Shown here one piece after another: positions 1-64,000 of a DNA stretch of 64,000 nucleotides. The stretch is taken from assembly GCF_009799925.1 (NCBI RefSeq), contig NZ_WELK01000001.1, positions 744,001 through 808,000 on the forward strand. The letters are read 5' to 3'. The stretch is from Pseudomonas sp. R-28-1W-6 (GTDB taxonomy: Bacteria; Pseudomonadota; Gammaproteobacteria; Pseudomonadales; Pseudomonadaceae). The notes below the pieces were generated by a model. That model was not told the origin of the DNA and ran no database searches. It saw nothing but the letters and a program-made list of their open reading frames with translations. A program made the position numbers and the translations under genes. Every line of letters starts with the position of its first letter. The first letter of the stretch is position 1.

Positions 1-219
1 TAGCACCTTGGCGCCTTCGGCGGTCTGCCAGGTCTGGATTTCCAGCTGGCGCCGGCTGAGGGCCTGGCCATCGAGGCTGGCGAGGGATTCCAGCTGGGTG
101 CTTTCGGTTGCCGCTGCGGGCGCCTGGGCGCTGCGGTTGGCGATAAAGCTCAGCAGGCCGACCAGCAGCAGGGTGATGAGGCCGACGATGGCATAACGCA
201 TACCGTTGCGTTCACTCAT
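1..219 (-). CDS. M16 family peptidase, N-terminal part only (runs off the window)
   Basis: Only the first 73 codons are present; the gene continues left of the window. The start ATG (complement of 217-219) overlaps the stop of the next gene upstream in an ATGA arrangement, so the two are translationally coupled. The visible part begins with a short basic stretch and one hydrophobic segment (about residues 9-26) that looks like a signal anchor, then an Ala/Ser/Gln-rich linker. A second M16-like protein following a first one is the usual arrangement beside ftsY in Pseudomonas (PA0371/PA0372, from memory); the second member often lacks the zinc motif. No catalytic residues can be seen here, so the family assignment rests on context. 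Confidence 0.6.
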   Translation of the reverse strand, partial: MSERNGMRYAIVGLITLLLVGLLSFIANRSAQAPAAATESTQLESLASLDGQALSRRQLEIQTWQTAEGAKVL

Positions 220-1580
220 GGCTGGGCTCCTTCACGGCTGGTTTCCTCGGGCAGTACGTGGGCCACGCTCAGGCGGCTGCGGGTGAAATAGGTTTGCGCG
301 GCCTTCTGGATATCGGCGGCGGTCACCGCCTCCAGGGCGGCGAGGTCCTGGTCCATCAGGGTCCAGGACAGGCCGACGGTTTCCAGTTCGCCGATGGTGG
401 TGGCCTGGCTGGTGATCGAGTCGCGCTCGTAGACCAGCCCGGCGATCACCTGGGCGCGTACCCGTTGCAGTTCCTCGGCGCTCGGCGGGTTGTGCTTGAG
501 GTCGTCGAGCTGGCGCCACAGGCCGGCTTCGACCTGCTCCAGGGTCTTACCCTTCTGCACGTTGGGGGTGGCGGTGAGGATGAACAGGCTGTCGCCACGG
601 GCGAAGGCGTCGTACCAGGACGAGGCGCCGGACACCAGTTCCTCGCCGCGCTCCAGGCGGGTCGGCAGGCGGCCGCTGTAGCCGCCGTCGAGCAGGGCGC
701 TGATCAGGCGCAGGGCGTGCACCTCGCGCGCGTCCTTGGCGCTGGCCAGGCCGGGCACGTTGAAGGCGTAGAGCAGGCTCGGCAGCTGGGTCTTCACATG
801 CAGCTTGATCCGCCGCTCGCCGGGTTCGGCCAGTTCGCGCGGGGCCTTGGCCGCCGGCACGGGACGCTGGGGGATGGCGCCGAAGTAGTGCTCGGCCAGC
901 CGCTGCACCTCGTCCTTGCCGACATCGCCGACCACCACCAGGGTGGCGTTGTTCGGCACGTACCAGGTCTGGTACCAGGCGCGCAGTTCCTCGACGCTCA
1001 TGCGCTCGAGGTCGGCCATCCAGCCGATGGTCGGCGTGTGGTAGCCGCTGGCGGGATAGGCCATGGCCTTGAAGCGCTCGTAGGCCAGGGCGCTCGGCTT
1101 GTCGTCGGTGCGCAGGCGGCGCTCTTCCTTGATCACCTCGATCTCGCGGGCGAACTCGTCGGCCGGCAGCTTGAGGCTGGCCAGGCGGTCGGCCTCCAGT
1201 TCGAAGGCCACGGCCAGGCGATCGCGCGACAGCACCTGGTAGTAGGCGGTGTAGTCGTCGCTGGTGAAGGCGTTCTCCTCGGCGCCGAGCTCGCGCAGGA
1301 TGCGCGAGGCCTCGCCGGGGCCGAGCTTGCGGCTGCCCTTGAACATCATGTGCTCGAGGGCGTGGGACAGGCCGGTCTGGCCGGGTGTCTCGTAGCTGGA
1401 GCCGACCTTGTACCAGAGCTGGGAGACCACCACGGGGGCGCGGTGATCCTCGCGGACCACGACCTTGAGGCCGTTGGCCAGTTTGAACTCGTGGGTGGCC
1501 TGGGTTGCGGCGGCGTGCGCCAGCGGCGCACAGAGGACAGTAAGCAGCAGGCCGGCACAGCGGCGGGCTAGTCGATTCAT
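216..1580 (-). CDS. Periplasmic M16 zinc metallopeptidase (insulinase/pitrilysin family)
   Basis: 454 residues. A classical signal peptide covers about residues 1-24, ending near AHAAA. The inverted zinc motif HxxEH is present as HALEH at about residues 68-72, followed by MMFKGS, and a downstream acidic zinc ligand is expected in the EADRLASL stretch. This is the active member of a pair, with the partner starting inside its stop codon. Proteins of this family degrade peptides or process exported proteins in the periplasm; the substrate is not known. It is divergent from ftsY, with a 138-bp gap between the two starts. The role beyond zinc peptidase is inference. Confidence 0.88.
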   Translation of the reverse strand: MNRLARRCAGLLLTVLCAPLAHAAATQATHEFKLANGLKVVVREDHRAPVVVSQLWYKVGSSYETPGQTGLSHALEHMMFKGSRKLGPGEASRILRELGAEENAFTSDDYTAYYQVLSRDRLAVAFELEADRLASLKLPADEFAREIEVIKEERRLRTDDKPSALAYERFKAMAYPASGYHTPTIGWMADLERMSVEELRAWYQTWYVPNNATLVVVGDVGKDEVQRLAEHYFGAIPQRPVPAAKAPRELAEPGERRIKLHVKTQLPSLLYAFNVPGLASAKDAREVHALRLISALLDGGYSGRLPTRLERGEELVSGASSWYDAFARGDSLFILTATPNVQKGKTLEQVEAGLWRQLDDLKHNPPSAEELQRVRAQVIAGLVYERDSITSQATTIGELETVGLSWTLMDQDLAALEAVTAADIQKAAQTYFTRSRLSVAHVLPEETSREGAQP

Positions 1581-1718
1581 CGATTCGGGACCTGTCGGAC
1601 AGCCCGGGCGGTCGTACCGCCGGCGGGCGAAGAGGTGCTAGGATACCCCATCCTTTTCCGGGGCGGCGCGGTGGCTGTATCAGCCTGTTGCGCGGCTCAT
1701 TTGAGATGCAAGCGACCC

Positions 1719-3263
1719 ATGTTTGGTTCCAACGACGACAAGAAGTCGCCAGCCCCGGCTGGCAAGGCTCCGGCCGAGGCCGGAGAGAAGAAATCGCTGT
1801 TCGGCTGGCTGCGCAAGAAGCCGCAGGATGAGCCGGCTACTTCGGCACCCGTCGCGACTGCGCTGGATGCCACGGCGCCTGCTGCACCGGTCGAGCCCGT
1901 AGCCCCGTCTGTTCCGCTCGATACCCCGGCAGCGCCGGTTTCCGTCGCGCCTGCCGCGCCGCCGCTTGCGGCAGCGCTCGTCGAGCCTGCTGCTGTGCCG
2001 GTATCGGTGGAAGCGCCTGTCGAACCGCTGGCGGTCGAGCTCGTTGCCGCGCCTGCGCCGATCGAAGTCGTCCCCGCGCCGGTTGCCGAAGTACCGGCCA
2101 GCACTGCGCCTGAGCCGAGTGTCGTCGCCGTACCAGTCGCGCCAGCCCCTGCAGCGGTCGCCGCTGCAGCTCCCGCCGCAGGCGAGCCGGCCAAACCGGC
2201 CTTCTCGCGCTTCCGTATCAATGCCGGCGCCGAAGTCACCCATGCGGTGCACGAGCCGGTGGCCGAGGTCTTCGTGCCGGTCGAGCCCGAGCCGGCGCCG
2301 CAGCTGGAGCAGAACAAGCCCGGCGACAACCAGGGCGGCTGGTTTGCCCGCCTCAAGCAGGGCCTGTCGAAGACCAGCGCCAGCCTGGGCGAGGGCATGG
2401 CCAGCCTGTTCCTCGGCAAGAAGGCGATCGACGACGACTTGCTCGACGAACTGGAAACCCGCCTGCTGATGGCCGATGTCGGCGTCGAGGCCACCACCGC
2501 CATCGTGCAGAGCCTGACCAAGCGCGTGGCGCGCAAGGAGCTGGCCGACAGCGATGCGCTGTACAAGGCGCTGCAGGAAGAGCTGGCCGGCCTGCTGGCG
2601 CCGGTGGAGAAGCCGCTGCTGGTCGACAGCGGCAAGCAGCCCTATGTGATCCTGGTGGTTGGCGTGAATGGCGTGGGCAAGACCACCACCATCGGCAAGC
2701 TGGCCAAGAAGCTGCAGGGCGAGGGCAAGAAGGTCATGCTGGCCGCCGGCGACACCTTCCGTGCCGCCGCCGTCGAGCAGCTGCAGGTGTGGGGCGAGCG
2801 CAACAACATCGCGGTGATCGCCCAGCACACCGGCGCCGACTCCGCCTCGGTGATCTTCGACGCGGTGCAGGCGGCCAAGGCTCGTGGCATCGACGTGCTG
2901 ATCGCCGACACGGCCGGGCGCCTGCACACCAAAGACAACCTGATGGAAGAGCTGAAGAAGGTCGGCCGGGTGATCGGCAAGCTGGACGAGACGGCGCCGC
3001 ACGAAGTGCTGCTGGTGCTGGACGCCGGCACCGGACAGAACGCCATCAACCAGACCAAGCAGTTCCACCAGACCGTGGCTCTCACCGGCCTGGCCCTGAC
3101 CAAGCTGGACGGCACCGCCAAGGGCGGGGTGATCTTCGCCCTGGCCAAGCAGTTCGGCCTGCCGATCCGCTATATCGGCGTCGGTGAGGGTATCGACGAC
3201 CTGCGCACCTTCGTCGCGCAGGACTTCGTCCAGGCCCTGTTTGCGGAGAAGGAGCGCGCATGA
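1719..3263 (+). CDS. ftsY: Signal recognition particle receptor FtsY
   Basis: 514 residues from ATG 1719; the reading frame is open further upstream but the family-like start MFGSNDDKK fits best. FtsY is the SRP receptor GTPase that docks ribosome-nascent chain complexes to the SecYEG translocon. About residues 40-220 form a long Ala/Pro/Val/Glu low-complexity A domain; then comes the NG domain with P-loop GVNGVGKTT (about 314), the DTFRAAA insertion box, DTAGR (about 397) and TKLDG (about 460). It is the first gene of ftsY-ftsE-ftsX and overlaps ftsE by four bases. The acidic and Pro-rich N domain is long, which is common in Pseudomonas. Confidence 0.97.
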
Positions 3264-3928
3264 TTCGCTTTGAGCAGGTCGGCAAGCGGTATGCCAACGG
3301 CCATGTCGGGTTGCACGAACTGAGTTTCCGCGTGCGCCGCGGCGAGTTCCTCTTCGTCACCGGCCATTCCGGTGCCGGCAAGTCGACCCTGCTGCGCCTG
3401 CTGCTGGCGATGGAGCGGCCGACCACCGGCAAGCTGCTGCTGGCCGGGCAGGACCTGTCGACCATCACCAATGCGCAGATCCCCTTCCTGCGCCGGCAGA
3501 TCGGCGTGGTGTTCCAGAATCACCAGCTGCTGTTCGACCGCAGCGTGTTCAACAACGTCGCCCTGCCGCTGCAGATCCTCGGCCTGTCCAAGGAAGAGAT
3601 CAGCAAGCGCGTCGGCGCGGCCCTGGAACGCGTCAGCCTGAGCGACAAGGCCGAGCAGTCGCCGGCCGACCTGTCCACCGGCCAGCAGCAGCGTGTCGGC
3701 ATCGCCCGTGCGGTGGTGCATCGTCCGGCCCTGCTGCTGGCGGACGAACCCACCGGCAACCTCGATCCGCGCCTGGCGGCGGAGATCATGGGTGTGTTCG
3801 AAGACATCAACCGCCTGGGCACCACGGTGCTGATCGCCAGCCACGACCTGTCGCTGATCGCCCGCATGCGTCACCGCATGCTGACCCTGCAACGCGGCCG
3901 CCTGATCGGCGACGGAGAGGCCAGCTGA
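3260..3928 (+). CDS. ftsE: Cell division ATP-binding protein FtsE
   Basis: 222 residues, the usual FtsE length. It is an ABC ATPase with Walker A GHSGAGKST (about 35-43), signature LSTGQQQR (about 137) and Walker B LLLADEPTGNLD (about 157). FtsE partners FtsX at the septum and drives activation of periplasmic amidases through EnvC, which is encoded at the other end of this window (61095-62336). The start overlaps the ftsY stop by ATGA and its last base is the first base of ftsX, so the three genes are co-translated. Confidence 0.97.
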   Translation: MIRFEQVGKRYANGHVGLHELSFRVRRGEFLFVTGHSGAGKSTLLRLLLAMERPTTGKLLLAGQDLSTITNAQIPFLRRQIGVVFQNHQLLFDRSVFNNVALPLQILGLSKEEISKRVGAALERVSLSDKAEQSPADLSTGQQQRVGIARAVVHRPALLLADEPTGNLDPRLAAEIMGVFEDINRLGTTVLIASHDLSLIARMRHRMLTLQRGRLIGDGEAS

Positions 3929-4938
3929 TGAGCGAGAGCCAACGCAACCCCAAGGCCGCCGAACGCGTCGGCGCGGTCAAGGCCAAGGCCGACAAGCCGG
4001 TCGACCACGGCCCGGACTTCACCACCCTGCTGCACGCCTGGCTGGAAAGCCACCGCACCAGCCTGCTCGACAGCCTGCGCCGTCTGGCCCGTCAGCCGAT
4101 CGGCAGCTTCTTCACCTGCCTGGTGATGGCCATTGCCCTGTCCCTGCCGATGGGCCTGTCGCTGCTGCTGGACAACGTCGAGCGCCTCGGCGGCTCCTGG
4201 CAGCGCGCCGCGCAGATTTCCCTGTACCTGCAACTGGAAACCAGCGACGCCGCCGGCCAGCAGCTGCGCGACGAAATCGCCGGCATGGGCGATGTGGCCA
4301 GCGCCGAGTGGATCAGCCGCGAGCAGGCCCTGGCCGACTTCCAGCAGCAGTCCGGCCTCGGCGAGGCCCTGCGCGAGCTGCCGGACAATCCGCTGCCCGG
4401 CGTGGTGGTGGTGACGCCCAGGGAAGTCGACAAACCGACCCTGGAAGCGCTACGGCAGAACCTTTCGGAAATGCCCGGGGTGCAGCAGGCCCAGCTGGAT
4501 TTGCTGTGGGTCGAGCGCCTGTCGGCGATCCTCAAGCTCGGCGAGCACTTCGTCTTCGGCCTGACCCTGCTGCTGGTGCTGGCCCTGCTGCTGGTGATCG
4601 GCAACACCATCCGCCTGCATATCGAGAACCGCCGCAGCGAGATCGAGGTGATCAAGCTGGTCGGCGGCACCGATGGCTACGTGCGTCGGCCCTTCCTCTA
4701 TATGGGCGCGCTGTATGGCGTCGGCGCCGGCCTGCTGGCCTGGGCCGTGCTGGTGTTCGGTCTGGACTGGCTGAATGCCGCAGTGGTGCGCCTGGCTGGC
4801 TTGTATGGCAGCGACTTCGCCCTGGCCGGGGTGCCGGCCGACGATGCCCTGTCGCTGCTGCTCGGCGCGGTGCTGCTGGGCTATATTGGCGCCTGGCTGG
4901 CGGTGGCCCGACATTTGAGCGAGCTTGCGCCTAGATAG
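3928..4938 (+). CDS. ftsX: Cell division membrane protein FtsX
   Basis: 336 residues. The N-terminal 50-60 residues are cytoplasmic, charged and Lys/Glu-rich; TM1 lies at about 58-82; a periplasmic domain follows (about 83-205), then three more hydrophobic segments at about 207-230, 255-280 and 300-325. This matches the type VII ABC permease FtsX topology, in which the large periplasmic loop contacts EnvC to switch on septal peptidoglycan amidases. The gene is translationally linked to ftsE and ends 113 bp before rpoH, the conserved order ftsYEX-rpoH in gammaproteobacteria. Confidence 0.96.
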
Positions 4939-4993
4939 TTAAGCTATTGTTTTTATTGATATTTATAGACTGTAAAGGAACTTTTCCAAGCCC

Positions 4994-5021
4994 TTGCAGT
5001 CATAGGCCGCAGTGCTACACT
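4994..5021 (+). promoter_or_regulatory. Sigma-70-like promoter of rpoH
   Basis: TTGCAG (4994-4999), a 16-bp spacer and TACACT (5016-5021) lie 31 bp before the rpoH start. The stretch between ftsX and rpoH is distinctly AT-richer than its surroundings, as expected for a promoter region. In other bacteria rpoH has several promoters and a thermosensitive mRNA leader; only this sigma-70 match can be pointed to here. Confidence 0.55.
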
Positions 5022-5051
5022 GCTGGCCGATTTGAAAGTTGGAGGTTTTTC

Positions 5052-5906
<855 letters not shown>

Positions 5907-5922
5907 GCGCCATGCTTCGAAG

Positions 5923-5948
5923 AAGCCGCACCCAGGTGCGGCTTTTTT
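5923..5948 (+). terminator. Rho-independent terminator of rpoH
   Basis: The perfect stem AAGCCGCACC/GGTGCGGCTT with a two-base loop is followed by a T run, starting 17 bp after the rpoH stop. Confidence 0.9.
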
Positions 5949-6028
5949 ATGTCCGTTGATTTTCTGTTGAGGGTTGCGGGCCGTGCTTTGCTTTCGGGGT
6001 GCTCGATGCCTGCATCTGGGCAGGTTCC

Positions 6029-6088
6029 GTAGGGTGCGCCGTGCGCACCAAGGGCCTGCGCGTGGCTGGTGGTGCGCCCGTTGCACCC
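6029..6088. repeat. REP/BIME-like palindromic repeat between rpoH and mtgA
   Basis: A 21-bp unit (6029-6049) and a diverged inverted partner (6070-6088) form a long imperfect hairpin in the noncoding gap between the convergent rpoH and mtgA. The 21-bp unit recurs exactly, in inverted orientation, at 56790-56810 before hisF. Such short GC-rich palindromes are typical of dispersed intergenic repeats in Pseudomonas. I see no gene in 5949-6140. Confidence 0.75.
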
Positions 6089-6140
6089 TGCGCAGAGCAG
6101 GGCCACGGCGCCTTGCCGATCAGCCTGTGGCATCTGCGCC

Positions 6141-6878
6141 TCAGGGGCGCGGCAGCCACTGCGGCCACCAGTCCGGCAGCGGCCGGGCGATCTGGTTGAG
6201 GTAGTGGCTGCCGCCCAGCTGGTAGCTCTGCTGGCGAATCCAGTTGGCCCGGCGGCTCACGTGCGGGCCCGGACGGCGCGGGTTCCAGGCGCGCGGATTG
6301 GGCAGCACGGCGGCCAGCAGGCAGGCCTGCTGGCGCGACAGGTAGGGCGCGCCGGTGCCGAAGTGGTGGCGCGCGGCAGCTTCCGCGCCGAACACGCCGT
6401 CGCCCCACTCGACGCTGTTGAGGTACACCTCGAGAATCCGCTGCTTCGGCCAGAGCAGCTCGATCAGCCCGGTGAGCCAGGCCTCCAGGGCCTTGCGCGG
6501 CCAGCTGCGGCCGGACCAGAGGAACAGGTTCTTCGCCACCTGCTGGCTGATGGTGCTGGCGCCGCGCAGGGTGCCGCCGTTGCCGTTGTGCGCGAAGGCC
6601 TGCTGGATGGCGGCCAGGTCGAAGCCCCAGTGCTCGGCGAACTTCTGGTCCTCGGCGGCGATCACCGCGATCTTCAGGTCGTCCGGCAGCTCCTGCCAGG
6701 GGCGCCAGCTGCGTTGCAGGTCGATTGGCTGGCCGTCGACCCAGGACTCGATCTTGCGCTCGACCATCAGCGCCGTGCCCGGCGGATCGATCCAGCGCAG
6801 GGCGAGCACCAGCAGCGCCGAACCGACGGCGAACCAGAGCAACAGTTTGGACAGGCGGCGAAACAGGCGACGGAGCAT
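6141..6878 (-). CDS. mtgA: Monofunctional biosynthetic peptidoglycan transglycosylase
   Basis: 245 residues, normal MtgA length. A short basic N-terminus precedes one membrane anchor (about residues 10-28), then a GT51 glycosyltransferase domain. The catalytic Glu box AAEDQKFAEHWGFD lies at about 74-87, and the conserved GASTISQQVAKNLFLW and RKALEAWLT motifs follow. The enzyme polymerises lipid II glycan strands at the periplasmic face of the inner membrane. It stands alone, convergent with rpoH and divergent from the DUF423 gene. Confidence 0.95.
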   Translation of the reverse strand: MLRRLFRRLSKLLLWFAVGSALLVLALRWIDPPGTALMVERKIESWVDGQPIDLQRSWRPWQELPDDLKIAVIAAEDQKFAEHWGFDLAAIQQAFAHNGNGGTLRGASTISQQVAKNLFLWSGRSWPRKALEAWLTGLIELLWPKQRILEVYLNSVEWGDGVFGAEAAARHHFGTGAPYLSRQQACLLAAVLPNPRAWNPRRPGPHVSRRANWIRQQSYQLGGSHYLNQIARPLPDWWPQWLPRP

Positions 6879-6948
6879 GGGCTGGCTTGGCCGAAGGGAG
6901 TGGGCGGGCCATTATAGCGGCCGCATTGGGCTTGTCCGGGAGTGAATC

Positions 6949-7320
6949 ATGTTACGAGTCTTTCTGTTGTTGGCGGCCTTCGCCGGTTTTACCGGGGTGG
7001 CGCTGGGCGCCTTTGCCGCCCACGGCCTCAAGGCGCGCCTGAGTGCCGAGTACCTGGCGGTGTTCCAGACCGGCGTGCATTACCAGCTGATCCACGCGCT
7101 GGCCCTGTTCGGCGTGGCGCTGCTGCTGCAACGCCTGCCGAGCGGCCTGCTGCAGGCCGCCGGCAGCCTGTTCGCCCTGGGCATTCTGCTGTTCTCCGGC
7201 AGCCTCTACCTGCTGACCCTCAGTGGCATCGGCAAGCTCGGCATGATCACCCCGCTGGGTGGCCTGGCCTTTCTCGCCGGCTGGCTGTGCCTGGGCCTGG
7301 CGGCCTGGCGTGCGGCCTGA
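6949..7320 (+). CDS. DUF423 family inner-membrane protein (YgdD-like)
   Basis: 123 residues, almost entirely hydrophobic, with about four transmembrane segments. The pattern GVALGAFAAHGLK near residue 20, GVHYQLIHALAL near 45, and a Gly/Pro-containing last loop (KLGMITPLGGLAFLAGW) identify the DUF423 family. The function of the family is not known. The start ATG 6949 is divergent from mtgA; 122 bp separate the stop from thiS, which has its own promoter. Confidence 0.9.
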   Translation: MLRVFLLLAAFAGFTGVALGAFAAHGLKARLSAEYLAVFQTGVHYQLIHALALFGVALLLQRLPSGLLQAAGSLFALGILLFSGSLYLLTLSGIGKLGMITPLGGLAFLAGWLCLGLAAWRAA

Positions 7321-7382
7321 CCTGCGGCCGATGGCAGGGTGGTTGGCGGCGCTATCATGCGGATGAATGGCGTCCTTTTACC

Positions 7383-7411
7383 TTGGTCACTGTCGGTGAT
7401 CGGGCTAGAAT
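7383..7411 (+). promoter_or_regulatory. Sigma-70-like promoter of thiSG
   Basis: TTGGTC (7383-7388), a 17-bp spacer and TAGAAT (7406-7411). Transcription would begin about 25 bases before thiS, which leaves no room for a TPP riboswitch, and I see no THI-box-like sequence. Confidence 0.55.
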
Positions 7412-7442
7412 GCCGACCCTTTCATGTTTTGACTGCCCAGCC

Positions 7443-7643
7443 ATGTTTATCCAGTTGAACGGCGAACCTTTCGAACTGCCCGCTGGCGCAACCGTCGCCG
7501 AGCTGCTGGTGCGCATGCAACTGACCGGCAAGCGGGTGGCAGTCGAACTCAACCTGGACATCGTGCCGCGCAGCCAGCATGCCGCCACGGTCCTGCACGA
7601 CGGCGACCAGCTGGAAGTCGTCCACGCCATCGGCGGCGGCTAG
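7443..7643 (+). CDS. thiS: Sulfur carrier protein ThiS
   Basis: 66 residues, beta-grasp ubiquitin-like fold. The C-terminus HAIGGG carries the diglycine-type tail whose last Gly becomes a thiocarboxylate and donates sulfur to thiazole synthase. The N-terminal [12 protein letters not shown] is typical. It lies 20 bp upstream of thiG, so the carrier and its client enzyme are co-transcribed. An upstream in-frame extension to 6942 is ignored because it crosses the DUF423 gene. Confidence 0.95.
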
Positions 7644-7663
7644 TCCGCCCGCGAGGAGTTGCC

Positions 7664-8455
7664 ATGAGCGCCATCATCGACAAGCCATTCACCCTGGCCG
7701 GCCGTACCTACGAGTCGCGCCTGCTGGTGGGCACCGGCAAGTACAAGGACCTCGAGGAAACCCGCCTGGCCATCGAGGCCTCGGGGGCCGAGATCGTCAC
7801 CGTGGCCGTGCGCCGGACCAATATCGGGCAGAACCCGGGCGAGCCCAACCTGCTCGATGTGATCGACCCGCAGCGTTACACCATCCTGCCCAATACCGCC
7901 GGCTGCTATGACGCCGCCGAAGCCGTGCGCACCTGCCGCCTGGCCCGCGAGCTGCTCGACGGCCACAAGCTGGTCAAGCTGGAAGTACTGGCCGACCAGA
8001 AGACCCTGTTCCCCAACGTGATCGAGACCCTCAAGGCCGCCGAAGTGCTGGTCAAGGACGGTTTCGACGTGATGGTGTACACCAGCGACGACCCGATCAT
8101 CGCCCGCCAGCTGGCCGAGATGGGCTGCATCGCGGTGATGCCGCTGGCCGGCCTGATCGGCACCGGCCTGGGCATCTGCAACCCGTACAACCTGCGCATC
8201 ATCCTCGAAGAGGCCAAGGTGCCGGTGCTGGTGGATGCCGGCGTGGGTACCGCCTCCGACGCCACCATCGCCATGGAGCTGGGCTGCGAGGCGGTGCTGA
8301 TGAACAGCGCCATCGCCCATGCGCAGAACCCGGTGCTGATGGGCGCGGCGATGAAGCACGCGATCATCGCCGGGCGCATGGCCTACCTGGCCGGACGCAT
8401 GCCGAAGAAACTCTATGCCAGCGCCTCGTCGCCGCTGGATGGCCTGATCAAGTAA
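7664..8455 (+). CDS. thiG: Thiazole synthase ThiG
   Basis: 263 residues, the usual length. ThiG makes the thiazole phosphate ring of thiamine from deoxyxylulose 5-phosphate, dehydroglycine and ThiS-thiocarboxylate. The TIM-barrel sequence includes [15 protein letters not shown] near the N-terminus, the Schiff-base lysine strand LVKLEVLAD near residue 105, and the phosphate-binding [10 protein letters not shown] near 190. It sits between thiS and trmB in one operon, with a Shine-Dalgarno GAGGAG before ATG 7664. Confidence 0.97.
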
Positions 8456-8464
8456 GAGAACCCG

Positions 8465-9184
8465 ATGAGTGAACTAGTCGAGCCGGCAGAAGACGGCGCA
8501 GTCGAGCGTCCGCACCGCGGCATCAAGAGTTTCGTCATGCGCTCCGGGCGGATGACCGAAGGCCAGCAGCGCGGCCTCGATCTGGGCTGGCCGCAGTTCG
8601 GCCTGCAACTGGAAGACGGTCTGCGCGATTTCGACCAGGTGTTCGGCCGCAGCGCGCCGCGCACCTTCGAGATCGGCTTCGGCATGGGCCATGCCACCCT
8701 GGAGATGGCCGCCGCCGCCCCGGAGCAGGATTTCATCGGCGTTGAAGTGCACAAGCCCGGCGTCGGCGCGCTGCTCAACGGCATGCTCACGCAGAACCTG
8801 AGCAATATCCGCGTGTACAGCTGCGATGCCCTGGAAGTGCTGCGCGACTGCGTGGCCGATGCCAGTCTCGATCGCCTGCTGCTGTTCTTCCCGGACCCCT
8901 GGCACAAGTCGCGTCATCACAAGCGTCGCATCGTCCAGCCGACCTTTGCCGAGCTGGTGCGGCAGAAGCTGAAGATCGGCGGCGTGCTGCACATGGCCAC
9001 CGACTGGGAGCAGTATGCCGAGCACATGCTGGAAGTGATGAACGTGGCCCCCGGCTACCGCAACCTGGCGGCCGACGGGCGCTGGGTGGAGCGCCCGAGC
9101 GAGCGCCCGGTGACCAAGTTCGAACGCCGCGGCGAGCGCCTCGGCCACGGTGTCTGGGATCTCAAGTTCCAGCGCATCGACTGA
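8465..9184 (+). CDS. trmB: tRNA (guanine-N7-)-methyltransferase TrmB
   Basis: 239 residues. TrmB methylates G46 in the variable loop of tRNAs using SAM. SAM motif I is [15 protein letters not shown] near residue 70, and the family signature [16 protein letters not shown] lies near 140. The start is nine bases after the thiG stop, giving thiS-thiG-trmB, the same order I recall for P. aeruginosa PA0380-0382. About 150 bp follow before the next gene with nothing recognisable. Confidence 0.96.
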
Positions 9185-9335
9185 TTCAACACCCCTGTGG
9201 AACAGGGCAAAACTGACCGGGACCACCCGGCGCCAGGACGGCGTTTCACCTCACCCGATAGCTATCTGCAAGTGCGGCCTACACTGGCTTAGAAAAAGAA
9301 CAGCGGCACGCATGACGTGTCGCGAGGAGATCGCT

Positions 9336-10679
9336 GTGTTGAGAACCATTGCAATTCTGCTGTTGGCAGCCGCCGCGCTGCCCGCCCAGGCGCGGGTCGA
9401 TGCCGCCCAGGCCGCCCGTCTCGGGCAGGATCTGACGCCGCTTGGCGGCGAGCGCGCGGCCAATGCCGCCGGCACCATCCCCGCCTGGGACGGCGGCCTG
9501 GCCACCCCGCCGGCCAACTACCAGCCGGGCATGCACCACCCCGACCCCTATGCCGGCGACGCCCAGCTGTACCGCGTCGATGCCAGCAACCAGGCGCAAT
9601 ACAAGGCCCTGCTGGCGCCGGGTTTCCAGAAGCTGCTGGAGGATCATCCCGGCTACTTCCTGCGGGTGTTCCCGACCCACCGCAGTGCCGCCTCGCCGCA
9701 GCGCATCTATGACGCGACCCGTTACAACGCCAGCAATGCCAGTCTGATCTCCGGTGGCAACGGTGTCGAAGGGGCGGTGGCCGGTATTCCGTTCCCCTTC
9801 CCGCAGAACGGCACCGAGGCGATCTGGAACCACATCATGCGTTACCGTGGCGACCAGGCGCGCATGGTCACCAATCAGGCTGCGGTGCTCAACAGCGGCA
9901 GCTACATCCTGCTCAAGCGCGAGCGCGACCTGCTCTCGGTCTATGGCCGTGAGGGCATGACCCCGGGCGAGCTGGACAACACCCTGTTCTTCTACAAGTA
10001 CGTGGTCACCGCGCCGAGCAAGCTGGCCGGCTCCTCCCTGGTGGTACAGGAGACCCTCGACCAGGTCCTGGCCATCCGCAAGGCCTGGCGCTTCAGCCGC
10101 GGCGAGCGCCGCGTACGCCGCCTGCCGATGCTCGCCTACGACTCCCTGCAGCCGGACACCAACGGCATGGCCACCGCCGACGTGGTCGACGCCTACAACG
10201 GCGCGCCGGACCGCTACGAGTGGGAGCTCAAGGGCAAGCAGGAAATGCTCATGCCGTACAACAGCTACGCCGTGCACCAGAAGGGCATCCCCTACGAGAA
10301 CATCCTCCAGGAGAAGAGCGTCAACCCCGAGCTGCTGCGCTACGAGCTGCACCGCGTGTGGGTGGTCGAGGCCACTCTGCGCAAGGGCCACAGCCATCCC
10401 TATGCCAAGCGCCGCTTCTACCTGGACGAGGACAGCTGGCAGATCCTCGCCGTCGACCTGTACGACAAGAGCGGTACGCTGATCGGCCTGCAGGAAGCCC
10501 ATCCGATCAGCTACTACGACGTGCCGGCGTTCATCAGCACCCTGGAGACCATCTACGACTTCAAGGGCGACCGCTACTTCGTCGACGGCCTGGACAACAA
10601 CGAGCCGATGTACGACTTCAACGTCAAGCTGAGCAAGGGCGACTTCACCGCCGCCGCGCTGCGCCGCGAAGGGATCTGA
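9336..10679 (+). CDS. DUF1329 family exported protein
   Basis: 447 residues from GTG 9336 (a TTG follows directly); the Shine-Dalgarno GAGGAGA is just upstream, and this start gives a clean signal peptide (about 1-20, ending PAQA). An ATG frame further upstream overlaps trmB and is rejected. DUF1329 proteins are periplasmic with a LolA/LolB-like fold and often occur with RND-type exporters; their function is unclear. No partner transporter lies next to it here. The mature part starts DAAQAARLGQDLTPLG, characteristic of the family, and ends with an intrinsic terminator. Confidence 0.9.
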   Translation: MLRTIAILLLAAAALPAQARVDAAQAARLGQDLTPLGGERAANAAGTIPAWDGGLATPPANYQPGMHHPDPYAGDAQLYRVDASNQAQYKALLAPGFQKLLEDHPGYFLRVFPTHRSAASPQRIYDATRYNASNASLISGGNGVEGAVAGIPFPFPQNGTEAIWNHIMRYRGDQARMVTNQAAVLNSGSYILLKRERDLLSVYGREGMTPGELDNTLFFYKYVVTAPSKLAGSSLVVQETLDQVLAIRKAWRFSRGERRVRRLPMLAYDSLQPDTNGMATADVVDAYNGAPDRYEWELKGKQEMLMPYNSYAVHQKGIPYENILQEKSVNPELLRYELHRVWVVEATLRKGHSHPYAKRRFYLDEDSWQILAVDLYDKSGTLIGLQEAHPISYYDVPAFISTLETIYDFKGDRYFVDGLDNNEPMYDFNVKLSKGDFTAAALRREGI

Positions 10680-10708
10680 CCCGCCCGCGGCAGTCAGTAC
10701 CCTAAAGA

Positions 10709-10740
10709 ACAAGGCCCGCATTCTGCGGGCCTTGTCGTTT
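10709..10740 (+). terminator. Intrinsic terminator between the DUF1329 and glycine-zipper genes
   Basis: Ten-bp stem AAGGCCCGCA/TGCGGGCCTT with a TTC loop and a moderately T-rich tail. It lies between convergent genes and may act in both directions. Confidence 0.8.
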
Positions 10741-10745
10741 CTGCA

Positions 10746-11222
10746 TCAGCGGTGCTTCTTGTGCCACCTGTCCTTCTTGTGGCCGAGGGCGCGGCCCGGG
10801 TGTTCGTCGTGATCGTGGTAGTAGTAGCCGCCATCGCGGTAGCGGCGGCCGTCGTGATCGTGGTCATCGCCATCGCCATAGGCGTTGCCCAGTGCGCCGC
10901 CGGCGCCACCGCCGACCGCCGCACCGATCACCCCGCCGGTGCTGCCGCCGATCTGGCTGCCGATCACCTGGCCGCCGGCAGCGCCCAGGCCGCCGCCGAT
11001 GGCCGCCTCGGTGCGGCTGCCCTTGTCGGCGCCGACCGCACTGCCGGCCGCGCCGCCTACGCCGGCCCCTATGGTGGCGCCGGTACTGCCGCCGATCTGC
11101 TCGCCGACCACGGTGCCCAGGGCGCCGCCCAGGGCGCCGCCGACGCCGGCCTCGGTGTTGCTGGCGAACGCGCCGGTGCTGGTCAGGCTCAAGGCCAGGA
11201 GGAGCAGAGAGGAATACTTCAT
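10746..11222 (-). CDS. Glycine-zipper envelope protein
   Basis: 158 residues from ATG at 11222, chosen because it gives a signal peptide (about 1-20, ending AFAS). The frame is open farther upstream without support. Residues 22-110 are Gly/Ala repeats of the glycine-zipper type (GGALGGALG, GGSTGATIGAGVGG, GGSTGGVIGAAVGG), which pack small-residue helices in membranes. The C-terminal 45 residues are rich in His, Asp, Tyr and Lys (DHDHD, YYYHDHDEH), possibly metal-binding. Function unknown; related proteins are outer-membrane associated. Confidence 0.8.
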   Translation of the reverse strand: MKYSSLLLLALSLTSTGAFASNTEAGVGGALGGALGTVVGEQIGGSTGATIGAGVGGAAGSAVGADKGSRTEAAIGGGLGAAGGQVIGSQIGGSTGGVIGAAVGGGAGGALGNAYGDGDDHDHDGRRYRDGGYYYHDHDEHPGRALGHKKDRWHKKHR

Positions 11223-11393
11223 GGATACCAAAACCTCTGAGGAATGACGCGCGCATCCTGCCAGCGTTGTGCTGTCGGACAAGTACCGCTGGTCCGGTCT
11301 GCGCGGCGCCTCACGATCGTGCAAAAAAACACTGCCGCCGGCGAACTCCAAGGGCCGCTGCCGGTCAGCAGAAGCTGGCCCGGCGCGGCACAC

Positions 11394-11541
11394 CTAGCAG
11401 GCAGTTGAAAAACGTTGGCGAGGCAGTCGGCGCAAGGCAAAAACAGGCGAAAAAGCGCAGTTTACGAGCTGTAAATGAGCATTTTGAGCCTGTTTTTAAC
11501 GCCGCGATGGCAACGCAGGTAGTTTTTCAGCAGCCTGCTAG
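11394..11541. repeat. MITE-like long hairpin repeat, copy 1
   Basis: Terminal inverted repeats 11394-11413 and 11522-11541 match at 18 of 20 positions. The interior contains TTTACGAGCTGTAAATGAGC (11461-11480), shared with the copy at 59609-59750 except for one base. The right end overlaps the stop codon of the HAD hydrolase gene (11538-11540). No coding capacity. The rest of 11223-11393 shows nothing else. Confidence 0.75.
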
Positions 11542-12200
11542 AGCCCGGCGCAGAGCTGGCGATAATCCTCGACCGCGGCGAACTCTTCGGTGTCCTTGGC
11601 CGCCTTGCGGCTGTCCGGCTGGCGGATCGCCAGCAGGTGGCCGACACCGAACTGGCGGGCGCTGCGCAGGATCGGCAGGCTGTCGTCGATGAACAGGCTG
11701 CGCGCCGGCTCGAAGGGGAAGTCCTGCTGCAGGGCGTACCAGAACTGCTGGTCTTCCTTGGGGAAGCCATAGTCGTGGGAGCTGATCAGGCGGTCGAAGT
11801 AGGGCGCCAGCTCGACCCGCTCCAGCTTCAGCGACAGCGAGTCGCGGTGCGCGTTGGTGATCAGCACCACCCGCTTGCCCGCGGCGCGCAGGGCCGCGAG
11901 GAAGGTATCGGCATCCGGGCGCAGGGCGATCAGGTGGGCCACCTCGCGCTTCAGCTCGCGCACCGACAGGTTCAGCTCGCGGCTCCAGAAGTCGGTGCAG
12001 TACCAGCTCAGCTTGCCGGCGTGTTCCTGGAACAGCGGCAGCAGCTCGGCTTCGGCGGCGGCCCGGTCGATGCCGTGCAGCTCGGCATAGCGCTGCGGCA
12101 GGTGCTCCAGCCAGAAGTGGTTGTCGAAGTGCAGGTCGAGCAGGGTGCCGTCCATGTCCAGCAGAACGCTGTCGATGTCGGTCCAGGGCAGCAGGGGCAT
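11538..12200 (-). CDS. yrfG: HAD-family hydrolase, YrfG-like (GMP/IMP nucleotidase type)
   Basis: 220 residues from ATG at 12200; longer in-frame starts lack support. HAD motif I is DMDGTLLDLHFD near residue 15, motif II ITNA near 115, motif III around GFPKEDQQFW near 150, and motif IV FIDDS near 172. E. coli YrfG dephosphorylates purine nucleotides, and its gene neighbours nudE there as here. It is divergent from nudE with about 107 bp between starts. The stop codon lies inside the terminal repeat of a MITE-like element. Confidence 0.88.
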   Translation of the reverse strand: MPLLPWTDIDSVLLDMDGTLLDLHFDNHFWLEHLPQRYAELHGIDRAAAEAELLPLFQEHAGKLSWYCTDFWSRELNLSVRELKREVAHLIALRPDADTFLAALRAAGKRVVLITNAHRDSLSLKLERVELAPYFDRLISSHDYGFPKEDQQFWYALQQDFPFEPARSLFIDDSLPILRSARQFGVGHLLAIRQPDSRKAAKDTEEFAAVEDYRQLCAGL

Positions 12201-12307
12201 GGCGAATTCTGGCGTGAAGGGTGAACGGGCGTGCGTGGATGCAATATCCACCACGGACAATCGTGATGGCCGGGGTATGATACTCGTTCGTTTCAAGGAG
12301 TGATCCC

Positions 12308-12874
12308 ATGCGTGAGAAACCCGTCGTGCTGGCCCGCGAGATCGTTGCGAGCAGCCGCCTGTTCCGCGTCGAGGAGCTGCAGCTGCGCTTCGCCAACGGC
12401 GCCCTGCGCACCTACGAGCGGCTGGTCGGCAAGGGCGCCGGTTACGGCGCGGTGATGGTGGTGGCGATGCTCGATGGCGAGCATGCGGTGCTGGTCGAGG
12501 AATACTGCGGCGGCACCGACGACTACCAGCTGTCGCTGCCCAAGGGGCTGATCGAACCGGGCGAAGACGTGCTCGAAGCGGCCAACCGCGAACTCAAGGA
12601 AGAGGCCGGCTTCGGTGCCCGCCAGCTGGAGTGGGTGGCCGAGCTGAGCCTGTCGCCGGGCTACATGAGCCAGAAGATCCAGGTTGTGCTGGCCCGTGAC
12701 CTCTACGAAGAAAGCCTGCCGGGCGACGAGCCTGAGCCGCTGCGGGTCGACCAGATCGGCCTGCGCGAGCTGAGCAGCCTGGTGCAGCACCCGCAATTCA
12801 CCGAGGGGCGTGCCCTGGCCGCCCTGTACCTGGTCCGTGACCTGTTGAGCCAACGTGGAGAGTTTCGCCTGTGA
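12308..12874 (+). CDS. nudE: ADP compounds hydrolase NudE
   Basis: 188 residues. The Nudix box is complete: GLIEPGEDVLEAANRELKEE at about residues 80-99, with the AGF that follows. NudE hydrolyses ADP-ribose, Ap3A and NADH. The C-terminal GYMSQKIQVVLARDLY also fits the subfamily. The start overlaps nothing upstream and its stop overlaps the cysQ start by four bases. The nudE-cysQ pair with yrfG divergent is conserved in enterics and pseudomonads. Confidence 0.95.
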   Translation: MREKPVVLAREIVASSRLFRVEELQLRFANGALRTYERLVGKGAGYGAVMVVAMLDGEHAVLVEEYCGGTDDYQLSLPKGLIEPGEDVLEAANRELKEEAGFGARQLEWVAELSLSPGYMSQKIQVVLARDLYEESLPGDEPEPLRVDQIGLRELSSLVQHPQFTEGRALAALYLVRDLLSQRGEFRL

Positions 12875-13692
12875 GCCATCCCTATCTGCCGGCGGTGATC
12901 GCCCTGGTGCAACGCGCGGGTCAGGCGATCCTGCCGCATTGGCGCAATGACGTGGCGGTGACCGAGAAGGCCGACGCCTCGCCGGTCACGGCCGCCGACC
13001 TGGCCGCCCACCATATCCTCGCCGACGGCCTGCTGGCGCTGGCGCCGCAGGTGCCGGTGCTGTCCGAGGAAGACAGCGATATCGCCTTCGCCGAGCGCGC
13101 CACCTGGCAGCGCTGGTGGCTGGTCGACCCGCTGGACGGCACCAAGGAGTTCATTTCCGGCAGCGAGGAGTTCACCGTCAACGTGGCGCTGATCGAGCGC
13201 GGCCGGGTGGTGTTCGGCGTGGTCGGCATCCCCGCCACCGGCCGCTGCTACTACGGCGGCGCCGGCCTGGGGGCGTGGCGCGCGGAGGCGAGTGGCGAAC
13301 CGCAGGCGATCAGCGTGCGCGTGGCCCCGGCCGAGGCCTTTACCGTGGTCGCCAGCAAGCGCCACTCCAGCCCGGCCCAGGAACGCCTGCTGGAAGGCCT
13401 GAGCGAGCGTTTCGGCGACCTGCAGCTGGCCAGCGTCGGCAGCTCGCTGAAGTTCTGCCTGCTCGCCGAAGGCAGCGCCGACTGCTACCCGCGCCTGGCG
13501 CCGACCTCGCAGTGGGATACCGCGGCGGCCCAGGGCGTGCTGGAAGGCGCCGGCGGCGAGGTGCTCGATCTCAAGGGCGCGGCGCTGACCTACGAGGCGC
13601 GCGAAACCTATCTCAACCCGTCCTTCCTCAGCCTGCCGCAGGCCGCCGCCTGGCGCGCCGAACTGGTGCAGCTGGCCCGCGCCCTCGACTGA
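12871..13692 (+). CDS. cysQ: 3'(2'),5'-bisphosphate nucleotidase CysQ
   Basis: 273 residues, inositol-monophosphatase fold. Metal-binding motifs are SEEDSDIAF near residue 68, DPLDGTKEF near 87, and WDTAAAQGVLEGAGGEV near 212. The enzyme removes the 3' phosphate from PAP formed in sulfate assimilation. The start is a GTG overlapping the nudE stop (GTGA), with a Shine-Dalgarno GGAGAG upstream. Confidence 0.96.
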   Translation: MSHPYLPAVIALVQRAGQAILPHWRNDVAVTEKADASPVTAADLAAHHILADGLLALAPQVPVLSEEDSDIAFAERATWQRWWLVDPLDGTKEFISGSEEFTVNVALIERGRVVFGVVGIPATGRCYYGGAGLGAWRAEASGEPQAISVRVAPAEAFTVVASKRHSSPAQERLLEGLSERFGDLQLASVGSSLKFCLLAEGSADCYPRLAPTSQWDTAAAQGVLEGAGGEVLDLKGAALTYEARETYLNPSFLSLPQAAAWRAELVQLARALD

Positions 13693-13764
13693 GGCGCGCT
13701 GCCGCCGCGCGGCGGCCCGGCTGACGGCAGGCTCTGGTTCACCGAACCCCGAGCGGAGCTGAAG

Positions 13765-14214
13765 ATGAACGACGACCGTGCCTACCTGGAGCAACTGCTG
13801 CACCAGGACATCCCGCTGACCCAGGCCCTCGGCCTGGGCGTGTCCAGCTGGGATGGCAGCGAGCTGCGCCTGAGCCTGCCGCTGGCGGCCAACCTCAACC
13901 ACAAGAGCAGCATGTTCGGCGGCAGCCTGTATTGCGGGGCCGTGCTGGCCGGCTGGGGCTGGCTGCATCTGCGCCTGCGCGAGGCCGGGGTGACGGATGG
14001 CCACATCGTCATCCAGCAGGGGCAGATCGACTATCGCGAGCCGGTGCTGGGCGACGCCCTGGCGGTGTGCGCCGCGCCGCCCGCTGCGCAGTGGGACAAG
14101 TTCCTCGCCCTCTACCAGCGCCGCGGCCTGGCGCGGCTCAGCCTGCATAGCCGCATTCTGGTCGACGGGGCCGAGGCGGTGCGTTTCAGCGGCCAGTACG
14201 TGCTGCACCGCTAG
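13765..14214 (+). CDS. YiiD-type C-terminal domain thioesterase
   Basis: 149 residues, hotdog-fold thioesterase of the YiiD C-terminal domain family. The helix motif NHKSSMFGGSLYCGAVLAGW near residues 43-62 corresponds to the conserved N(HKG)TMFGGS segment, and the last strand FSGQYVLHR is typical. The substrate is not known. It begins 72 bp after cysQ and is convergent with fabY, with an imperfect GC-rich hairpin in the short gap. Confidence 0.85.
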   Translation: MNDDRAYLEQLLHQDIPLTQALGLGVSSWDGSELRLSLPLAANLNHKSSMFGGSLYCGAVLAGWGWLHLRLREAGVTDGHIVIQQGQIDYREPVLGDALAVCAAPPAAQWDKFLALYQRRGLARLSLHSRILVDGAEAVRFSGQYVLHR

Positions 14215-14266
14215 TTCGCACCCCTACACCCGGCGGGTCTATGGGGGCGCCCTCCGCCGACGGCGC

Positions 14267-16150
14267 TCAGAGCATGTCGCTGTAGCGTTCGTCCTTGCGG
14301 TACGGCAGCGGCTGGGCAAAGCCCGGCACGCGGATGCCCTCGGCGCTGAACTGCAGCTGCTGGTCGTCGATCAGGTCATGGCCGAAGTTGTAGAGGATGT
14401 CGAACTGGCCGAGCAGGGCCTGCCGGTCGTAGGCGGCGGCCGCGGCGCGGGTGTGTTCGCGCTTGGCCTGCCAGGCGCTGAACGCGGCCTCGCCATGCCG
14501 CTTGCGCAGCATGCGCTCGGCCACCTGCGGGCCCAGCAGGACGCCGGTGGCGTTGTTGCCGCCGAAGCCCTTGGAGTTGATGAAGCACACTTCCGGGTTG
14601 TCCAGCTGGCGGTCCTGGGTGTCCAGGCTGAGGTGCTGGCGGTGCACGTCGTCGGCCACCCGGTCGATGGTCTTCAGGCCGGGCAGGATGCCGTAGCGGA
14701 AGGTGCCGAGGGCGGCGATCAGCTGGTCGGCGCTAGCGCTGGCCAGGGAATGGCCGACGAAGGCCTTGGCCGCGGTGACTGGCCATTGCTCAATGGCGAA
14801 GGCGCCAGCCACGCGGTCGAGCAGTTCCGATTCGCTGACCCGGTTGGCCGGGGTGCTGGAGCCGTGGGCGTGGACGAAGCTGCGCAGGCGCACGCCGTCG
14901 CTGCCGACCAGCTGCGCGGCGCTGGCCACGGCCTTGGCCAGGGTCAGGTAGTTGCCGGGGCCGGGGGCGGAGATCGACTTCTTGAAACCGTCGGCATTGA
15001 TGAACACGTCCGGCACTGCGCCGTGGATGTCGGCGCCCAGTTGCAGGGCCAGCGCGTCGTCCATCAACACGACGAACTGCGCCGACTCGGACAGGGTGAA
15101 GCCGCAGTTTTCGCCGAACGGGCGGCTGGCGCGGCGGAAGTCCACCTGCTCCTGGCCGCCGACCTTGCGCAGGCCCTCTTCGGTGGCCAGCGCGCCCATG
15201 GCGCCGTAGCCGTCGATGCATTCCTGGGTGATCGGCGCCTCGCTGTTGCCGACCAGAGCCACCCGCGCCTTGCCGCTGGCGATCTGCTCGATGGCCTTCT
15301 GCAGGTTGTAGAGGAAGGTGGCGCAGGCGCCGGTGACGCTGCCGGTGGTGCCGACGCTGCCCAGCACATAGGCGTTGATGAAGTCCGCCGGCATGCTGTT
15401 GAGGCCCAGCGGGCACTGCTTGGCGGTGACCCGGCCGCCCTTCAGGCGCGATTGCAGCATGCCGCCGAAGCCGTTGTCGTCGAGCTGGCTCATCAGGCTG
15501 CCGGCGAACACGGCGATCTCGTCGGGGCTGACCTGGTCGACGATCTGCTGCCAGGGCAGGCCGATCGAGCGCAGCGCATCGGTGGCGCCGGTCACCGCCA
15601 GTTGCAGGCCGCGCGGATGGAAGTGCGAGTGGTACAGCTCGCCCGGCTCGAAACCGCTGGGCAGCTGGCCGGCGGACTTCACCGCCAGGGCGCGGTAGCT
15701 GTCGACCTTGAAGTCGCAGCTGTCATGCAGGGTCACCCGCACCTGCTGCTCGTCCAGTTCCTCGATGCTCCAGTTGGCCGGCAGCGGTTCGGGCAGCTGC
15801 TTGCGTAGGGTGGTGAACTGGGCCTGGCTGACGTGCAGGTTCTTCTGCCAGTGGGCCGCGTCGACATCCAGGTGGCGCTTCTCGATGCGCCGCACCAGGG
15901 TGCCGGCGAGGATCGCCTCGGCGTGCTGCGCCTCGATCTCGGCCAGGCTCAGCGGGGCGCCGGCCAGGCTGTGGTACTGGCCGTCGATGACCTGCACCAG
16001 TTTCATCATCACGGCCAGGCCGGCCAGGGTCTGCTGGCGTGCGGCGGCGTCCAGGGTTTCCAGTACGGTGCGGCGGAAACCGTGGTGGAAGGAACTTCTG
16101 CCCGCGGCGTTGTAACCGCCGAAACCCACAATGACGGGTAGTCGAGACAT
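14267..16150 (-). CDS. fabY: Beta-ketoacyl-ACP synthase FabY
   Basis: 627 residues from ATG at 16150. This is a KAS-type condensing enzyme with the active-site Cys in TGACATF, His in HAHGSSTPANRVSE and His in VGHSLASAS, giving the full Cys-His-His triad, and a final Gly-rich GFGGNNATG. It is much longer than FabB/FabF because of an N-terminal extension of about 200 residues. In P. aeruginosa the equivalent (PA5174, by memory) is FabY, which starts fatty-acid synthesis from acetyl-CoA and malonyl-ACP in place of FabH. It stands alone, convergent with the thioesterase gene. Confidence 0.87.
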   Translation of the reverse strand: MSRLPVIVGFGGYNAAGRSSFHHGFRRTVLETLDAAARQQTLAGLAVMMKLVQVIDGQYHSLAGAPLSLAEIEAQHAEAILAGTLVRRIEKRHLDVDAAHWQKNLHVSQAQFTTLRKQLPEPLPANWSIEELDEQQVRVTLHDSCDFKVDSYRALAVKSAGQLPSGFEPGELYHSHFHPRGLQLAVTGATDALRSIGLPWQQIVDQVSPDEIAVFAGSLMSQLDDNGFGGMLQSRLKGGRVTAKQCPLGLNSMPADFINAYVLGSVGTTGSVTGACATFLYNLQKAIEQIASGKARVALVGNSEAPITQECIDGYGAMGALATEEGLRKVGGQEQVDFRRASRPFGENCGFTLSESAQFVVLMDDALALQLGADIHGAVPDVFINADGFKKSISAPGPGNYLTLAKAVASAAQLVGSDGVRLRSFVHAHGSSTPANRVSESELLDRVAGAFAIEQWPVTAAKAFVGHSLASASADQLIAALGTFRYGILPGLKTIDRVADDVHRQHLSLDTQDRQLDNPEVCFINSKGFGGNNATGVLLGPQVAERMLRKRHGEAAFSAWQAKREHTRAAAAAYDRQALLGQFDILYNFGHDLIDDQQLQFSAEGIRVPGFAQPLPYRKDERYSDML

Positions 16151-16326
16151 CACTCGGAACTCCTGCAATCGACCTGTCGCACGGGCGGCCGGTGGGCGCG
16201 GAGTTGCCGATGGTTATGCGACGGCAACAGGCTCCACGGGCCATACGGCAATGCCGGGTGGCGACTCAAATGAATCGGGATACCTGAATGACGCAGGCGG
16301 TGACTGCCGAGTCACGCCGGGGGGCT

Positions 16327-17700
16327 TCAGTCAGTGTCTTCGGCAGCGCTGCCGGCGAAGTCCAGGCCGTGCTTGCGCAGCTTGTCGTGCAGGGTCTTGC
16401 GGGCGATGCCGAGGGCTTCGGCGAGGCTGCGCAGGGAGTTGTGCGGCTTGTGCATTTCCGCGCTGATCAGGGCGCGCTCGTAGGCTTCCACCTGCTCGCC
16501 GAGGCTCTGCCCGCTGCTGCCCGGCGTGCTGCCGCCCGGCTGCTCCAGGCCCAGCTCCAGGCCGATGGCGAAACGCTCGGCGGCATTCTGCAGTTCGCGC
16601 ACGTTGCCCGGCCAGTTGTGCCCCAGCAGCAGGGCGCGCTGCCCGGCCTGCAGGCTGCGGGTGGGCAGGCCGTGGCGGCTGCTGGCGCCGTCGGCGTAGT
16701 GCTGGAACAGCAGCAGGATGTCCTCGCCGCGTTCGCGCAGCGGTGGGATGCGCAGCGGTGCGACGTTCAGCCGGTAGTAAAGGTCGGCGCGGAAGCGGCC
16801 CTGGTCGGCGGCCTGGCGCAGGTCTTCCTTGGTCGCGGCGATGACCCGGATATCCAGCGGGATCAGCTGGTTGCCGCCGAGGCGCTCGACCACCCGCTCC
16901 TGCAGCAGGCGCAGCAGCTTGACCTGCACGTCCGGGCTCATGCTCTCGATCTCGTCGAGGAACAGGGTGCCGCCGTTGGCGAACTCGAACTTGCCGATGC
17001 GGCGTTTCTGCGCGCCGGTGAAGGCGCCGGGCTCGTGGCCGAACAGCTCGCTCTCGACCACCGACTCGGCCAGGGCGCCGGCGTTGATGGCGACGAACGG
17101 CCCCTTCTTGCGCGCGGACAGGTCGTGCAGCGCGCGCGCCACCACTTCCTTGCCGGCGCCGGTCTCGCCGAGGATCAGTACATCGCTGTTGATCGCGGCC
17201 AGGGCGCCGACCTGCTCGCGCAGGCGCAGCATGGCCGGCGACTGGCCGAGCAGGCGCGCGCCGAGCTGGCTGCGGTCGGCCAGGGCCAGGCGCAGGCTGC
17301 GGTTGTCCAGCACCAGGCGGCGCACATCGAGGGCGCGGCGCACGCTGTCGAGCAGCGCCTCGCTGGCGAAGGGTTTTTCCAGGAAGTCGTAGGCCCCGGC
17401 GCGCATGGCCTGTACCGCCAGGGGCACGTCGCCGTGGCCGGTGATCAGCAGCACCGGCAGTTCGCCGTCCTGTGCATGCAGCTGCTGCAGCAACTGCAGG
17501 CCGTCGATACCGGGCATGCGGATATCGCTGACCACCACGCCGGGCCAGTCGGCCGGGATGCGCTGCGCCACGCCCTGGGCGTCGGCCAGGGTTTCCACGC
17601 GAAAGCCCGCCAGGTCGAGGGTCTGGCTGAGGGCCTGGCGCAGGTGGGCATCGTCGTCGATCAGCAGGACCTGGATGCGGCTGTCGATGGCTCGGCTCAT
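16327..17700 (-). CDS. dctD: Sigma-54-dependent response regulator DctD
   Basis: 457 residues. The receiver domain (about 1-120) has LLIDDDAHL and the phospho-acceptor strand VVVSDIRMPG; the AAA+ domain (about 150-370) has Walker A GETGAGKE and the sigma-54 contact loop GAFTGA; and the C-terminal Fis-type helix-turn-helix spans about 415-455. It activates C4-dicarboxylate uptake genes from -24/-12 promoters when phosphorylated by DctB. Its start overlaps the dctB stop by four bases. No dicarboxylate transporter gene is adjacent, unlike the dctPQM neighbourhood I recall in P. aeruginosa. Confidence 0.92.
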   Translation of the reverse strand: MSRAIDSRIQVLLIDDDAHLRQALSQTLDLAGFRVETLADAQGVAQRIPADWPGVVVSDIRMPGIDGLQLLQQLHAQDGELPVLLITGHGDVPLAVQAMRAGAYDFLEKPFASEALLDSVRRALDVRRLVLDNRSLRLALADRSQLGARLLGQSPAMLRLREQVGALAAINSDVLILGETGAGKEVVARALHDLSARKKGPFVAINAGALAESVVESELFGHEPGAFTGAQKRRIGKFEFANGGTLFLDEIESMSPDVQVKLLRLLQERVVERLGGNQLIPLDIRVIAATKEDLRQAADQGRFRADLYYRLNVAPLRIPPLRERGEDILLLFQHYADGASSRHGLPTRSLQAGQRALLLGHNWPGNVRELQNAAERFAIGLELGLEQPGGSTPGSSGQSLGEQVEAYERALISAEMHKPHNSLRSLAEALGIARKTLHDKLRKHGLDFAGSAAEDTD

Positions 17701-19505
17701 GAAAACTCCTCGGGTGACTCAGGGTTGGCGCCGGGGGTGGCATGGCGCAGCTGCAGGGTGATCAGCGCGCCACCGTCGGGGTGGTTGGCCAGCAGCAGCT
17801 CGCCGCCCAGGGCGCGCATCAGCGTCTCGCAGATGGCCAGGCCGAGGCCGAGGCCCTGGGTGCTGGTCTTGGTGGTGAAGAAGGGTTCGCGGGCATGCTC
17901 CAGGGCCTGGGCGGAAAACCCCGGGCCGTTGTCGCGCAGGACCAGGTTGACGCCAGCCGGCGTGCTTGCGGCACTCAGCCACAGGCGCCGTGGCGGGGCC
18001 TTCTCGCTGAGCGCGTCGAAGGCGTTGGCCAGCAGGTTGCCGAGCACCTGGCGCAGGCGGGTTTCGCCGGCCTGCACCCACAGGGTGGCTTCCGGCAGGT
18101 CGCGGATCAGCTCCACCTCCAGCGCCCGCCGGCGCTTGGCCAGCAGGGCCAGGGCGTCGTCCAGGGCCGGCTGCAGGGCCACGCTTTCCGGGGCGTGGCG
18201 GTCGCGCCGGGCGAAGGCACGCAAATGCGCGATGATCGAGGCCATGCGCCCGGTCAGCTCGCTGATCTGCCGCAAGTTGCCGCGGGCGTCGTCGAGGCGC
18301 TGGTGGTCGAGCAGTACGCCGGCGTTGTCGGCATAGCTGCGGATCGCCGCCAGCGGCTGGTTGAGCTCGTGGCTGATGCTCGCGCTCATGGTCCCCAGCG
18401 CCGTCAGCTTGCCGGCCTGGACCAGTTCGTCCTGGGTGCGCAGCAGCTCCTGCTGGGCCTGCTCGCGCTCCAGCACTTCGTCCTTGAGGCGGTTGTTGAG
18501 GGTTTCCAGCTCACGGGTGCGCTCCAGCACACGGATCTCCAGCTCGCGCTTGGCGCGGGCGTCCAGGGCGATGCGCTCGATGTAATGGCGGCGGCGCTGC
18601 AGCAACAGGCCGAGCAGGGCCAGCAGGGCCAGCAGGCTGGCGCCGCCGATGGCCAGCACGGTTCGCACCGGGCGCTCGACCTGGCCGCGCGGGGCGAGGA
18701 TGCTCACCGTCCAGCCGGTTTCGGCCAGCTCGCGGCTCTGCATCAGCCAGGCCTTCGGGTCCAGCTGCAGCGGTTGTGGCTGCTGGGTCGGGTAGGGTTG
18801 TTCGGCGGCGATGCGTGCCAGTTCCTGGGCGCTCAGCGGGCGGCTGGCGCGGAAGCGCCAGGCCGGATTGGAGGTGAGGATGACCACGCCGTTGCTGTCG
18901 GTCACCAGCAGCTGCTCGGGGGTCCGGCCCCACAGGCGCTCGGTGTAGTCGAGGTCGACCTTGAGCACCAGCACGCCGAGGCGTCTTTCGCCCTCGCGCA
19001 CCCCGGCGGCGAAGTAGTAGCCGCGCTTGCCCGAGGTGGTGCCGAGGCCGAAGAAACGCCCCAGGCGCCCCTCGCTGGCGGCGCGGTAATAGGGGCGGAA
19101 GGTGAAGTCGCGGCCGATGAAGCTGTCGGCCTGGTCGTGGTTGGAGGCGGCGCGGGTCACCCCCCGGGCGTCCAGCAGGTAGATCACGTCGGCACCGGTC
19201 TGCTCGCGCACGCGCTTGAGCAGCAGGTTGGCCTTGTCCAGCGCGGCGCTGTCGTCTGGCTCCAGCAGCACACCGCGCAGGTCCGGCAGGTCGCCGAGCA
19301 CCGGCGGCAGCACCTCGAAGCGGCGCAGGGTGCCGAGCAGGTTGGCCACGTACAGGTCGAGGGTCTGGCGATTCTGCTCGATCAGCTCGTCGCGGTAGTA
19401 GCGTTCGGCCAGCTGCTGCAGCGGCCAGAGCAGAGGCGCCAGGAGCAAGGCCAGCAGGGCCAGGCTGCGCCAACGCGGGCGGCGGGGTGTCGGGGTCGGA
19501 GTCAT
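17697..19505 (-). CDS. dctB: C4-dicarboxylate sensor histidine kinase DctB
   Basis: 602 residues. TM1 lies at about 14-32, a periplasmic double-Cache sensor domain at about 35-285 (FGLGTTSGKRGYYFA is typical), TM2 at about 290-312, then a coiled linker rich in Glu/Arg/Leu, a HisKA H-box SHELNQPLAAIRSYA near 385, and an HATPase domain with DNGPGFS and GLGLGLAICE. DctB senses succinate, malate or fumarate in the periplasm. It is the last core gene before the integrated elements. Confidence 0.93.
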   Translation of the reverse strand: MTPTPTPRRPRWRSLALLALLLAPLLWPLQQLAERYYRDELIEQNRQTLDLYVANLLGTLRRFEVLPPVLGDLPDLRGVLLEPDDSAALDKANLLLKRVREQTGADVIYLLDARGVTRAASNHDQADSFIGRDFTFRPYYRAASEGRLGRFFGLGTTSGKRGYYFAAGVREGERRLGVLVLKVDLDYTERLWGRTPEQLLVTDSNGVVILTSNPAWRFRASRPLSAQELARIAAEQPYPTQQPQPLQLDPKAWLMQSRELAETGWTVSILAPRGQVERPVRTVLAIGGASLLALLALLGLLLQRRRHYIERIALDARAKRELEIRVLERTRELETLNNRLKDEVLEREQAQQELLRTQDELVQAGKLTALGTMSASISHELNQPLAAIRSYADNAGVLLDHQRLDDARGNLRQISELTGRMASIIAHLRAFARRDRHAPESVALQPALDDALALLAKRRRALEVELIRDLPEATLWVQAGETRLRQVLGNLLANAFDALSEKAPPRRLWLSAASTPAGVNLVLRDNGPGFSAQALEHAREPFFTTKTSTQGLGLGLAICETLMRALGGELLLANHPDGGALITLQLRHATPGANPESPEEFS

Positions 19506-19791
19506 GCTGCTCTGCGCCTTGGGTTCGCCGCCATTATGCCCCCAGGGCGGCCGGCTTGGTCATGGGCGCAATCTGGATGAGCCCAAACAGAGCGGGCGTA
19601 TCAGGGGGGGGGGGCGTAAATGACGAGTGTGGCGTCGGTTGGCTATTCGGGCATGTGGGAAAGGTTATTTCCACCCGATCCCAACGGGGAGCAACGCTGC
19701 CAAGCCCCTTCTCAACGGGGCGCAGAACGGGGCGCAGATTCGCCAAAAACGACAAAGGCCCGCATCGCTGCGAGCCTTTGTCATTGATCTA
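19506..19791. other. Noncoding flank upstream of dctB with an 11-G homopolymer
   Basis: This stretch holds the dctB upstream region and the old 3' flank of tRNA-Thr. It includes a run of 11 G (19604-19614) about 100 bp upstream of the dctB start. No convincing ORF or sigma-54 site is visible. Confidence 0.6.
19751..19782 (-). terminator. Terminator hairpin, probably the original tRNA-Thr terminator
   Basis: Stem GACAAAGGC/GCCTTTGTC, followed on the minus strand by T-rich sequence (complement of AAAAAC). It lies directly left of the left repeat, exactly where the 3' flank of the uninterrupted tRNA gene would have been. Confidence 0.65.
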
Positions 19792-19838
19792 TATGGTGCC
19801 GGCACCAGGAGTCGAACCCGGGACCTACTGATTACAAG
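19792..19838 (-). repeat. Left attachment repeat (partial tRNA-Thr 3' end)
   Basis: 47 bp matching the 3' part of tRNA-Thr (anticodon loop through CCA) with one substitution in the T-loop region. The same stretch occurs at 30397-30443 and 42651-42697. This copy cannot make a tRNA because the 5' half is absent. Confidence 0.9.
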
Positions 19839-20004
19839 TTCCGGACAGTTATTTCTCAAACGCTCTCAATAACTATATAGACCATACATAACTAATTGAT
19901 TTCACGAGACATTTTAACCCACCAATACTATCTTGGGGTTTCACTGGGACTCGTTAAATAACACCCCAGATTTCACCCCCAAATACACCCCAAGGAAGTA
20001 TTAA

Positions 20005-21207
20005 ATGCCCAGCATTAGATTGACCGCTATTGCGGTCGAGCGGCTAACCGCACCCGAAAAAGGCCGCAAAGACATATATGACGCAGAAGTTCCAGGACTG
20101 GTACTTCGCATATCTTCAACCGGAGTTAAAAGCTGGAGCTTCACTTATCGCGTAAAGGGTCAACCCCGCCGCCTAACCCTGGGAGCGCACCCTGGCGTGT
20201 CCTTGAAGCTGGCCCGCGACCGTGCACGAGAGGCCCGTGCAGCCATCCAGCGTGGTGAAGACCCCGTGGAGGACCGGAAAGAAGCCGAGCGTGAGCGGCA
20301 ACTAAATGGCTTCACATCCTGCGCCCGTGAGTTTGTGGAGAGGTATGCCAAACCCCGCCAACGCACGTGGAAGGAGACACAGCGAATTCTAGAGAAGCTG
20401 GCGATCCCGGTATGGGGTGATAAGCCGGTGAAGGAGATACGGCGGCGGGATGTAGTCGAGCTGCTGGACAACGTAGCCGTGAAAACCCCACACCAGGCAA
20501 ACCGCCTTCGTGCCTACCTGTCGCGCCTGTTCAAATGGCTAATTGAACGCGAGGTAGTGGAAGTCAGCCCCATCATCGGCGTAGCTCCTCGCATCAAACC
20601 TGTTGCCCGAAGCCGCATCCTATCTGATGCCGAACTGGTCGCCCTGTGGAAAGCTACGGGCAGGCTGGGCGGGGTTTTTGGTGCAGCCACCCGATTCCTG
20701 ATGACCACAGGGGTTCGCCGGAACGAGGCATCCTTCCTGCGTTGGGATGAGCTGGACGGCACCTGGGCCGCTATGCCGGCATCGCGCATGAAGGGTGGCC
20801 GGGACTTCCGTGCTGCCCTGTCACCGGCCGCACTTGCCATCCTCGACGGAATGCCCCGCTTTGCAGGTTGCCCCTACGTCTTCACCACGAACGGGCGCAC
20901 TCCGATTTCCGGCTGGGGCAAAGCGAAGGTGAGGCTGGACGAGTACATGAGTACAGAGCTGGGCGAGTCGGTTGGCGACTGGCGTTTACACGACCTACGC
21001 CGCACCCTCGCCAGTGGCCTAGCAGGGCTGGGTACTCGGTCGGAAGTCATCAAGCGGGTGCTGGGCCATGCGGCCAGCTCCAGCGACGTGACGGCTGTGC
21101 ACTACGTATGGCACGGCTACGACGCCGAGGCCCTGGCTGCTGTGCAGGCATGGGGAGATCACATCAATGAGCTGGTAAGTGGCGCGGGCGCTAGAGCAAA
21201 ACTCTAG
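20005..21207 (+). CDS. int: Tyrosine recombinase (P4-type integrase) of element 1
   Basis: 400 residues. An N-terminal arm-binding domain (about 1-90) has VPGLVLRISSTGVKSW and LTLGAHPGVSLKLARD, followed by a SAM-like core-binding domain (about 100-190) and a catalytic domain with Arg in TTGVRRNEASFLRW (about 236), HxxR as HDLRRT (about 329), LGHA (about 353), and the nucleophile Tyr in AVHYVWHGY (about 369). It lies 166 bp inside the left repeat, reads away from it, and has Shine-Dalgarno AAGGAAG. It would recombine the 47-bp tRNA-Thr site. Confidence 0.95.
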   Translation: MPSIRLTAIAVERLTAPEKGRKDIYDAEVPGLVLRISSTGVKSWSFTYRVKGQPRRLTLGAHPGVSLKLARDRAREARAAIQRGEDPVEDRKEAERERQLNGFTSCAREFVERYAKPRQRTWKETQRILEKLAIPVWGDKPVKEIRRRDVVELLDNVAVKTPHQANRLRAYLSRLFKWLIEREVVEVSPIIGVAPRIKPVARSRILSDAELVALWKATGRLGGVFGAATRFLMTTGVRRNEASFLRWDELDGTWAAMPASRMKGGRDFRAALSPAALAILDGMPRFAGCPYVFTTNGRTPISGWGKAKVRLDEYMSTELGESVGDWRLHDLRRTLASGLAGLGTRSEVIKRVLGHAASSSDVTAVHYVWHGYDAEALAAVQAWGDHINELVSGAGARAKL

Positions 21208-21264
21208 ACAGCAAAATAGCTGATGACTATGCTCCCAGGCTTTACCAAGAACCTGGGGGAAAGC

Positions 21265-21897
21265 ATGAGCATTGAAAAAAAAATTCGAGATCTGGCGGCG
21301 AAGTACGCAGGCGGCCTTGACGAGGTGGTTAAGGCGCGAGTCGAGGAAATGAAGGAAGACGATACTTCACATTATCTTCTTTATGCTGCCCTTGGCGTAT
21401 CTCATGAAGAAGGCGAGCTGATTGATGTTTATCAGAACAAGGGGCGGTTTCTCTACAAATATGCAGGCTCATTCCTTGAGGACGCCGCGAAGATTTGTAT
21501 CGCCAGCAGGTATCCTAATGCTCGCACCACTCGAATCCCCAACACCCTGGGTGACAGGCCGAAAACATTTGAAATCGACATGCTTGTCGAAGGTGTCGCT
21601 GCTATTGAGGTTAAATGGCGTGACGCAACGACAGATGGCGACCACATTAACAAAGAACACACGCGATTAAAGTGCATCGCCGGTGCAGGGCATAAACCCG
21701 TCCGAGTTATGTTCTACGAGCCAAATAGACTTCAAGCCAAGAAAATACAACTTAAGCTGGCGACTACTTACTTGGCAGAAGGCGGTGAGTATCATGCGGG
21801 TGAAAATGCCTGGCAATGGGTCAGAGACTTCACTGGTATCGACCTGTACGGAATTCTTCAAAAGATGGATCAAGAGGTAGAAGAGGGTGCAAAATAA
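21265..21897 (+). CDS. ApaLI-like type II restriction endonuclease
   Basis: 210 residues from ATG 21265 (Shine-Dalgarno GGGGAAA). The sequence matches my memory of the ApaLI family (enzymes cutting GTGCAC): an N-terminal helix MSIEKKIRDLAAKYAGGLDE, then DVYQNKGRFLYKYAGSFLE near 55-73, and the likely PD-(D/E)XK core FEIDMLVEGVAAIEVKWRDA, where Asp near 107 and EVK near 116-118 would be catalytic, followed by TTDGDHINKEHTR. It is AT-richer than its neighbours. The next gene is a DNA methyltransferase overlapping by 11 bp, so the two form a type II restriction-modification pair. Recognition specificity is inferred only from the family. Confidence 0.7.
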   Translation: MSIEKKIRDLAAKYAGGLDEVVKARVEEMKEDDTSHYLLYAALGVSHEEGELIDVYQNKGRFLYKYAGSFLEDAAKICIASRYPNARTTRIPNTLGDRPKTFEIDMLVEGVAAIEVKWRDATTDGDHINKEHTRLKCIAGAGHKPVRVMFYEPNRLQAKKIQLKLATTYLAEGGEYHAGENAWQWVRDFTGIDLYGILQKMDQEVEEGAK

Positions 21898-23095
21898 TTT
21901 AGTCCATCTCGGTGATTGCCTAGAGGTGCTCGATCACATAGAGGATGCGAGCATCGACCTAATATATCTTGATCCGCCATTTTTCACACAGAAAATACAG
22001 CGACTCTCAGATAGAAGCGGCTCCTATAGTTTTAGCTTTGGCGACATTTGGTCGGGAAAGGAAGAATACGCCTCTTACATGTTTGATCGAATAGTCAAGC
22101 TAAAAAAGAAGCTAAAACCGACCGGCTCGATCTTCTTTCATTGCGACAAATCGGCATCGCACTTGGTTAGACTGATGCTTGATTACGTTTTTGGGGAAAG
22201 CTGCTTTCGATCAGAGATAATCTGGTTCTTTCGGCGCTGGTCAAATTCAAAGAATGGCCTACTGCCAAGTCATCAAAATATCTTTTGGTATTCGGCAGGC
22301 GAAAACTACAAGTTCAACAAAATTTTTGGCGACTACTCATCTTCAACCAATGTAGATCAACTGATGCAACGACGCGTCAGGGATGAACGTGGCAAGGCCG
22401 TTTATGACAGAGATGAAGAGGGGGCAGTTATATCGAATGGCGCGAAGCAAGGTGTTCCCTTGTCTGATGTTTGGGAGATTCCATACCTAAATCCAAAGGC
22501 CAAAGAGCGAACAGGATACCCCACACAAAAACCGGTTTTGCTTTTAGAGCGCATTATCGAAATTTGCACATCAAAGGGAGATGTTGTTTTAGACCCTTTC
22601 TGCGGCAGCGGTACAACCCTGGTCGCCGCAAAACTTCTTGGCAGAGCATATATTGGAATTGATCAGTCCGAAGATGCAATCGCTTTGACCAAGAAGCGGC
22701 TTGACAGTCCAGTCAAAACAGAGTCAAGGCTGCTTGAGGCAGGTAGAAATAGCTATGAAAAACACGATCAATATGCCGCAACGATTCTTAAGGGATTGGA
22801 CTATATCCCCGTACAAAGAAACAAAGGTATTGATGGCGTCTTGAAGGCAACCTCAGACGGCTTGCCCGTTTTTGTTCGAGTCCAACGTGCTAACGAGACG
22901 GTAATTGATGCTGTAGCGGCCATACGGCGTGCAGCAAAGAACAAAGGGGGATGCAAGTTGATCGTCGCTTGTACTCATCCGGATATTTTCTTCAAACAGC
23001 GATTCGTCGATGGGGTTGCTTTGCTGCCAACACTAGGCGAGGCAGTGAATTCGTTATTGGCAGAGCAAACGGAAGACTGGGGTACGGCAAAATAA
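21887..23095 (+). CDS. Site-specific DNA methyltransferase (beta class) with extra C-terminal domain
   Basis: 402 residues from GTG 21887, inside the end of the endonuclease gene. Motif IV DPPF (29-32) precedes SAM motif I DPFCGSGTTLVAAKLLG (about 237-253), the order of beta-class N6-adenine or N4-cytosine enzymes. GYPTQKP just before motif I is motif X-like. Residues about 290-395 form an added domain with GIDGVLK and VFVRVQR that resembles the core of PD-(D/E)XK/Mrr-like modules but lacks the Lys. It should protect host DNA against the upstream endonuclease. The pair is AT-rich relative to the chromosome, suggesting recent transfer. Confidence 0.88.
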   Translation: MQNNLVHLGDCLEVLDHIEDASIDLIYLDPPFFTQKIQRLSDRSGSYSFSFGDIWSGKEEYASYMFDRIVKLKKKLKPTGSIFFHCDKSASHLVRLMLDYVFGESCFRSEIIWFFRRWSNSKNGLLPSHQNIFWYSAGENYKFNKIFGDYSSSTNVDQLMQRRVRDERGKAVYDRDEEGAVISNGAKQGVPLSDVWEIPYLNPKAKERTGYPTQKPVLLLERIIEICTSKGDVVLDPFCGSGTTLVAAKLLGRAYIGIDQSEDAIALTKKRLDSPVKTESRLLEAGRNSYEKHDQYAATILKGLDYIPVQRNKGIDGVLKATSDGLPVFVRVQRANETVIDAVAAIRRAAKNKGGCKLIVACTHPDIFFKQRFVDGVALLPTLGEAVNSLLAEQTEDWGTAK

Positions 23096-23314
23096 CTTGG
23101 GGCACTGAGCCAACACCCCGCCTCAGCCCTCTGTAACCGCACTATACCAGGCGAAAGGGCCCTGGCCGTTTTACCCTATAGTCCCGGCCCTTGGCCCCCT
23201 AAAATCGCGGTTACGAAGGCCAAGGCCACCCCCAGCCGTACCCCGCCAGAACGAAAGAACGCCCACCCCCTTGCCGGGACTGGGCGTTTGCGTTGTTGAC
23301 TCGATGATTAGGAA
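23096..23314. other. Noncoding gap with inverted repeats and a minus-strand terminator
   Basis: Between convergent transcription units. It contains the inverted pair GTAACCGC/GCGGTTAC about 75 bp apart and nested ACTATA/TATAGT, and a hairpin AACGCCCA/TGGGCGTT at 23258-23288 that probably terminates the minus-strand gene ending at 23315. No ORF is seen. Confidence 0.5.
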
Positions 23315-23677
23315 TCAGGCGTCCTGCTTTTGCCCCAGCTCTTTACGGCTCTTGTGCCACTTCTGGTACTGGGTGCGGGCAGTGTAGAAGGCGATGCCCT
23401 GGCGTTCACACTCGGCGATGACGTCCTTACGGCGGGCTTCCGGCATCGAATCAGCGATTCCCCATACACGCTTCACAGGGCTTTCGACGGTGCTGGAGGC
23501 GTTGCGGGGTTTGGCCACAGGGGCGGGGGCTTCCTCGGCGGCCGCACCTGCGCCGGTGGCCTCGACTGCTACGGGCGCAAACCCGTACTGCCCATCCTGC
23601 TCGATGACTTCGTACTGCTCCAAGCCTGCTTGCTTGGCGGCACGATTGGCGTTGGCTTTGGTGGCGTATAGCTTCAT
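23315..23677 (-). CDS. Small protein of unknown function (element 1)
   Basis: 120 residues from ATG at 23677, chosen over a longer frame because AAGGGGA lies just upstream. The N-terminal 35 residues (KLYATKANANRAAKQAGLEQ) look like a compact folded segment with Lys/Ala helices; the middle is Ala/Glu/Pro-rich and probably disordered (about 45-70); the C-terminal half is basic and helical (VIAECERQGIAFYTARTQYQ). I do not recognise a family. It is the last of four minus-strand genes, so it is probably expressed with them. Possible DNA- or protein-binding accessory factor; no function can be stated. Confidence 0.65.
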   Translation of the reverse strand: MKLYATKANANRAAKQAGLEQYEVIEQDGQYGFAPVAVEATGAGAAAEEAPAPVAKPRNASSTVESPVKRVWGIADSMPEARRKDVIAECERQGIAFYTARTQYQKWHKSRKELGQKQDA

Positions 23678-23768
23678 GGTGATCCCCTTCTGGTTGGCAT
23701 CAGGGGCTACCCCCTGCTCGATGAGTCCAATATCAAGCAAGGGGGAGGCTATGGCTCCGACTAAGTAG

Positions 23769-24185
23769 CTACCAGCGGGGCAAGAACACAACAGCGGTCA
23801 GCCCCAGATCGAGGCCAGGTTCTTCGCGGTCCAACGCCGCTTGCAGCGTTTCCGCTGGGTCAGTCAGGTTGATTAGCCGGATGCCTGGGAAGCGACCATC
23901 CTCCACCATCCAGACGATGTGCCCCAGCCGAAAGGGCATGTGGTCCTGGCTGGCCGGTGCCTCCGTGTCGATGGCTGGAAGGCTGGCCGGTGCCTGGGAC
24001 TCCAATATCCACAGGGGTAGGGCTCCGGTTGCAAAGGCCGGTGCGGGCGCTTGGTCGAGGGCCTGCGGGACGAGGACTGCATACGGGCCGACTTCGGCAT
24101 CCCCTCCGAGCGGGGTTTTACGGGGAGCACTGCTGGCCCTGATCCAGTCTGCCAGGGCGGTAAGGGCCTGCTGTGGGGGCATCAT
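23769..24185 (-). CDS. Hypothetical protein (element 1)
   Basis: 138 residues, ATG at 24185 (another ATG follows directly) preceded by GGAGG at good spacing. The N-terminal helix ALTALADWIRASSAPRK is followed by a Pro/Ala-rich middle. The C-terminal 60 residues have regular hydrophobic strands (GHIVWMVEDGRFPGIRLINL, LGLTAVVFLPRW). No transmembrane segment and no recognised motif. It sits between two other unknown minus-strand genes, with 99 bp to the gene upstream of it and 91 bp to the one downstream, so the unit may have internal promoters. Confidence 0.65.
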   Translation of the reverse strand: MMPPQQALTALADWIRASSAPRKTPLGGDAEVGPYAVLVPQALDQAPAPAFATGALPLWILESQAPASLPAIDTEAPASQDHMPFRLGHIVWMVEDGRFPGIRLINLTDPAETLQAALDREEPGLDLGLTAVVFLPRW

Positions 24186-24284
24186 CTTGGGCCTCCGAAT
24201 CTTTAATCAGTTGGCGAACGGGCAAATAGCCAGGGATTTCAAAGCCTGCCGGTTTGCCCGCCCGCCTGGGGGTGTCTGGAGGGG

Positions 24285-24968
24285 TTAGATTTCGACCCGT
24301 TTGCTGGCCTGGGCTGCCATCTCGGGGTTGTAGAAGCTGACAGACACCTTGCGGATAGCTTTGGCGTACTTGTCCGCTAGCTTGGCAAGGCCGACGCTAT
24401 TGCTCAGATCGGCGTAAAGGTCCGGCCTCCGAGACTGAAGGGCATCGATCCGCAGCGACTCGTGAACACTCGGGACCAGCCCGACGAGGAACGAAGGCGA
24501 GTGCCACAGGACGGCGGCAACGTCATCGTTATCCTGCATCGCCTGCCGTATGGCCTCCATCCCCTTGGTGGATTTGGCCTGCTCACGAACCCAGCCACGG
24601 ATCTCACTTTGCAGACCGTGACGCTCGCTACGCGGGCCAAGGTGAAAGTCGGCCTGAGACAGTGCCACGCTTTTCAGCTTCTCCGACTGGGTTTCCAGTG
24701 CGGCCTTCGACCTCTCCAGATGGTTCATCACCTTGTCGGCAAGCTGCTTGGCAGCAGCGTGCTTCTGCACATCGGTTCGGGTCGGGTCCTTTACCAGGGC
24801 AGCAACCTTCTTGGCTGCATCCTTCAAAACCATGCGAGACGACTGCACATCAGGGCCGACATGGGCATCAATTGCACTGGGATCACCCAGCATGGCGGAC
24901 AGCCCAGAATCCAGGTGTGCCAGATCAAGGAATTGGATGGCTTCGGGCGAACTAACGAGGTATTCCAT
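24285..24968 (-). CDS. Hypothetical helical protein (element 1)
   Basis: 227 residues, ATG at 24968 with AGGAG seven bases upstream and only five bases after the preceding gene, so the two are co-translated. Mostly alpha-helical, with long Lys/Ala/Leu stretches (about 48-105: VLKDAAKKVAALVKD and HLERSKAALETQSEKLK) that could form a coiled coil. No domain is recognised. Directly downstream of a DUF5681-type protein, it could be its partner; in phages a DUF5681-like protein often sits in the packaging or head region. The link is inference. Confidence 0.7.
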   Translation of the reverse strand: MEYLVSSPEAIQFLDLAHLDSGLSAMLGDPSAIDAHVGPDVQSSRMVLKDAAKKVAALVKDPTRTDVQKHAAAKQLADKVMNHLERSKAALETQSEKLKSVALSQADFHLGPRSERHGLQSEIRGWVREQAKSTKGMEAIRQAMQDNDDVAAVLWHSPSFLVGLVPSVHESLRIDALQSRRPDLYADLSNSVGLAKLADKYAKAIRKVSVSFYNPEMAAQASKRVEI

Positions 24969-24973
24969 GATGC

Positions 24974-25606
24974 TTACTCCTTAACAGTGGTCTTGAGGTT
25001 GTTCTGTGCGCCAATGGCGGCGTTTTCCCAGTCGTCGAGGGAACCACCGAGGGGGACGATCATTACGCCGCCAGGTATTGCACCGGAGTCGGTGGCCTTC
25101 TTGATGGCTTGCATCTGTTGCTGACGCATGTCGGAGAGGATTTGTGTAGCGGCCACACGGGCGGCACTTTCGACCATGCTCACCACATCCCGCCCCTCCT
25201 CCGGCGTCACGTGCCCATCTAGGACGGCGCGAAGCAGGGTTTCGACGGGGTTCTCGCCCTCCTTGCGTTCCAGCTTGGGAAGGGGGCGGCCTTTGCGTGT
25301 GGGGATGATCCGGTCGATGCAAATTTTGAGAGCAGTGGTATCACCAGACATGGCTAGGTCAATGGCCTTACGGGTCAGCTTCTCGCCTTCACCTTCCAGC
25401 AGTTCCTCGCAGGCAATCGTGACTTTGTTACGACTACCTTTCGGTCGACCACCGCCACCGGCATTGCCAGGAAGAAACCTGCCGCTCTTCGGGTCTTGAA
25501 TCTTTCCGCTGGGGCTCCGTATTGGCTCACTCGGCATGGCCACAGGTTCAGCCTGTTTTTCCTGGGTCAACTTCTCCGGTTTCAACTTACAAGGGGGCAT
25601 TTTCAT
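24974..25606 (-). CDS. DUF5681-type protein, possible small-terminase-like
   Basis: 210 residues if ATG 25606 is used; a GTG at 25675 would give 233, and no start has a good ribosome site. The hallmark is DPKSGRFLPGNAGGGGRPKG followed by SRNK near residues 40-60, the DUF5681 signature found in many phage and element proteins, some annotated as terminase small subunits. The rest is helical with a Gln/Met-rich segment (MRQQQMQAIKKA) near 180. Element 2 encodes an analogous GRPVGSVKTGGRRPGS protein (39237-39614). It heads a minus-strand unit with the next gene five bases away. A DNA-binding or packaging role is plausible, not shown. Confidence 0.7.
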   Translation of the reverse strand: MKMPPCKLKPEKLTQEKQAEPVAMPSEPIRSPSGKIQDPKSGRFLPGNAGGGGRPKGSRNKVTIACEELLEGEGEKLTRKAIDLAMSGDTTALKICIDRIIPTRKGRPLPKLERKEGENPVETLLRAVLDGHVTPEEGRDVVSMVESAARVAATQILSDMRQQQMQAIKKATDSGAIPGGVMIVPLGGSLDDWENAAIGAQNNLKTTVKE

Positions 25607-25701
25607 ATTTGCGCTACCGTTTAAAACTATAGGGTTGCGCCAATTGTCCCCAGTTAAAAATTGAAGGGCTCCCACTTTTTTGAAGCTGTACAGGCAAAAT
25701 A

Positions 25702-25736
25702 AAGGGCCTCACAAGACGAATCTAAATGAGGCCCTT
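25702..25736 (-). terminator. Hairpin in the leader of the minus-strand unit
   Basis: Perfect 10-bp inverted repeat AAGGGCCTCA/TGAGGCCCTT with a 15-base loop. On the minus strand it is followed by TTTATTTTG, a terminator-like tail, about 95 bases upstream of the DUF5681 gene. It may be an attenuator, a terminator for antisense transcripts, or an operator. Confidence 0.5.
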
Positions 25737-25737
25737 C

Positions 25738-25917
25738 ATGGGTTGCACTATTCACCGGCTTCTCAGAGGGGACGGCTCTTTGATAGCAGGCAGAACGATA
25801 TTATGGCGGAGCGTACTTGCTGGCTCGAAGAATTTAGAAGCAGTTAGCGCACAAGCAAGGGCATACAACCGGGCCGGGGCCATACTGGCCGAGGCGGGCC
25901 TTACCCTGGCCCTGTAA
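25738..25917 (+). CDS. Possible small protein (element 1)
   Basis: 59 codons from ATG 25738, with GAGG in the preceding hairpin arm as a potential ribosome site. The product would be MGCTIHRLLRGDGSL followed by an Ala/Leu-rich helix ending AEAGLTLAL. Codon use is not distinctive and no family is recognised. It is reported as possible because it lies in an otherwise empty 1.1-kb gap and has a plausible start; it could be chance. Confidence 0.3.
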   Translation: MGCTIHRLLRGDGSLIAGRTILWRSVLAGSKNLEAVSAQARAYNRAGAILAEAGLTLAL

Positions 25918-26280
25918 CCACCGCCGTTCCGCGCTGTAGGGGGTTGCCTTGCGCGTTTTGGTGGTAGGGGTGGGGGTTGGTACGGGTTGGGGTTGTATCC
26001 CCTTTAAAACGCTTGCCGCAAGTGGGGGTATTTACCCCTCCAGATACCCCGAAAACCAGACCATAAAGACAAGTCATTGATTTTACTGAGTAATCTATGA
26101 CAAACCATCGAACTCTATATTCAACGACCCTTTATCTTGTGATGTCCACAGGAGCATTCCTTAACCGCTGCCGGTTCCCCTGGGGCAATTGTCCGGCGTT
26201 GGTGGCACTGCTGAACGCCCTCCTCCCCATCGGCTTGCCGGCTTGGTCCTGTAAATAGTCCGATTCTAGCTGGAGAGCTT

Positions 26281-26519
26281 CTCAAGAGAGCAGTTTTTAA
26301 CCTCCCCCCCTTACCCCCCCTAATCACCCCCCTACTCCAAACAACCTGAAACCCAGTAAATACAAGGGTTCCATACATATAAGGGGGGCAGGGGGTTAAG
26401 GGGTGTAAGTATTGGGTATTGTTTTTTAATCTAATCTTTTTCTGTGTGTCCCTGTTTTTACCCCCCTTGCCCCCCTGCCTCCCAAACCACCCTGAAGGCC
26501 CCGTGTTTACTGGGTTTCA
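26281..26519. other. Candidate replication origin: inverted repeats and G/C tracts
   Basis: In the gap between divergent gene units, just upstream of the AlpA and primase genes. An exact 14-bp inverted repeat TGAAACCCAGTAAA (26347-26360 and complement 26506-26519) flanks a G-rich tract (26383-26403) and a facing C-rich tract (26459-26479); a further C-tract cluster lies at 26301-26332, so G-quadruplexes could form on both strands. AT-rich DNA (about 26406-26460) lies between them. This combination next to a primase suggests an origin. The remainder of 25918-26785 has no convincing gene. Confidence 0.45.
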
Positions 26520-26785
26520 AGGTGGGTGGCACCCCGCCCCCTGGGTACCACCCCCTTTGGTTTGGCTCGCCCCGGCATGATGGAGCAGCCTCCTCCTGTG
26601 GACATATCCAAGACGAAGAAAGGTCTGCCCCCACCCCAGGTGCGCAAAAAACAACCAAAGAGGATCAAAAAATCACTTTGGTTCTCCCCCGCTCTCATGG
26701 GATAGTTTTGGGGTGCGCATGTACATCAGTAGGGCGGTGCCCGGAAACCTTAGCGCACACATCCAACCGTTTCCGGAGAGCTGCC

Positions 26786-26977
26786 ATGCAGAACACGATC
26801 CTGCGCGCCAATGATATTGTCGCCATCCTCAACATAGCCAAGCCCACCTTCTACCGCTGGGTCAAAGAAGGCATCTGCCCCGCTGGCTTCAAGTACGGCC
26901 CGAACACTACCGGCTGGCCTCGTGAGGTCGTCGAGCAGTGGCTGGCTGAAAAAGCCGCCAAGTCCTCCGCACAGTAA
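26786..26977 (+). CDS. AlpA-family DNA-binding protein (excisionase/activator type)
   Basis: 63 residues from ATG 26786 with GGAGAG upstream; a much longer open frame to 26444 runs through repeat-rich noncoding DNA and is rejected. The sequence is a single winged-helix/MerR-like unit: LRANDIVAILNIAKPTFYRW, then VKEGICPAGFKYGPNTTGWP, then REVVEQWLAEKA, the AlpA pattern. In satellites such proteins activate integrase or excision, or control the switch between integration and replication. It is 17 bp upstream of the primase gene and presumably co-transcribed. Confidence 0.9.
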   Translation: MQNTILRANDIVAILNIAKPTFYRWVKEGICPAGFKYGPNTTGWPREVVEQWLAEKAAKSSAQ

Positions 26978-26994
26978 CCGGCTGGGGACGGCTC

Positions 26995-29250
26995 ATGAGA
27001 AACAACATTCCGCTGGAGCTGCAACAGCTCCCGCAGTGGGTTTGCGCGGGCGCAGACAAGCAACCACTGAACCCGAAGACCGGCAAACCGGCTTCTGTCT
27101 CCGACATATCCACATGGGCAACCTATGAGGAGGCCTGCGCGGCAGGCTTCCCGCATGTGGGCTTCGTGCTTACCGAAGCTGACCCGTACACGATCATCGA
27201 CCTTGACAACAAGCCGGAGAAGCCCTGCACTCCGGAGCAGTGGGCACGCCACCAGAAAATCCTCGAGGCGTTTGACAGCTACACCGAACGCAGCACCAGT
27301 GGCACGGGCTACCACATTGTTGTGAAGGGCACCATCCCTGCCGGCGTACACCGGGACAACGTGGAGGTCTACTCCCAGTCTCGGTATATGATCTGCACCG
27401 GAGACGTGGTGCGTAATAGCCCCATCAACGACCACCAGCCGCTACTGGATGTCATCTACGGCGAGATGAAGCCGGATGAGATGGCTGAACTGGTGGAAGT
27501 GGAAAGCGTTCTCGACGATGATGAAGTCCTCGCGATGGCTATGCGGGCCGCCAACGCCGAGAAGTTCAATGCCCTGTGTGCCTGCACCAGTTCCAGCGGC
27601 AACGGGGAAAGGAAGGTTCACGGCACCTACACCGAACTCGGCTATGAAAGCCAGTCCGAGGCAGACTTTGCCCTGCTGTCCATCCTGGCCTACTACACCA
27701 CCGACAATGAACAGGTGCGCCGGCTGTTCCGGATGTCGGGGCTGGGCAAGCGGGACAAGGCGGTCAACGATAACAAGTACCTGAACCGGGCGCTGTCCAA
27801 GATTCGGGCAAAGCAGCCCCCACTTGTGGATCAGCTGGAAGTTGAAGCGCTGGTGGCTAAGGCGGTAGCCACCCACCACAAAACCAACCCCGTTCCCGTA
27901 CCTGGCAACGCCGAGGCGAGCCCTATCGTACCGGGCGTGTCCCTACCCCCTGGCCTAGTTGGGGATATTGCCCAGTACATTTTTCAAAGTGCGATCCGCC
28001 CTGTGCCAGAGGTGGCACTCGTTGCCGCACTAGGTCTGGTCGCAGGTATCAGCTCGCGTAGCTACAACGTGAGCCAGACGGGGCTGAACCTGTATCTGAT
28101 CCTTCTGGGGAAGACCGGCGTTGGCAAGGAAGGTGGGAAGCAGGGCATTAACCGCCTGATCGCCGCGGTGCGCCCGCAAGTGCCAATGGTGGACCAGTAT
28201 GTCGGCCCAAGTGCGTTCGCATCCGGGCAAGCCTTGGTGAAGCACTTCAACGAACAACCATGCTTCTACTCGGTACTGGATGAGTTCGGACACACCCTCA
28301 AGCGCATCACCGCGCCAAAGGCCTCCGGGGCAGAGTTGGCTCTTCACAAGGAGCTGCTGGCCCTCTACTCGCATAGCGGCCCGGAAGACTTTATTGGTGT
28401 GCAAGCGCACAGCGACAAGGAGAAGAACACCGCCGTCGTTCGCTCCCCTGGCCTAACGATCATCGGAGAGTCGACACCGGATGTTTTCTTCGACTGCCTA
28501 GACAGCGCCTTGATTCAGGATGGGCTGGTCCCCCGCCTGCTGGTTGTCGAGTACGCCGGGGGCCGCCCACCACGCAACCGCCAGGCTGGCGGCAAACCCG
28601 CGGCGACGCTGGTTAAGCGACTCGTTGACCTTGTCACTGTAGCCATCCAGACCGGGCAAAACGGCCGCTCCGCGACTGTGGAGCTATCTGCGGACGCTGA
28701 GGACATGCTGGATGCCTTCGACAGCGAGTGTGATGACCACATCAACAGAGGGGGCTCCACCGAAGTCCAGTTGTGGAACCGAGCGCATCTCAACGCCTTG
28801 AGGGTAGCGGCGGTTCTGGCTGTTGGCAGCAGTCCGCATACCCCTGTGGTTAACACCGAGCATGCCCGCTGGGCCATCGACTTCGTACGCCGCAGCCTGA
28901 GCACAGTGCAATCACGGTTTGATCGAGGTGAGGCTGGTGGCAGCGATATGAGCAAGGCAGAAGCTGTACTCCACAAGGCCGTCCAAGCCTTCCTCACCAT
29001 GACACCCGAGGAGCGGGCGAAGAAGCACCTGGGCATTCCGGCAAAGATGCGTGAGGGGTTAGCGATCCCCCATGACTTTTTGCGCCGTAGAGCGCGGGAC
29101 GTGCAGCCCTTCAAAGGCAATCCGCGCCTGCTGGGGGAAATCCTGGTCGATATGGTCAAGGCCGAGGTTCTAACCAAGGTCCCCCCGCAACAGGCGCTTG
29201 AGCAGTACGGCAGCAAGGGCGACTGCTATGTCGTCGGTCCGAACTTCTAA
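26995..29250 (+). CDS. Primase-polymerase with C-terminal P-loop ATPase (replication protein, element 1)
   Basis: 751 residues. The N-terminal part (about 1-160) has the archaeo-eukaryotic-primase signature: DLDN near 70 for the metal Asp pair, STSGTGYHIVVKG near 100-112 for the His motif, and a later VEVYSQSRYMICTGD; this resembles NrS-1-type phage polymerases. A helical linker (about 170-310) is followed by a DUF3987-like ATPase with P-loop LLGKTGVGKEGG near 369-380 and FYSVLDEFGHTLK near 423 as a likely Walker B. It would initiate and unwind DNA for element replication. The start ATG follows the AlpA gene by 17 bp. The next gene encodes a paralogue of its ATPase half. Confidence 0.85.
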   Translation: MRNNIPLELQQLPQWVCAGADKQPLNPKTGKPASVSDISTWATYEEACAAGFPHVGFVLTEADPYTIIDLDNKPEKPCTPEQWARHQKILEAFDSYTERSTSGTGYHIVVKGTIPAGVHRDNVEVYSQSRYMICTGDVVRNSPINDHQPLLDVIYGEMKPDEMAELVEVESVLDDDEVLAMAMRAANAEKFNALCACTSSSGNGERKVHGTYTELGYESQSEADFALLSILAYYTTDNEQVRRLFRMSGLGKRDKAVNDNKYLNRALSKIRAKQPPLVDQLEVEALVAKAVATHHKTNPVPVPGNAEASPIVPGVSLPPGLVGDIAQYIFQSAIRPVPEVALVAALGLVAGISSRSYNVSQTGLNLYLILLGKTGVGKEGGKQGINRLIAAVRPQVPMVDQYVGPSAFASGQALVKHFNEQPCFYSVLDEFGHTLKRITAPKASGAELALHKELLALYSHSGPEDFIGVQAHSDKEKNTAVVRSPGLTIIGESTPDVFFDCLDSALIQDGLVPRLLVVEYAGGRPPRNRQAGGKPAATLVKRLVDLVTVAIQTGQNGRSATVELSADAEDMLDAFDSECDDHINRGGSTEVQLWNRAHLNALRVAAVLAVGSSPHTPVVNTEHARWAIDFVRRSLSTVQSRFDRGEAGGSDMSKAEAVLHKAVQAFLTMTPEERAKKHLGIPAKMREGLAIPHDFLRRRARDVQPFKGNPRLLGEILVDMVKAEVLTKVPPQQALEQYGSKGDCYVVGPNF

Positions 29251-29266
29251 TCCAGGAGAAGCACCC

Positions 29267-30298
29267 ATGACAAGCAAACACACCCTCGGCATGGTTCCCG
29301 AGATAGCTGACTTCATCCACCACAGCAGCCCGATCGCTAGTAGCGATCTGGCACTGGGTGCCGCCATCGCCGTTATGTCCTCTTTCGCCGCTGGGCGGTA
29401 TTGCATCCAGCCAAAGGGGGTGCCCGAAGCCAGCGTAGTCACGCAAGGCGTCATGCTGCTGGGGGAATGCGGCACCGGCAAGGGGGCAGCTATGGAAGGA
29501 GCCGAGCGGCTGTTTCAGGTAGTAGGCGACCCGGCGATAGCCACAGGTTTCTCGACACCGGAGGTACTGTGGAACTCTGCCACCCAGACCCCTGGCCTGC
29601 TTTTGCTTCTGGCGAATGAAGACCATCACAGCCTAGCGGCAAGAGACCCAGGCTTCGGGCAAGAACGCCCCCAACCAGCGCAATCGGACGTGCTCTTCAG
29701 CCTACAGTCGCACACGACCGGCATGGATGCCGTCTTTTACCCTCGTCCGAGTCGCAGTGCTGACTTCAAGCGGCGGCACCGACAAGCACCTGTCACCATC
29801 CTGGCGGAAACTACCCCCCAGGCCATGCGTGAACGGTTGCCGTTGTGGATGGACAGCAGCCCGTTCTATGGGGAGCTGCTGTTCGTTGGTGCGGTTCGAT
29901 TGCAAAAGGTCCGCAACCCCGCCCCTTGTAGGGTGGTTCCCCCAACGCTGCTTGCCAGGCTGAGGGAGTTGACGGCGCTGCGTCCCAGTGTGGAGCTGGT
30001 CATGGTGCAGATGGACCAAGAGGCGGAAGCGGACTACCGCACCCTTGTGGACTACTGCCGTTCTGCCGTTCCACCCCACGAGCCGGATGCTATGGCCTTG
30101 CTGGCACAGAGGGTGCTGAACGTCGCGACACTGTATGCCATCGGGATTGACCACAGGCAACCCGTCGTGACCCGCCAGCTCATCAAGGAGGCGGCAAACC
30201 TGGCTGTCTGGAGTAGGGAGCTAGCCCGTGCAGGGCTACAAGGCGTGCCCAGGGACTTCACTGAACTGGTTGCTGACCAGTTCCCTGTCGTCCACTAG
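29267..30298 (+). CDS. Stand-alone DUF3987-like P-loop ATPase (element 1)
   Basis: 343 residues from ATG 29267 with AGGAGA upstream, 16 bp after the primase gene. The P-loop LLGECGTGKGAAME lies near 63-76 and a Walker-B-like LLLLLANEDHHSL near 125. The region from residue 10 to about 135 runs parallel to the ATPase half of the preceding primase (LGKTGVGKE against LGECGTGKG, both preceded by an ALG.A..... AG/AAGR segment), so the two appear to be paralogues after duplication. A hetero-oligomeric helicase or loader is a reasonable guess. The gene ends just before the right terminator of element 1. Confidence 0.75.
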   Translation: MTSKHTLGMVPEIADFIHHSSPIASSDLALGAAIAVMSSFAAGRYCIQPKGVPEASVVTQGVMLLGECGTGKGAAMEGAERLFQVVGDPAIATGFSTPEVLWNSATQTPGLLLLLANEDHHSLAARDPGFGQERPQPAQSDVLFSLQSHTTGMDAVFYPRPSRSADFKRRHRQAPVTILAETTPQAMRERLPLWMDSSPFYGELLFVGAVRLQKVRNPAPCRVVPPTLLARLRELTALRPSVELVMVQMDQEAEADYRTLVDYCRSAVPPHEPDAMALLAQRVLNVATLYAIGIDHRQPVVTRQLIKEAANLAVWSRELARAGLQGVPRDFTELVADQFPVVH

Positions 30299-30354
30299 CA
30301 CGTGGGCCGGGTGTACCCCTGGGAGGGGTGTTTAACCCCCGGCTACACCCCCGG

Positions 30355-30390
30355 AAAATAAAAAAGGGTTACGTTTTCACGTAACCCTTT
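30355..30390 (-). terminator. Terminator at the right end of element 1 (reads from the tRNA side)
   Basis: Stem AAAGGGTTACG/CGTAACCCTTT with a four-base loop. On the minus strand it is followed by a T-rich tail (complement of AAAATAAAAAA). It sits seven bases left of the middle repeat, where it would terminate tRNA-Thr transcripts when element 1 alone occupied the site. It can also terminate the ATPase gene on the plus strand. Confidence 0.85.
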
Positions 30391-30396
30391 GTTTTA

Positions 30397-30443
30397 TATG
30401 GTGCCGGCACCAGGAATCGAACCCGGGACCTACTGATTACAAG
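30397..30443 (-). repeat. Middle attachment repeat between elements 1 and 2
   Basis: Identical over 47 bp to the 3' end of the intact tRNA-Thr (42651-42697) and one base different from the left copy. The sequence diverges immediately after the anticodon loop, so no tRNA is formed here. Confidence 0.92.
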
Positions 30444-30532
30444 GCCCGCATTATACCTTCCAGCTGGACACAGGTGTGCTTTTAAGGACGGAAAATTCCT
30501 TTGTGAATCAAAGGCTCAGGCACATCATTAGT

Positions 30533-30596
30533 CCGTGTCTGTTCGCTTGTGTGTGTGAGTGACCAGGCTCTATACAGACACAATATAGACACGGGA
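30533..30596. repeat. Putative integrase arm-type sites, left end of element 2
   Basis: CCGTGTCTGT (30533-30542) is the inverse of ACAGACACGG, and a 23-bp unit at 30574-30596 (ACAGACAC..TAGACACGGGA pattern) recurs at the right end of the element at 42575-42597. The position between the att repeat and the integrase start, and at the opposite terminus, fits arm-type sites. The unit also overlaps the integrase promoter area, so it may autoregulate. Confidence 0.55.
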
Positions 30597-30607
30597 GGTA
30601 CGGCATC

Positions 30608-32050
30608 ATGGCCACCACCATCGAAGGGGGCGAGAAAAAGAAAACCGGGATCATCCTCAACAACCTGCTAATCAAAGCCGCGTGCGCTGAGGCCAAGAAG
30701 TCTAAAAAGGAGGTGTGGCTGACAGAAGCAGGCGGCCGGGGCGAAGGCCGCATGCGTCTGCGCGCGTTCCCTAACGGCGAGCACGTCTTCTATTACAGGT
30801 ATTCCCTGGACGGGGTGCAAAAGCAGCTGCGCATCGATAAGGAAGACCTGGCCGAAGCCAGGGACAAAGCCAGCCGTCTGGCAGACCTGTATCGAGCTGG
30901 CCACCGCGATCTGCACGGCTACCTGGCTCAGACCCGCGCCATCGAGGATGCTGCCCGCGAGGCCGCCGCCCGCGAGCTGGAAGCCAAAGCGCGGCAGGGC
31001 ACCCTGGCACAGCTGCTCGCCGACTACATCGCCGACCTTGATCGGCGTGGCAAGAGCAGCGCGAAGGACGTGCGTGGCGCCTTCCGGCTGGACGTGCTGA
31101 CAGCTTTCCCTTCCATGGCAGCCAAGCCGGCCAAGGAGATAACCAGCGGTGACATTACCCGCATGCTGCGGCACTGCCTCACCCGTCCCGTGGCGAGCAA
31201 GGGCCGAGGCAAGAGACTCACACCGGCTAGCGCCAGCAATAACAAGTTGCGCCAGGCGGCCAAGTTGCGCGCCTACCTGCAAGCTGCATTCGGCTTCGGT
31301 CTGACTGCCGACAACGACGCGCTGCGCGCTGACGGAGAAGTGTTGTTTGGCCTGAGCTTCAACCCGGTAGCCAATACCAAAACCATAGAAGGCGCCGACC
31401 GGGCAGAGACTTGGGCGCTGACCAAGGATGAGCTGCGCCAAGTGTTGATGGCCATCGAGGGTCTGCCCGAGCGGCGCCGCTCGATTGCCAAGAGTATGTT
31501 GTACCTGGCCGGCCAGCGGGTGCAGATGCTCTGCCGTGTTACCTGGGCCGACCTGTACGACGACGGTGAGCATGGACCAGTACTTCAGATGATGGACCTG
31601 AAGGGTGGCAAGGGTACGCCGCCACGTGCGCACCTGATCCCCATGACCGAGCGCTTGGGCGAGGTCATGGCGCCGCTGCTGGCACTGTGCGGTACTGACG
31701 CGCCCGGTCCCTTCACCCTACGCGGCAAAGCCCCCGCCACAAGCGGTACGCTACAGAAGATATTCGCCGAGCTGGGCGACCAGCTAGCTGCGGTAGGTAA
31801 GACCCGCCGCTTCACCTGGCTGAATATGCGCTGCACCGTCGAAACGCATCTGGCAGCCCTGGGCGTGAATCAGGAGCGCCGCGCCTGGCTCCTGTCGCAT
31901 GGCCGCACTGGCGTGCAGGCGAAGCATTATGACCGCTATTCGTACCTGCCGGAGAAACGCCAGGACTTGGACAAGTGGACGCGCTACCTGGACCAACTCG
32001 CCAGCGGCGAGGCACGGACGAACGTCGTGCAGCTACATGCGGAGGCGTGA
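30608..32050 (+). CDS. int: Tyrosine recombinase (integrase) of element 2
   Basis: 480 residues, ATG 30608 with GGAGG upstream. The N-terminal DUF4102-like arm domain has RMRLRAFPNGEHVFYYRYSL (about 40-60), followed by a core-binding domain rich in Lys/Ala, and a catalytic domain with Arg in GQRVQMLCRVTW (about 301), Lys in LKGGKGTPP, WLNMRCTVETHLAALG (about 404, box II, where the usual first His of HxxR is Leu), LLSHGRTG (about 430) and Tyr in KHYDRYSYLPEK (about 441). It is unrelated in detail to the integrase of element 1 although both use the same tRNA site. Confidence 0.92.
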   Translation: MATTIEGGEKKKTGIILNNLLIKAACAEAKKSKKEVWLTEAGGRGEGRMRLRAFPNGEHVFYYRYSLDGVQKQLRIDKEDLAEARDKASRLADLYRAGHRDLHGYLAQTRAIEDAAREAAARELEAKARQGTLAQLLADYIADLDRRGKSSAKDVRGAFRLDVLTAFPSMAAKPAKEITSGDITRMLRHCLTRPVASKGRGKRLTPASASNNKLRQAAKLRAYLQAAFGFGLTADNDALRADGEVLFGLSFNPVANTKTIEGADRAETWALTKDELRQVLMAIEGLPERRRSIAKSMLYLAGQRVQMLCRVTWADLYDDGEHGPVLQMMDLKGGKGTPPRAHLIPMTERLGEVMAPLLALCGTDAPGPFTLRGKAPATSGTLQKIFAELGDQLAAVGKTRRFTWLNMRCTVETHLAALGVNQERRAWLLSHGRTGVQAKHYDRYSYLPEKRQDLDKWTRYLDQLASGEARTNVVQLHAEA

Positions 32051-32053
32051 ACC

Positions 32054-32371
32054 ATGGCAACCCTGGCCGCTCGACTCAAGGCACTGAACAAGCGTGTTGC
32101 CGCGCTGGAGCAAGACAGCGACCCCGCTGTGCAGGCGGTCTTGCTGCGGCTAGAAGCTTGCCTCGACGAAATCGACAAGGTGCTACCGCCAACGCGCCGT
32201 GGTCGACCAAAACAGCCTGATCTGTTGATACTGCCCTGGTTTGTCGATTCGGCTAAGAAGCTGGGGATGAAGACCGATAAGGCGGTGCTACAACGTCTTC
32301 TCCGCGGCGACAGGGGTAGCCTCAAGACCTGGCAGAACCAGCTCGCCAAGGCACGCAAGCTGCTGCACTAG
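32054..32371 (+). CDS. Small protein following the integrase (element 2)
   Basis: 105 residues, starting three bases after the integrase stop with GGAGG inside the integrase end, so it is co-translated. The N-terminal 45 residues are a Leu/Ala/Glu-rich helix that may coil (LKALNKRVAALEQD); a basic patch RRGRPKQPD follows near 50; the C-terminal part is helical (KTDKAVLQRLLRGDRGSLKT). No family recognised. Tight coupling to int suggests a role in recombination or DNA binding, but this is inference. Confidence 0.65.
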   Translation: MATLAARLKALNKRVAALEQDSDPAVQAVLLRLEACLDEIDKVLPPTRRGRPKQPDLLILPWFVDSAKKLGMKTDKAVLQRLLRGDRGSLKTWQNQLAKARKLLH

Positions 32372-32382
32372 CCACTCGTCGT

Positions 32383-32410
32383 CCCGAAAAATTCTGGGAA
32401 TTTTTTCGGG
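32383..32410. terminator. Hairpin between integrase unit and replication unit
   Basis: CCCGAAAAATTC/GAATTTTTTCGGG, a 12-bp stem with one extra T, lies just after the preceding gene. It may terminate the int unit or act as an operator for the Xis-primase unit. TGCGCTTCAGCGCA follows immediately as a second small palindrome. Confidence 0.5.
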
Positions 32411-32464
32411 ATGCGCTTCAGCGCAATGTCTCCCCCATGGCCACCGAGTCATTCGGAGACAAAC

Positions 32465-32653
32465 ATGGAACAGCACCTTTTCAGCCCCAACAGTGCCGCA
32501 CGGGCGCTCGACGTGAGCCGCAGCAAGGTTTACGACCTGATGAAACGCGGCCTTCTTCACTACGTTGTGATCGAGTCTGACCGCAGGATTCCGGCGAGCG
32601 AAATCGCTCGCATCGCGGCCGAAGGCATCCCTGCGAAGTCCGAGCAGGCGTGA
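32465..32653 (+). CDS. Excisionase/AlpA-like helix-turn-helix protein (element 2)
   Basis: 62 residues, ATG 32465 with CGGAGA upstream. A single DNA-binding unit of the excisionase/MerR type: FSPNSAARALDVSRSKVYDL, then MKRGLLHYVVIESDRRIPAS, then EIARIAAEG. Such proteins bend DNA for excision or regulate element genes. The stop overlaps the primase-helicase start, so both are translated together. It is functionally equivalent to, but different in sequence from, the AlpA-like protein of element 1. Confidence 0.88.
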   Translation: MEQHLFSPNSAARALDVSRSKVYDLMKRGLLHYVVIESDRRIPASEIARIAAEGIPAKSEQA

Positions 32654-34659
32654 TCGGCATGGCCGACCTCGGCACTCCGCTGGACTTTGCGCTGCGCTAT
32701 GCCGCGCATGGCATGCCTGTCCTGCCCCTGCATTCGGTGCGCGATGGCCGGTGCTCCTGCGGCAAACCAGGTTGCGCAAGTGTGGGCAAGCATCCGCGCA
32801 CGGAACATGGGGCACACGACGCCTCAACCGACGCGGAAACGATCCGGGCCTGGTGGAAGCAATGGCCCGACGCGAATGTCGGCCTGGCCCTGGATGGCCT
32901 CGTGGTGATCGATATTGACCCGCGCAATGGCGGCAATTTGCAGGCGATACCACAGCAATTGCCCGAGACTTGCCATGCCCGCACGGGCGGTGGCGGTTCG
33001 CATCACATCTTTCGGGCCCAAAACGGCACAAAGTACGCGGGCCGGCTCGGTCAGGGCATTGACCTCAAGAGCGGCGATGGCAGCTACATCGTCGTTGCGC
33101 CAAGTGTCCATGCAAGCGGCGCTGCCTACGAATGGGATGCCGCACCTTGGGAGCAAGAACCGGCCCCGGCGCCGGACTGGCTGCCAGTGAAAAGCGACAG
33201 CGCAGCCGCACAGACAGAGCTGACCCTGGACCTTGCTACGGTTGATCAGGTAGCCCTGTCTGTGCGGCTGGCTGCGGTACAGGCCGACTCCGATCTGCGG
33301 CAGCTACTGGACGGCAGGCCACCGCTGTGGGGGACTGACACATCAGGCAGTGGCCTGGATTTCGCCCTGGCGCTGGTATTGAAGCGACTGCATTTCAGCC
33401 CGGCTGAAATATTCGTCTGCATGGCCAACTACCCGTACGGTAAAAAAGATGGGCGCACAGCGGAGTACCTGAACAGGACCATCGCGAAGGTCTGTGCGCC
33501 GCCCGCTGCGCCGGCTGCGAGCGTTCCCGAAGCTGACGACTTCGCACCGTATTTATCCGAGTTTTGGGATGACTCCCTGGAAATCGACTGGCTGATCCGC
33601 GACTTTCTGGAGGATAACGTAACAGCCGAGATATGGGGGCCGGCTGGTAGCTATAAAACGTTTCTCGCGCTCGACATAGCCGTGTCGGTCGGTGGCGGCA
33701 TCGACTGGCACGGCAACGAAGTAGAGCGATCCGGCCCTGTTCTCTACGTCTGCGGCGAAGGGCGCACCGGTATCAACCGGCGGATCAAGGCGCTGTGCCA
33801 GAAACGCGGCCTGGGGCGTGACGTGCCTATCCGGGTGTCCAAGATGCCGTTACTGCTGAGTAAGAGCGAGCAGGCCAAGTTCCTGCAGGAAAAAATCGCC
33901 AGGTTCGACAGGCCACCCGTGTTGATCATCGTCGACACGCTGGCGCGTAACTTCGGCGGCAATGAGAACTCGGCCGAGGACATGGGCGCTTTCCTCGACA
34001 ACGTGGAAACGATCCGCCGTCTGTGCAATGCCACTGTGTTGATCATTCACCACTGCGGGCATGACGGGTCGCATGCGCGCGGGTCGTATGCGCTGCATGC
34101 CGGGGTAGACGCCGAATACCAGGCCAAGCCGGACAAAGCGCGCAAGGAACTGGTGCTGCAAAACAGCAAGATGAAAAACGCCGCCGACGGCGGATCGATT
34201 TTCTTACAAGCGGAAGTGACCAGCCTGATGAATGCCGACGGCAGCGTAGCCTTGGATAAAAAAGGTCAGCCTATCACCACCATCGTTATGCAAACGGGCA
34301 GTTCGCGGCAGGCCGACGCCGTTGCGGCGTTCTTCATGGCACATCCGGGGCTGGAAGGGGCGGGCCGGAGCAAATACAAGGAGCGCCTGCCGATTGTGCT
34401 GCAAAAGCTGTACGACACTCCGGGCGCAACCAAAATCGACTTGTGCAAGGCGTGCGGCGTGAAAGCCGGTGCGGCGCTCGATGTCCTGCTTCAACAGATG
34501 CGCTGCGAAGGCCTGCTGGATATGACCGCCATGCGGTTGACCGTGGAAGGCAAAAGGGCAGCTGAAACCTTTGGCAAACGGGCTGATATGCGGTTTGCCG
34601 ACCAGATAACCGAGAAAGCCGAACGGGAGGCTCTAGCACAAGGGTTTCAGGGTGCTTAG
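32650..34659 (+). CDS. PrimPol-helicase replication protein (element 2)
   Basis: 669 residues if the GTG at 32650 is used (an ATG at 32659 is an alternative). The N-terminal bifunctional primase/polymerase domain (about 5-180) shows a small Cys cluster (CSCGKPGCASVGKHPR), the catalytic VVIDIDPRNGG near 86-96 and GGGGSHHIF near 113. The middle AAA/RepA-like ATPase (about 310-500) has Walker A GPAGSYKT near 330, Walker B LIIVDTLAR near 425 and IHHCGHDGSHARGSYAL near 465. The C-terminus may be a winged helix (about 575-640). It would prime and unwind the element's DNA. Overlaps the Xis gene by four bases. Confidence 0.9.
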   Translation: MIGMADLGTPLDFALRYAAHGMPVLPLHSVRDGRCSCGKPGCASVGKHPRTEHGAHDASTDAETIRAWWKQWPDANVGLALDGLVVIDIDPRNGGNLQAIPQQLPETCHARTGGGGSHHIFRAQNGTKYAGRLGQGIDLKSGDGSYIVVAPSVHASGAAYEWDAAPWEQEPAPAPDWLPVKSDSAAAQTELTLDLATVDQVALSVRLAAVQADSDLRQLLDGRPPLWGTDTSGSGLDFALALVLKRLHFSPAEIFVCMANYPYGKKDGRTAEYLNRTIAKVCAPPAAPAASVPEADDFAPYLSEFWDDSLEIDWLIRDFLEDNVTAEIWGPAGSYKTFLALDIAVSVGGGIDWHGNEVERSGPVLYVCGEGRTGINRRIKALCQKRGLGRDVPIRVSKMPLLLSKSEQAKFLQEKIARFDRPPVLIIVDTLARNFGGNENSAEDMGAFLDNVETIRRLCNATVLIIHHCGHDGSHARGSYALHAGVDAEYQAKPDKARKELVLQNSKMKNAADGGSIFLQAEVTSLMNADGSVALDKKGQPITTIVMQTGSSRQADAVAAFFMAHPGLEGAGRSKYKERLPIVLQKLYDTPGATKIDLCKACGVKAGAALDVLLQQMRCEGLLDMTAMRLTVEGKRAAETFGKRADMRFADQITEKAEREALAQGFQGA

Positions 34660-34838
34660 AGGGGTTTCACTTCTAAATGAAACTCTAACCTTTCAGATAG
34701 AACTGAAACCGGCTGAAAACGGTACCGGTTGGAAGTTGAGTGGGAGGCTCTAGCACAAGGGCTAGAGGGGTTTCATTTAGAAGTGAAACCTAACTGAAAT
34801 CCATAGTTTCAGCTAATCCCCCCCCTAGGGGGTTAGCT
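34625..34838. repeat. Direct and inverted repeat cluster after the primase gene (candidate origin)
   Basis: A 20-bp direct repeat (34625-34644 inside the gene end; 34742-34761 in the gap) is each time followed by one of two inverted 20-bp copies (34664-34683 and 34770-34789) that are exact reverse complements and contain GTTTCA/TGAAAC ends. A hairpin AGCTAA...TTAGCT with a C/G tract stem spans 34811-34838, and extra TGAAAC motifs lie around it. Location directly behind the replication gene suggests iterons or a single-strand origin. Confidence 0.6.
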
Positions 34839-34878
34839 AAATGAAACCCTGAGGTAAATGAACGAAGGAGACACCCCT

Positions 34879-35166
34879 GTGAAACCCAAATACCTGGCGC
34901 ATCCGAGCCAAGCCCGGTGCATCGACTCCCCTGTGGAGCAAGAACGCCTGCTTGCGATGGGCTGGCTGCTGACCAAGCCAGCGCCACGGACCAAGGATGC
35001 CAAACGCATGCGCATGCTGCGAACTCGCCGCAGGGCTGAGGGCTGGGTGGGCCTGACGCTATGGCTGCCACCGGATCAAGCCGCTGCCGTAACGGCCGTC
35101 AAGCGTAAGAACGAGAGCTACGCCGAGCTACTGACCCGCCTGGTGCGTGAACAGGGTTCGTCGTGA
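34879..35166 (+). CDS. Small basic protein, possibly ribbon-helix-helix (element 2)
   Basis: 95 residues from GTG 34879, preferred over ATG 34858 because GGAG lies eight bases upstream of it. The N-terminal half is variable (MKPKYLAHPSQARCIDSPVE); the C-terminal half has a strongly basic patch (DAKRMRMLRTRRRAEG) followed by GLTLWLPPDQAAAVTAVKRK and ESYAELLTRLVREQ. That strand-helix-helix order matches a ribbon-helix-helix DNA-binding fold. It sits just after the repeat cluster, so it may bind it to control replication or transcription. Identity is inferred from pattern only. Confidence 0.65.
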   Translation: MKPKYLAHPSQARCIDSPVEQERLLAMGWLLTKPAPRTKDAKRMRMLRTRRRAEGWVGLTLWLPPDQAAAVTAVKRKNESYAELLTRLVREQGSS

Positions 35167-35283
35167 CAGACCTGGCAGATGGGCACACAGAATTAGAGAA
35201 CTGGAACGAAGTCCCGATATGGCAGCAAACGGCAGGAAATGGTCCCTGAAAAGTTAATCAAGGGATTTCTAGTCCCATGTTTA

Positions 35284-35339
35284 GTACGTCTAAACCAGGC
35301 GTTTCAGCTGGTTTGAAGCTGAAAGCGTGGTTTTCGTAC
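35284..35339 (+). promoter_or_regulatory. Overlapping mutually exclusive hairpins before the small-gene series
   Basis: AAACCAG/CTGGTTT (35292-35314) and TTTCAGC/GCTGAAA (35302-35324) share bases and cannot both form; GTACG/CGTAC encloses them. They lie about 50 bases upstream of the first gene of the long plus-strand series. This could be an attenuator or operator. 35167-35283 shows nothing else clear. Confidence 0.4.
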
Positions 35340-35387
35340 CTGTTGTGTGCCTGTTGAGTGCCACAGCAGTGCTTAGGGAGGTGCCCC

Positions 35388-35567
35388 ATGGCTACCTATA
35401 GCCAAACATCAGAAAACCTCACCAGCGAGCGCGTTGGCACTCTCCCGAGGCTAAAACGCACCCTGTTGACCTGGGTCTTCGAGGCTAGTCGTGATGTGCC
35501 ATTCCGGCCGCGCGGTACGCGGTGCCATAACGGATTCAGGCGGCAGGTGAAGGGGTTCCGCGTATGA
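35388..35567 (+). CDS. Small unknown protein, first of the element 2 gene series
   Basis: 59 residues from ATG 35388, preceded by GGGAGG at proper spacing. The sequence is Arg/Thr-rich (VGTLPRLKRTLLTWVFEASR, then PFRPRGTRCHNGFRRQVKG) with a basic C-terminus. No family recognised. Its stop overlaps the next start by ATGA, so it is translationally coupled. Confidence 0.55.
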   Translation: MATYSQTSENLTSERVGTLPRLKRTLLTWVFEASRDVPFRPRGTRCHNGFRRQVKGFRV

Positions 35568-35941
35568 ACGTCACAACATCATCGACTGCTACCCCTGAGC
35601 AGATACGCGCCGCGCTGTCACCTGGCCAGGCCGAACTGGTGATCGACGCCTGTAACGCTTACCAGGCCCAGGCAGCCGCAGAGTGCGAGCATGCCGCAGC
35701 TAAGCGGGCCAGGTCGGATCATGCCCGCAAAACTAGGACCGAGCGCCTACATGCCGCGATTGACGCCCTGATCGAGGGCCACCGCCCTCAACTCAAGGCG
35801 TGGAAGAAAAGCCGGCGCAGCCGCGCAGAGTGGGCGAAGAAGCAGATCATCACGGATGCCGAGAAAGGAAACACGAAAGCAAACCCGCTGGTGCCCAGCT
35901 GGCGTTATATCGACGATTATTTAAAGACCCTGCATCTCTAA
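35564..35941 (+). CDS. Small helical protein (element 2)
   Basis: 125 residues. Ala/Glu/Arg-rich and predominantly helical, with possible coiled coil at about 30-75 (AECEHAAAKRARSDHARKTR) and a basic stretch LKAWKKSRRSRAEWAKKQI near 80-98. The C-terminus NPLVPSWRYIDDYLKTLHL is more hydrophobic. Coupled to the preceding gene by four-base overlap. Function unknown; the charge pattern suggests nucleic-acid binding. Confidence 0.65.
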   Translation: MNVTTSSTATPEQIRAALSPGQAELVIDACNAYQAQAAAECEHAAAKRARSDHARKTRTERLHAAIDALIEGHRPQLKAWKKSRRSRAEWAKKQIITDAEKGNTKANPLVPSWRYIDDYLKTLHL

Positions 35942-36037
35942 TAATAGAACAGCAGACTCCCTGCCAAATCACTGTTAACAAGTAGCCCGTCCAGCGTTAT
36001 ATCTCCAATTACGAACAACGTATTGGAGCGCCTCCAA

Positions 36038-36505
36038 GTGAGCAAAGAAGTCAGCGAAGAAAAACATCAGCCTGTTGTTTCCCTGACCATGCGCGACGTT
36101 CGCCTGCGCGAAGCGGCGGGTAACGTATTCCGCATCATTGCCCCACTGGGAACAACGCCAGAGCGCTTGGAAGAGTCAAGTTTCTACAGTGTTATTTCTC
36201 ACCAGTTCCACCCCTTCGACGAGCTGATCGTTATCGCTGCGGACCGCACGTTTTATGCGCGCTACTTGGTTTTGCAGGCCGGGATGGGTTACGTGGAGGT
36301 GTTTCAGCTCAGCTTTATAAAATTGCCCGCGATGTTGGCCTCCATTGGTGAAACGCTGCCCGACAATCATCGACTGGTGTATGCAGGCCCGGAAATCGGA
36401 TGGCAGGCTATCCGCAGCAGCGATGGGGTTGTCGTCATTGACCGCGCCACTTCGCAGACCGATTGCCTCCAGCAGCTCCTTAACCACGGCAGCCTCCGCA
36501 AATGA
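36038..36505 (+). CDS. Hypothetical protein (element 2)
   Basis: 155 residues from GTG 36038, with GGAG nine bases upstream; a TTG at 36023 is the alternative. It looks like a compact alpha/beta protein: a charged N-terminus, strands such as VVSLTMRDVRLREA and ELIVIAADRTFYARYLVLQA, and a C-terminal helix (ATSQTDCLQQLLNHGSLRK). No recognised motif, no membrane segment. The next gene starts within its stop codon, so it belongs to the same co-translated series. Confidence 0.7.
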   Translation: MSKEVSEEKHQPVVSLTMRDVRLREAAGNVFRIIAPLGTTPERLEESSFYSVISHQFHPFDELIVIAADRTFYARYLVLQAGMGYVEVFQLSFIKLPAMLASIGETLPDNHRLVYAGPEIGWQAIRSSDGVVVIDRATSQTDCLQQLLNHGSLRK

Positions 36506-36963
36506 ACATCGCAGCCCACGTTCAGGCAGTGGCCATACAGTTCATTTCATATCGCGGCGACATTACCGCGCTCGCCAAATTCGTTGCTGCGAGCATGGTG
36601 ACAGGCGCCCCTAGTATCGCCGACCTGGTGCATTACTTGCGCAAAGAGTCCACGGCCAAGGAACTTCAGGAATATGAAGTGGGCTTGTGGCGCAATACGG
36701 CTGGAGATTGGTCGCTTGTCTCCTTAGCTACGCCGCCGACCATCGAGGCGATGAAGTACCGCCTGGATAACTTCCCTGTATCGAATACCCAATGTCGCTG
36801 GTGCCTTCAGGACGCGAAGCGCCTGGCTGATCTCGAACTGATCAGCGAGATTGATTTGCATGGTCTGCCAGTGCACCGCAGCCGACTGCATCCACAGTGC
36901 ATGCGGCCCTGGTTGTCGATGCGCACCCAAGTTGCCCGTGCTGGAGTTGTCCATGAGCAATGA
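36502..36963 (+). CDS. Hypothetical protein with Cys pair (element 2)
   Basis: 153 residues. An N-terminal helical part (IQFISYRGDITALAKFVAAS) is followed by a middle strand region. The C-terminal third contains CRWC near 99-102 with further His and Cys (GLPVHRSRLHPQC), possibly a zinc site. Overlaps its upstream neighbour by four bases and its downstream neighbour by eleven. No family recognised; a structural zinc-binding role is a guess from residue spacing. Confidence 0.68.
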   Translation: MNIAAHVQAVAIQFISYRGDITALAKFVAASMVTGAPSIADLVHYLRKESTAKELQEYEVGLWRNTAGDWSLVSLATPPTIEAMKYRLDNFPVSNTQCRWCLQDAKRLADLELISEIDLHGLPVHRSRLHPQCMRPWLSMRTQVARAGVVHEQ

Positions 36964-37879
36964 CCTCGAACGGTACGGCCCCGGTGAAGTAGCCCCATAC
37001 AGCCCATCGCAGCCGCTCGCGCCGGTCGCAGACGACTGGGGCGAAGTTCCTGACTACGCCATCGCCGACCGCCAGCAGCACAGCAGCGGCGCCCAGATGT
37101 TCGGCACGCCCCTGCCGCCTGGCACGACGCAAGCGCATATAGAACGCGCCTTGGGCGAAATAAGCGGGGTGTTTCTCGCCGATATGTCCCGTTTAAATCA
37201 TCCGGTCAAGTTCTCGACCGCCGCTGTGGCTTGGCTTGAGCGGGCCGCCTTGCAGCCGCCGCGCCGCGAGAAGAAGCGCCACTCGTATGACCTGCACGAC
37301 CAGGCCGGCGATCCGGTTGCCGAGTCCTTCGCCAATGCAATGGCGGCCGTAAATGCGCCGCAGGAATTCGTTAGCAATGCGATCTGGTGGATCGAAGAAC
37401 TGGAACGGCAGCAGAGTCAACAAACTCATGTAAGCCATGAGTCGGCACAGGGACGTGCACCCTCTTCCGGCGATCCGCTCGATAGCCTGGATGACGGGCA
37501 ATACGCCCAGGTGATCGCCATAAATGACCGCGCAAAAGCTGAAACGCTGGGCTACCTACGAGACTTATGGGGCCAAAGCTACCAAACCAACTTGCGTATG
37601 GTGCAGGTGTATTTTCAAAACTTGCCGCAACGTGAACAAGATTATCTTGGACAAATGACAAGCGGATGGGTCTCGGGTTTAAACACCAAGGAAATACTGC
37701 TGGGCCTTTTCAACCAAGCCATCGGTGCCGGCAGTATTCCAAGAAGCGGTGCGGCCCTACAGGATGAAATCGAAGAGTGCCACCGCTGCATGCGGGAGCA
37801 GCCCAGAAAGTGGCGAGAGGACGAGAGGCTTCAGGCCAGGTATAGAGCCCTCGTAGATATTCGAGATAAGGGGCGGTAA
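36953..37879 (+). CDS. Largest protein of the small-gene series, unknown function (element 2)
   Basis: 308 residues from ATG 36953 (GGAG upstream); an open frame to 36851 is rejected because it lies inside the preceding gene. The N-terminal 60 residues are Pro/Ser/Asp-rich and likely disordered; from about 65 on it is helical with EISGVFLADMSRL, VAWLERAALQPP, a linker near 165-185, and a C-terminal helical domain with ETLGYLRDLWGQSYQTN and EIEECHRCMREQPRKW. No enzymatic motif seen. Size and place in the operon suggest it could redirect phage assembly, as satellite operons do, but nothing in the sequence proves it. Confidence 0.72.
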   Translation: MSNDLERYGPGEVAPYSPSQPLAPVADDWGEVPDYAIADRQQHSSGAQMFGTPLPPGTTQAHIERALGEISGVFLADMSRLNHPVKFSTAAVAWLERAALQPPRREKKRHSYDLHDQAGDPVAESFANAMAAVNAPQEFVSNAIWWIEELERQQSQQTHVSHESAQGRAPSSGDPLDSLDDGQYAQVIAINDRAKAETLGYLRDLWGQSYQTNLRMVQVYFQNLPQREQDYLGQMTSGWVSGLNTKEILLGLFNQAIGAGSIPRSGAALQDEIEECHRCMREQPRKWREDERLQARYRALVDIRDKGR

Positions 37880-37908
37880 TACCGCGCCTTAATTTGGAGT
37901 AAATAAAC

Positions 37909-38226
37909 ATGGCGTATTCATCAACTAACCCGGCCCGGCGTATAACCGACCTCGGTCTTCCTTCAACGGGTGGCGGCTCTATTTATGCCTACGAGTCCAC
38001 GCACACTCATGCCGCCGTGGAGGCTGCCAACTTCTTTAGTGGTTGCGGATTCGGTTCGCCGTCTCCGGACAAGGCCATTGGCATGCGAATAGGCGACCTA
38101 CTGGTCAATATCAACCAGAGCACAGCAGGCACTTCGGCGATAACCTGGCACCGGGTTACCTCACTCTCCACTTCAACCGGATGGAACTCACCGATCCATG
38201 CTTCCGTGTCAGTAGCGAGTTCCTGA
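37909..38226 (+). CDS. Small Gly/Ser/Thr-rich protein resembling phage head decoration proteins
   Basis: 105 residues, ATG 37909 with GGAG at nine-base spacing. The sequence MAYSSTNPARRITDLGLPST, the short Gly run, SIYAYESTHTHAAVEAANFF and IGMRIGDLLVNINQS follow the layout of small beta-rich proteins encoded beside phage head genes. If it is a decoration or capsid-modifying protein it would support a satellite lifestyle. The resemblance is by pattern memory, and a search is needed to confirm it. Confidence 0.6.
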   Translation: MAYSSTNPARRITDLGLPSTGGGSIYAYESTHTHAAVEAANFFSGCGFGSPSPDKAIGMRIGDLLVNINQSTAGTSAITWHRVTSLSTSTGWNSPIHASVSVASS

Positions 38227-38229
38227 GCA

Positions 38230-38418
38230 ATGAAGATGTCAGAAATAAAGGCGCAGTCTGCCGCCTGGAATAAGCCGTCGAAGATCACGCCCGAGCTATG
38301 GGAGGAAATCCGCCCGCTGGTGAAGTTCATCCTGCGGCAAAGACCTATTTCCGATTCGCGAATGTTCAATGCGTGTTGGGTTGCGTCTTTACTCTGCAAA
38401 AGGGGATACAAATTATGA
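38230..38418 (+). CDS. Very small helical protein (element 2)
   Basis: 62 residues. Content: KMSEIKAQSAAWNKPSKITP then ELWEEIRPLVKFILRQRPIS, a single amphipathic helix pair with two Cys and a basic C-terminus CKRGYKL. Starts three bases after the previous stop and overlaps the next gene by ATGA. No family recognised. Confidence 0.5.
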   Translation: MKMSEIKAQSAAWNKPSKITPELWEEIRPLVKFILRQRPISDSRMFNACWVASLLCKRGYKL

Positions 38419-38585
38419 GAAGTCAAAACGATCTAAAACATGACGGTAGGGTATTGCGCGACAAGCTCGTCTTATCGGGTGCAGATCCTGAATTATTGCG
38501 CAAGTTAAATAACTTGGTAGATAGCCCATTTCTGCAAGCCGGTGATTTGGAAAAGTTGCGCCGTTTGCTGGGAGAAACTTCATGA
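38415..38585 (+). CDS. Very small helical protein (element 2)
   Basis: 56 residues, mainly charged and Leu-rich (LKHDGRVLRDKLVLSGADPE, then LLRKLNNLVD and LEKLRRLLGETS). Flanked by ATGA overlaps on both sides, so translation is linked throughout. Function unknown; possibly a small regulatory or scaffold-like protein. Confidence 0.55.
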   Translation: MRSQNDLKHDGRVLRDKLVLSGADPELLRKLNNLVDSPFLQAGDLEKLRRLLGETS

Positions 38586-39001
38586 TGTCCCCACGACTCG
38601 CGCAAATCGCTAGGAAGCTGGACCGGGCTAAACCACCGCCAGCAGAGAAAGCTGAACCAGCCTCTGGTGATCTGGGCGCAGCCATCGAACAGCTTATCGC
38701 CGAGCAGGTCGAGGCCCGCGTCGGCCTGGAACTGGACCGCCAGCAAGACCTGCAACATAACCCGCGTCTGCGCCACCTGTTGCGCTCCAGCCAGCCGACG
38801 ATGGCCACGGACTTCAAGGACGTTCCACCGCCGCCTAGAACGCCACTGCCGACCGTGCAGGGCGCCACCATCCAGCGGGGCGAAGACGGGCGCGCAACCG
38901 TGGTCAACATCGGCAGCATGCAGTACCGCGTGGTGCGTGATCACCTCGGCCGGGCTTCGGCCTTGATGCCCGCCGACGCTGCTGAGGGAGAATCCCGGTG
39001 A
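38582..39001 (+). CDS. Small protein of unknown function (element 2)
   Basis: 139 residues. An N-terminal Lys/Ala/Pro-rich region (ARKLDRAKPPPAEKAEPASG), a helix with EQLIAEQVEARVGLELDRQQ near 35-55, a Pro-rich segment DVPPPPRTPLPT near 82, and a short beta-rich tail (GATIQRGEDGRATVVNIGSM). No known domain. It overlaps both neighbours by four bases. Confidence 0.65.
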   Translation: MMSPRLAQIARKLDRAKPPPAEKAEPASGDLGAAIEQLIAEQVEARVGLELDRQQDLQHNPRLRHLLRSSQPTMATDFKDVPPPPRTPLPTVQGATIQRGEDGRATVVNIGSMQYRVVRDHLGRASALMPADAAEGESR

Positions 39002-39237
39002 TCGTATACACGCCGCGCAAGGGCGAATACGGCAGCCACGGACAGGCGCTGCGCGAGGCTGAAGCGCTTGTGGAGGCCTTGCGTGACCCCGTGCGCTTCA
39101 GTGAATTCGCAGCCAAATTTCCGGGAGGGCTGGTGAGTAAACACGTCTTCGATTACACCCTCATAACCTGCGATGAAGAAGACGGCCATCTAGTCATAGC
39201 GGTGTGCGAGTGCCCCGAGCCGCCGGAGAGACTGTGA
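38998..39237 (+). CDS. Small protein of unknown function (element 2)
   Basis: 79 residues starting at a GTG that overlaps the previous stop (GTGA). Contains KGEYGSHGQALREAEALVEA and a final acidic beta part DYTLITCDEEDGHLVIAVCE. Similar in size to small accessory proteins of phage packaging regions, but no family is recognised. Its last base is the first base of the next gene. Confidence 0.6.
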   Translation: MIVYTPRKGEYGSHGQALREAEALVEALRDPVRFSEFAAKFPGGLVSKHVFDYTLITCDEEDGHLVIAVCECPEPPERL

Positions 39238-39614
39238 TGGGCCGGCCGGTAGGTTCTGTGAAGACTGGTGGCAGGCGGCCGGGCAGCCTAGATCGGCAGC
39301 AGCGGCAACTGATAACCGAGCAGATGGCTTTCGATGTGCTCGCGGTTTATCGGGGGCTCGGTGGAGCGATGTGGCTGATGGAGTTCGCCAAGGCCAATCC
39401 GGGCCAGTTCGTGCAGCAGTGCTTGAGCCGACTCCTACCAGCAGCACCGAAGGAAGACGCCGACGTGCAGGTAAACATGCTCAGCGTCGGCAATATCAGC
39501 GACTTCGAGATTGCCCGGCGCCTCGCGTTCGTCCTGGCCGCTGGTGCGAATGCGCAGCAGGATCTACAGGAACAGCAGCCCCCTGTGACCGTGCAGGAGA
39601 CTCCCGGTGACTGA
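39237..39614 (+). CDS. GRPxGS-motif protein, possible small-terminase-like (element 2)
   Basis: 125 residues from ATG 39237, with GGAGAG upstream (an in-frame start at 39204 is not supported). The N-terminus MGRPVGSVKTGGRRPGSLDR is the Gly/Arg-rich motif seen at the start of many phage small-terminase-like and DUF5681-type proteins; a helical core follows (AFDVLAVYRGLGGAMWLMEF, FVQQCLSRLLPAAPKEDADV). The parallel gene in element 1 is 24974-25606. A redirecting terminase subunit would let the element be packaged into helper capsids; this is inference. Confidence 0.7.
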   Translation: MGRPVGSVKTGGRRPGSLDRQQRQLITEQMAFDVLAVYRGLGGAMWLMEFAKANPGQFVQQCLSRLLPAAPKEDADVQVNMLSVGNISDFEIARRLAFVLAAGANAQQDLQEQQPPVTVQETPGD

Positions 39615-39834
39615 TGACGAAATCCGCATGGCGGTGAAGGTGCTGCGCCTGGCCATCGACCTCGACAACGGCGATACCCTCACGCCCGAGCAGCTCGCCG
39701 CGTGGAGCCTGATCAGGGATACCTACGTCCATGACTGGTTATCGCACCCTGGCTCAGCCGCCGAGCAGGTGACGGGCGTAGCGGATCGGCCGGTGGTGGT
39801 GGTCAAGCGCACGGTGGCCAGGTGGCGCCAGTAA
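39607..39834 (+). CDS. Last small protein of the plus-strand series (element 2)
   Basis: 75 residues from GTG 39607, overlapping the preceding stop by eight bases. Acidic N-terminal helix TDDEIRMAVKVLRLAIDLDN, then LTPEQLAAWSLIRDTYVHDW, ending in a Val/Arg-rich tail. No family recognised. No strong terminator is visible before the oppositely oriented gene at 39875. Confidence 0.55.
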   Translation: MTDDEIRMAVKVLRLAIDLDNGDTLTPEQLAAWSLIRDTYVHDWLSHPGSAAEQVTGVADRPVVVVKRTVARWRQ

Positions 39835-39874
39835 TACCAGCACTACGAGCGACGGTAGTCTTGAAACCGGCCGA

Positions 39875-40057
39875 TCAGGGCCTATCTCGTTCTTCGCCTG
39901 TGGAGCCGCGCCCTCGCTCCAGGCGTAGCGAGCTGTTGTGAAATAGATCCAGCTGCTCCGGCGCCGGCTCCAACTCGATGAGTTGCCCGGTGGTGAGGTC
40001 GATAGCGGGATGGGTGAAGCCGCGTAGGGCTTCGCCAGGGACGATGGCGATAAGCAT
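39875..40057 (-). CDS. Small protein on the minus strand (element 2)
   Basis: 60 residues from ATG at 40057, with AGGAG eight bases upstream. Sequence MLIAIVPGEALRGFTHPAID then TGQLIELEPAPEQLDLFHNS, with a basic Arg/Gly C-terminus. The good ribosome site supports it; a longer frame in another phase (39754-40191) overlaps it and is rejected. Function unknown. It may be expressed with the three-gene operon that ends about 200 bp upstream. Confidence 0.45.
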   Translation of the reverse strand: MLIAIVPGEALRGFTHPAIDLTTGQLIELEPAPEQLDLFHNSSLRLERGRGSTGEERDRP

Positions 40058-40263
40058 GGTGGCGTCTCCTGTTTAGCGGCATTTATTGAGCGCCCGCAAG
40101 TGGGGTAAATCGGCGCGATTTTTATTATAGACCGCGTGCACGTAGGCGGCCGATCCATGCGTGATTGAGCTGATAGGCAGGAGCCGGTCATAGGCGGACA
40201 AGCATCTCGCGCAGCAGTGCGGAAGGAGAAGACTATGTCGCCACGATCATCGTGGCTGAGACG

Positions 40264-40830
40264 TCACGCCGTTATTGGCTCGTCTGTAAACGCCTCAGTC
40301 AGCATCAGCCTTGCGAGTTTTTGCTGCGACTTCGAAAGCGACTTGAAGGCGGAGGGTAGCTCGATGACATCAACATGGGCTGTGTTCTCACGCAAGGCCG
40401 TGTCATAGACACCGTATGCACGTTCATCCGCAACCTTTAGAGCTCTCACGGCACCAACCGACGCCACCACCGCACCAACATAGGTACGCTCTCCCTGCGT
40501 CGGCTTTCGGTTGGCGTTGAACGATTCGACTTGAGCTATTCCGCGCGCGTGGAGTTCACCACGTGGTGCGCTAGAGCCACTGCGCTCACAAGAGAGTCCT
40601 TTGTCTTTTGCGTCAGAAAAGAGTGCTGTGACAACCTTTCCGTCGTGAAGATGTAACGGGGAATATACGTAGCGATGAATAAATTCGCCGTCCGTTACTA
40701 CTCCGTCTGAGTAGGCGCTTACGCTTTCAGCTTCGCACTCAGCATTGGGGTGCGCATCATCAATCAGGCTTGCCCTAGCAGACACGGCACCTCTAGTCGC
40801 CAATGATTCGAAGAAAACTCGACAACTCAT
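40264..40830 (-). CDS. Third gene of the cargo operon, unknown family (candidate defence component)
   Basis: 188 residues, ATG at 40830, six bases after the preceding stop. Visible patterns are a central HRYVYSPLHLHDGKVVTALF and DAKDKGLSCERSGSS (His pair plus GLSxER), and a later ERAYGVYDTALRENTAHVDV, which I associate with a widespread uncharacterised family where a VYDTA..ENxAH segment is conserved. The C-terminus is a Lys/Leu helix. No transmembrane segment. The conserved His, Asp and Glu could form an active site. Its function is unknown; the operon position in a satellite beside the att site suggests host or phage-directed cargo. Confidence 0.75.
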   Translation of the reverse strand: MSCRVFFESLATRGAVSARASLIDDAHPNAECEAESVSAYSDGVVTDGEFIHRYVYSPLHLHDGKVVTALFSDAKDKGLSCERSGSSAPRGELHARGIAQVESFNANRKPTQGERTYVGAVVASVGAVRALKVADERAYGVYDTALRENTAHVDVIELPSAFKSLSKSQQKLARLMLTEAFTDEPITA

Positions 40831-40836
40831 TCAGCG

Positions 40837-41340
40837 CTAGATCCGAGCAAGGTAGCCGATAAATTGCGAGTCGAGCTGATACGTATCAAAGCTCAAGTCG
40901 GGGCTGGCAAACACCTCATTACTATCCTTGTAAATAAAGTGATAGCTGTTATCACCGGGGAAGGAGATTTCCAGATAACTACCGTTTCGTTTCCAGAAAA
41001 GCGAGATTTCCCCATCGCCAGCGAGCATGGAAGCAGGCAGCTCAAAGCGCTTAGTTAGCTTCTGAACAAACTCCATCGCATTTGAGAACGAGCCGTAGGT
41101 CGCGGGTTGACCACCGTAACCATCCCAGTCCTCATCAAGGCCACGATACATGAAGAGCTTTTCTGTCAAGCGAGCCATCGCATACTCCCAGCTCTTCGCA
41201 TGAGTGGGTGGAAGCATCCGCATGCGCCCAGGCGCAATGGTCACTTGAGCGTGCGTAGAAGGCCATTGTGCTTGGTTGGACTCCACCAGAAACGCTTTCG
41301 GTTGCTCTATCGTGCTGCTTCGTTCCGCTACGGCGCCCAT
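40837..41340 (-). CDS. Second gene of the cargo operon, DWDGYG-motif protein
   Basis: 167 residues from ATG at 41340, preceded by GAGGGAT; a TTG at 41352 would overlap the upstream gene instead. A variable N-terminus is followed by FMYRGLDEDWDGYGGQPATY near 77-96, MEFVQKLTKRFELPA, then GEISLFWKRNGSYLEISFPG near 122-141, and a beta tail. This D/NWDGYG...P...GEI.L.W...LEI.F layout recurs in many uncharacterised proteins of mobile DNA. It is eight bases after the first gene and six before the third, so the three are one transcription unit. Confidence 0.78.
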   Translation of the reverse strand: MGAVAERSSTIEQPKAFLVESNQAQWPSTHAQVTIAPGRMRMLPPTHAKSWEYAMARLTEKLFMYRGLDEDWDGYGGQPATYGSFSNAMEFVQKLTKRFELPASMLAGDGEISLFWKRNGSYLEISFPGDNSYHFIYKDSNEVFASPDLSFDTYQLDSQFIGYLARI

Positions 41341-41348
41341 GTGATCCC

Positions 41349-42200
41349 TCAATCCGACTTTTTAGGGTCGAAGTGGATTAATTCCTTCGCGGCATTGGTG
41401 ATGACGTCGCCGAATACCGCCTTGCTCTCATCATGTAGATATTTAAAGGCAGGTGCGAGGCTCTCGCTCACATTCCCCGTTTCATCGATCAATGAAAGAG
41501 GGGTGAACAACTGATATTTGTGCAGCGTCAAGACGGTAACGTCAAAGCTAGAGGAAACCCTATTAACGTTGACATCAATATTAGTCAAAATTTTACCATT
41601 CAGCTCGAATTTAGGCGCCGAGAAAAAGCCGTGATGGGAGTGGAATGCGTCGTCAAGTTTATCGATGCCAGATGGTAAATACCGACTATCTATATTAAAC
41701 AGGTCGGTAAGTGGCTTTGCTTTTCCATCAGCAAAGCTGACCTTGAAGGTATCGGTGTACTGAAGGGATAGGCATGCCGCTGCTACATTAGCGAGCCACG
41801 GTTTCAGAATTCCGAGGTAATGATTAACCTCATCAGCGACTTTTGCCCAGCGCTCATACTCACCACAAACGACAGATAGGGCATTAGCGTCGATGTTAAC
41901 AGCAATGGCAGGCTGGCCGTCTTCTCGCATCCGAGCAAATGATATGCCACCAATCATTCCGGGCATAGGAACAGGCGGGGAAACCATTTGATGCTCTGCA
42001 CCAAAGGCAAAATTGAGCGTCATTTGCTGCTTTTCAATCACCCTAGGAAGGCGCTCCTTCAGCTGTTCGTGAAGGCGTCCTCCTACCATCAAGTCGGCAA
42101 AGGCATGTGGCGCTAGCGGAGTAGCGAACTCGAAGACGAACAGCACGTTGCTGATTGCATGCCCATGCTTGGCGTCAAACGGCTTGATTAAGGCTGTCAT
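41349..42200 (-). CDS. First gene of the cargo operon, TIGR04255-like protein
   Basis: 283 residues. The middle has AIAVNIDANALSVVCGEYER followed by WAKVADEVNHYLGILKPW near 98-135, then VAAACLSLQYTDTF, resembling the strand-helix-strand core of the TIGR04255 family (variable proteins with a WxxF/V...L......RxGLRY pattern). The N-terminal half contains ISNVLFVFEFATPLAPHAFA and the C-terminal half is beta-rich. Base composition is visibly AT-richer than the element's replication genes, suggesting separate acquisition. No function is established that I know of. It starts 450 bp from the tRNA and leads the operon. Confidence 0.7.
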   Translation of the reverse strand: MTALIKPFDAKHGHAISNVLFVFEFATPLAPHAFADLMVGGRLHEQLKERLPRVIEKQQMTLNFAFGAEHQMVSPPVPMPGMIGGISFARMREDGQPAIAVNIDANALSVVCGEYERWAKVADEVNHYLGILKPWLANVAAACLSLQYTDTFKVSFADGKAKPLTDLFNIDSRYLPSGIDKLDDAFHSHHGFFSAPKFELNGKILTNIDVNVNRVSSSFDVTVLTLHKYQLFTPLSLIDETGNVSESLAPAFKYLHDESKAVFGDVITNAAKELIHFDPKKSD

Positions 42201-42604
42201 GAATTCTCAGTTTTTCCACTCGGTTAGACAGCTGCTTGGGCAGCCGCATCCTGCCCTGCCTTAGCCGCCTCGGGGAGCGCGATATTACCATAGCCTCCCC
42301 TACCGCGTACCTACAATAAAGCACAGAACCCGCAATGCTGCAGTTACCAAGTGACGCCTTCGCACGGACAAGAGTGGCGCTATAAGCCATAAACAGGCAC
42401 CCCTCCTAGCAACCTCAAGTTCGAAGCGGTCACGATAGAGCGTTCGGGTATCCCACGACGGGCCGTTTCGGGTTGTTAGTTGCCTGTCAGTGACTATCCA
42501 TACATGCTCGGACAGCGGCGCCATGCGCATACCGCTGGGGGCGTAGTCAATTCTCGCATTATGCCTCGCGTCTTACAGACACCAAACAGACACGGGAAAC
42601 CCCA
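42201..42604. other. Noncoding right arm of element 2
   Basis: Promoter region of the three-gene operon and the end of the element. It contains the 23-bp arm-type unit 42575-42597 (partner of 30574-30596). A 76-codon minus-strand frame (42300-42530) has no ribosome site or family pattern and is not called. Confidence 0.55.
42575..42597. repeat. Putative integrase arm-type site, right end of element 2
   Basis: 23-bp unit with two AGACAC motifs ending in CACGGGA, matching the left-end unit at 30574-30596 at most positions. It lies 54 bp inside the right att repeat. Confidence 0.55.
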
Positions 42605-42607
42605 AAA

Positions 42608-42644
42608 ACGAAAAAGGCCCACCTTGCGGCGAGCCTAAGTCGTT
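42608..42644 (-). terminator. Element-supplied terminator 3' of tRNA-Thr
   Basis: Imperfect hairpin (ACGA..AGGC against GCCT..TCGT) followed on the minus strand by TTTTTCGTTTTT, eight bases from the tRNA 3' end. It has a similar stem to the displaced native terminator at 19751-19782. Confidence 0.7.
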
Positions 42645-42652
42645 GTTTCGTA

Positions 42653-42728
<76 letters not shown>

Positions 42729-42991
42729 AAGGGGCGCCATTATAGCCATTGGCGACGCGGAGTAAACCGTTGCGATGCAGTTGATACCTGGGCCGGCTAT
42801 CAGCCGCGCTGCGCTTATGCACAATCGAGAGGCGTAATGAAGACGAATGCGCGGCTTTTGTGCGCCAGCTCTCAGTCAAGCATAACTTGCTGTTTTTAAT
42901 GGTTTTTTGTTTGTGATCAAAAAATCTACAGCGCCGTGCAGGGCAGGAGCGGCCGGCGTTTCAGCAACTTCTGCAGAAACTACGCACAGAG

Positions 42992-43014
42992 TTATCCACA
43001 GCTTCTGTGGATGC
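42992..43014. promoter_or_regulatory. DnaA-box-like inverted pair
   Basis: TTATCCACA (42992-43000) is an exact match to the DnaA box consensus. With the facing CTGTGGAT it makes the inverted repeat ATCCACAG/CTGTGGAT, directly after the methyltransferase stop at 43018. It may be a DnaA site or only a hairpin. The remainder of 42729-43017 holds nothing clear. Confidence 0.4.
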
Positions 43015-43017
43015 TTG

Positions 43018-44223
43018 TCAGGGCCGCTCGGCGAGCAGTAGCAGGTTGCGCGGGCTCAAGGCATGGCTGCAGAAGCTGCCCAGTTGCACGCGGTAGCCCT
43101 GTTCTTCCAGGTACAGCGCGCGGTCCAGCACCAGCCACAGTTCCAGGGGGCGGCGGAACAGGTTGCGCAGCAGTTCCAGATTGCGCACCTGGGCCAGGCG
43201 CTGCCAGCCCCGGGCTTCGAGGTCCGACCAGTCACACTCCGGCGGTCTGGGCAGTTCCTTCAGGGCGGCCAGGTCGCGGCAGTAGTCGGCGAAGTCCTTG
43301 GTCAGCCAGGCGACCGGCAGGGAGGGGGTCGGCAGGTAGTGGTCGCTGCCGCGCAGTTGCCGTTGCAGCAGGTCGAAGGCCAGGCGGCGGGCCATGGAGC
43401 GGTCGCGTTGCTGGCGCACGCGCTGGCCGGCGGTGACGGTTTCGCTGAGCGGCAGGCCCAGGTCGTCGCGCGATAGCTGCAGGCTGGAGCCCCGCGCCGG
43501 ACTGGATAGTGCGTGGTAGTGCGCGCCCTGAATGCGGTTGTAGCAGCAGGGAGCCACCGCCAGTTGCCGGCAGCCCTTGGCGCTGGCCAGTTGCAGCAGG
43601 CGTATATGCAGTTCGCCACAGGCGTGCAGGGCTACCGGGCTGTGCTCGGCGTGCAGCTGTTCGGCGGCATCGGCGGCCAGCACATCCTGTTGCCGGTGTT
43701 GCGCGGCGAGGTGCAGGCGCTCGCTCAGCCGTTGCCCGGCGCTGACCAGCTGCGGGTCGTGTTCGAGGCAGGTCAGCTGGCCGCCGTCGTGGGCCAGCAG
43801 GCGGCCGAGGTGGCCCTTGCCGGCGCACCAGTCGAGCCAGTGGCCGGGTTGCCGGTGGAATATCAGGCGGCTGGCGAAGGCCTCGATCTGCTGCCATTTG
43901 CGCCCCGGAACATCGACCGCGTAGTGCGCGGGCAGCGTTGGCGTCGCCCTGGCCGGCAGTTCGCCGAGCCGGCTCAGGGCCTGGGCGTGGGCGGCCAGGT
44001 GCGGGAAGGGCGCGGGTGCGGCGAGCAGATGCGGCTGGTTATGGCTGGCCTCGGCCTGCTCCAGGCTGCGCTGGCGCAGCCAGTGGGCCAGCTCGGCATG
44101 TTCATGTTCCCAGTCCAGCCGCAGGCTGGTGAACGGCTTGGGGCGCCACAGCTGCTGGTGGGCCAGGAGGAAACTGTCCAGCGCCTGGAAGCGTTCGAGC
44201 AGGGCGGGGCCGGTGAGGATCAT
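43018..44223 (-). CDS. Class I SAM-dependent methyltransferase
   Basis: 401 residues from ATG at 44223; an extension to 44337 has no support. Motif I is WLDWCAGKGHLGRLLA near 130, motif II LTCLEHDP follows near 151, and AVAPCCYNRIQG near 215 carries the Cys pair typical of the methyltransferase-32 (GSTCD-like) family, whose members may modify RNA or proteins. The C-terminal 150 residues form an additional domain. In P. aeruginosa a similar gene lies near the amino-acid ABC operon (by memory). Substrate unknown. Confidence 0.85.
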   Translation of the reverse strand: MILTGPALLERFQALDSFLLAHQQLWRPKPFTSLRLDWEHEHAELAHWLRQRSLEQAEASHNQPHLLAAPAPFPHLAAHAQALSRLGELPARATPTLPAHYAVDVPGRKWQQIEAFASRLIFHRQPGHWLDWCAGKGHLGRLLAHDGGQLTCLEHDPQLVSAGQRLSERLHLAAQHRQQDVLAADAAEQLHAEHSPVALHACGELHIRLLQLASAKGCRQLAVAPCCYNRIQGAHYHALSSPARGSSLQLSRDDLGLPLSETVTAGQRVRQQRDRSMARRLAFDLLQRQLRGSDHYLPTPSLPVAWLTKDFADYCRDLAALKELPRPPECDWSDLEARGWQRLAQVRNLELLRNLFRRPLELWLVLDRALYLEEQGYRVQLGSFCSHALSPRNLLLLAERP

Positions 44224-44247
44224 GGCGGGTCTGGGCGAGTGAGGGGT

Positions 44248-44271
44248 GGCGTTCTCTCGGGGGAGAACGCC
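44248..44271 (-). terminator. Hairpin after the ABC transporter operon
   Basis: Nine-bp stem GGCGTTCTC/GAGAACGCC with a six-base loop between the last permease gene and the methyltransferase gene. There is no clear T tail, so termination is uncertain. Confidence 0.4.
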
Positions 44272-44281
44272 ATTGGCGGGG

Positions 44282-44971
44282 TCAGCGACCCTGGCAGGCG
44301 TCCACGCGCAGCCAGCGTTCCAGCAGCTTGAAGGCACGCACCATGATGTAGGCGATGGCCAGGTAGAGCACGCCGGCGGCGAAGAAGAACTCGATGTCGA
44401 CGTAGGTGCGGGCGTTGAGCGTGCGCGCCATGCCGGTCAGTTCGAGCAGGGTCACAGTGCTGGCCAGGGCGCTGGCCTTGAGCATCAGGATCACTTCGTT
44501 GCTGTAGGCCGGCAGGCCGATGCGCGCGGCGCGCGGCAGGATGATGTAGAACATGGTCTGCGCCCGCGACATGCCCAGGGCACGCGCCGCCTCGACCTCG
44601 CCCGGCGGTACGGACTGGATAGCGCCACGCAGGATCTCGGCGATATAGGCGGCGGTGTGCATGGTCATGGTGATGATCGCGCACCAGTACGGGTCGCGCA
44701 GGATCGGCCAGAGCGGCCCATAGCGCACGATGTCGAACTGGGCCAGGCCGTAGTAGATCAGGAACAGCTGTACCAGCAGCGGCGTGCCGCGGAAGAAGAA
44801 GATGTAGCCGTAGGGCAGGGCGCGCACGTACCAGTGGCGCGAAGCACGGGCGATGCCCATGGGCAGGGCGAGGATCAGCCCGGCGACCACCGCGATGGCC
44901 ACCAGCTCGATGGTCAGGGCGGCGCCTTCGAGCAGCTTGGGCAGGTACTTGAAGATGATTTCCCAGTTCAT
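44282..44971 (-). CDS. Polar amino-acid ABC transporter permease (HisM/ArtM-like)
   Basis: 229 residues from ATG at 44971; the open frame farther upstream overlaps the other permease gene and is rejected. About five transmembrane segments. The ABC-binding EAA loop is GEVEAARALGMSRAQTMFYI near 132-151 followed by ILPRAARIGLPAYSNEVI, typical of the His/Lys/Arg-Gln permease family (HAAT). FFFRGTPLLVQLFLIYYGL near 59-77 is the conserved N-terminal motif. Overlaps the second permease by four bases. Confidence 0.93.
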   Translation of the reverse strand: MNWEIIFKYLPKLLEGAALTIELVAIAVVAGLILALPMGIARASRHWYVRALPYGYIFFFRGTPLLVQLFLIYYGLAQFDIVRYGPLWPILRDPYWCAIITMTMHTAAYIAEILRGAIQSVPPGEVEAARALGMSRAQTMFYIILPRAARIGLPAYSNEVILMLKASALASTVTLLELTGMARTLNARTYVDIEFFFAAGVLYLAIAYIMVRAFKLLERWLRVDACQGR

Positions 44972-45663
44972 GATGCGCTCCGCACAAAGCCCCGGCTGGC
45001 GCGCTTCTCGAGGAAGTGCATGCCGATCATGGCGAGGATGGTCAGGCCCAGGTAGATGAAGGCGGCGACCAGGAAGAAGGTGAAGGGCTCCTTGCTGGCG
45101 GTCACGGCGATCTGCGAGCGGCGCATGATTTCTTCCAGGCCGATCACCGAGACCAGCGCGGTGTCCTTCATCAGGATCATGAACAGATTGCCCAGGCCCG
45201 GCAGGGCGATGCGCCACATCTGAGGCAGGATCACCCGCCAGAGGATGCGCGAGCGCGACAGGCCGAGGGCCTGGCCGGCTTCGCGGTGGCCCTTGGGGAT
45301 GGCCAGGATGGCGCCGCGGAACACCTCGGTGGCATAGGCGCCGAAGCACAGGCCGAGGGCGATGGTGCCGGCGGCGAAGGCGTTGAGTGCCAGCTCGGGG
45401 TTGCCCAGGGCCTCGCCGATACTGCGCATCAGGTTGACCGTGCCGAAATAGATCAGCAGCACCCAGAGCAGTTCGGGGACGCCGCGTACTATGGTCGAGT
45501 AGCTGCCGCCAAGCCATTGCAGCGACTTGTACGGCGAAGTCTTGGCCAGGGCGCCGAGCAGGCCGAGCACGAGGCCCAGGGCCAGCGCGCAGAGCGCCAA
45601 CTGGATGGTCATCAGCGCGCCGGCAAACAGGGCCGGGCCGAATCCGTGGAGGTCGAGAGTCAT
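44968..45663 (-). CDS. Polar amino-acid ABC transporter permease (HisQ/ArtQ-like)
   Basis: 231 residues. Inner-membrane subunit with about five hydrophobic segments. STIVRGVPELLWVLLIYFGT near 56-75 is the N-terminal family motif, and the EAA loop is GHREAGQALGLSRSRILWRV followed by ILPQMWRIALPGLGNLF. It pairs with the other permease as a heterodimer in the His/Lys/Arg/ornithine transporter family. It follows the binding-protein gene by 58 bp. Confidence 0.93.
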   Translation of the reverse strand: MTLDLHGFGPALFAGALMTIQLALCALALGLVLGLLGALAKTSPYKSLQWLGGSYSTIVRGVPELLWVLLIYFGTVNLMRSIGEALGNPELALNAFAAGTIALGLCFGAYATEVFRGAILAIPKGHREAGQALGLSRSRILWRVILPQMWRIALPGLGNLFMILMKDTALVSVIGLEEIMRRSQIAVTASKEPFTFFLVAAFIYLGLTILAMIGMHFLEKRASRGFVRSAS

Positions 45664-45721
45664 CTGAGGGCTACTGCAAGGGACGGCCGCCGCCCGGCTG
45701 GGCGGCGACGGTCAGGCGGCA

Positions 45722-46474
45722 TCAATAGATGCTGAAAGGGAAGTACTTGTCGTTGATCTGCTTGTAGGTACCGTCTTCGACGATGGCCTTCAGCGCAGCA
45801 TTCAGCTTCTCGCGCAGCGGGTCGCCCTTGCGTACGGCGATGCCGATCTTGTCGTTGTCGAATACCGGCTCGCCCTTGAAGTCGAAGTCCTTGCCGGCAT
45901 CGCTCTTCAGCCATTCCCAGTTGACGAACTTGTCGGCCAGCACGCCATCGAGGCGGCCCGAGGACAGGTCGAGGTAGGCGTTTTCCTGGGTGTCGTACAG
46001 CTTGATCTCGACCACGCCGTCCAGGTTGTCTTCCAGCCAGGTGCCGGCGATGGTGGCGCGCTGGGCACCGATCACCTTGCCTTTCAGGCTGGCCTTGTCG
46101 GTCTTGAAGTCGGCGCTCTTCGGTGCGATGAACTGCAGCTTGTTGGTGTAGTAAGCGTCGGTGAAGTCGACCGCCTGCTTGCGCTCTTCGGTAATCGACA
46201 TGGACGCGGCGAGGAAGTCGAACTTCTTCGCGTTGAGGGCCGGGATGATGCCGTCCCAGTCGGAGGTGACCACTTCGCACTCGACGGCCATCTTGGCGCA
46301 CAGGGCCTGGGCGATTTCCACGTCGAAGCCGCCGACCTTGCCGCTGGCGTCGATCAGGTTGAAGGGCGGGTAGGCGCCTTCGGTACCGATTTTCAGTTTG
46401 TCCGCTGCGATTGCGCTGCTGCCGAACGCCAGAGTGGCGACTGCGGCAAACAGGATCTTCTTATAGTTCTGCAT
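45722..46474 (-). CDS. Periplasmic amino-acid-binding protein (HisJ/ArgT-like)
   Basis: 250 residues from ATG at 46474; signal peptide about 1-23 (ends SAIAAD). The family motifs are KLKIGTEGAYPPFNLIDASG near 25-44, GFDVEIAQALCAKM, DWDGIIPALNAKKFD near 74-88, and MSITEERKQAVDFTDAYY. Two Cys (CAKMAVEC) near 60-67 match the disulfide of the LAO/HisJ proteins, which favours basic amino acids as ligands. It is encoded 13 bp after the ATPase gene. Confidence 0.92.
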   Translation of the reverse strand: MQNYKKILFAAVATLAFGSSAIAADKLKIGTEGAYPPFNLIDASGKVGGFDVEIAQALCAKMAVECEVVTSDWDGIIPALNAKKFDFLAASMSITEERKQAVDFTDAYYTNKLQFIAPKSADFKTDKASLKGKVIGAQRATIAGTWLEDNLDGVVEIKLYDTQENAYLDLSSGRLDGVLADKFVNWEWLKSDAGKDFDFKGEPVFDNDKIGIAVRKGDPLREKLNAALKAIVEDGTYKQINDKYFPFSIY

Positions 46475-46487
46475 GCGTATTGCTCCG

Positions 46488-47261
46488 TTAGCGATTGCTG
46501 GACATGAATTGTTTACAGCGTGCCGACTGCGGGTTGTCAAATACTTGGTCGGGCGAACCCTGTTCCTCTACCAGGCCCTGGTGGAGGAACACCACTTCAC
46601 TGGATACCTGGCGAGCGAAGTTCATCTCGTGGGTAACCAGCAGCATCGTGCGTCCCTCGTCGGCAAGCGCGCGGATCACATTAAGCACTTCCTGTACCAT
46701 TTCCGGGTCGAGGGCCGAAGTCGGCTCGTCGAACAGTATCACTTTCGGCTGCATGGCCAGGGTGCGCGCAATGGCGGCGCGCTGCTGCTGGCCACCGGAG
46801 AGCTGGTTGGGATAGGCGTGGCGCTTGTCGGCGATGCCGACCTTGGCCAGCAGCGCTTCGGCGATTTCGGTGGCCTCCGCCCTGCTCTTGCCGAGCACGC
46901 GGCGCGGTGCCTCGATGATGTTGTCGAGCACGCTCATGTGCGGCCACAGGTTGAAATTCTGGAAGACGAAGCCGATCTCGCTGCGCAGGCGATTGATCTG
47001 GCTGTTGTCGGCGGCGACCAGGTCGCCGTTCTTCGCGGCCTTCAGCTTGAGCTCTTCGCCGGCGACCAGGATCTGCCCCTGGTGCGGGTTTTCCAGCAGG
47101 TTGATGCAGCGCAGGAAGGTCGACTTGCCGGAACCGGATGAGCCAAGGATGGAGATCACATCACCGTCGCGCGCGGTCAGGGAGATGCCCTTGAGCACTT
47201 CGAGATCGCCGTAGCGTTTGTGCAGGTTACGTATTTCCAGCGCTGGCGTGGCTTCGGCCAT
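46488..47261 (-). CDS. Amino-acid ABC transporter ATP-binding protein (HisP/ArtP-like)
   Basis: 257 residues from ATG at 47261 (GAGGAC upstream). Walker A GSSGSGKST near 42-50; family insertion EELKLKAAKNGDLVAADNSQ near 78-97 typical of HisP; signature LSGGQQQRAAIART near 161; Walker B VILFDEPTSALDPE near 181. The first gene of the four-gene transporter operon, with the order ATPase, binding protein, permease, permease, as I recall for PA5152-PA5155. Confidence 0.94.
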   Translation of the reverse strand: MAEATPALEIRNLHKRYGDLEVLKGISLTARDGDVISILGSSGSGKSTFLRCINLLENPHQGQILVAGEELKLKAAKNGDLVAADNSQINRLRSEIGFVFQNFNLWPHMSVLDNIIEAPRRVLGKSRAEATEIAEALLAKVGIADKRHAYPNQLSGGQQQRAAIARTLAMQPKVILFDEPTSALDPEMVQEVLNVIRALADEGRTMLLVTHEMNFARQVSSEVVFLHQGLVEEQGSPDQVFDNPQSARCKQFMSSNR

Positions 47262-47427
47262 GGGATGTCCTCTTGGTTGCGGATGCACTCCGGCTGCAGG
47301 CCGCCATCCTAGCGTGGGGCTGAACCTAGCATAGCGCCAACGGCAGCGCCAAGCCGCCAGCCGGCGCTATTGGCCGTGCCAGTGGCATGTTGTCGCATCG
47401 TTACAGTTGTGTGTCGCGCCCAAACAA

Positions 47428-47453
47428 AAAGCCCGACGCGTGGATCGGGCTTT
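47428..47453 (-). terminator. Minus-strand terminator
   Basis: Stem AAAGCCCGA/TCGGGCTTT followed on the minus strand by TTTTTGTTTG. It lies between tRNA-Phe and the ABC operon. Confidence 0.75.
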
Positions 47454-47571
47454 GGCTGTTGCGGCCGGCTTTTTGGCCTGCCTGCAGTGTGCTGCGCAGT
47501 CTAATTGAGGCGGCAGCCGGGGTGAAGGCCGGGCGCGGCAGGCGGGATGCCCTGGGGCAAATCGCAGGCAA

Positions 47572-47600
47572 TAAAAAACCGGCTCAAGGGCCGGTTCTTT
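47572..47600 (-). terminator. Terminator of tRNA-Phe
   Basis: AACCGGC/GCCGGTT stem with T-rich tail TTTTTTATT on the minus strand, about 40 bases after the tRNA. Confidence 0.8.
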
Positions 47601-47641
47601 AAGGTTTTCGGGTGATGTAGGCACCACCTGAAAACGAAAGG

Positions 47642-47717
47642 TGGTGCCCAGGGACGGAATCGAACCGCCGACACGGGGATTTTCAATCCCCTGCTCTACC
47701 GACTGAGCTACCTGGGC
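47642..47717 (-). tRNA. tRNA-Phe (anticodon GAA)
   Basis: 76-nt cloverleaf on the minus strand with encoded CCA; acceptor GCCCAGG/CCTGGGC, anticodon arm GGGGA/TCCCC around TTGAAAA (anticodon GAA), T arm with GGTTCGATTCC. Confidence 0.97.
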
Positions 47718-47844
47718 AACGGGGCGCAATTAAACGGATTTGCGACTGCGGTGTCAAGCGAGGAAAGAAAAAAATTTCAGCAAAGACGGGCGCTTACGAT
47801 TGTCGGGCAGGTACGGGAGGGATTTCCCGCACCTGTCCACGGGC

Positions 47845-48117
47845 TTATGCGCTCGGCGGCACGTAGCCTTCGGCCTGGGCGTATTCCTCGCCGGAGAGGA
47901 ACTTGTCCATCTCGGTCTGGAGGAATTTGCGGTCCTCGGCATTCATCATGTTCAGGCGCCGTTCATTGATCAGCATGGTCTGGTGTTTCTGCCATTCGTC
48001 CCAGGCCTGCTTGGACACGTTGTTGAAGATGTCCTCGCCTTTCGGGCCCGGGTAGGGCGGGCGCTCGAGGCCCGGGAGGTCTTGCTTGTGCTTGCGGCAG
48101 TGGACGGTGCGACTCAT
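47845..48117 (-). CDS. yggX: Probable Fe(2+)-trafficking protein YggX
   Basis: 90 residues. [20 protein letters not shown] contains the conserved Cys; [20 protein letters not shown] and [19 protein letters not shown] are family signatures. YggX protects iron-sulfur clusters from oxidants. Its start overlaps the mutY stop (four bases); MutY itself carries a 4Fe-4S cluster, which rationalises the conserved mutY-yggX pairing. Confidence 0.95.
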
Positions 48118-49181
48118 GACTCTTCTCCTGCATTCAGTTCTTGCGCGGCTCGCTTGAGGAGCTTCTTCACCGGGGCGGCCAGGCCCAGGCGCGGCGGGGT
48201 GGCGAGGTTATACCAGAGCCAGTCGCCCTCGGCCACGCCGGGGCTGGCGGCCTCGACCCGGACCAGCCAGGGTTCGATGGCCAGCTGGAAGTGGCTGAAA
48301 GTATGGGTCAGCCCGGCCAGTTCGCGACGCTTGCCCAGTTGCAGGGCGTGCTGGCTGGCCAGCGCTTCGAGGTCGGCCAGGTCGTCCAGCTCGGGCAGGC
48401 TCCACAGGCCGCCCCACAGGCCGCTCGACGGGCGGCGATAGAGCAGGATGGCGCCGTCGCGGTTGGCCAGCAGCGGCATCAGGGTGCGCTTGCGCGGCAG
48501 CTCCTTGCGCGGCTTGGCCACCGGGTAGCGGATTTCCAGGCCCAGCAGGTGTGCCTGGCAGCCGCTCTGCAGCGGGCAGATCAGGCAGCTCGGCTTGCTC
48601 CGGGTGCAGAGCGTGGCGCCCAGGTCCATCATCGCCTGGGTGTAGTGGTTGACCCGCTCCTCGGGGAGAAAGCGCTCGGCCACCTCCCACAACTGCCTGG
48701 CCACCTTCGGCTCGCCCGGATAGCCCTCCTGGGCCACGTAGCGGGCCAGCACGCGCTTGACGTTGCCGTCGAGAATCGGCGCGCGCAGGCCCATGCTCAG
48801 GCTGGCGATGGCGCCGGCGGTGGAGCGGCCGATGCCGGGCAGGGCGGTGAGCGCCTCGACGTCGCGGGGGAATTCGCCGCCGTGCTCGGCCATGACTATC
48901 TGCGCGGTCTTCTGCAGGTTGCGCGCGCGGCTGTAGTAGCCCAGGCCGGTCCACAGGTGCAGCACTTCGTCTTCCGCCGCCTCGGCCAGGTCCTGCACCG
49001 TGGGCAGGGCGTGCATGAAGCGGTCGAAGTAGTCGAGCACGGTGCTGACCTGGGTCTGCTGCAGCATGATTTCCGAGACCCACACCCGGTAGGGGTTGAT
49101 GGCCTGCTGCCAGGGCAGGTCCTTGCGCCCGTGCTGGTCATACCAGGCCAGCACGGCGCCGTTGAACTGCGCGGGAGTCAT
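48114..49181 (-). CDS. mutY: A/G-specific adenine glycosylase MutY
   Basis: 355 residues. It removes adenine mispaired with 8-oxoguanine. Seen are [20 protein letters not shown] near 34-53 including the catalytic Glu, the helix-hairpin-helix [16 protein letters not shown] near 113, Asp in [12 protein letters not shown] near 137, a 4Fe-4S ligand set C-x6-C-x2-C-x5-C ([17 protein letters not shown]) near 191-207, and a C-terminal NUDIX-like 8-oxoG recognition domain from about 230. Overlaps the asmA-like gene by four bases. Confidence 0.96.
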
Positions 49182-51403
49182 CGGTTGAACAGGCCCTTGA
49201 GCGCGTCCTTGAGTTCCGGGCTGACCTTGTCACCGAGCTTCTCTTCGATCTTCTCCTCGAGCTTGGCCCCGGCCAGCTTGGCGGCGACCTTGCCGAGGCC
49301 GTCCTGATCCAGGCGGCAGGCCTTGGCGCCCAGCTCCAGCGGGCCGCGGCAGCGCAACGGCCACTCGATGCCGGCATAGCGTTCGTTGACCTGGCAGGCC
49401 GGGTCGGGCATGGCGCCCTTGTCGCCTTCGATGACGATGCCGACGCGGTAGTCCAGGCCCAGCACGCGCAGGTCGACATCGCCCTTGCCGTTGACCGTCA
49501 GGCCGGGGATGCGCGCCTTGAGGTCGGGGTTGCTGGCCACGCCGTTGTGGAAAGTCAGGTTGCCGTCGAGTTCCTCGAAGGGGGTGTCCTTGCCGCGCGG
49601 CTCACTGCTCAGCGACTTGCGGTTGAGGGTGGCGATGCCCTGGCACAGCTGCTGTTCCAGGTTGGCCTCGACCAGCACGCCCTGGCTCAGGCTGAAGCTG
49701 GCCTTGCCGTTGAGGGCGTCGATCCAGGCCTTCTGGCTGTTGCCCTGGGTGCGGATGTCGGCGTTCAGGTCGAGCAGGCCCTTGAGCGGGGCCTTTTCAC
49801 CCTGGCTCTCGATGAGTTTTTCCACCGGGATATGGTTCAGCTGTTTCTGCACGGTGAGCAGCGGCACGTCCGGGCGCACGTCGAGCTGGGCCTGGGCGCT
49901 GAAGTTGCCGCCATGGAGGTCGCCGCGCAGCGCCTGCAGGGCCAGCACGCCGGCCTGGGCGCTGGCCTTGAGCTGGGCATCCTCGATCGGCAGCTGGTTC
50001 AGGGTCAGCAGGCCGAGGCCGAGCTCGGCCTGTACATCGAGCTTGCGCAGCGGCTCCAGCGGCAGCATCGGTGTGGTGCTCCAGGCCTGCTGGGTCGGTG
50101 CGCTCGGCAGCGGCGTGCTGCCGTTCTTGCCGGCGGCGGCCACCGCCTCCTTGACCTCGTTCTTGCGTGCGGCCCCGGCGCTGGCGTCCTTGTCCTTGGG
50201 CGGCAGGTAGCGGTCGAGGTCGAGCTTGTCGCCCTTGAGCTGCAGGCGCACGGCCTGCTTGGCGAAGTCGCTGACGGCCAGGTTGCCGCTGAAGCTGCTG
50301 TCGTCCAGCTGCAGGCTGAGTTCGTTGAGGGTCAGGCTGTTCGGCGTGCCGGCCAGGCGGGTGGACAGTTCGAACTGCTGCAGGCTGTTGCCGTCGCGCA
50401 TGGCCGGCAGCTCGACGCCGAGGCCGCCGAGGAATTCGCGCAGGTTGAACTTGGCGATGGACAGGCCGCCCTGCAGTTGCGCGGTCTTGTCCAGGTCGCG
50501 CAGTTTCAGTTCGCCGATGGCGCGCAGCTGGTTGGCGCTGAGCTTGAGGCTGTTCCACTCGGCGACCTGGGCGGCCTGGTCGAGCAGCAGCTGGCCCTGG
50601 GTGGCGAAGGTCAGGGTCTTGCCCTGGAGCGGCTCGCCGGAGACTTCGCCGGCCAGCTTGAAGTCTTCCAGCTGGTAGCGCTTGAGTGCGCGGTCGAAGC
50701 GCAGCTGGGTCTGCAGCTCGGTCTTGGCGCGCAGCAGCGGCTGGTTGCTGGCGAGGAAGGCGCTCAGTTTGAGCGGGATGCTGGCGCCCTCGCGGATCGC
50801 CCCGCTGCTCAGTTCGATGCCTTCGGCGCTGAACTGGCGGCCGCTGCGCTGGTCGCGGTAGTCGATGCGCGAGTTGCTCACCGTCAGGCTGTCGATGTCC
50901 AGCTTGAGCGGGCGCGCGCTGGTCGCGGGGGGCGCGTCGGTGCTGGCCGGTGTCGCCGGCGTGGCCGCGGTCGGTGGGTTCGCGGTGCTGGTGGCCTGGG
51001 CCGGCTTGCCGATGTCCTCCCAGTTGCCGCGGCCCTTGGCATCGCGCTGCAGGGTCAGGTTGAGGCCGTCGACGCGGATGTCGCTCATCTGCACTTCCTT
51101 GCGCAGCAGCGGCAGCACGCGCACGGACAGGCCGAGCAGGCGCACGTCGGCGAAGGGTTGGTCCGGGGTGGCGGCGCTGGCCAGGGTGGCGTCGGTCAGC
51201 TCGAGGCCGAGCCAGGGGAACAGGCTCCAGCCGATATCGCCGTCCAGGGTCAGTTCCAGGTTGGCCTTGTCGCGGGCCAGCTGGCGGATCTCGTCCTTGT
51301 AGTCGTTGGGGTCGAACAGGTGGGTCAGGGCGAAGCCGAGGCCGACGACGATCAGCAGCAGTCCGAGGAAGACCAGACCCAGGATTTTGCCGATAGATTT
51401 CAT
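49178..51403 (-). CDS. asmA: AsmA family outer-membrane assembly/lipid-transport protein
   Basis: 741 residues. One N-terminal membrane anchor (about 7-28: GLVFLGLLLIVVGLGFALTH) and a large periplasmic repeat-beta region. LARDKANLELTLDGDIGWSL near 42 and the C-terminal DLDYRVGI-like GLDYRVGIVIEGDKG with paired Cys are AsmA features. AsmA-like proteins bridge the membranes and are linked to phospholipid transport. An Ala/Thr/Pro linker lies near 135-160. It is the first gene of asmA-mutY-yggX. Confidence 0.93.
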   Translation of the reverse strand: MKSIGKILGLVFLGLLLIVVGLGFALTHLFDPNDYKDEIRQLARDKANLELTLDGDIGWSLFPWLGLELTDATLASAATPDQPFADVRLLGLSVRVLPLLRKEVQMSDIRVDGLNLTLQRDAKGRGNWEDIGKPAQATSTANPPTAATPATPASTDAPPATSARPLKLDIDSLTVSNSRIDYRDQRSGRQFSAEGIELSSGAIREGASIPLKLSAFLASNQPLLRAKTELQTQLRFDRALKRYQLEDFKLAGEVSGEPLQGKTLTFATQGQLLLDQAAQVAEWNSLKLSANQLRAIGELKLRDLDKTAQLQGGLSIAKFNLREFLGGLGVELPAMRDGNSLQQFELSTRLAGTPNSLTLNELSLQLDDSSFSGNLAVSDFAKQAVRLQLKGDKLDLDRYLPPKDKDASAGAARKNEVKEAVAAAGKNGSTPLPSAPTQQAWSTTPMLPLEPLRKLDVQAELGLGLLTLNQLPIEDAQLKASAQAGVLALQALRGDLHGGNFSAQAQLDVRPDVPLLTVQKQLNHIPVEKLIESQGEKAPLKGLLDLNADIRTQGNSQKAWIDALNGKASFSLSQGVLVEANLEQQLCQGIATLNRKSLSSEPRGKDTPFEELDGNLTFHNGVASNPDLKARIPGLTVNGKGDVDLRVLGLDYRVGIVIEGDKGAMPDPACQVNERYAGIEWPLRCRGPLELGAKACRLDQDGLGKVAAKLAGAKLEEKIEEKLGDKVSPELKDALKGLFNR

Positions 51404-51454
51404 GGACGCGTCCTTGTTTGGATGACATTTCTGGGCGCCGAGTATAGCGCCGGC

Positions 51455-52555
51455 TCAGAGGGCCGCGGCCACCTTCTCGGCGATCGCCAGGCTGGCGGTG
51501 AGGCCCGGCGACTCGATGCCGAACAGGTTGACCAGGCCGGGCAGGCCGTGGCCGGCAGGGGTTTGGATGACGAAGTCGGCGGGCGGTTCCCCGGCGCCGC
51601 TGAGCTTGGGCCGCACGCCGCTGTAGCCGGGCTGCAGGCGGGTGGGGTCGAGGCCGGGGAAATAGCGGCGGATCGCCATGGCGAAAGGGGCGCGCAGCTG
51701 CTCGTCGACGCGGTAGTCCAGGGTGTCCAGGTAGTGCACGTCCGGACCGAAGCGCAGCTGGCCGCCGAGGTCGAGGGTGGCGTGTATGCCGAGGCCGGCG
51801 GTGTTGGCTTCCGGCATCGGGTAGATCAGGTGCTGGAACGGGCTGCGCCCGCGGTAGCCGAAGTAGCGGCCCTGGCACAGGTGCAGCGGCGGCACCTGGT
51901 GCAGGCCGGCGGTCTGCGCAGCCAGCTCCTGGGCGAACAGGCCGCCGGCGTTGACCACCCGTTGGGCGCGCAGCTGGAACGGCTCGCCGGCGCTGACGCC
52001 TTCGGCCAGCCAGCCGCCGGCGCCGGGCAGCAGGCGTTCGATACGGGTGCGCAGTACCAGTTGCGCGCCGCGGGCCTCGGCGGCGGCCAGCAGGGACTGC
52101 AGGTAGGCGTGGCTGTCGATGATCCCGGTGCTCGGCGACAGCAGGCCGGCGACCGCGCGGACCGCCGGTTCCAGGCGTTGCAGCGCGGCGCGGTCGAGGG
52201 GCTGCAGGTCACCGACGCCGCAGGCCGCGGCATTGGCCTGGAGTTTTTCCAGTTGGGCGATCTCCGCCGCGTCCACCGCCACCAGCAACTTGCCGATCCG
52301 CCGGTTAGCCACGCCCTGGGCGGCGCACCAGGCATACAGGCGCTCGCGGCCTTCCCGGCACAGCTCGGCCTTGAGCGAGCCGGGCGGGTAGTACAGGCCG
52401 GCGTGGATCACCTCGGAATTGCGGCTGGAGCCGTGGCTGCCGATCAGGGTCTCTGCCTCGACGATCAGCAGGCTCTGCCCGGGGTTGGCCAGGCGGGCGG
52501 CGCAGGCCAGGCCGAGGACGCCGGCGCCGATGATCAGGGTGTCGATGCTATGCAT
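51455..52555 (-). CDS. FAD-dependent oxidoreductase, L-2-hydroxyglutarate oxidase-like
   Basis: 366 residues. DAO-family fold: nucleotide-binding LIIGAGVLGLACAARLA at residues 8-24, then QSLLIVEAETLIGSHGSSRN near 28-47, SEVIHAGLYYPPGSLKAELC following, and C-terminal YSGVRPKLSG and GLVNLFGIESPGLTASLAIA. The SSRNSEVIHAG(I/L)YY motif is characteristic of LhgO and related 2-hydroxyacid oxidases. It is somewhat shorter than LhgO (about 400), so the substrate is uncertain. Divergent from the sterol desaturase gene. Confidence 0.85.
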   Translation of the reverse strand: MHSIDTLIIGAGVLGLACAARLANPGQSLLIVEAETLIGSHGSSRNSEVIHAGLYYPPGSLKAELCREGRERLYAWCAAQGVANRRIGKLLVAVDAAEIAQLEKLQANAAACGVGDLQPLDRAALQRLEPAVRAVAGLLSPSTGIIDSHAYLQSLLAAAEARGAQLVLRTRIERLLPGAGGWLAEGVSAGEPFQLRAQRVVNAGGLFAQELAAQTAGLHQVPPLHLCQGRYFGYRGRSPFQHLIYPMPEANTAGLGIHATLDLGGQLRFGPDVHYLDTLDYRVDEQLRAPFAMAIRRYFPGLDPTRLQPGYSGVRPKLSGAGEPPADFVIQTPAGHGLPGLVNLFGIESPGLTASLAIAEKVAAAL

Positions 52556-52656
52556 GCTGGCTGGCGTGAACGGTGGCTGGAATTGGCAGCTCGGGCGGTG
52601 TTGCCGCGCGGCATACGGCGTTAGGCTGGGAGCATAACAAGAACCGGGAGGCGCCC

Positions 52657-53865
52657 ATGAATGTCGCCGTGATGGCCGTGCCGCTGTACATCCTGCTGAT
52701 CCTGCTGGAGCTGGCTTACGAGCACCATAGCGGGCGCCACACCTATCGCCTGGCGGATGCCGCCACCAGCATCAACACCGCGGTGCTGCGCGTGTTGCTG
52801 GAAGGGCCGCTGCGCCTGCTGCTGGTGATCCCCTATGCCTGGCTGTACGAACATGCGCGGCTACTGGAACTGGACGCCGCTTCGCCCTGGACCTGGCTGC
52901 TCGGCTTCGTCGCCGTGGACTTCTGCTTCTACTGGGCGCACCGCAGCCTGCATCGCTACAACCTGCTGTGGGGCGCGCACCAGCCGCACCACTCCAGCGA
53001 GGACTTCAACCTGTCCACCGCGCTGCGCAAGGGCGCCTTCCAGACCGCCTTCGACTGGCCGTTCTACCTGCCGCTGGCGCTGCTCGGCCTGCCGCTGCCG
53101 TTGTTCCTGCTGTTGCTCGGCGCGCAGCTGGTCTACCAGTTCTGGATCCACAGCCAGCATATCGGCCGCCTGGGATTCCTCGAGTGGTTCATGGTCACGC
53201 CGAGCAATCATCGCGTGCACCACGGGCAGAACGACTGTTACATCGACAAGAACCACGGCGGCGTGTTCATCCTCTGGGATCGCCTGTTCGGTACCTTCGC
53301 CGACGAGCGCGAGCCGGTGCGCTTCGGGGTGACCACGCCGGTGCGTACCTTCGACCCGATCCGCCTGCAGTTCTCCTGGTGGCGGCTGCTGTGGGCCGAT
53401 GCCCTTGCGACTCGCTCCTGGCGGGACAAGCTGCGCCTGTGGTGGATGCCCACCGGCTGGCGCCCGGCGGATGTGCAGGCGCGGCCCTGGCCGAAGATGG
53501 GCGACGAGCTGTTCCAGGCGCGCTATCCGGCCAGCCTGCGCTGGTATGCCTTCCTGCAGTTCGTGGCGATCAATGCCATGGCCCTGTGCTTCCTGGCCAG
53601 CGTCAAACGCGCCGCCGTGTGGGAGCCCTGGCTGCTGGTGCTGGCGATCCTCAGCGGCTGCGTCAGCCTCGGCCTGCTGTTCGAGGGCAAACGCCGGTTG
53701 TGGTCGCTGGAGGTGCTGCGCCTGCTGGCGCTGGCCGGTCTGGCGTTGGGCTGGGGGCTGTGGCTGGTGCCGGCGCAGTGGTTGCTCGGCCTGCTGCTGG
53801 CCGGGCTGTGTGCGGTCAGCCTGCTATGGCTGTGGTGGCTGGCGGCACCCGCTAGGTTGGGTTGA
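52657..53865 (+). CDS. Sterol desaturase / fatty acid hydroxylase family membrane protein
   Basis: 402 residues from ATG 52657 with GGGAGG upstream. Non-haem di-iron His clusters: HRSLH near 100-104, HQPHHSSE near 113-120, HSQHIG near 167, and HRVHHG near 190, embedded among hydrophobic segments. The first 260 residues are the hydroxylase/desaturase domain; the C-terminal 130 add four or five hydrophobic helices (from KWYAFLQF-like RWYAFLQFVAINAMA). Such enzymes hydroxylate or cleave lipids; substrate unknown. Its stop codon lies within a dispersed palindromic repeat. Confidence 0.88.
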   Translation: MNVAVMAVPLYILLILLELAYEHHSGRHTYRLADAATSINTAVLRVLLEGPLRLLLVIPYAWLYEHARLLELDAASPWTWLLGFVAVDFCFYWAHRSLHRYNLLWGAHQPHHSSEDFNLSTALRKGAFQTAFDWPFYLPLALLGLPLPLFLLLLGAQLVYQFWIHSQHIGRLGFLEWFMVTPSNHRVHHGQNDCYIDKNHGGVFILWDRLFGTFADEREPVRFGVTTPVRTFDPIRLQFSWWRLLWADALATRSWRDKLRLWWMPTGWRPADVQARPWPKMGDELFQARYPASLRWYAFLQFVAINAMALCFLASVKRAAVWEPWLLVLAILSGCVSLGLLFEGKRRLWSLEVLRLLALAGLALGWGLWLVPAQWLLGLLLAGLCAVSLLWLWWLAAPARLG

Positions 53866-53882
53866 GTGCAGCGAAGCCCAAC
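53856..53882. repeat. Short palindromic repeat over the stop of the desaturase gene
   Basis: GTTGGGTT and the inverted GCCCAAC bracket GAGTGCAGCGAA. The unit includes the desaturase stop codon (53863-53865). Similar GTTGGGTT..AACCCAAC units are common dispersed repeats in gammaproteobacteria. Confidence 0.65.
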
Positions 53883-53928
53883 GGACGAATGGTCAGGCGG
53901 CTCCACAGTCTTCGCGCCTCAAGCCAGC

Positions 53929-54327
53929 CTACAGGCTGTCCAGTGGCAGGCCGCTGCGGGCGGCCAGGGCCTGGCTTTCCAGATGATCCTTCGGCGCGGC
54001 CAGGTGCAGCGGCTGGCCGGCCTCGCGGGCCATGCGCTGGGCTTCGTCGAGGAGGCGCCGGGCCACGCCGCGCTTGCGCGTGACCTTGCGCACGCACAGG
54101 TGCGACAGGCGCCAACAGTCTGCATCGCGGCTCAGCAGGGCGGCGCCGAGCAGGCGATCGTTGAAGCGCCCGGCGATCAGCCGGCCCTCGCCGATGCCGC
54201 CGGCGATCAGCGCATCAGCACTGGCGTAGGGCGCCAGCAGCCAGTCCGGGGCGTCGGCGTAGACCTTGGTCAGGTCGATGTGATCCTGGGCCGATGGACG
54301 GGTGACGATCTCGACAAACACGGGCAT
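53929..54327 (-). CDS. panZ: PanZ/PanM-like acetyltransferase-fold protein
   Basis: 132 residues, GNAT fold. The pattern SAQDHIDLTKVYADAP near 12-27, LIAGRFNDRLLGAAL near 50-64, and LCVRKVTRKRGVARRLLDEA near 77-96 closely follow E. coli PanZ (PanM), the CoA-sensing activator of aspartate 1-decarboxylase maturation. R..RGVA is the acetyl-CoA loop. It stands alone, convergent with the desaturase gene. A generic GNAT acetyltransferase is the alternative. Confidence 0.8.
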   Translation of the reverse strand: MPVFVEIVTRPSAQDHIDLTKVYADAPDWLLAPYASADALIAGGIGEGRLIAGRFNDRLLGAALLSRDADCWRLSHLCVRKVTRKRGVARRLLDEAQRMAREAGQPLHLAAPKDHLESQALAARSGLPLDSL

Positions 54328-54430
54328 CGCGGCTTCCTCGCTGGCAGGTGGCGCAGTGTAAAGTCAGCTCAATCGGATCGATAGCCCCTCCGCAGCCGCC
54401 TTTGGGTAGCCGCCCAAGCCCCGCGCCGCC

Positions 54431-54436
54431 TATAAT
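54431..54436 (+). promoter_or_regulatory. Probable -10 element of the his operon
   Basis: An exact TATAAT 37 bp upstream of hisB, in an intergenic GC-rich region; no good -35 hexamer is seen at normal spacing, so an activator or a weak -35 would be needed. No his attenuator leader peptide is visible. Confidence 0.4.
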
Positions 54437-54472
54437 GGCCGCCTTTTCCGCAAGCATTTTCGGGAGCTGGTG

Positions 54473-55066
54473 ATGGCCGAACGTACGGCATCCGTCGAGC
54501 GCAACACCCTGGAGACCCAGATCAAGGTCTCGATCAATCTGGATGGCACCGGCAAGGCCAAGTTCGATATTGGCGTGCCGTTCCTCGAGCACATGCTCGA
54601 CCAGATCGCCCGCCACGGGCTGATCGACCTGGATATCCAGTGCAAGGGCGATCTGCACATCGACGACCACCACACCGTGGAAGACGTCGGCATCACCCTC
54701 GGCCAGGCCTTCGCCAAGGCCCTCGGCGACAAGAAGGGCATGACCCGCTACGGCCATTCCTACGTGCCGCTGGACGAGGCGCTGTCGCGTGTGGTGATCG
54801 ACTTCTCCGGGCGTCCGGGCCTGCAGATGCACGTGCCGTTCACCCGCGCGGTGGTCGGCGGCTTCGATGTCGACCTGTTCCAGGAATTCTTCCAGGGCTT
54901 CGTCAATCACGCCCTGGTCAGCCTGCACATCGACAACCTGCGCGGGACCAACACCCACCACCAGATCGAGACGGTGTTCAAGGCCTTCGGCCGCGCCCTG
55001 CGCATGGCGGTGGAGCTGGACCCGCGGATGGCCGGGCAGATGCCGTCGACCAAAGGGTGCCTGTAA
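54473..55066 (+). CDS. hisB: Imidazoleglycerol-phosphate dehydratase HisB
   Basis: 197 residues, the monofunctional form. It dehydrates IGP in histidine synthesis. The Mn-binding repeats show as [13 protein letters not shown] and [11 protein letters not shown] near 60-75, and later [20 protein letters not shown] and [17 protein letters not shown] near 140-175. ATG 54473 is used rather than the GTG three bases before it. First gene of hisB-hisH-DUF2164-hisA-hisF. Confidence 0.97.
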
Positions 55067-55705
55067 GTGCAGACGGTAGCTGTGATCGATTACGGCATGG
55101 GCAACCTGCACTCGGTGGCCAAGGCCCTCGAGCACGTCGGCGCCGGCCGAGTGCTGGTGACCAGCGACGCCCAGGTGATCCGCGAGGCCGATCGGGTGGT
55201 GTTCCCCGGTGTCGGCGCGATCCGCGACTGCATGGCCGAGATCAAGCGCCTGGGCTTCGACGAGCTGGTGCGCGAGGTCAGCGCCGACCGTCCGTTCCTC
55301 GGCATCTGCGTCGGCATGCAGGCCCTGCTGGAGCGCAGCGAGGAGAACGGCGGGGTCGACTGCATCGGCCTGTTCCCCGGCCAGGTACGCTTCTTCGGCA
55401 AGGACCTGGTTGAGGACGGCGAGCACCTGAAGGTGCCGCACATGGGCTGGAACCAGGTGGCGCAGGTGGTCGAGCACCCGCTGTGGCACGAGATCCCCGA
55501 CCACGGTCGTTTCTATTTCGTGCACAGCTACTACATCGAGGCCGGCAACCCGGCCCAGGTGGTCGGCCGTGGTCACTACGGCAAGGACTTCGCCGCCGCG
55601 CTGGCCGAAGGCTCGAAGTTCGCCGTGCAGTTCCACCCGGAGAAGAGCCACACCCACGGCCTGCAGCTGCTGCAGAACTTCGTCGGCTGGGATGGCCGCT
55701 GGTAA
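55067..55705 (+). CDS. hisH: Imidazole glycerol phosphate synthase glutaminase subunit HisH
   Basis: 212 residues starting at GTG 55067 directly after the hisB stop. Class I glutamine amidotransferase: nucleophile Cys in [12 protein letters not shown] near 83, and the His-Glu pair in [12 protein letters not shown] near 193-204. It feeds ammonia to HisF. The stop TAATG overlaps the DUF2164 start. Confidence 0.97.
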
Positions 55706-55962
55706 TGAGCCGGGGCAAGAAGGCGCCGGTCCTGAGTCTGGACGCCGCCCAGGAACAGGCCGCGCTGCACAGCCTCAAGCGCTTCCTCGAGGAGCGCTTC
55801 GAGCTGCGGCTGGGCTCCTTCGAGGTGCAGGAAGTGCTGGATCTGTTCAGCCGCGACATTGCCCCGCACTACTACAACAAGGCGATTGCCGATGTGCAGG
55901 TGGTGCTGTCCGACCGCTTCGCCAGTATCGAAAGCGACTTGTGGGCGCTCGAGAAGAGCTGA
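55705..55962 (+). CDS. DUF2164 family protein
   Basis: 85 residues, small helical protein with LHSLKRFLEERFELRLGSFE near 22-41, QEVLDLFSRDIAPHYYNKAI and DVQVVLSDRFASIESDLWAL, matching the DUF2164 family. Its place between hisH and hisA (one-base overlap with hisH) is the usual context in Pseudomonas. Function unknown. Confidence 0.9.
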   Translation: MSRGKKAPVLSLDAAQEQAALHSLKRFLEERFELRLGSFEVQEVLDLFSRDIAPHYYNKAIADVQVVLSDRFASIESDLWALEKS

Positions 55963-56000
55963 CCTTTCACCGATTCTAAAGACTTGAGCAGGTTCAACCG

Positions 56001-56738
56001 ATGCTGATTATCCCCGCTATCGATCTCAAGGACGGCGCCTGCGTGCGTCTGCGCCAGGGCCGCATGGAAGACTCCACGGTGTTTTCCGATGACCCGGTGA
56101 GCATGGCCGCCAAGTGGGTCGAGGGCGGTTGCCGCCGCCTGCATCTGGTCGACCTCAACGGCGCCTTCGAAGGCCAGCCGGTCAACGGCGAAGTGGTCAC
56201 CGCCATCGCCAAGCGCTACCCGCACCTGCCGATCCAGATCGGCGGCGGCATCCGCTCGCTGGAAACCATCGAGCACTACGTCAAGGCTGGGGTCAGCTAC
56301 GTGATCATCGGCACCAAGGCGGTCAAGCAGCCGGAGTTCGTCGCCGAGGCGTGCAAGGCCTTCCCGGGCAAGGTGATCGTCGGCCTGGACGCCAAGGACG
56401 GCTTCGTCGCCACCGACGGCTGGGCCGAGGTATCGACCGTGCAGGCCACCGATCTGGCCAGGCGCTTCGAGGCCGACGGGGTGTCCGCCATCGTCTACAC
56501 CGACATCGCCAAAGACGGCATGATGCAGGGCTGCAACGTCGAGGCCACCGCGGCCCTGGCCGCGGCCAGCAAGATCCCGGTGATCGCCTCCGGCGGCATC
56601 CACAACCTCGGCGATATCGAGAAGCTGCTGCTGGCCCGCTCACCGGGCATCATCGGCGCCATCACCGGCCGGGCGATCTACGAAGGCACCCTGGACGTCG
56701 CCGAGGCCCAGGCCTTCTGCGACAGCTTCAAGGGTTAA
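56001..56738 (+). CDS. hisA: Phosphoribosylformimino-AICAR isomerase HisA
   Basis: 245 residues, TIM barrel. [19 protein letters not shown] at the N-terminus contains the catalytic Asp; the second catalytic Asp lies in [12 protein letters not shown] near 168; [14 protein letters not shown] and [16 protein letters not shown] form the phosphate sites. It catalyses the Amadori rearrangement before HisF/HisH. 38 bp after the DUF2164 gene. Confidence 0.97.
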
Positions 56739-56789
56739 GGGGAGGGCGCGCGGGGCCGCATAGGCCGCGCATGCCGCTGACAGGTTACT

Positions 56790-56810
56790 GGTGCGCACGG
56801 CGCACCCTAC
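56790..56810. repeat. Dispersed 21-bp palindromic repeat in the hisA-hisF gap
   Basis: Exact reverse complement of 6029-6049. It ends two bases before the hisF ribosome site GAGAGAAG, so a hairpin here could affect hisF translation or processing. Confidence 0.75.
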
Positions 56811-56823
56811 GAGAGAAGTCGCC

Positions 56824-57594
56824 ATGGCGCTGGCTAAACGCATCATCCCTTGCTTGGACGTCGACAACGGCCGCGTGGTCAAGGGCGTGCAGTTCGAGAA
56901 CATCCGCGACGCCGGCGACCCGGTGGAGATCGCCCGCCGCTACGACGAGCAGGGCGCCGACGAGATCACCTTCCTCGACATCACCGCCAGCGTCGACGGC
57001 CGCGACACCACCCTGCACACGGTGGAACGCATGGCCAGCCAGGTGTTCATCCCGCTGACGGTGGGCGGCGGCGTGCGCACCGTGCAGGACATCCGCAACC
57101 TGCTCAATGCCGGTGCAGACAAGGTGTCGATCAACACCGCCGCGGTGTTCAACCCCGAGTTCGTCGGCGAGGCCGCGCAGCGCTTCGGTTCGCAGTGCAT
57201 CGTGGTGGCCATCGACGCCAAGAAGGTCTCGCTGCCGGGCGAAACCCCGCGCTGGGAAATCTTCACCCATGGCGGGCGCAAGCCGACCGGCCTGGATGCC
57301 GTGCTGTGGGCGAAGAAGATGGAAGACCTCGGCGCCGGCGAAATCCTCCTGACCAGCATGGACCAGGACGGCGTGAAGAGCGGCTACGACCTCGGCGTGA
57401 CCCGCGCCATCAGCGAAACCGTGGGCATCCCGGTGATCGCCTCCGGCGGCGTTGGCAACCTCGAACACCTGGCCGCCGGCATCCTCGAAGGCAAGGCCGA
57501 CGCGGTGCTGGCGGCGAGCATCTTCCACTTCGGCGAGTACAGCGTGCCGGAGGCCAAGGCCTACCTGGCCAGCCGCGGCATCGTGGTGCGCTGA
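56824..57594 (+). CDS. hisF: Imidazole glycerol phosphate synthase cyclase subunit HisF
   Basis: 256 residues from ATG 56824; the upstream extension runs through the palindromic repeat and is rejected. N-terminal [20 protein letters not shown] holds the first catalytic Asp (about 12), and [20 protein letters not shown] near 175 the second. [16 protein letters not shown] and [13 protein letters not shown] are phosphate loops. It pairs with HisH to make IGP and AICAR. Confidence 0.97.
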
Positions 57595-57616
57595 GCTGCC
57601 TGCCGCGCTCGACCCG

Positions 57617-57641
57617 ACGCCCGCTGCCCGCGGGCGTTTTT
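57617..57641 (+). terminator. Terminator of the his operon
   Basis: Stem CGCCCGC/GCGGGCG with a five-base loop and TTTTT, 23 bases after hisF. The rest of the gap to 57881 holds the next promoter region, with no recognised motif. Confidence 0.8.
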
Positions 57642-57881
57642 CATGGCGAGCGGAGTGGCTTGGCTGGTTCGCTTCTTGCCTGCCTCTGCGCCGCACGCGG
57701 CCGCCCGGCGGGCTATCGACCGACGTGATGCAGTTCCATGCAGGGCCCGTGCTGCGTGGCACTATCACGTTGTGTCGGGGTGAGTGAAAACTCACGGGTC
57801 ACAAGGTGACGAGAACCGCGCGCCGGCTGTCCACTGTCAGGATGCCGCCAATCCTCCTCCCTAACTCTGGAGCTGTACTGC

Positions 57882-58637
57882 ATGCTGAAATCTCTGCAAA
57901 AAGCCCTGCTGCTCGTCGGTCTGCTGCTGGCCGGTGCTGCACACGCCGAGCTGGACCCGGACTACAAGGTCATCCTGCTGACCGAGAACTTCCCGCCGTT
58001 CAACATGGCGGTGGACGAGAAGAACTTCGCCCGCGACGACAATATCGACGGCATCAGCGCCGACCTGGCGCGCGAAGTGTTCAAGCGCGCCGGGATCAAC
58101 TACAGCCTGAGCCTGCGCTTCCCCTGGGACCGCATCTACCGCCTGACCCTGGACAAGGCCAACTACGGCCTGTTCTCCACCACCTATACCGAGGAGCGCA
58201 AGTCGCTGTTCAAGTGGGTCGGGCCGCTGGCCAAGAGCGAGTGGGTGCTGCTGGCGCCGCCGGGCAGCGACATCAAGGTGGCCAGCCTGAAGGAGGCGGC
58301 CCGCTACAAGATCGGCGCCTACAAGAACGATGCGGTCAGCCAGCACCTGGAAAGCCAGAAGCTCAAGCCGGTCAACTCGCTGCGCGACCAGGAGAACGTG
58401 GCCAAGCTGATGGGCGGGCAGATCGACCTGTGGGCGACCACCGACCCGGTCGGCCGCTACCTGGCGCGCCAGGAAGGGGTGAGCGGCCTGCAGGTGGTGC
58501 TGCGCTTCAACAGCGCCGAGCTGTACCTGGCGCTGAACAAGGAGACCCCGGACGAGGTGGTCGAGCGCCTGCAGAAGGCTCTCGACGAGCTGCGCAGCGA
58601 AGGCGTGGTCGAGCAGATCACCAGCAGCTACCTCTGA
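57882..58637 (+). CDS. Periplasmic solute-binding protein (SBP family 3), first of a tandem pair
   Basis: 251 residues, ATG 57882, signal peptide about 1-22 (ends AHAEL). Residues 28-60 include VILLTENFPPFNMAVDEKNF, and FKWVGPLAKSEWVLLAPP and ENVAKLMGGQIDLWATTDPV follow, a type-2 periplasmic binding-protein fold in the amino-acid binding family. No ABC permease or ATPase is adjacent, so it could be an orphan binding or sensing protein. The following gene is a close paralogue. Probably PA5138/5139-like by position. Confidence 0.88.
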   Translation: MLKSLQKALLLVGLLLAGAAHAELDPDYKVILLTENFPPFNMAVDEKNFARDDNIDGISADLAREVFKRAGINYSLSLRFPWDRIYRLTLDKANYGLFSTTYTEERKSLFKWVGPLAKSEWVLLAPPGSDIKVASLKEAARYKIGAYKNDAVSQHLESQKLKPVNSLRDQENVAKLMGGQIDLWATTDPVGRYLARQEGVSGLQVVLRFNSAELYLALNKETPDEVVERLQKALDELRSEGVVEQITSSYL

Positions 58638-58791
58638 GCCGTCGCGCCGCCGGCGTGACCATCCGCACTGGCGTGGGGTGAGCTTCATGCTAACCTGCGC
58701 CGCCCCGGCGGCTGCCTGAGCTCACGCCTGCCGAGGCGCGGCCGGATAGCTCGCGCGCCGCCCGTCTCTTTTGACTGTCAAGGAAATGGAT

Positions 58792-59553
58792 ATGTTGTTG
58801 AAGCGTCTGACTATGGCGGTGCTGGGCCTGGGCCTGCTGTTTTCCGCCCTGGCCCGTGCCGAACTGCCAGCCGACTACAGGGTCGTGCTGCTGACCGAGA
58901 ACTTCCCGCCCTACAACATGGCGACCAACGGCAAGAACTACGCCCGCGAGGAAAACCTCGACGGCATCGCCGTGAAGGTGGTCGGCGAGATGTTCAAGAA
59001 GGCCGGCATCCAGTACCACATGACCCTGCGCTTCCCCTGGGCGCGCATCTACAAGATGGCCCTGGAACTGCCCGACCATGGCGTGTTCGTGACGGCCAAG
59101 CTGCCGGAGCGGGAAAAGCTGTTCAAGTGGGTCGGCCCGATCGGTCCGGACGACTGGGTGATGCTGGCCAAGGCCGACAGCCCGATTACCCTGCTCAGCC
59201 TGGAGCAGGCCAAGCAGTACCGCATCGGCGCCTACAAGGGCGACGCCATCTCGGAGTATCTGCTCAAGCAGGGCCTGGAGCCGCTCAGCTCGCTGCGCGA
59301 CCAGGAGAACGTGGCCAAGCTGATGGGCGGGCAGATCGACCTGTGGGCCACCGGCGACCCCGCCGGCCGCTACCTGGCCAAGCTGGAGGGCGTCAGCGGG
59401 CTGAAGACCGTGCTGCGCTTCGACAGCGCCGAGCTGTATCTGGCCCTCAACCCGGAAACCCCGGACGAGGTGGTCGAGCGCCTGCAGAAGGCCCTCGACC
59501 AGATGCGCGCCGATGGCACGGTGGACAAGATCTTCCAGAGCTACGTGGAGTAA
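58792..59553 (+). CDS. Periplasmic solute-binding protein (SBP family 3), second of the pair
   Basis: 253 residues from ATG 58792, preferred to 58786 because AAGGA is properly spaced; signal peptide about 1-21 (ends ARAEL). Shares VLLTENFPP(F/Y)NMA, ENVAKLMGGQIDLWAT and TPDEVVERLQKALD with its neighbour, so the two arose by duplication. Differences around the ligand cleft (MTLRFPWARIYKMALELPDH) may reflect different ligands. A promoter gap of 154 bp separates the two, so they may be controlled independently. Confidence 0.88.
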   Translation: MLLKRLTMAVLGLGLLFSALARAELPADYRVVLLTENFPPYNMATNGKNYAREENLDGIAVKVVGEMFKKAGIQYHMTLRFPWARIYKMALELPDHGVFVTAKLPEREKLFKWVGPIGPDDWVMLAKADSPITLLSLEQAKQYRIGAYKGDAISEYLLKQGLEPLSSLRDQENVAKLMGGQIDLWATGDPAGRYLAKLEGVSGLKTVLRFDSAELYLALNPETPDEVVERLQKALDQMRADGTVDKIFQSYVE

Positions 59554-59567
59554 TTCCGGCGGACATG

Positions 59568-59594
59568 AAAAACCCGGGCTTGCCCGGGTTTTTT
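59568..59594 (+). terminator. Terminator after the second binding-protein gene
   Basis: Stem AACCCGGGC/GCCCGGGTT with a TT loop and T run, 15 bp after the stop. Confidence 0.9.
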
Positions 59595-59608
59595 GTGACT
59601 GCGGCGCA

Positions 59609-59750
59609 GAGCCTGTTTAGGGTCTTTTGAGCTAGAGCCAGGCAAGGCGAAATTGGGCGAGGACGCGGAGTTTACGAGGTGTAAATGAGCAGTCCGAGCC
59701 CAATTTCAACGCAGCATGGCCGACGATCAAGAGATCCAAGGCAGGTTCTC
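59609..59750. repeat. MITE-like long hairpin repeat, copy 2
   Basis: Imperfect inverted ends (GAGCCTG... / ...GGCAGGTTCTC) around an interior TTTACGAGGTGTAAATGAGC (59671-59690) that matches copy 1 at 11461-11480 except for one base. The right end overlaps the ctpA stop (59749-59751). Confidence 0.7.
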
Positions 59751-61056
59751 AGTCGCCGCGGGTCACGCTCAGGCCCTTCAGCAGGTTGAGCGCCTGGCTC
59801 AGCTGGTAGTCGTCGTCCTGCGGCCGTGCCGGCTTCTCGCTCTTCTTGCCGCTGGGCTTGTCGGCGCCGCCGTTGCCATTGCCCAGGTGGCCCTGCAGGT
59901 CGGCTTCCTTGATGCTCTCGCTGTCCTGCTCGCGGGTCAGCTTGGCGCGCGCCACCTCGATGTCCGGCACGATGCCCTGGGCCTGGATCGAACGGCCCTT
60001 GGGCGTGTAGTACAGGGCGGTGGTCAGCTTCAGGGCGCGGTCGTTGTTCAGCGGCAGCACGGTCTGCACCGAGCCCTTGCCGAAGCTGTCGGTGCCCATC
60101 AGCACGCCGCGCTTGTGGTCCTGCAGGGCGCCGGCGACGATTTCCGAGGCCGAGGCGCTGCCGCCGTTGATCAGCACCACCAGCGGCACGCCTTCGCTGG
60201 CGTCGGCCGGGTCGGCGTTGAAACGCAGCTCGGAGTTGGCGATCCGACCCTCGGTGTAGACGATCAGGCCCTTCTTGAGGAAGTGGTCGGTGACCTCCAC
60301 CGCCGCCTGCAGCACGCCGCCGGGGTTGTTGCGCAGGTCGAGGACCAGGCCGCGCAGCTTGCCGCCATTGTCCTTGCGCAGCTTGGCTAGGGCCTTGCCG
60401 ACTTCCTCGCCGGTATTGATCTGGAACTGGGTGATGCGCAGCAGGCCGTAGCCGTCCTCGAGCAGCTGGCTCTTCACGCTCTTGACCTTGATCACCGCGC
60501 GGGTCAGTTCCACATCGAACGGCTGGCCGCCTTCGCGCACCAGGGTCAGGACGATCTTGCTGCCGGCCTTGCCGCGCATCTTGTCCACCGCTTCCATCAG
60601 CGACAGGCCCTTGGTCGGCTGGCCGTCGATCTTGAAGATCAGGTCGCCGGGCTGGATGCCGGCGCGCGAGGCCGGGGTGTCGTCGATCGGCGTGACCACC
60701 TTGAGGAAGCTGTCCTCCACGCCGACTTCTATCCCTAGGCCGCCGAATTCGCCGCTGGTGCTTTCCTGCAGCTCGGCGAAGGCTTCCGGCTCCAGGTAGG
60801 CGGAGTGCGGATCGAGGTTGCTGAGCATGCCCTTGATGGCGTTTTCCAGCAGGGTCTTGTCGTCCACCGGCTCGACATAGGCCGACTTGATGCGGTCCAT
60901 CACCTCGGCGAAGGTGCGCAGTTCATCCAGCGGCAAGGGCGCCTTGGCGTTTTCCACCGGGGCCGCCACCGGCTCGGGCGCGGCCTGCAGGGCGGGGCTG
61001 CCCGCCAGCAGGCCGAGGGCCAGGGCGAGGGGGGTGAGGCGGTGGAAATGCGACAT
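59749..61056 (-). CDS. ctpA: Carboxyl-terminal processing protease CtpA (S41 family)
   Basis: 435 residues from ATG at 61056 (GGGAG upstream); signal peptide about 1-26. PDZ domain near 95-170 with GLGIEVGVEDSFLKVVTPID and AGIQPGDLIFKIDG; catalytic region with LRNNPGGVLQAAVEV, NGGSASASEIVAGALQDHKR (nucleophile Ser) and SFGKGSVQT (Lys base). The C-terminal 60 residues are Lys/Glu/Gly-rich. In Pseudomonas such proteases cleave peptidoglycan hydrolases. It lies just downstream of envC, which controls hydrolases. Confidence 0.94.
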   Translation of the reverse strand: MSHFHRLTPLALALGLLAGSPALQAAPEPVAAPVENAKAPLPLDELRTFAEVMDRIKSAYVEPVDDKTLLENAIKGMLSNLDPHSAYLEPEAFAELQESTSGEFGGLGIEVGVEDSFLKVVTPIDDTPASRAGIQPGDLIFKIDGQPTKGLSLMEAVDKMRGKAGSKIVLTLVREGGQPFDVELTRAVIKVKSVKSQLLEDGYGLLRITQFQINTGEEVGKALAKLRKDNGGKLRGLVLDLRNNPGGVLQAAVEVTDHFLKKGLIVYTEGRIANSELRFNADPADASEGVPLVVLINGGSASASEIVAGALQDHKRGVLMGTDSFGKGSVQTVLPLNNDRALKLTTALYYTPKGRSIQAQGIVPDIEVARAKLTREQDSESIKEADLQGHLGNGNGGADKPSGKKSEKPARPQDDDYQLSQALNLLKGLSVTRGD

Positions 61057-61094
61057 GTGAACTCCCAGGAATAATTGCGGGCGGCCTCGGGCGG

Positions 61095-62336
61095 TCAGCC
61101 GCGGCACCACTGTGCGGGGTCGCTCGGGCGGCCCTGCTGGCGAATGGCGAAATACAGGGCGGGCGTGTCCTGCCCGCCACTGGTGCCGACGGTGGCGATC
61201 GATTCGCCGGCCCGGACTATGTCGCCGGCCTCTTTGAGCAGGCTTTGGTTGTGGCCGTACAGGCTCAGGTAGCCGTTGCCGTGATCGAGGATGACCAGAA
61301 GCCCGGCGCCGCGCAACCAGTCGGCGAACACCACCCGCCCGCCGTGCACCGCATGCACCTGGCTGCCGGCGCTGGCGCCGATCAGCACGCCGTCCCACTT
61401 GGTGCGCGCATCGCCGCCGCGCGGCGTGCCATAGCGCGCCACCACCCGGCCGTTGACCGGCCACGGCAGCTTGCCCTTGGCCTTGGCGAAGGGGCCGCCG
61501 TAGCTGGCGCCGCTGCTGGTCACGGCCGGGCCGAGGGCCAGCGGCTGGCTGTTCGGCTGGCGCGCCTGCTGCTGTTCGAGCAGGGCCAGGCGCCGTGCTT
61601 CCTCGGCTTCACGCGCCTGGCGGGCGAGGGTTGCCTCGATGGTCTTGAGCACGCGGGTCAGTTCGGCCTGTTCCTGCTGGCGCGCCTTGAGCTTGTGGTC
61701 GCCGGCGCTGTACTGCTTGTTCAGCTTGGCCAGGGCCTGCTGGCGCTCCTTGCGCGCTTCGGCGAGCTGCTCGCGGCGGCTGTCCAGGGCGCTTTTCTGT
61801 TCGCCCAGCTGGGCCTGCTGGGTGGCGATGTCGGTTTCGATATTGGCCAGCTGGCGCAGGGTTTCGTTGAACGCGGCCAGCTGCTCCAGGCGCGCCTGGC
61901 CGAGGTAGTCGTAATAGGTGAGGGTGCGCGAGAACTTTTCCGGCTGCTGCTGGTTGAGCAGCAGGCGCAGCGGCTCCTGCTGGCCGCCCTGGTAGGCGGC
62001 GCGGGCCTGGATGCCGATCAGGCGCTGCTGTTCAAGGCGCGATTGCTGGAGTTTTTTTTTCTCCTGGTCGAGGCGCTGCAGTTCCTCCTCGCTCTTGTTC
62101 ATCTCCTGCTGCAGGCCCTTGACCTGCTTCTCCAGCTGGCCCATCTCGCTTTCGGTGCGCTTGAGGTCCTTCTGCACCCCGGATTTTTCTTTCTGCAGCT
62201 GTTCGAGCAGCTTCTTCAGCTCGGCGACATCGGCGCGCGCGGCCTCCAGCTGTTGCTGGGCGGCGGCTTTCTCGTCGGCGAAGGCGGCCGGGGCGAGCAG
62301 GCTGGTCAGGACTATCAGGGCGAGTGCGCGAAACAT
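61095..62336 (-). CDS. envC: Murein hydrolase activator EnvC
   Basis: 413 residues from ATG at 62336; signal peptide about 1-20. Long coiled coil at about 20-250 (Glu/Gln/Lys/Leu heptads), then a C-terminal LytM-like domain with GSQVHAVHGGRVVFADWLRG near 325 and GNGYLSLYGHNQSLL near 360, in which the usual metal ligands are not all present, as expected for an activator that lacks enzyme activity. It recruits amidases via FtsEX, whose genes lie at 3.3-4.9 kb. A run of nine A (62052-62060 on the complement) codes for part of EKKKLQ. Confidence 0.94.
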   Translation of the reverse strand: MFRALALIVLTSLLAPAAFADEKAAAQQQLEAARADVAELKKLLEQLQKEKSGVQKDLKRTESEMGQLEKQVKGLQQEMNKSEEELQRLDQEKKKLQQSRLEQQRLIGIQARAAYQGGQQEPLRLLLNQQQPEKFSRTLTYYDYLGQARLEQLAAFNETLRQLANIETDIATQQAQLGEQKSALDSRREQLAEARKERQQALAKLNKQYSAGDHKLKARQQEQAELTRVLKTIEATLARQAREAEEARRLALLEQQQARQPNSQPLALGPAVTSSGASYGGPFAKAKGKLPWPVNGRVVARYGTPRGGDARTKWDGVLIGASAGSQVHAVHGGRVVFADWLRGAGLLVILDHGNGYLSLYGHNQSLLKEAGDIVRAGESIATVGTSGGQDTPALYFAIRQQGRPSDPAQWCRG

Positions 62337-62391
62337 GGGCTGTGCAGCACCTGGAGCGGGGAGTCGGCCTAGTATGCCCGTCGCGCCGCGC

Positions 62392-62428
62392 AAAAAAAAC
62401 GCCCGCCGGTGCTGACCGGCAGGCGTTT
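62392..62428 (-). terminator. Terminator between gpmI and envC
   Basis: Hairpin AAACGCC..CCGGT/ACCGG..GGCGTTT, followed on the minus strand by an eight-T run. Confidence 0.88.
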
Positions 62429-62444
62429 CGCGACGCGGGGCGCT

Positions 62445-63980
62445 TTATTTCAGATCGATGATGCTGGTGCCGGTCATTTCCGCCGGAATCGGCATCCCCA
62501 TCAGGGTCAGCAGGGTCGGCGCCACGTCGGCCAGCACGCCACCTGCGCGGATGGTCGCCGGGCGCTTGCCGACATAGATGAACGGCACCGGCTCGCAGGT
62601 GTGCGCGGTGTGCGCCTGGCCGGTGCACTCGTCTTCCATCTGCTCGACGTTGCCGTGGTCGGCGGTGATCAGCGCTTCGCCGCCGACCTTGTCCAGCGCC
62701 GCGACGATGCGCCCGACGCAGGTATCCAGGCATTCCACCGCGGCCACCGCTGCGGAGAACACGCCGGTGTGGCCGACCATGTCGCCGTTGGCGTAGTTGA
62801 CGATGATCACGTCATAACGCTGCTGCTCGATGGCCTCGACTATCTTGTCGGTCACTTCCGGCGCGCTCATCTGCGGCTGCAGGTCGTAGGTGGCGACGTT
62901 CGGCGAGGGGATGAGGATGCGCTCCTCGCCGGCGAACGGCTCTTCGCGGCCGCCGGAGAAGAAGAAGGTGACGTGGGCGTATTTCTCGGTCTCGGCGATG
63001 CGCAGCTGGGTCTTGCCGTTGTTGGCCAGGTACTCGCCGAGCACATTGGTCAGCGGTTCCGGTTTGTAGGCGCTGGGCGCCGGGATGCTCGCCGCGTACT
63101 GGGTGAGCATGACGAAGCCGGCCAGTTGCGGCACGCGCCGGCGCTCGAACTCGTTGAACTCGGGCTCGACGAAGGCGCGGGTCAGCTCGCGGGCACGGTC
63201 GGCGCGGAAGTTCATGAACACCACGGCGTCGCCGTCTTCGACTTTCACCGGTTCGCCGATGGTGGTGGCCTTGACGAATTCGTCGCTCTCGCCGCGCTCG
63301 TAGGCGGCGGCCAGGCCTTCCACGGCGCTGGCGGCGTTGAACTGGCCGGCGCCGTCGACGATCAGGTGGTAGGCCTGCTCGACGCGGTCCCAGCGGTTGT
63401 CGCGGTCCATGGCGAAGTAGCGTCCGGTGAGGCTGGCGATGCGGCCCTTGCCGAGCTTGGCGAAGGTGGCGTCGAGCAGCTCGATGGACGGCTGGGCGCT
63501 CTTCGGCGGGGTGTCGCGGCCGTCGAGGAAGGCGTGCAGGTAGATCTTCTCGGCGCCGCGGCGGGCGGCCAGTTCGGCCATCGCCACCAGGTGGTCCTGG
63601 TGGCTGTGCACGCCACCATCGGAGAGCAGGCCGAGGATGTGCACGGCCTTGCCGGCGCTCACGGCTTTATCCACGGCGCCGGTGATCACGGCATTGTCGA
63701 AGAACTCGCCATCGCGGATCGCCTTGGTCACCCGGGTGAAGTCCTGATACACCACGCGGCCGGCGCCGAGGTTCATGTGGCCGACCTCGGAGTTGCCCAT
63801 CTGCCCGTCCGGCAGGCCGACATCCATGCCGCTGCCCGAGATCAGGCCATGCGGCTGGGTGGCGCGCAGACGGTCATAGACCGGCGTGTGGGCCGCGTGA
63901 ATGGCGTTGTACTCGGGGTTGTCGCTGTGACCGAAGCCGTCGAGGATGATCAGGACCAGGGGTTTGGGCGTGGCGCTCAT
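62445..63980 (-). CDS. gpmI: 2,3-bisphosphoglycerate-independent phosphoglycerate mutase
   Basis: 511 residues, the standard length. It interconverts 3- and 2-phosphoglycerate using two Mn ions. [17 protein letters not shown] near 15-31 and the catalytic Ser in [20 protein letters not shown] near 58-77 are visible, with metal ligands in [29 protein letters not shown] and [10 protein letters not shown]. Complete in the window; 20 bases remain beyond the start. Confidence 0.97.
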
Positions 63981-64000
63981 GGGGGCTGGCTCGCTGTGCA

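Follow-up and report, generated by a model that had tools for sequence, protein, structure and literature searches.

A horizontally mobile three-gene operon at a tRNA-Thr gene of Pseudomonas sp. R-28-1W-6 as a candidate anti-phage cassette

Three small genes at the right end of an integrated element of Pseudomonas sp. R-28-1W-6 raise the question whether they form a functional unit and, if so, whether this unit serves the defense against phages. The stretch of DNA analyzed here, called the window in the following, comprises 64,000 nucleotides, and the operon consists of three open reading frames on its minus strand (40264-42200), transcribed in the order g1-g2-g3. g1 (41349..42200, minus strand) encodes a protein of 283 aa assigned to the family TIGR04255 by its NCBIfam score, for which an AlphaFold model is available as well. 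g2 (40837..41340, minus strand) encodes a WDGYG protein of 167 aa from ATG, recognized as an ORF with conserved residues, and g3 (40264..40830, minus strand) a protein of 188 aa which, judging from its conserved residues and AlphaFold model, is a candidate effector enzyme. With ATG starts, the intergenic gaps amount to 8 bp between g1 and g2 (the g1 stop ends at 41349, the g2 ATG is found at 41340) and 6 bp between g2 and g3 (g2 stop at 40837, g3 ATG at 40830). Alternatively, g2 might start at an in-frame TTG upstream of this ATG (41352, minus strand), yielding a protein of 171 aa and a possible 4-bp overlap with g1. A sequence-only reading of this locus had described three minus-strand genes spaced by 6-8 bases, and the positions, strand and order of the ORFs agree with its claims; the motifs DWDGYG, HLHDGK, GLSCER, and VYDTALRENTAH were likewise all found in the translations. 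Also in agreement with it, the operon is richer in AT than the replication-gene region of the element, the GC content being 0.511 for the triad, 0.593 for the element stretch 30608-39614 and 0.669 for the host DNA at 43018-64000. In the interval from g1 to the right attachment repeat, a promoter scan returned no site, and overall it gave fewer sites than were found in shuffled sequences.

The element itself has a length of 12.25 kb and is bounded by two 62-bp direct repeats, which carry no strand and are 92% identical (left copy 30382..30443, right copy 42636..42697). The right copy overlaps the 3′ end of a tRNA-Thr gene (42653-42728, minus strand) and runs into it. An integrase-like gene with homologues in three related genomes (30608..32050, plus strand) is located beside the left repeat, a replication protein of the primase/helicase-like type, recognized by reading of its translation only, is encoded at 32650..34659 (plus strand), and the triad lies just inside the right end. 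Given the attachment repeats at a tRNA gene and the integrase-like gene at the opposite end, the operon can be regarded as cargo of a tRNA-site integrative element, and the cargo position near the tRNA attachment end proposed for it was confirmed. Besides the tRNA, an Rfam scan of 30000-43000 yielded nothing. Two further observations concern the surroundings. Short direct repeats of a 37-nt and a 27-nt family are found just 3′ of the replication gene (34616-34789) and are possibly the origin of the element, and further primase-like and small genes border the left attachment repeat on its left side (24285-30298), probably representing a neighboring element or the remnant of one.

Integrases similar to the one of the window are rare, with matches at E ≤ 1e-80 in 4 of 199 genomes of the genus, the window's own among them. 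The other three show 63-68% identity across residues 130-476. Two of them are found inside elements with long flanking direct repeats, at tRNA-Met or tRNA-Thr, and the third is accompanied by a single 20-bp repeat only. In tblastn searches of the three corresponding 20-kb stretches, g1-g3 and the other tested proteins of the window element were absent. One of these integrases (genome G169) is even located at a tRNA-Thr gene, beside host genes which by reading resemble those of the window; this 6.5-kb element (L121, reverse complement, 874-7418) does not carry the triad. As elements with related integrases thus occur without g1-g3, also at tRNA-Thr, the triad is optional cargo.

If the three genes form a unit, they should be found together elsewhere. 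Whole-genome searches covered the window's own phylum. g2, used as single protein for the genus, was found in 5 of 199 genus genomes, in 5 of 293 genomes (6 places) of the order sample and in 15 of 398 genomes of the phylum sample, and these overlapping searches together gave 23 distinct places. Directly downstream of g2, a g3-like gene was present in all 23 of them, and a TIGR04255 gene was located directly upstream in 17. Among the 23 downstream genes, 21 are rows of a larger g3 profile, the remaining two being the copy in G140 and a truncated copy in G588 (profile E 3e-12). This profile was built from genes beside g2; in a leave-one-out run with the alignment columns kept and E calculated for 2000 sequences, 23 of its 24 rows were recovered at E ≤ 1e-4 and the row of locus L045 at 0.0018 (20 rows and L045, respectively, when only the 21 rows from g2 places are considered). 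Applied to the phylum sample, the profile identified 16 of 398 genomes. Among them are the 15 g2 genomes; 14 of these were found by construction, as they contribute profile rows, which G588 does not. The sixteenth, G738, had been missed by the first g2 profile; there, g3 is directly preceded by genes for TIGR04255 (8.9e-25) and a g2-like protein (4.5e-7). An out-of-sample run of the g3 profile found 6 of 284 class genomes, including the window's own, and thereby five new places. One of these is cut by a contig end, and all four readable ones have g2 directly upstream (E 6.7e-24, 1.5e-24, 1.5e-20, and 4.3e-8), three of them with TIGR04255 upstream as well. A pattern-limited scan for g3 in 84,980 species genomes returned two loci. 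The earlier reading had suggested to count how often the three genes co-occur in order across genomes and in defense islands; the order is indeed kept, whereas an enrichment of defense genes was not seen in the small sample discussed further below.

The relationship is less strict when viewed from g1. In a reverse search of 200 phylum genomes, 19 contained TIGR04255, at 20 places in total. Seven of these places, nearly all of them profile rows, have clear downstream g2 and g3 genes, one more (L068) has g2/g3 when enlarged profiles are used, two (L073, L074) show them weakly, and at ten the profiles detect no g2 and no g3 within ~1.5 kb per side. Several other TIGR04255 operons (L063, L066, L071, L065, and L080) contain different small downstream partners, namely an LSNTCDMS-type protein in three and an HTH_3 protein in one (L065). 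The aligned third genes of L063, L066, L071, and L065 are not recognized by the g3 profile. In view of these different partner genes, TIGR04255 may serve more generally as a sensor that works with several sets of partners.

TIGR04255 was also considered as the fixed core of the operon, a notion that was rejected since g2-g3 is the constant pair. On sequence grounds, the conserved unit is g2-g3, with TIGR04255 as its usual but replaceable partner. The three-gene unit of the sequence-only reading therefore holds insofar as its members co-occur in order, whereas its fixed part is reduced to g2-g3, TIGR04255 being exchangeable and also found without recognizable g2/g3. In the six of 23 places lacking TIGR04255, the situation upstream of g2 differs. 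Three (L038, L039, and L042) are by reading seemingly g2-g3 pairs alone, and in two (L034, L045) the slot holds a protein not recognized by the g1 profile. At the sixth (L044:3853-6311), an AAA_21 ATPase gene ends 4 bp before g2-g3 and matches the PADLOC models AbiLi (3.1e-77) and AriA (2.8e-30). L044 may thus represent another architecture, in which a sensor of known type takes the place of g1. The adjacency may also be a coincidence, since ATPases of this kind are widespread and AbiLi-/AriA-like matches also occur in a control stretch lacking g2-g3. In one of the out-of-sample loci (L131:1335-2884), g2 has a length of 381 aa, with ~300 additional N-terminal residues unassigned to a family and no TIGR04255 match, and is followed by g3. 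The L131 contig appears phage-like by reading. Both the ATPase of L044 and the fusion of L131 are single cases.

A constant pair of small genes is also what would be expected of a toxin-antitoxin-like maintenance module, with g3 as toxin, g2 as antitoxin and g1 as an extra regulator, which stabilizes the element or spreads selfishly. This is the next best reading after defense, even though we consider it unlikely. It is in line with the occurrence of g2-g3 without TIGR04255 in the six places mentioned, with the small size and tight spacing of the ORFs and with several copies which by reading are lone inserts between housekeeping genes (L050 and L129, both at mnmG/mnmE, and L037-L039), a location that fits selfish modules too. 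Similar to type II toxin-antitoxin systems, g2 and g3 are small, adjacent and travel together; in contrast to these, they belong to no known toxin or antitoxin family, and operons of the window type usually have a larger third gene, which is kept in 17 of 23 copies. Described toxins and antitoxins are represented in Pfam, and none of 24 g3 and 25 g2 proteins had a match there at E ≤ 0.01. Toxin-antitoxin pairs are abundant on plasmids, yet a tblastn search of 72,556 plasmids with three queries found no relative of any of them.

Viral sequences gave a different picture. Full triads are present in six IMG/VR contigs (L002, L004, L051, L057, L058, and L060), and two further IMG/VR copies (L003, L059) are cut by contig ends. 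Viral scans with g2 and with A9 yielded no result, and no triad was detected in 50,697 GenBank phage records with two queries. Comparison of L002 and L004 resulted in dN/dS values of 0.081 for g1, 0.081 for g2, and 0.050 for g3, and selection on the triad is hence purifying; between the window and L051 or L004, synonymous sites are saturated at protein identities of 46-56%. For 22 triads, the pairwise distances of the genes are correlated with each other (0.798, 0.818, and 0.774, with 0 of 2000 permutations as high), which is partly due to the common descent of the carriers. These data support that the triad is a selected, mobile operon, the members of which co-occur in order in distantly related bacteria from a sample spanning the phylum and in viral contigs. 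The viral carriage, the phage-like genes that by reading accompany the copies in L057, L058, and L036, and the satellite-like nature of the window element could also point to a function for the element or phage itself and not to host immunity, for example by interfering with helper or competing phages, by excluding superinfection or by anti-defense. Nevertheless, phage genes are by reading not evident within 7 kb of many whole-genome copies, and the three elements with related integrases lack the triad, so that such elements manage without it. We therefore rate a purely element- or phage-serving role as distinctly improbable.

What the individual proteins might do was approached by sequence and structure comparisons. 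g1 matches NCBIfam TIGR04255 with 47.5 bits at a cut-off of 30, its residues 14-275 covering positions 5-251 of the 252 positions of the model; the likeness to this family noticed earlier thus amounts to membership by a score above the curated cut-off over nearly the full length. The family entry ("sporadTIGR04255") carries no function. A search of 5.39 million papers found none naming TIGR04255 or "sporadically distributed protein", and the main text of the DefensePredictor study (PMC13092281) contains no word starting with TIGR. Of the proteins in g1 position, 19 of 20 match TIGR04255 at E ≤ 0.01. The single exception we take to be the one of L045, because a g1 profile built without L045 fails to recognize it. 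In the alignment of 27 g1 proteins, from which the g1-position protein of L045 was left out, Tyr115 is invariant and Trp118 is conserved in 24. The AlphaFold model of g1 (pLDDT 86.3, pTM 0.84) predicts an alpha/beta saddle-like fold. A Foldseek search gave one match (6bm7_F, E 2.8e-4, TMq 0.26), and the best VIA-align hit was 4woe_A (Z 7.7, rmsd 4.0, 170 residues aligned). The predicted fold thereby resembles AdoMetDC, TBP, and guanidino-kinase domains, at background level (Z < 8); as Z stays below 8, these likenesses were set aside as functional evidence.

Taken at face value, the same likenesses together with the sporadic nature of the chromosomal copies would suit a metabolic, stress-related or RNA-processing operon, enzymatic or regulatory, which became mobile by chance. 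Considering the background level of the fold matches, the lack of any metabolic family match, the sporadic distribution also within the phylum sample (g2 in 15, g3 in 16 of 398 genomes) and the carriage by viral contigs, such a non-defense operon seems very improbable.

For g2 of the window, Pfam, NCBIfam, PADLOC, and PHROGs contained no match at E ≤ 1, and a sequence search of solved structures found nothing. Among 34 aligned relatives, G110 is conserved in 33, W72, P102, and W116 in 32, G74 in 30, and D73 in 29. g3 of the window belongs to no family of Pfam, NCBIfam or PADLOC, the best row being DUF2213 at a sub-threshold E of 0.022, and PHROGs gave only rows at E 0.086 or worse; the wider set of 24 g3 proteins had no PADLOC match at E ≤ 0.01 either. 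Sequence searches of solved structures with g1 and g3 returned chance-like rows only (best E 0.026). In the alignment of 34 g3 relatives, from which the truncated copy of G588 was left out, Ser80 and His152 are invariant, Arg53 is present in 31, and Arg83, Glu49, and Phe71 are present in 30 proteins. From an input of eight sequences, AlphaFold2 predicted a compact alpha/beta domain for g3 (pLDDT 91.8, pTM 0.87). This model had no fold match in the PDB, where the best VIA hit, a ribosomal S6 permutant, reached Z 2.6 over 68 residues; BFVD gave no match at E ≤ 0.001 either, and the absence from these match lists excludes no fold. No match in PDB, BFVD, Pfam or PADLOC points to a catalytic class of g3. 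By these comparisons, g2 and g3 are protein families undescribed in the searched libraries.

PARIS consists of the ATPase AriA and the Toprim protein AriB, and AbiL of AbiLi and AbiLii. The window operon may be likened to both in its working principle only, in which a large protein of the sensor type is paired with a small effector in one compact operon that travels on satellites or prophages. It differs from them in that g1-g3 have no Pfam AAA and no PADLOC match, so that it is neither PARIS nor AbiL; the Toprim effector AriB is absent, g3 matching neither Pfam Toprim nor PADLOC, and an AbiLi/AriA-like ATPase precedes g2-g3 in the relative L044, not in the window. Against PADLOC-DB 2.0.0, the three window proteins matched 0 families at E ≤ 1, in accordance with the earlier reading, to which no described defense system of this composition was known. 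Homology to a known metabolic or housekeeping operon or to a named defense system, which had been put forward as an argument against the proposal, was not found in Pfam, NCBIfam, and PADLOC, with TIGR04255 for g1 as the only assignment. According to Rousset et al. (2022), a three-gene system "with no clear predicted domain" from a P2-like phage hotspot protected against P1 (PMC9122126); like the window operon, it comprises three unannotated genes as phage cargo. This likeness is one of description, and the two may be identical even though PADLOC gave no hit to the window proteins.

A few copies are found close to defense genes. The triad of L031 is located 1.4 kb from a full-length Mokosh MkoA (1912 bits), and L034 adjoins a protein with a short or partial HEC-05-like match and a restriction-type protein. 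For a mechanical comparison, 149 ORFs with a minimum length of 140 aa were picked at 20 loci up to a distance of 7 kb, of which 8 above 760 aa were dropped, leaving 141; the 1677-aa helicase of L031 was kept despite this limit, which favors the test set. Of 18 control stretches, two very short ones were left out, and 122 of 130 ORFs from the other 16 were kept. At E ≤ 1e-15, 16 PADLOC families were matched by the 141 neighbor proteins compared to 8 by the 122 control proteins, which in this small sample is no enrichment. Five proteins account for the 16 families: four families are matched by the helicase of L031, four by two proteins of L034, seven by a DEAD-box helicase-like protein of L047, which is of no special meaning, and the last (MzaA) by one further protein. 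The L044 ATPase was missed by the pick and is therefore uncounted, and the control stretches themselves contain AbiLi- and AriA-like matches. In the DefensePredictor study, defense islands hold 14% of the uncharacterized predicted and 17% of the known E. coli defense genes (PMC13092281), and with such fractions the neighborhood test has little power either way.

Taken together, we give an even chance to the triad being a horizontally mobile three-component immunity cassette with g1 as putative sensor and g2-g3 as putative effector unit. In such a cassette, g1 as a large saddle-like alpha/beta protein would sense infection or a phage product, and g2 could be a small adaptor linking sensor and effector or a lock holding g3 silent. 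With its invariant Ser/His, near-invariant Arg/Glu and compact alpha/beta domain, g3 would be the effector enzyme and might act on a molecule of the host or the phage, thereby halting phage production in the infected cell. The division into sensor and effector is proposed because the g1 slot changes while g2-g3 stays, as expected of such systems. Extending this, the loci might belong to an unnamed widespread anti-phage system in which a fixed unit of a g2 adaptor and a g3 Ser/His enzyme, the latter with a fold of which no relative has been solved, is combined with exchangeable sensors, mostly TIGR04255 and elsewhere an AbiLi/AriA-like ATPase or a fused domain. This wider proposal is tentative and somewhat doubtful, also in view of the AbiLi/AriA-like matches in a control stretch.

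In kind, the triad would be a mobile cassette of the sensor-effector type built of undescribed families. If the immunity reading is true, two families undescribed in the searched libraries gain a function, TIGR04255, a family without known role, finds its place among the sensors, and g3 may stand for an effector chemistry with a so far unsolved fold. The conserved residues of g3, Ser80, His152, Arg53, and Arg83, are direct targets for mutation. As a minor observation, the triads at L050:6602-8540 and L129:5725-7371 both lie in the interval from mnmG to mnmE, as the genes were named by reading, and belong to different subfamilies, with a window-like g1 in Ca. Thiosymbion and a canonical TIGR04255 in G973, which suggests that the mnmG-mnmE interval is a recurrent insertion spot.
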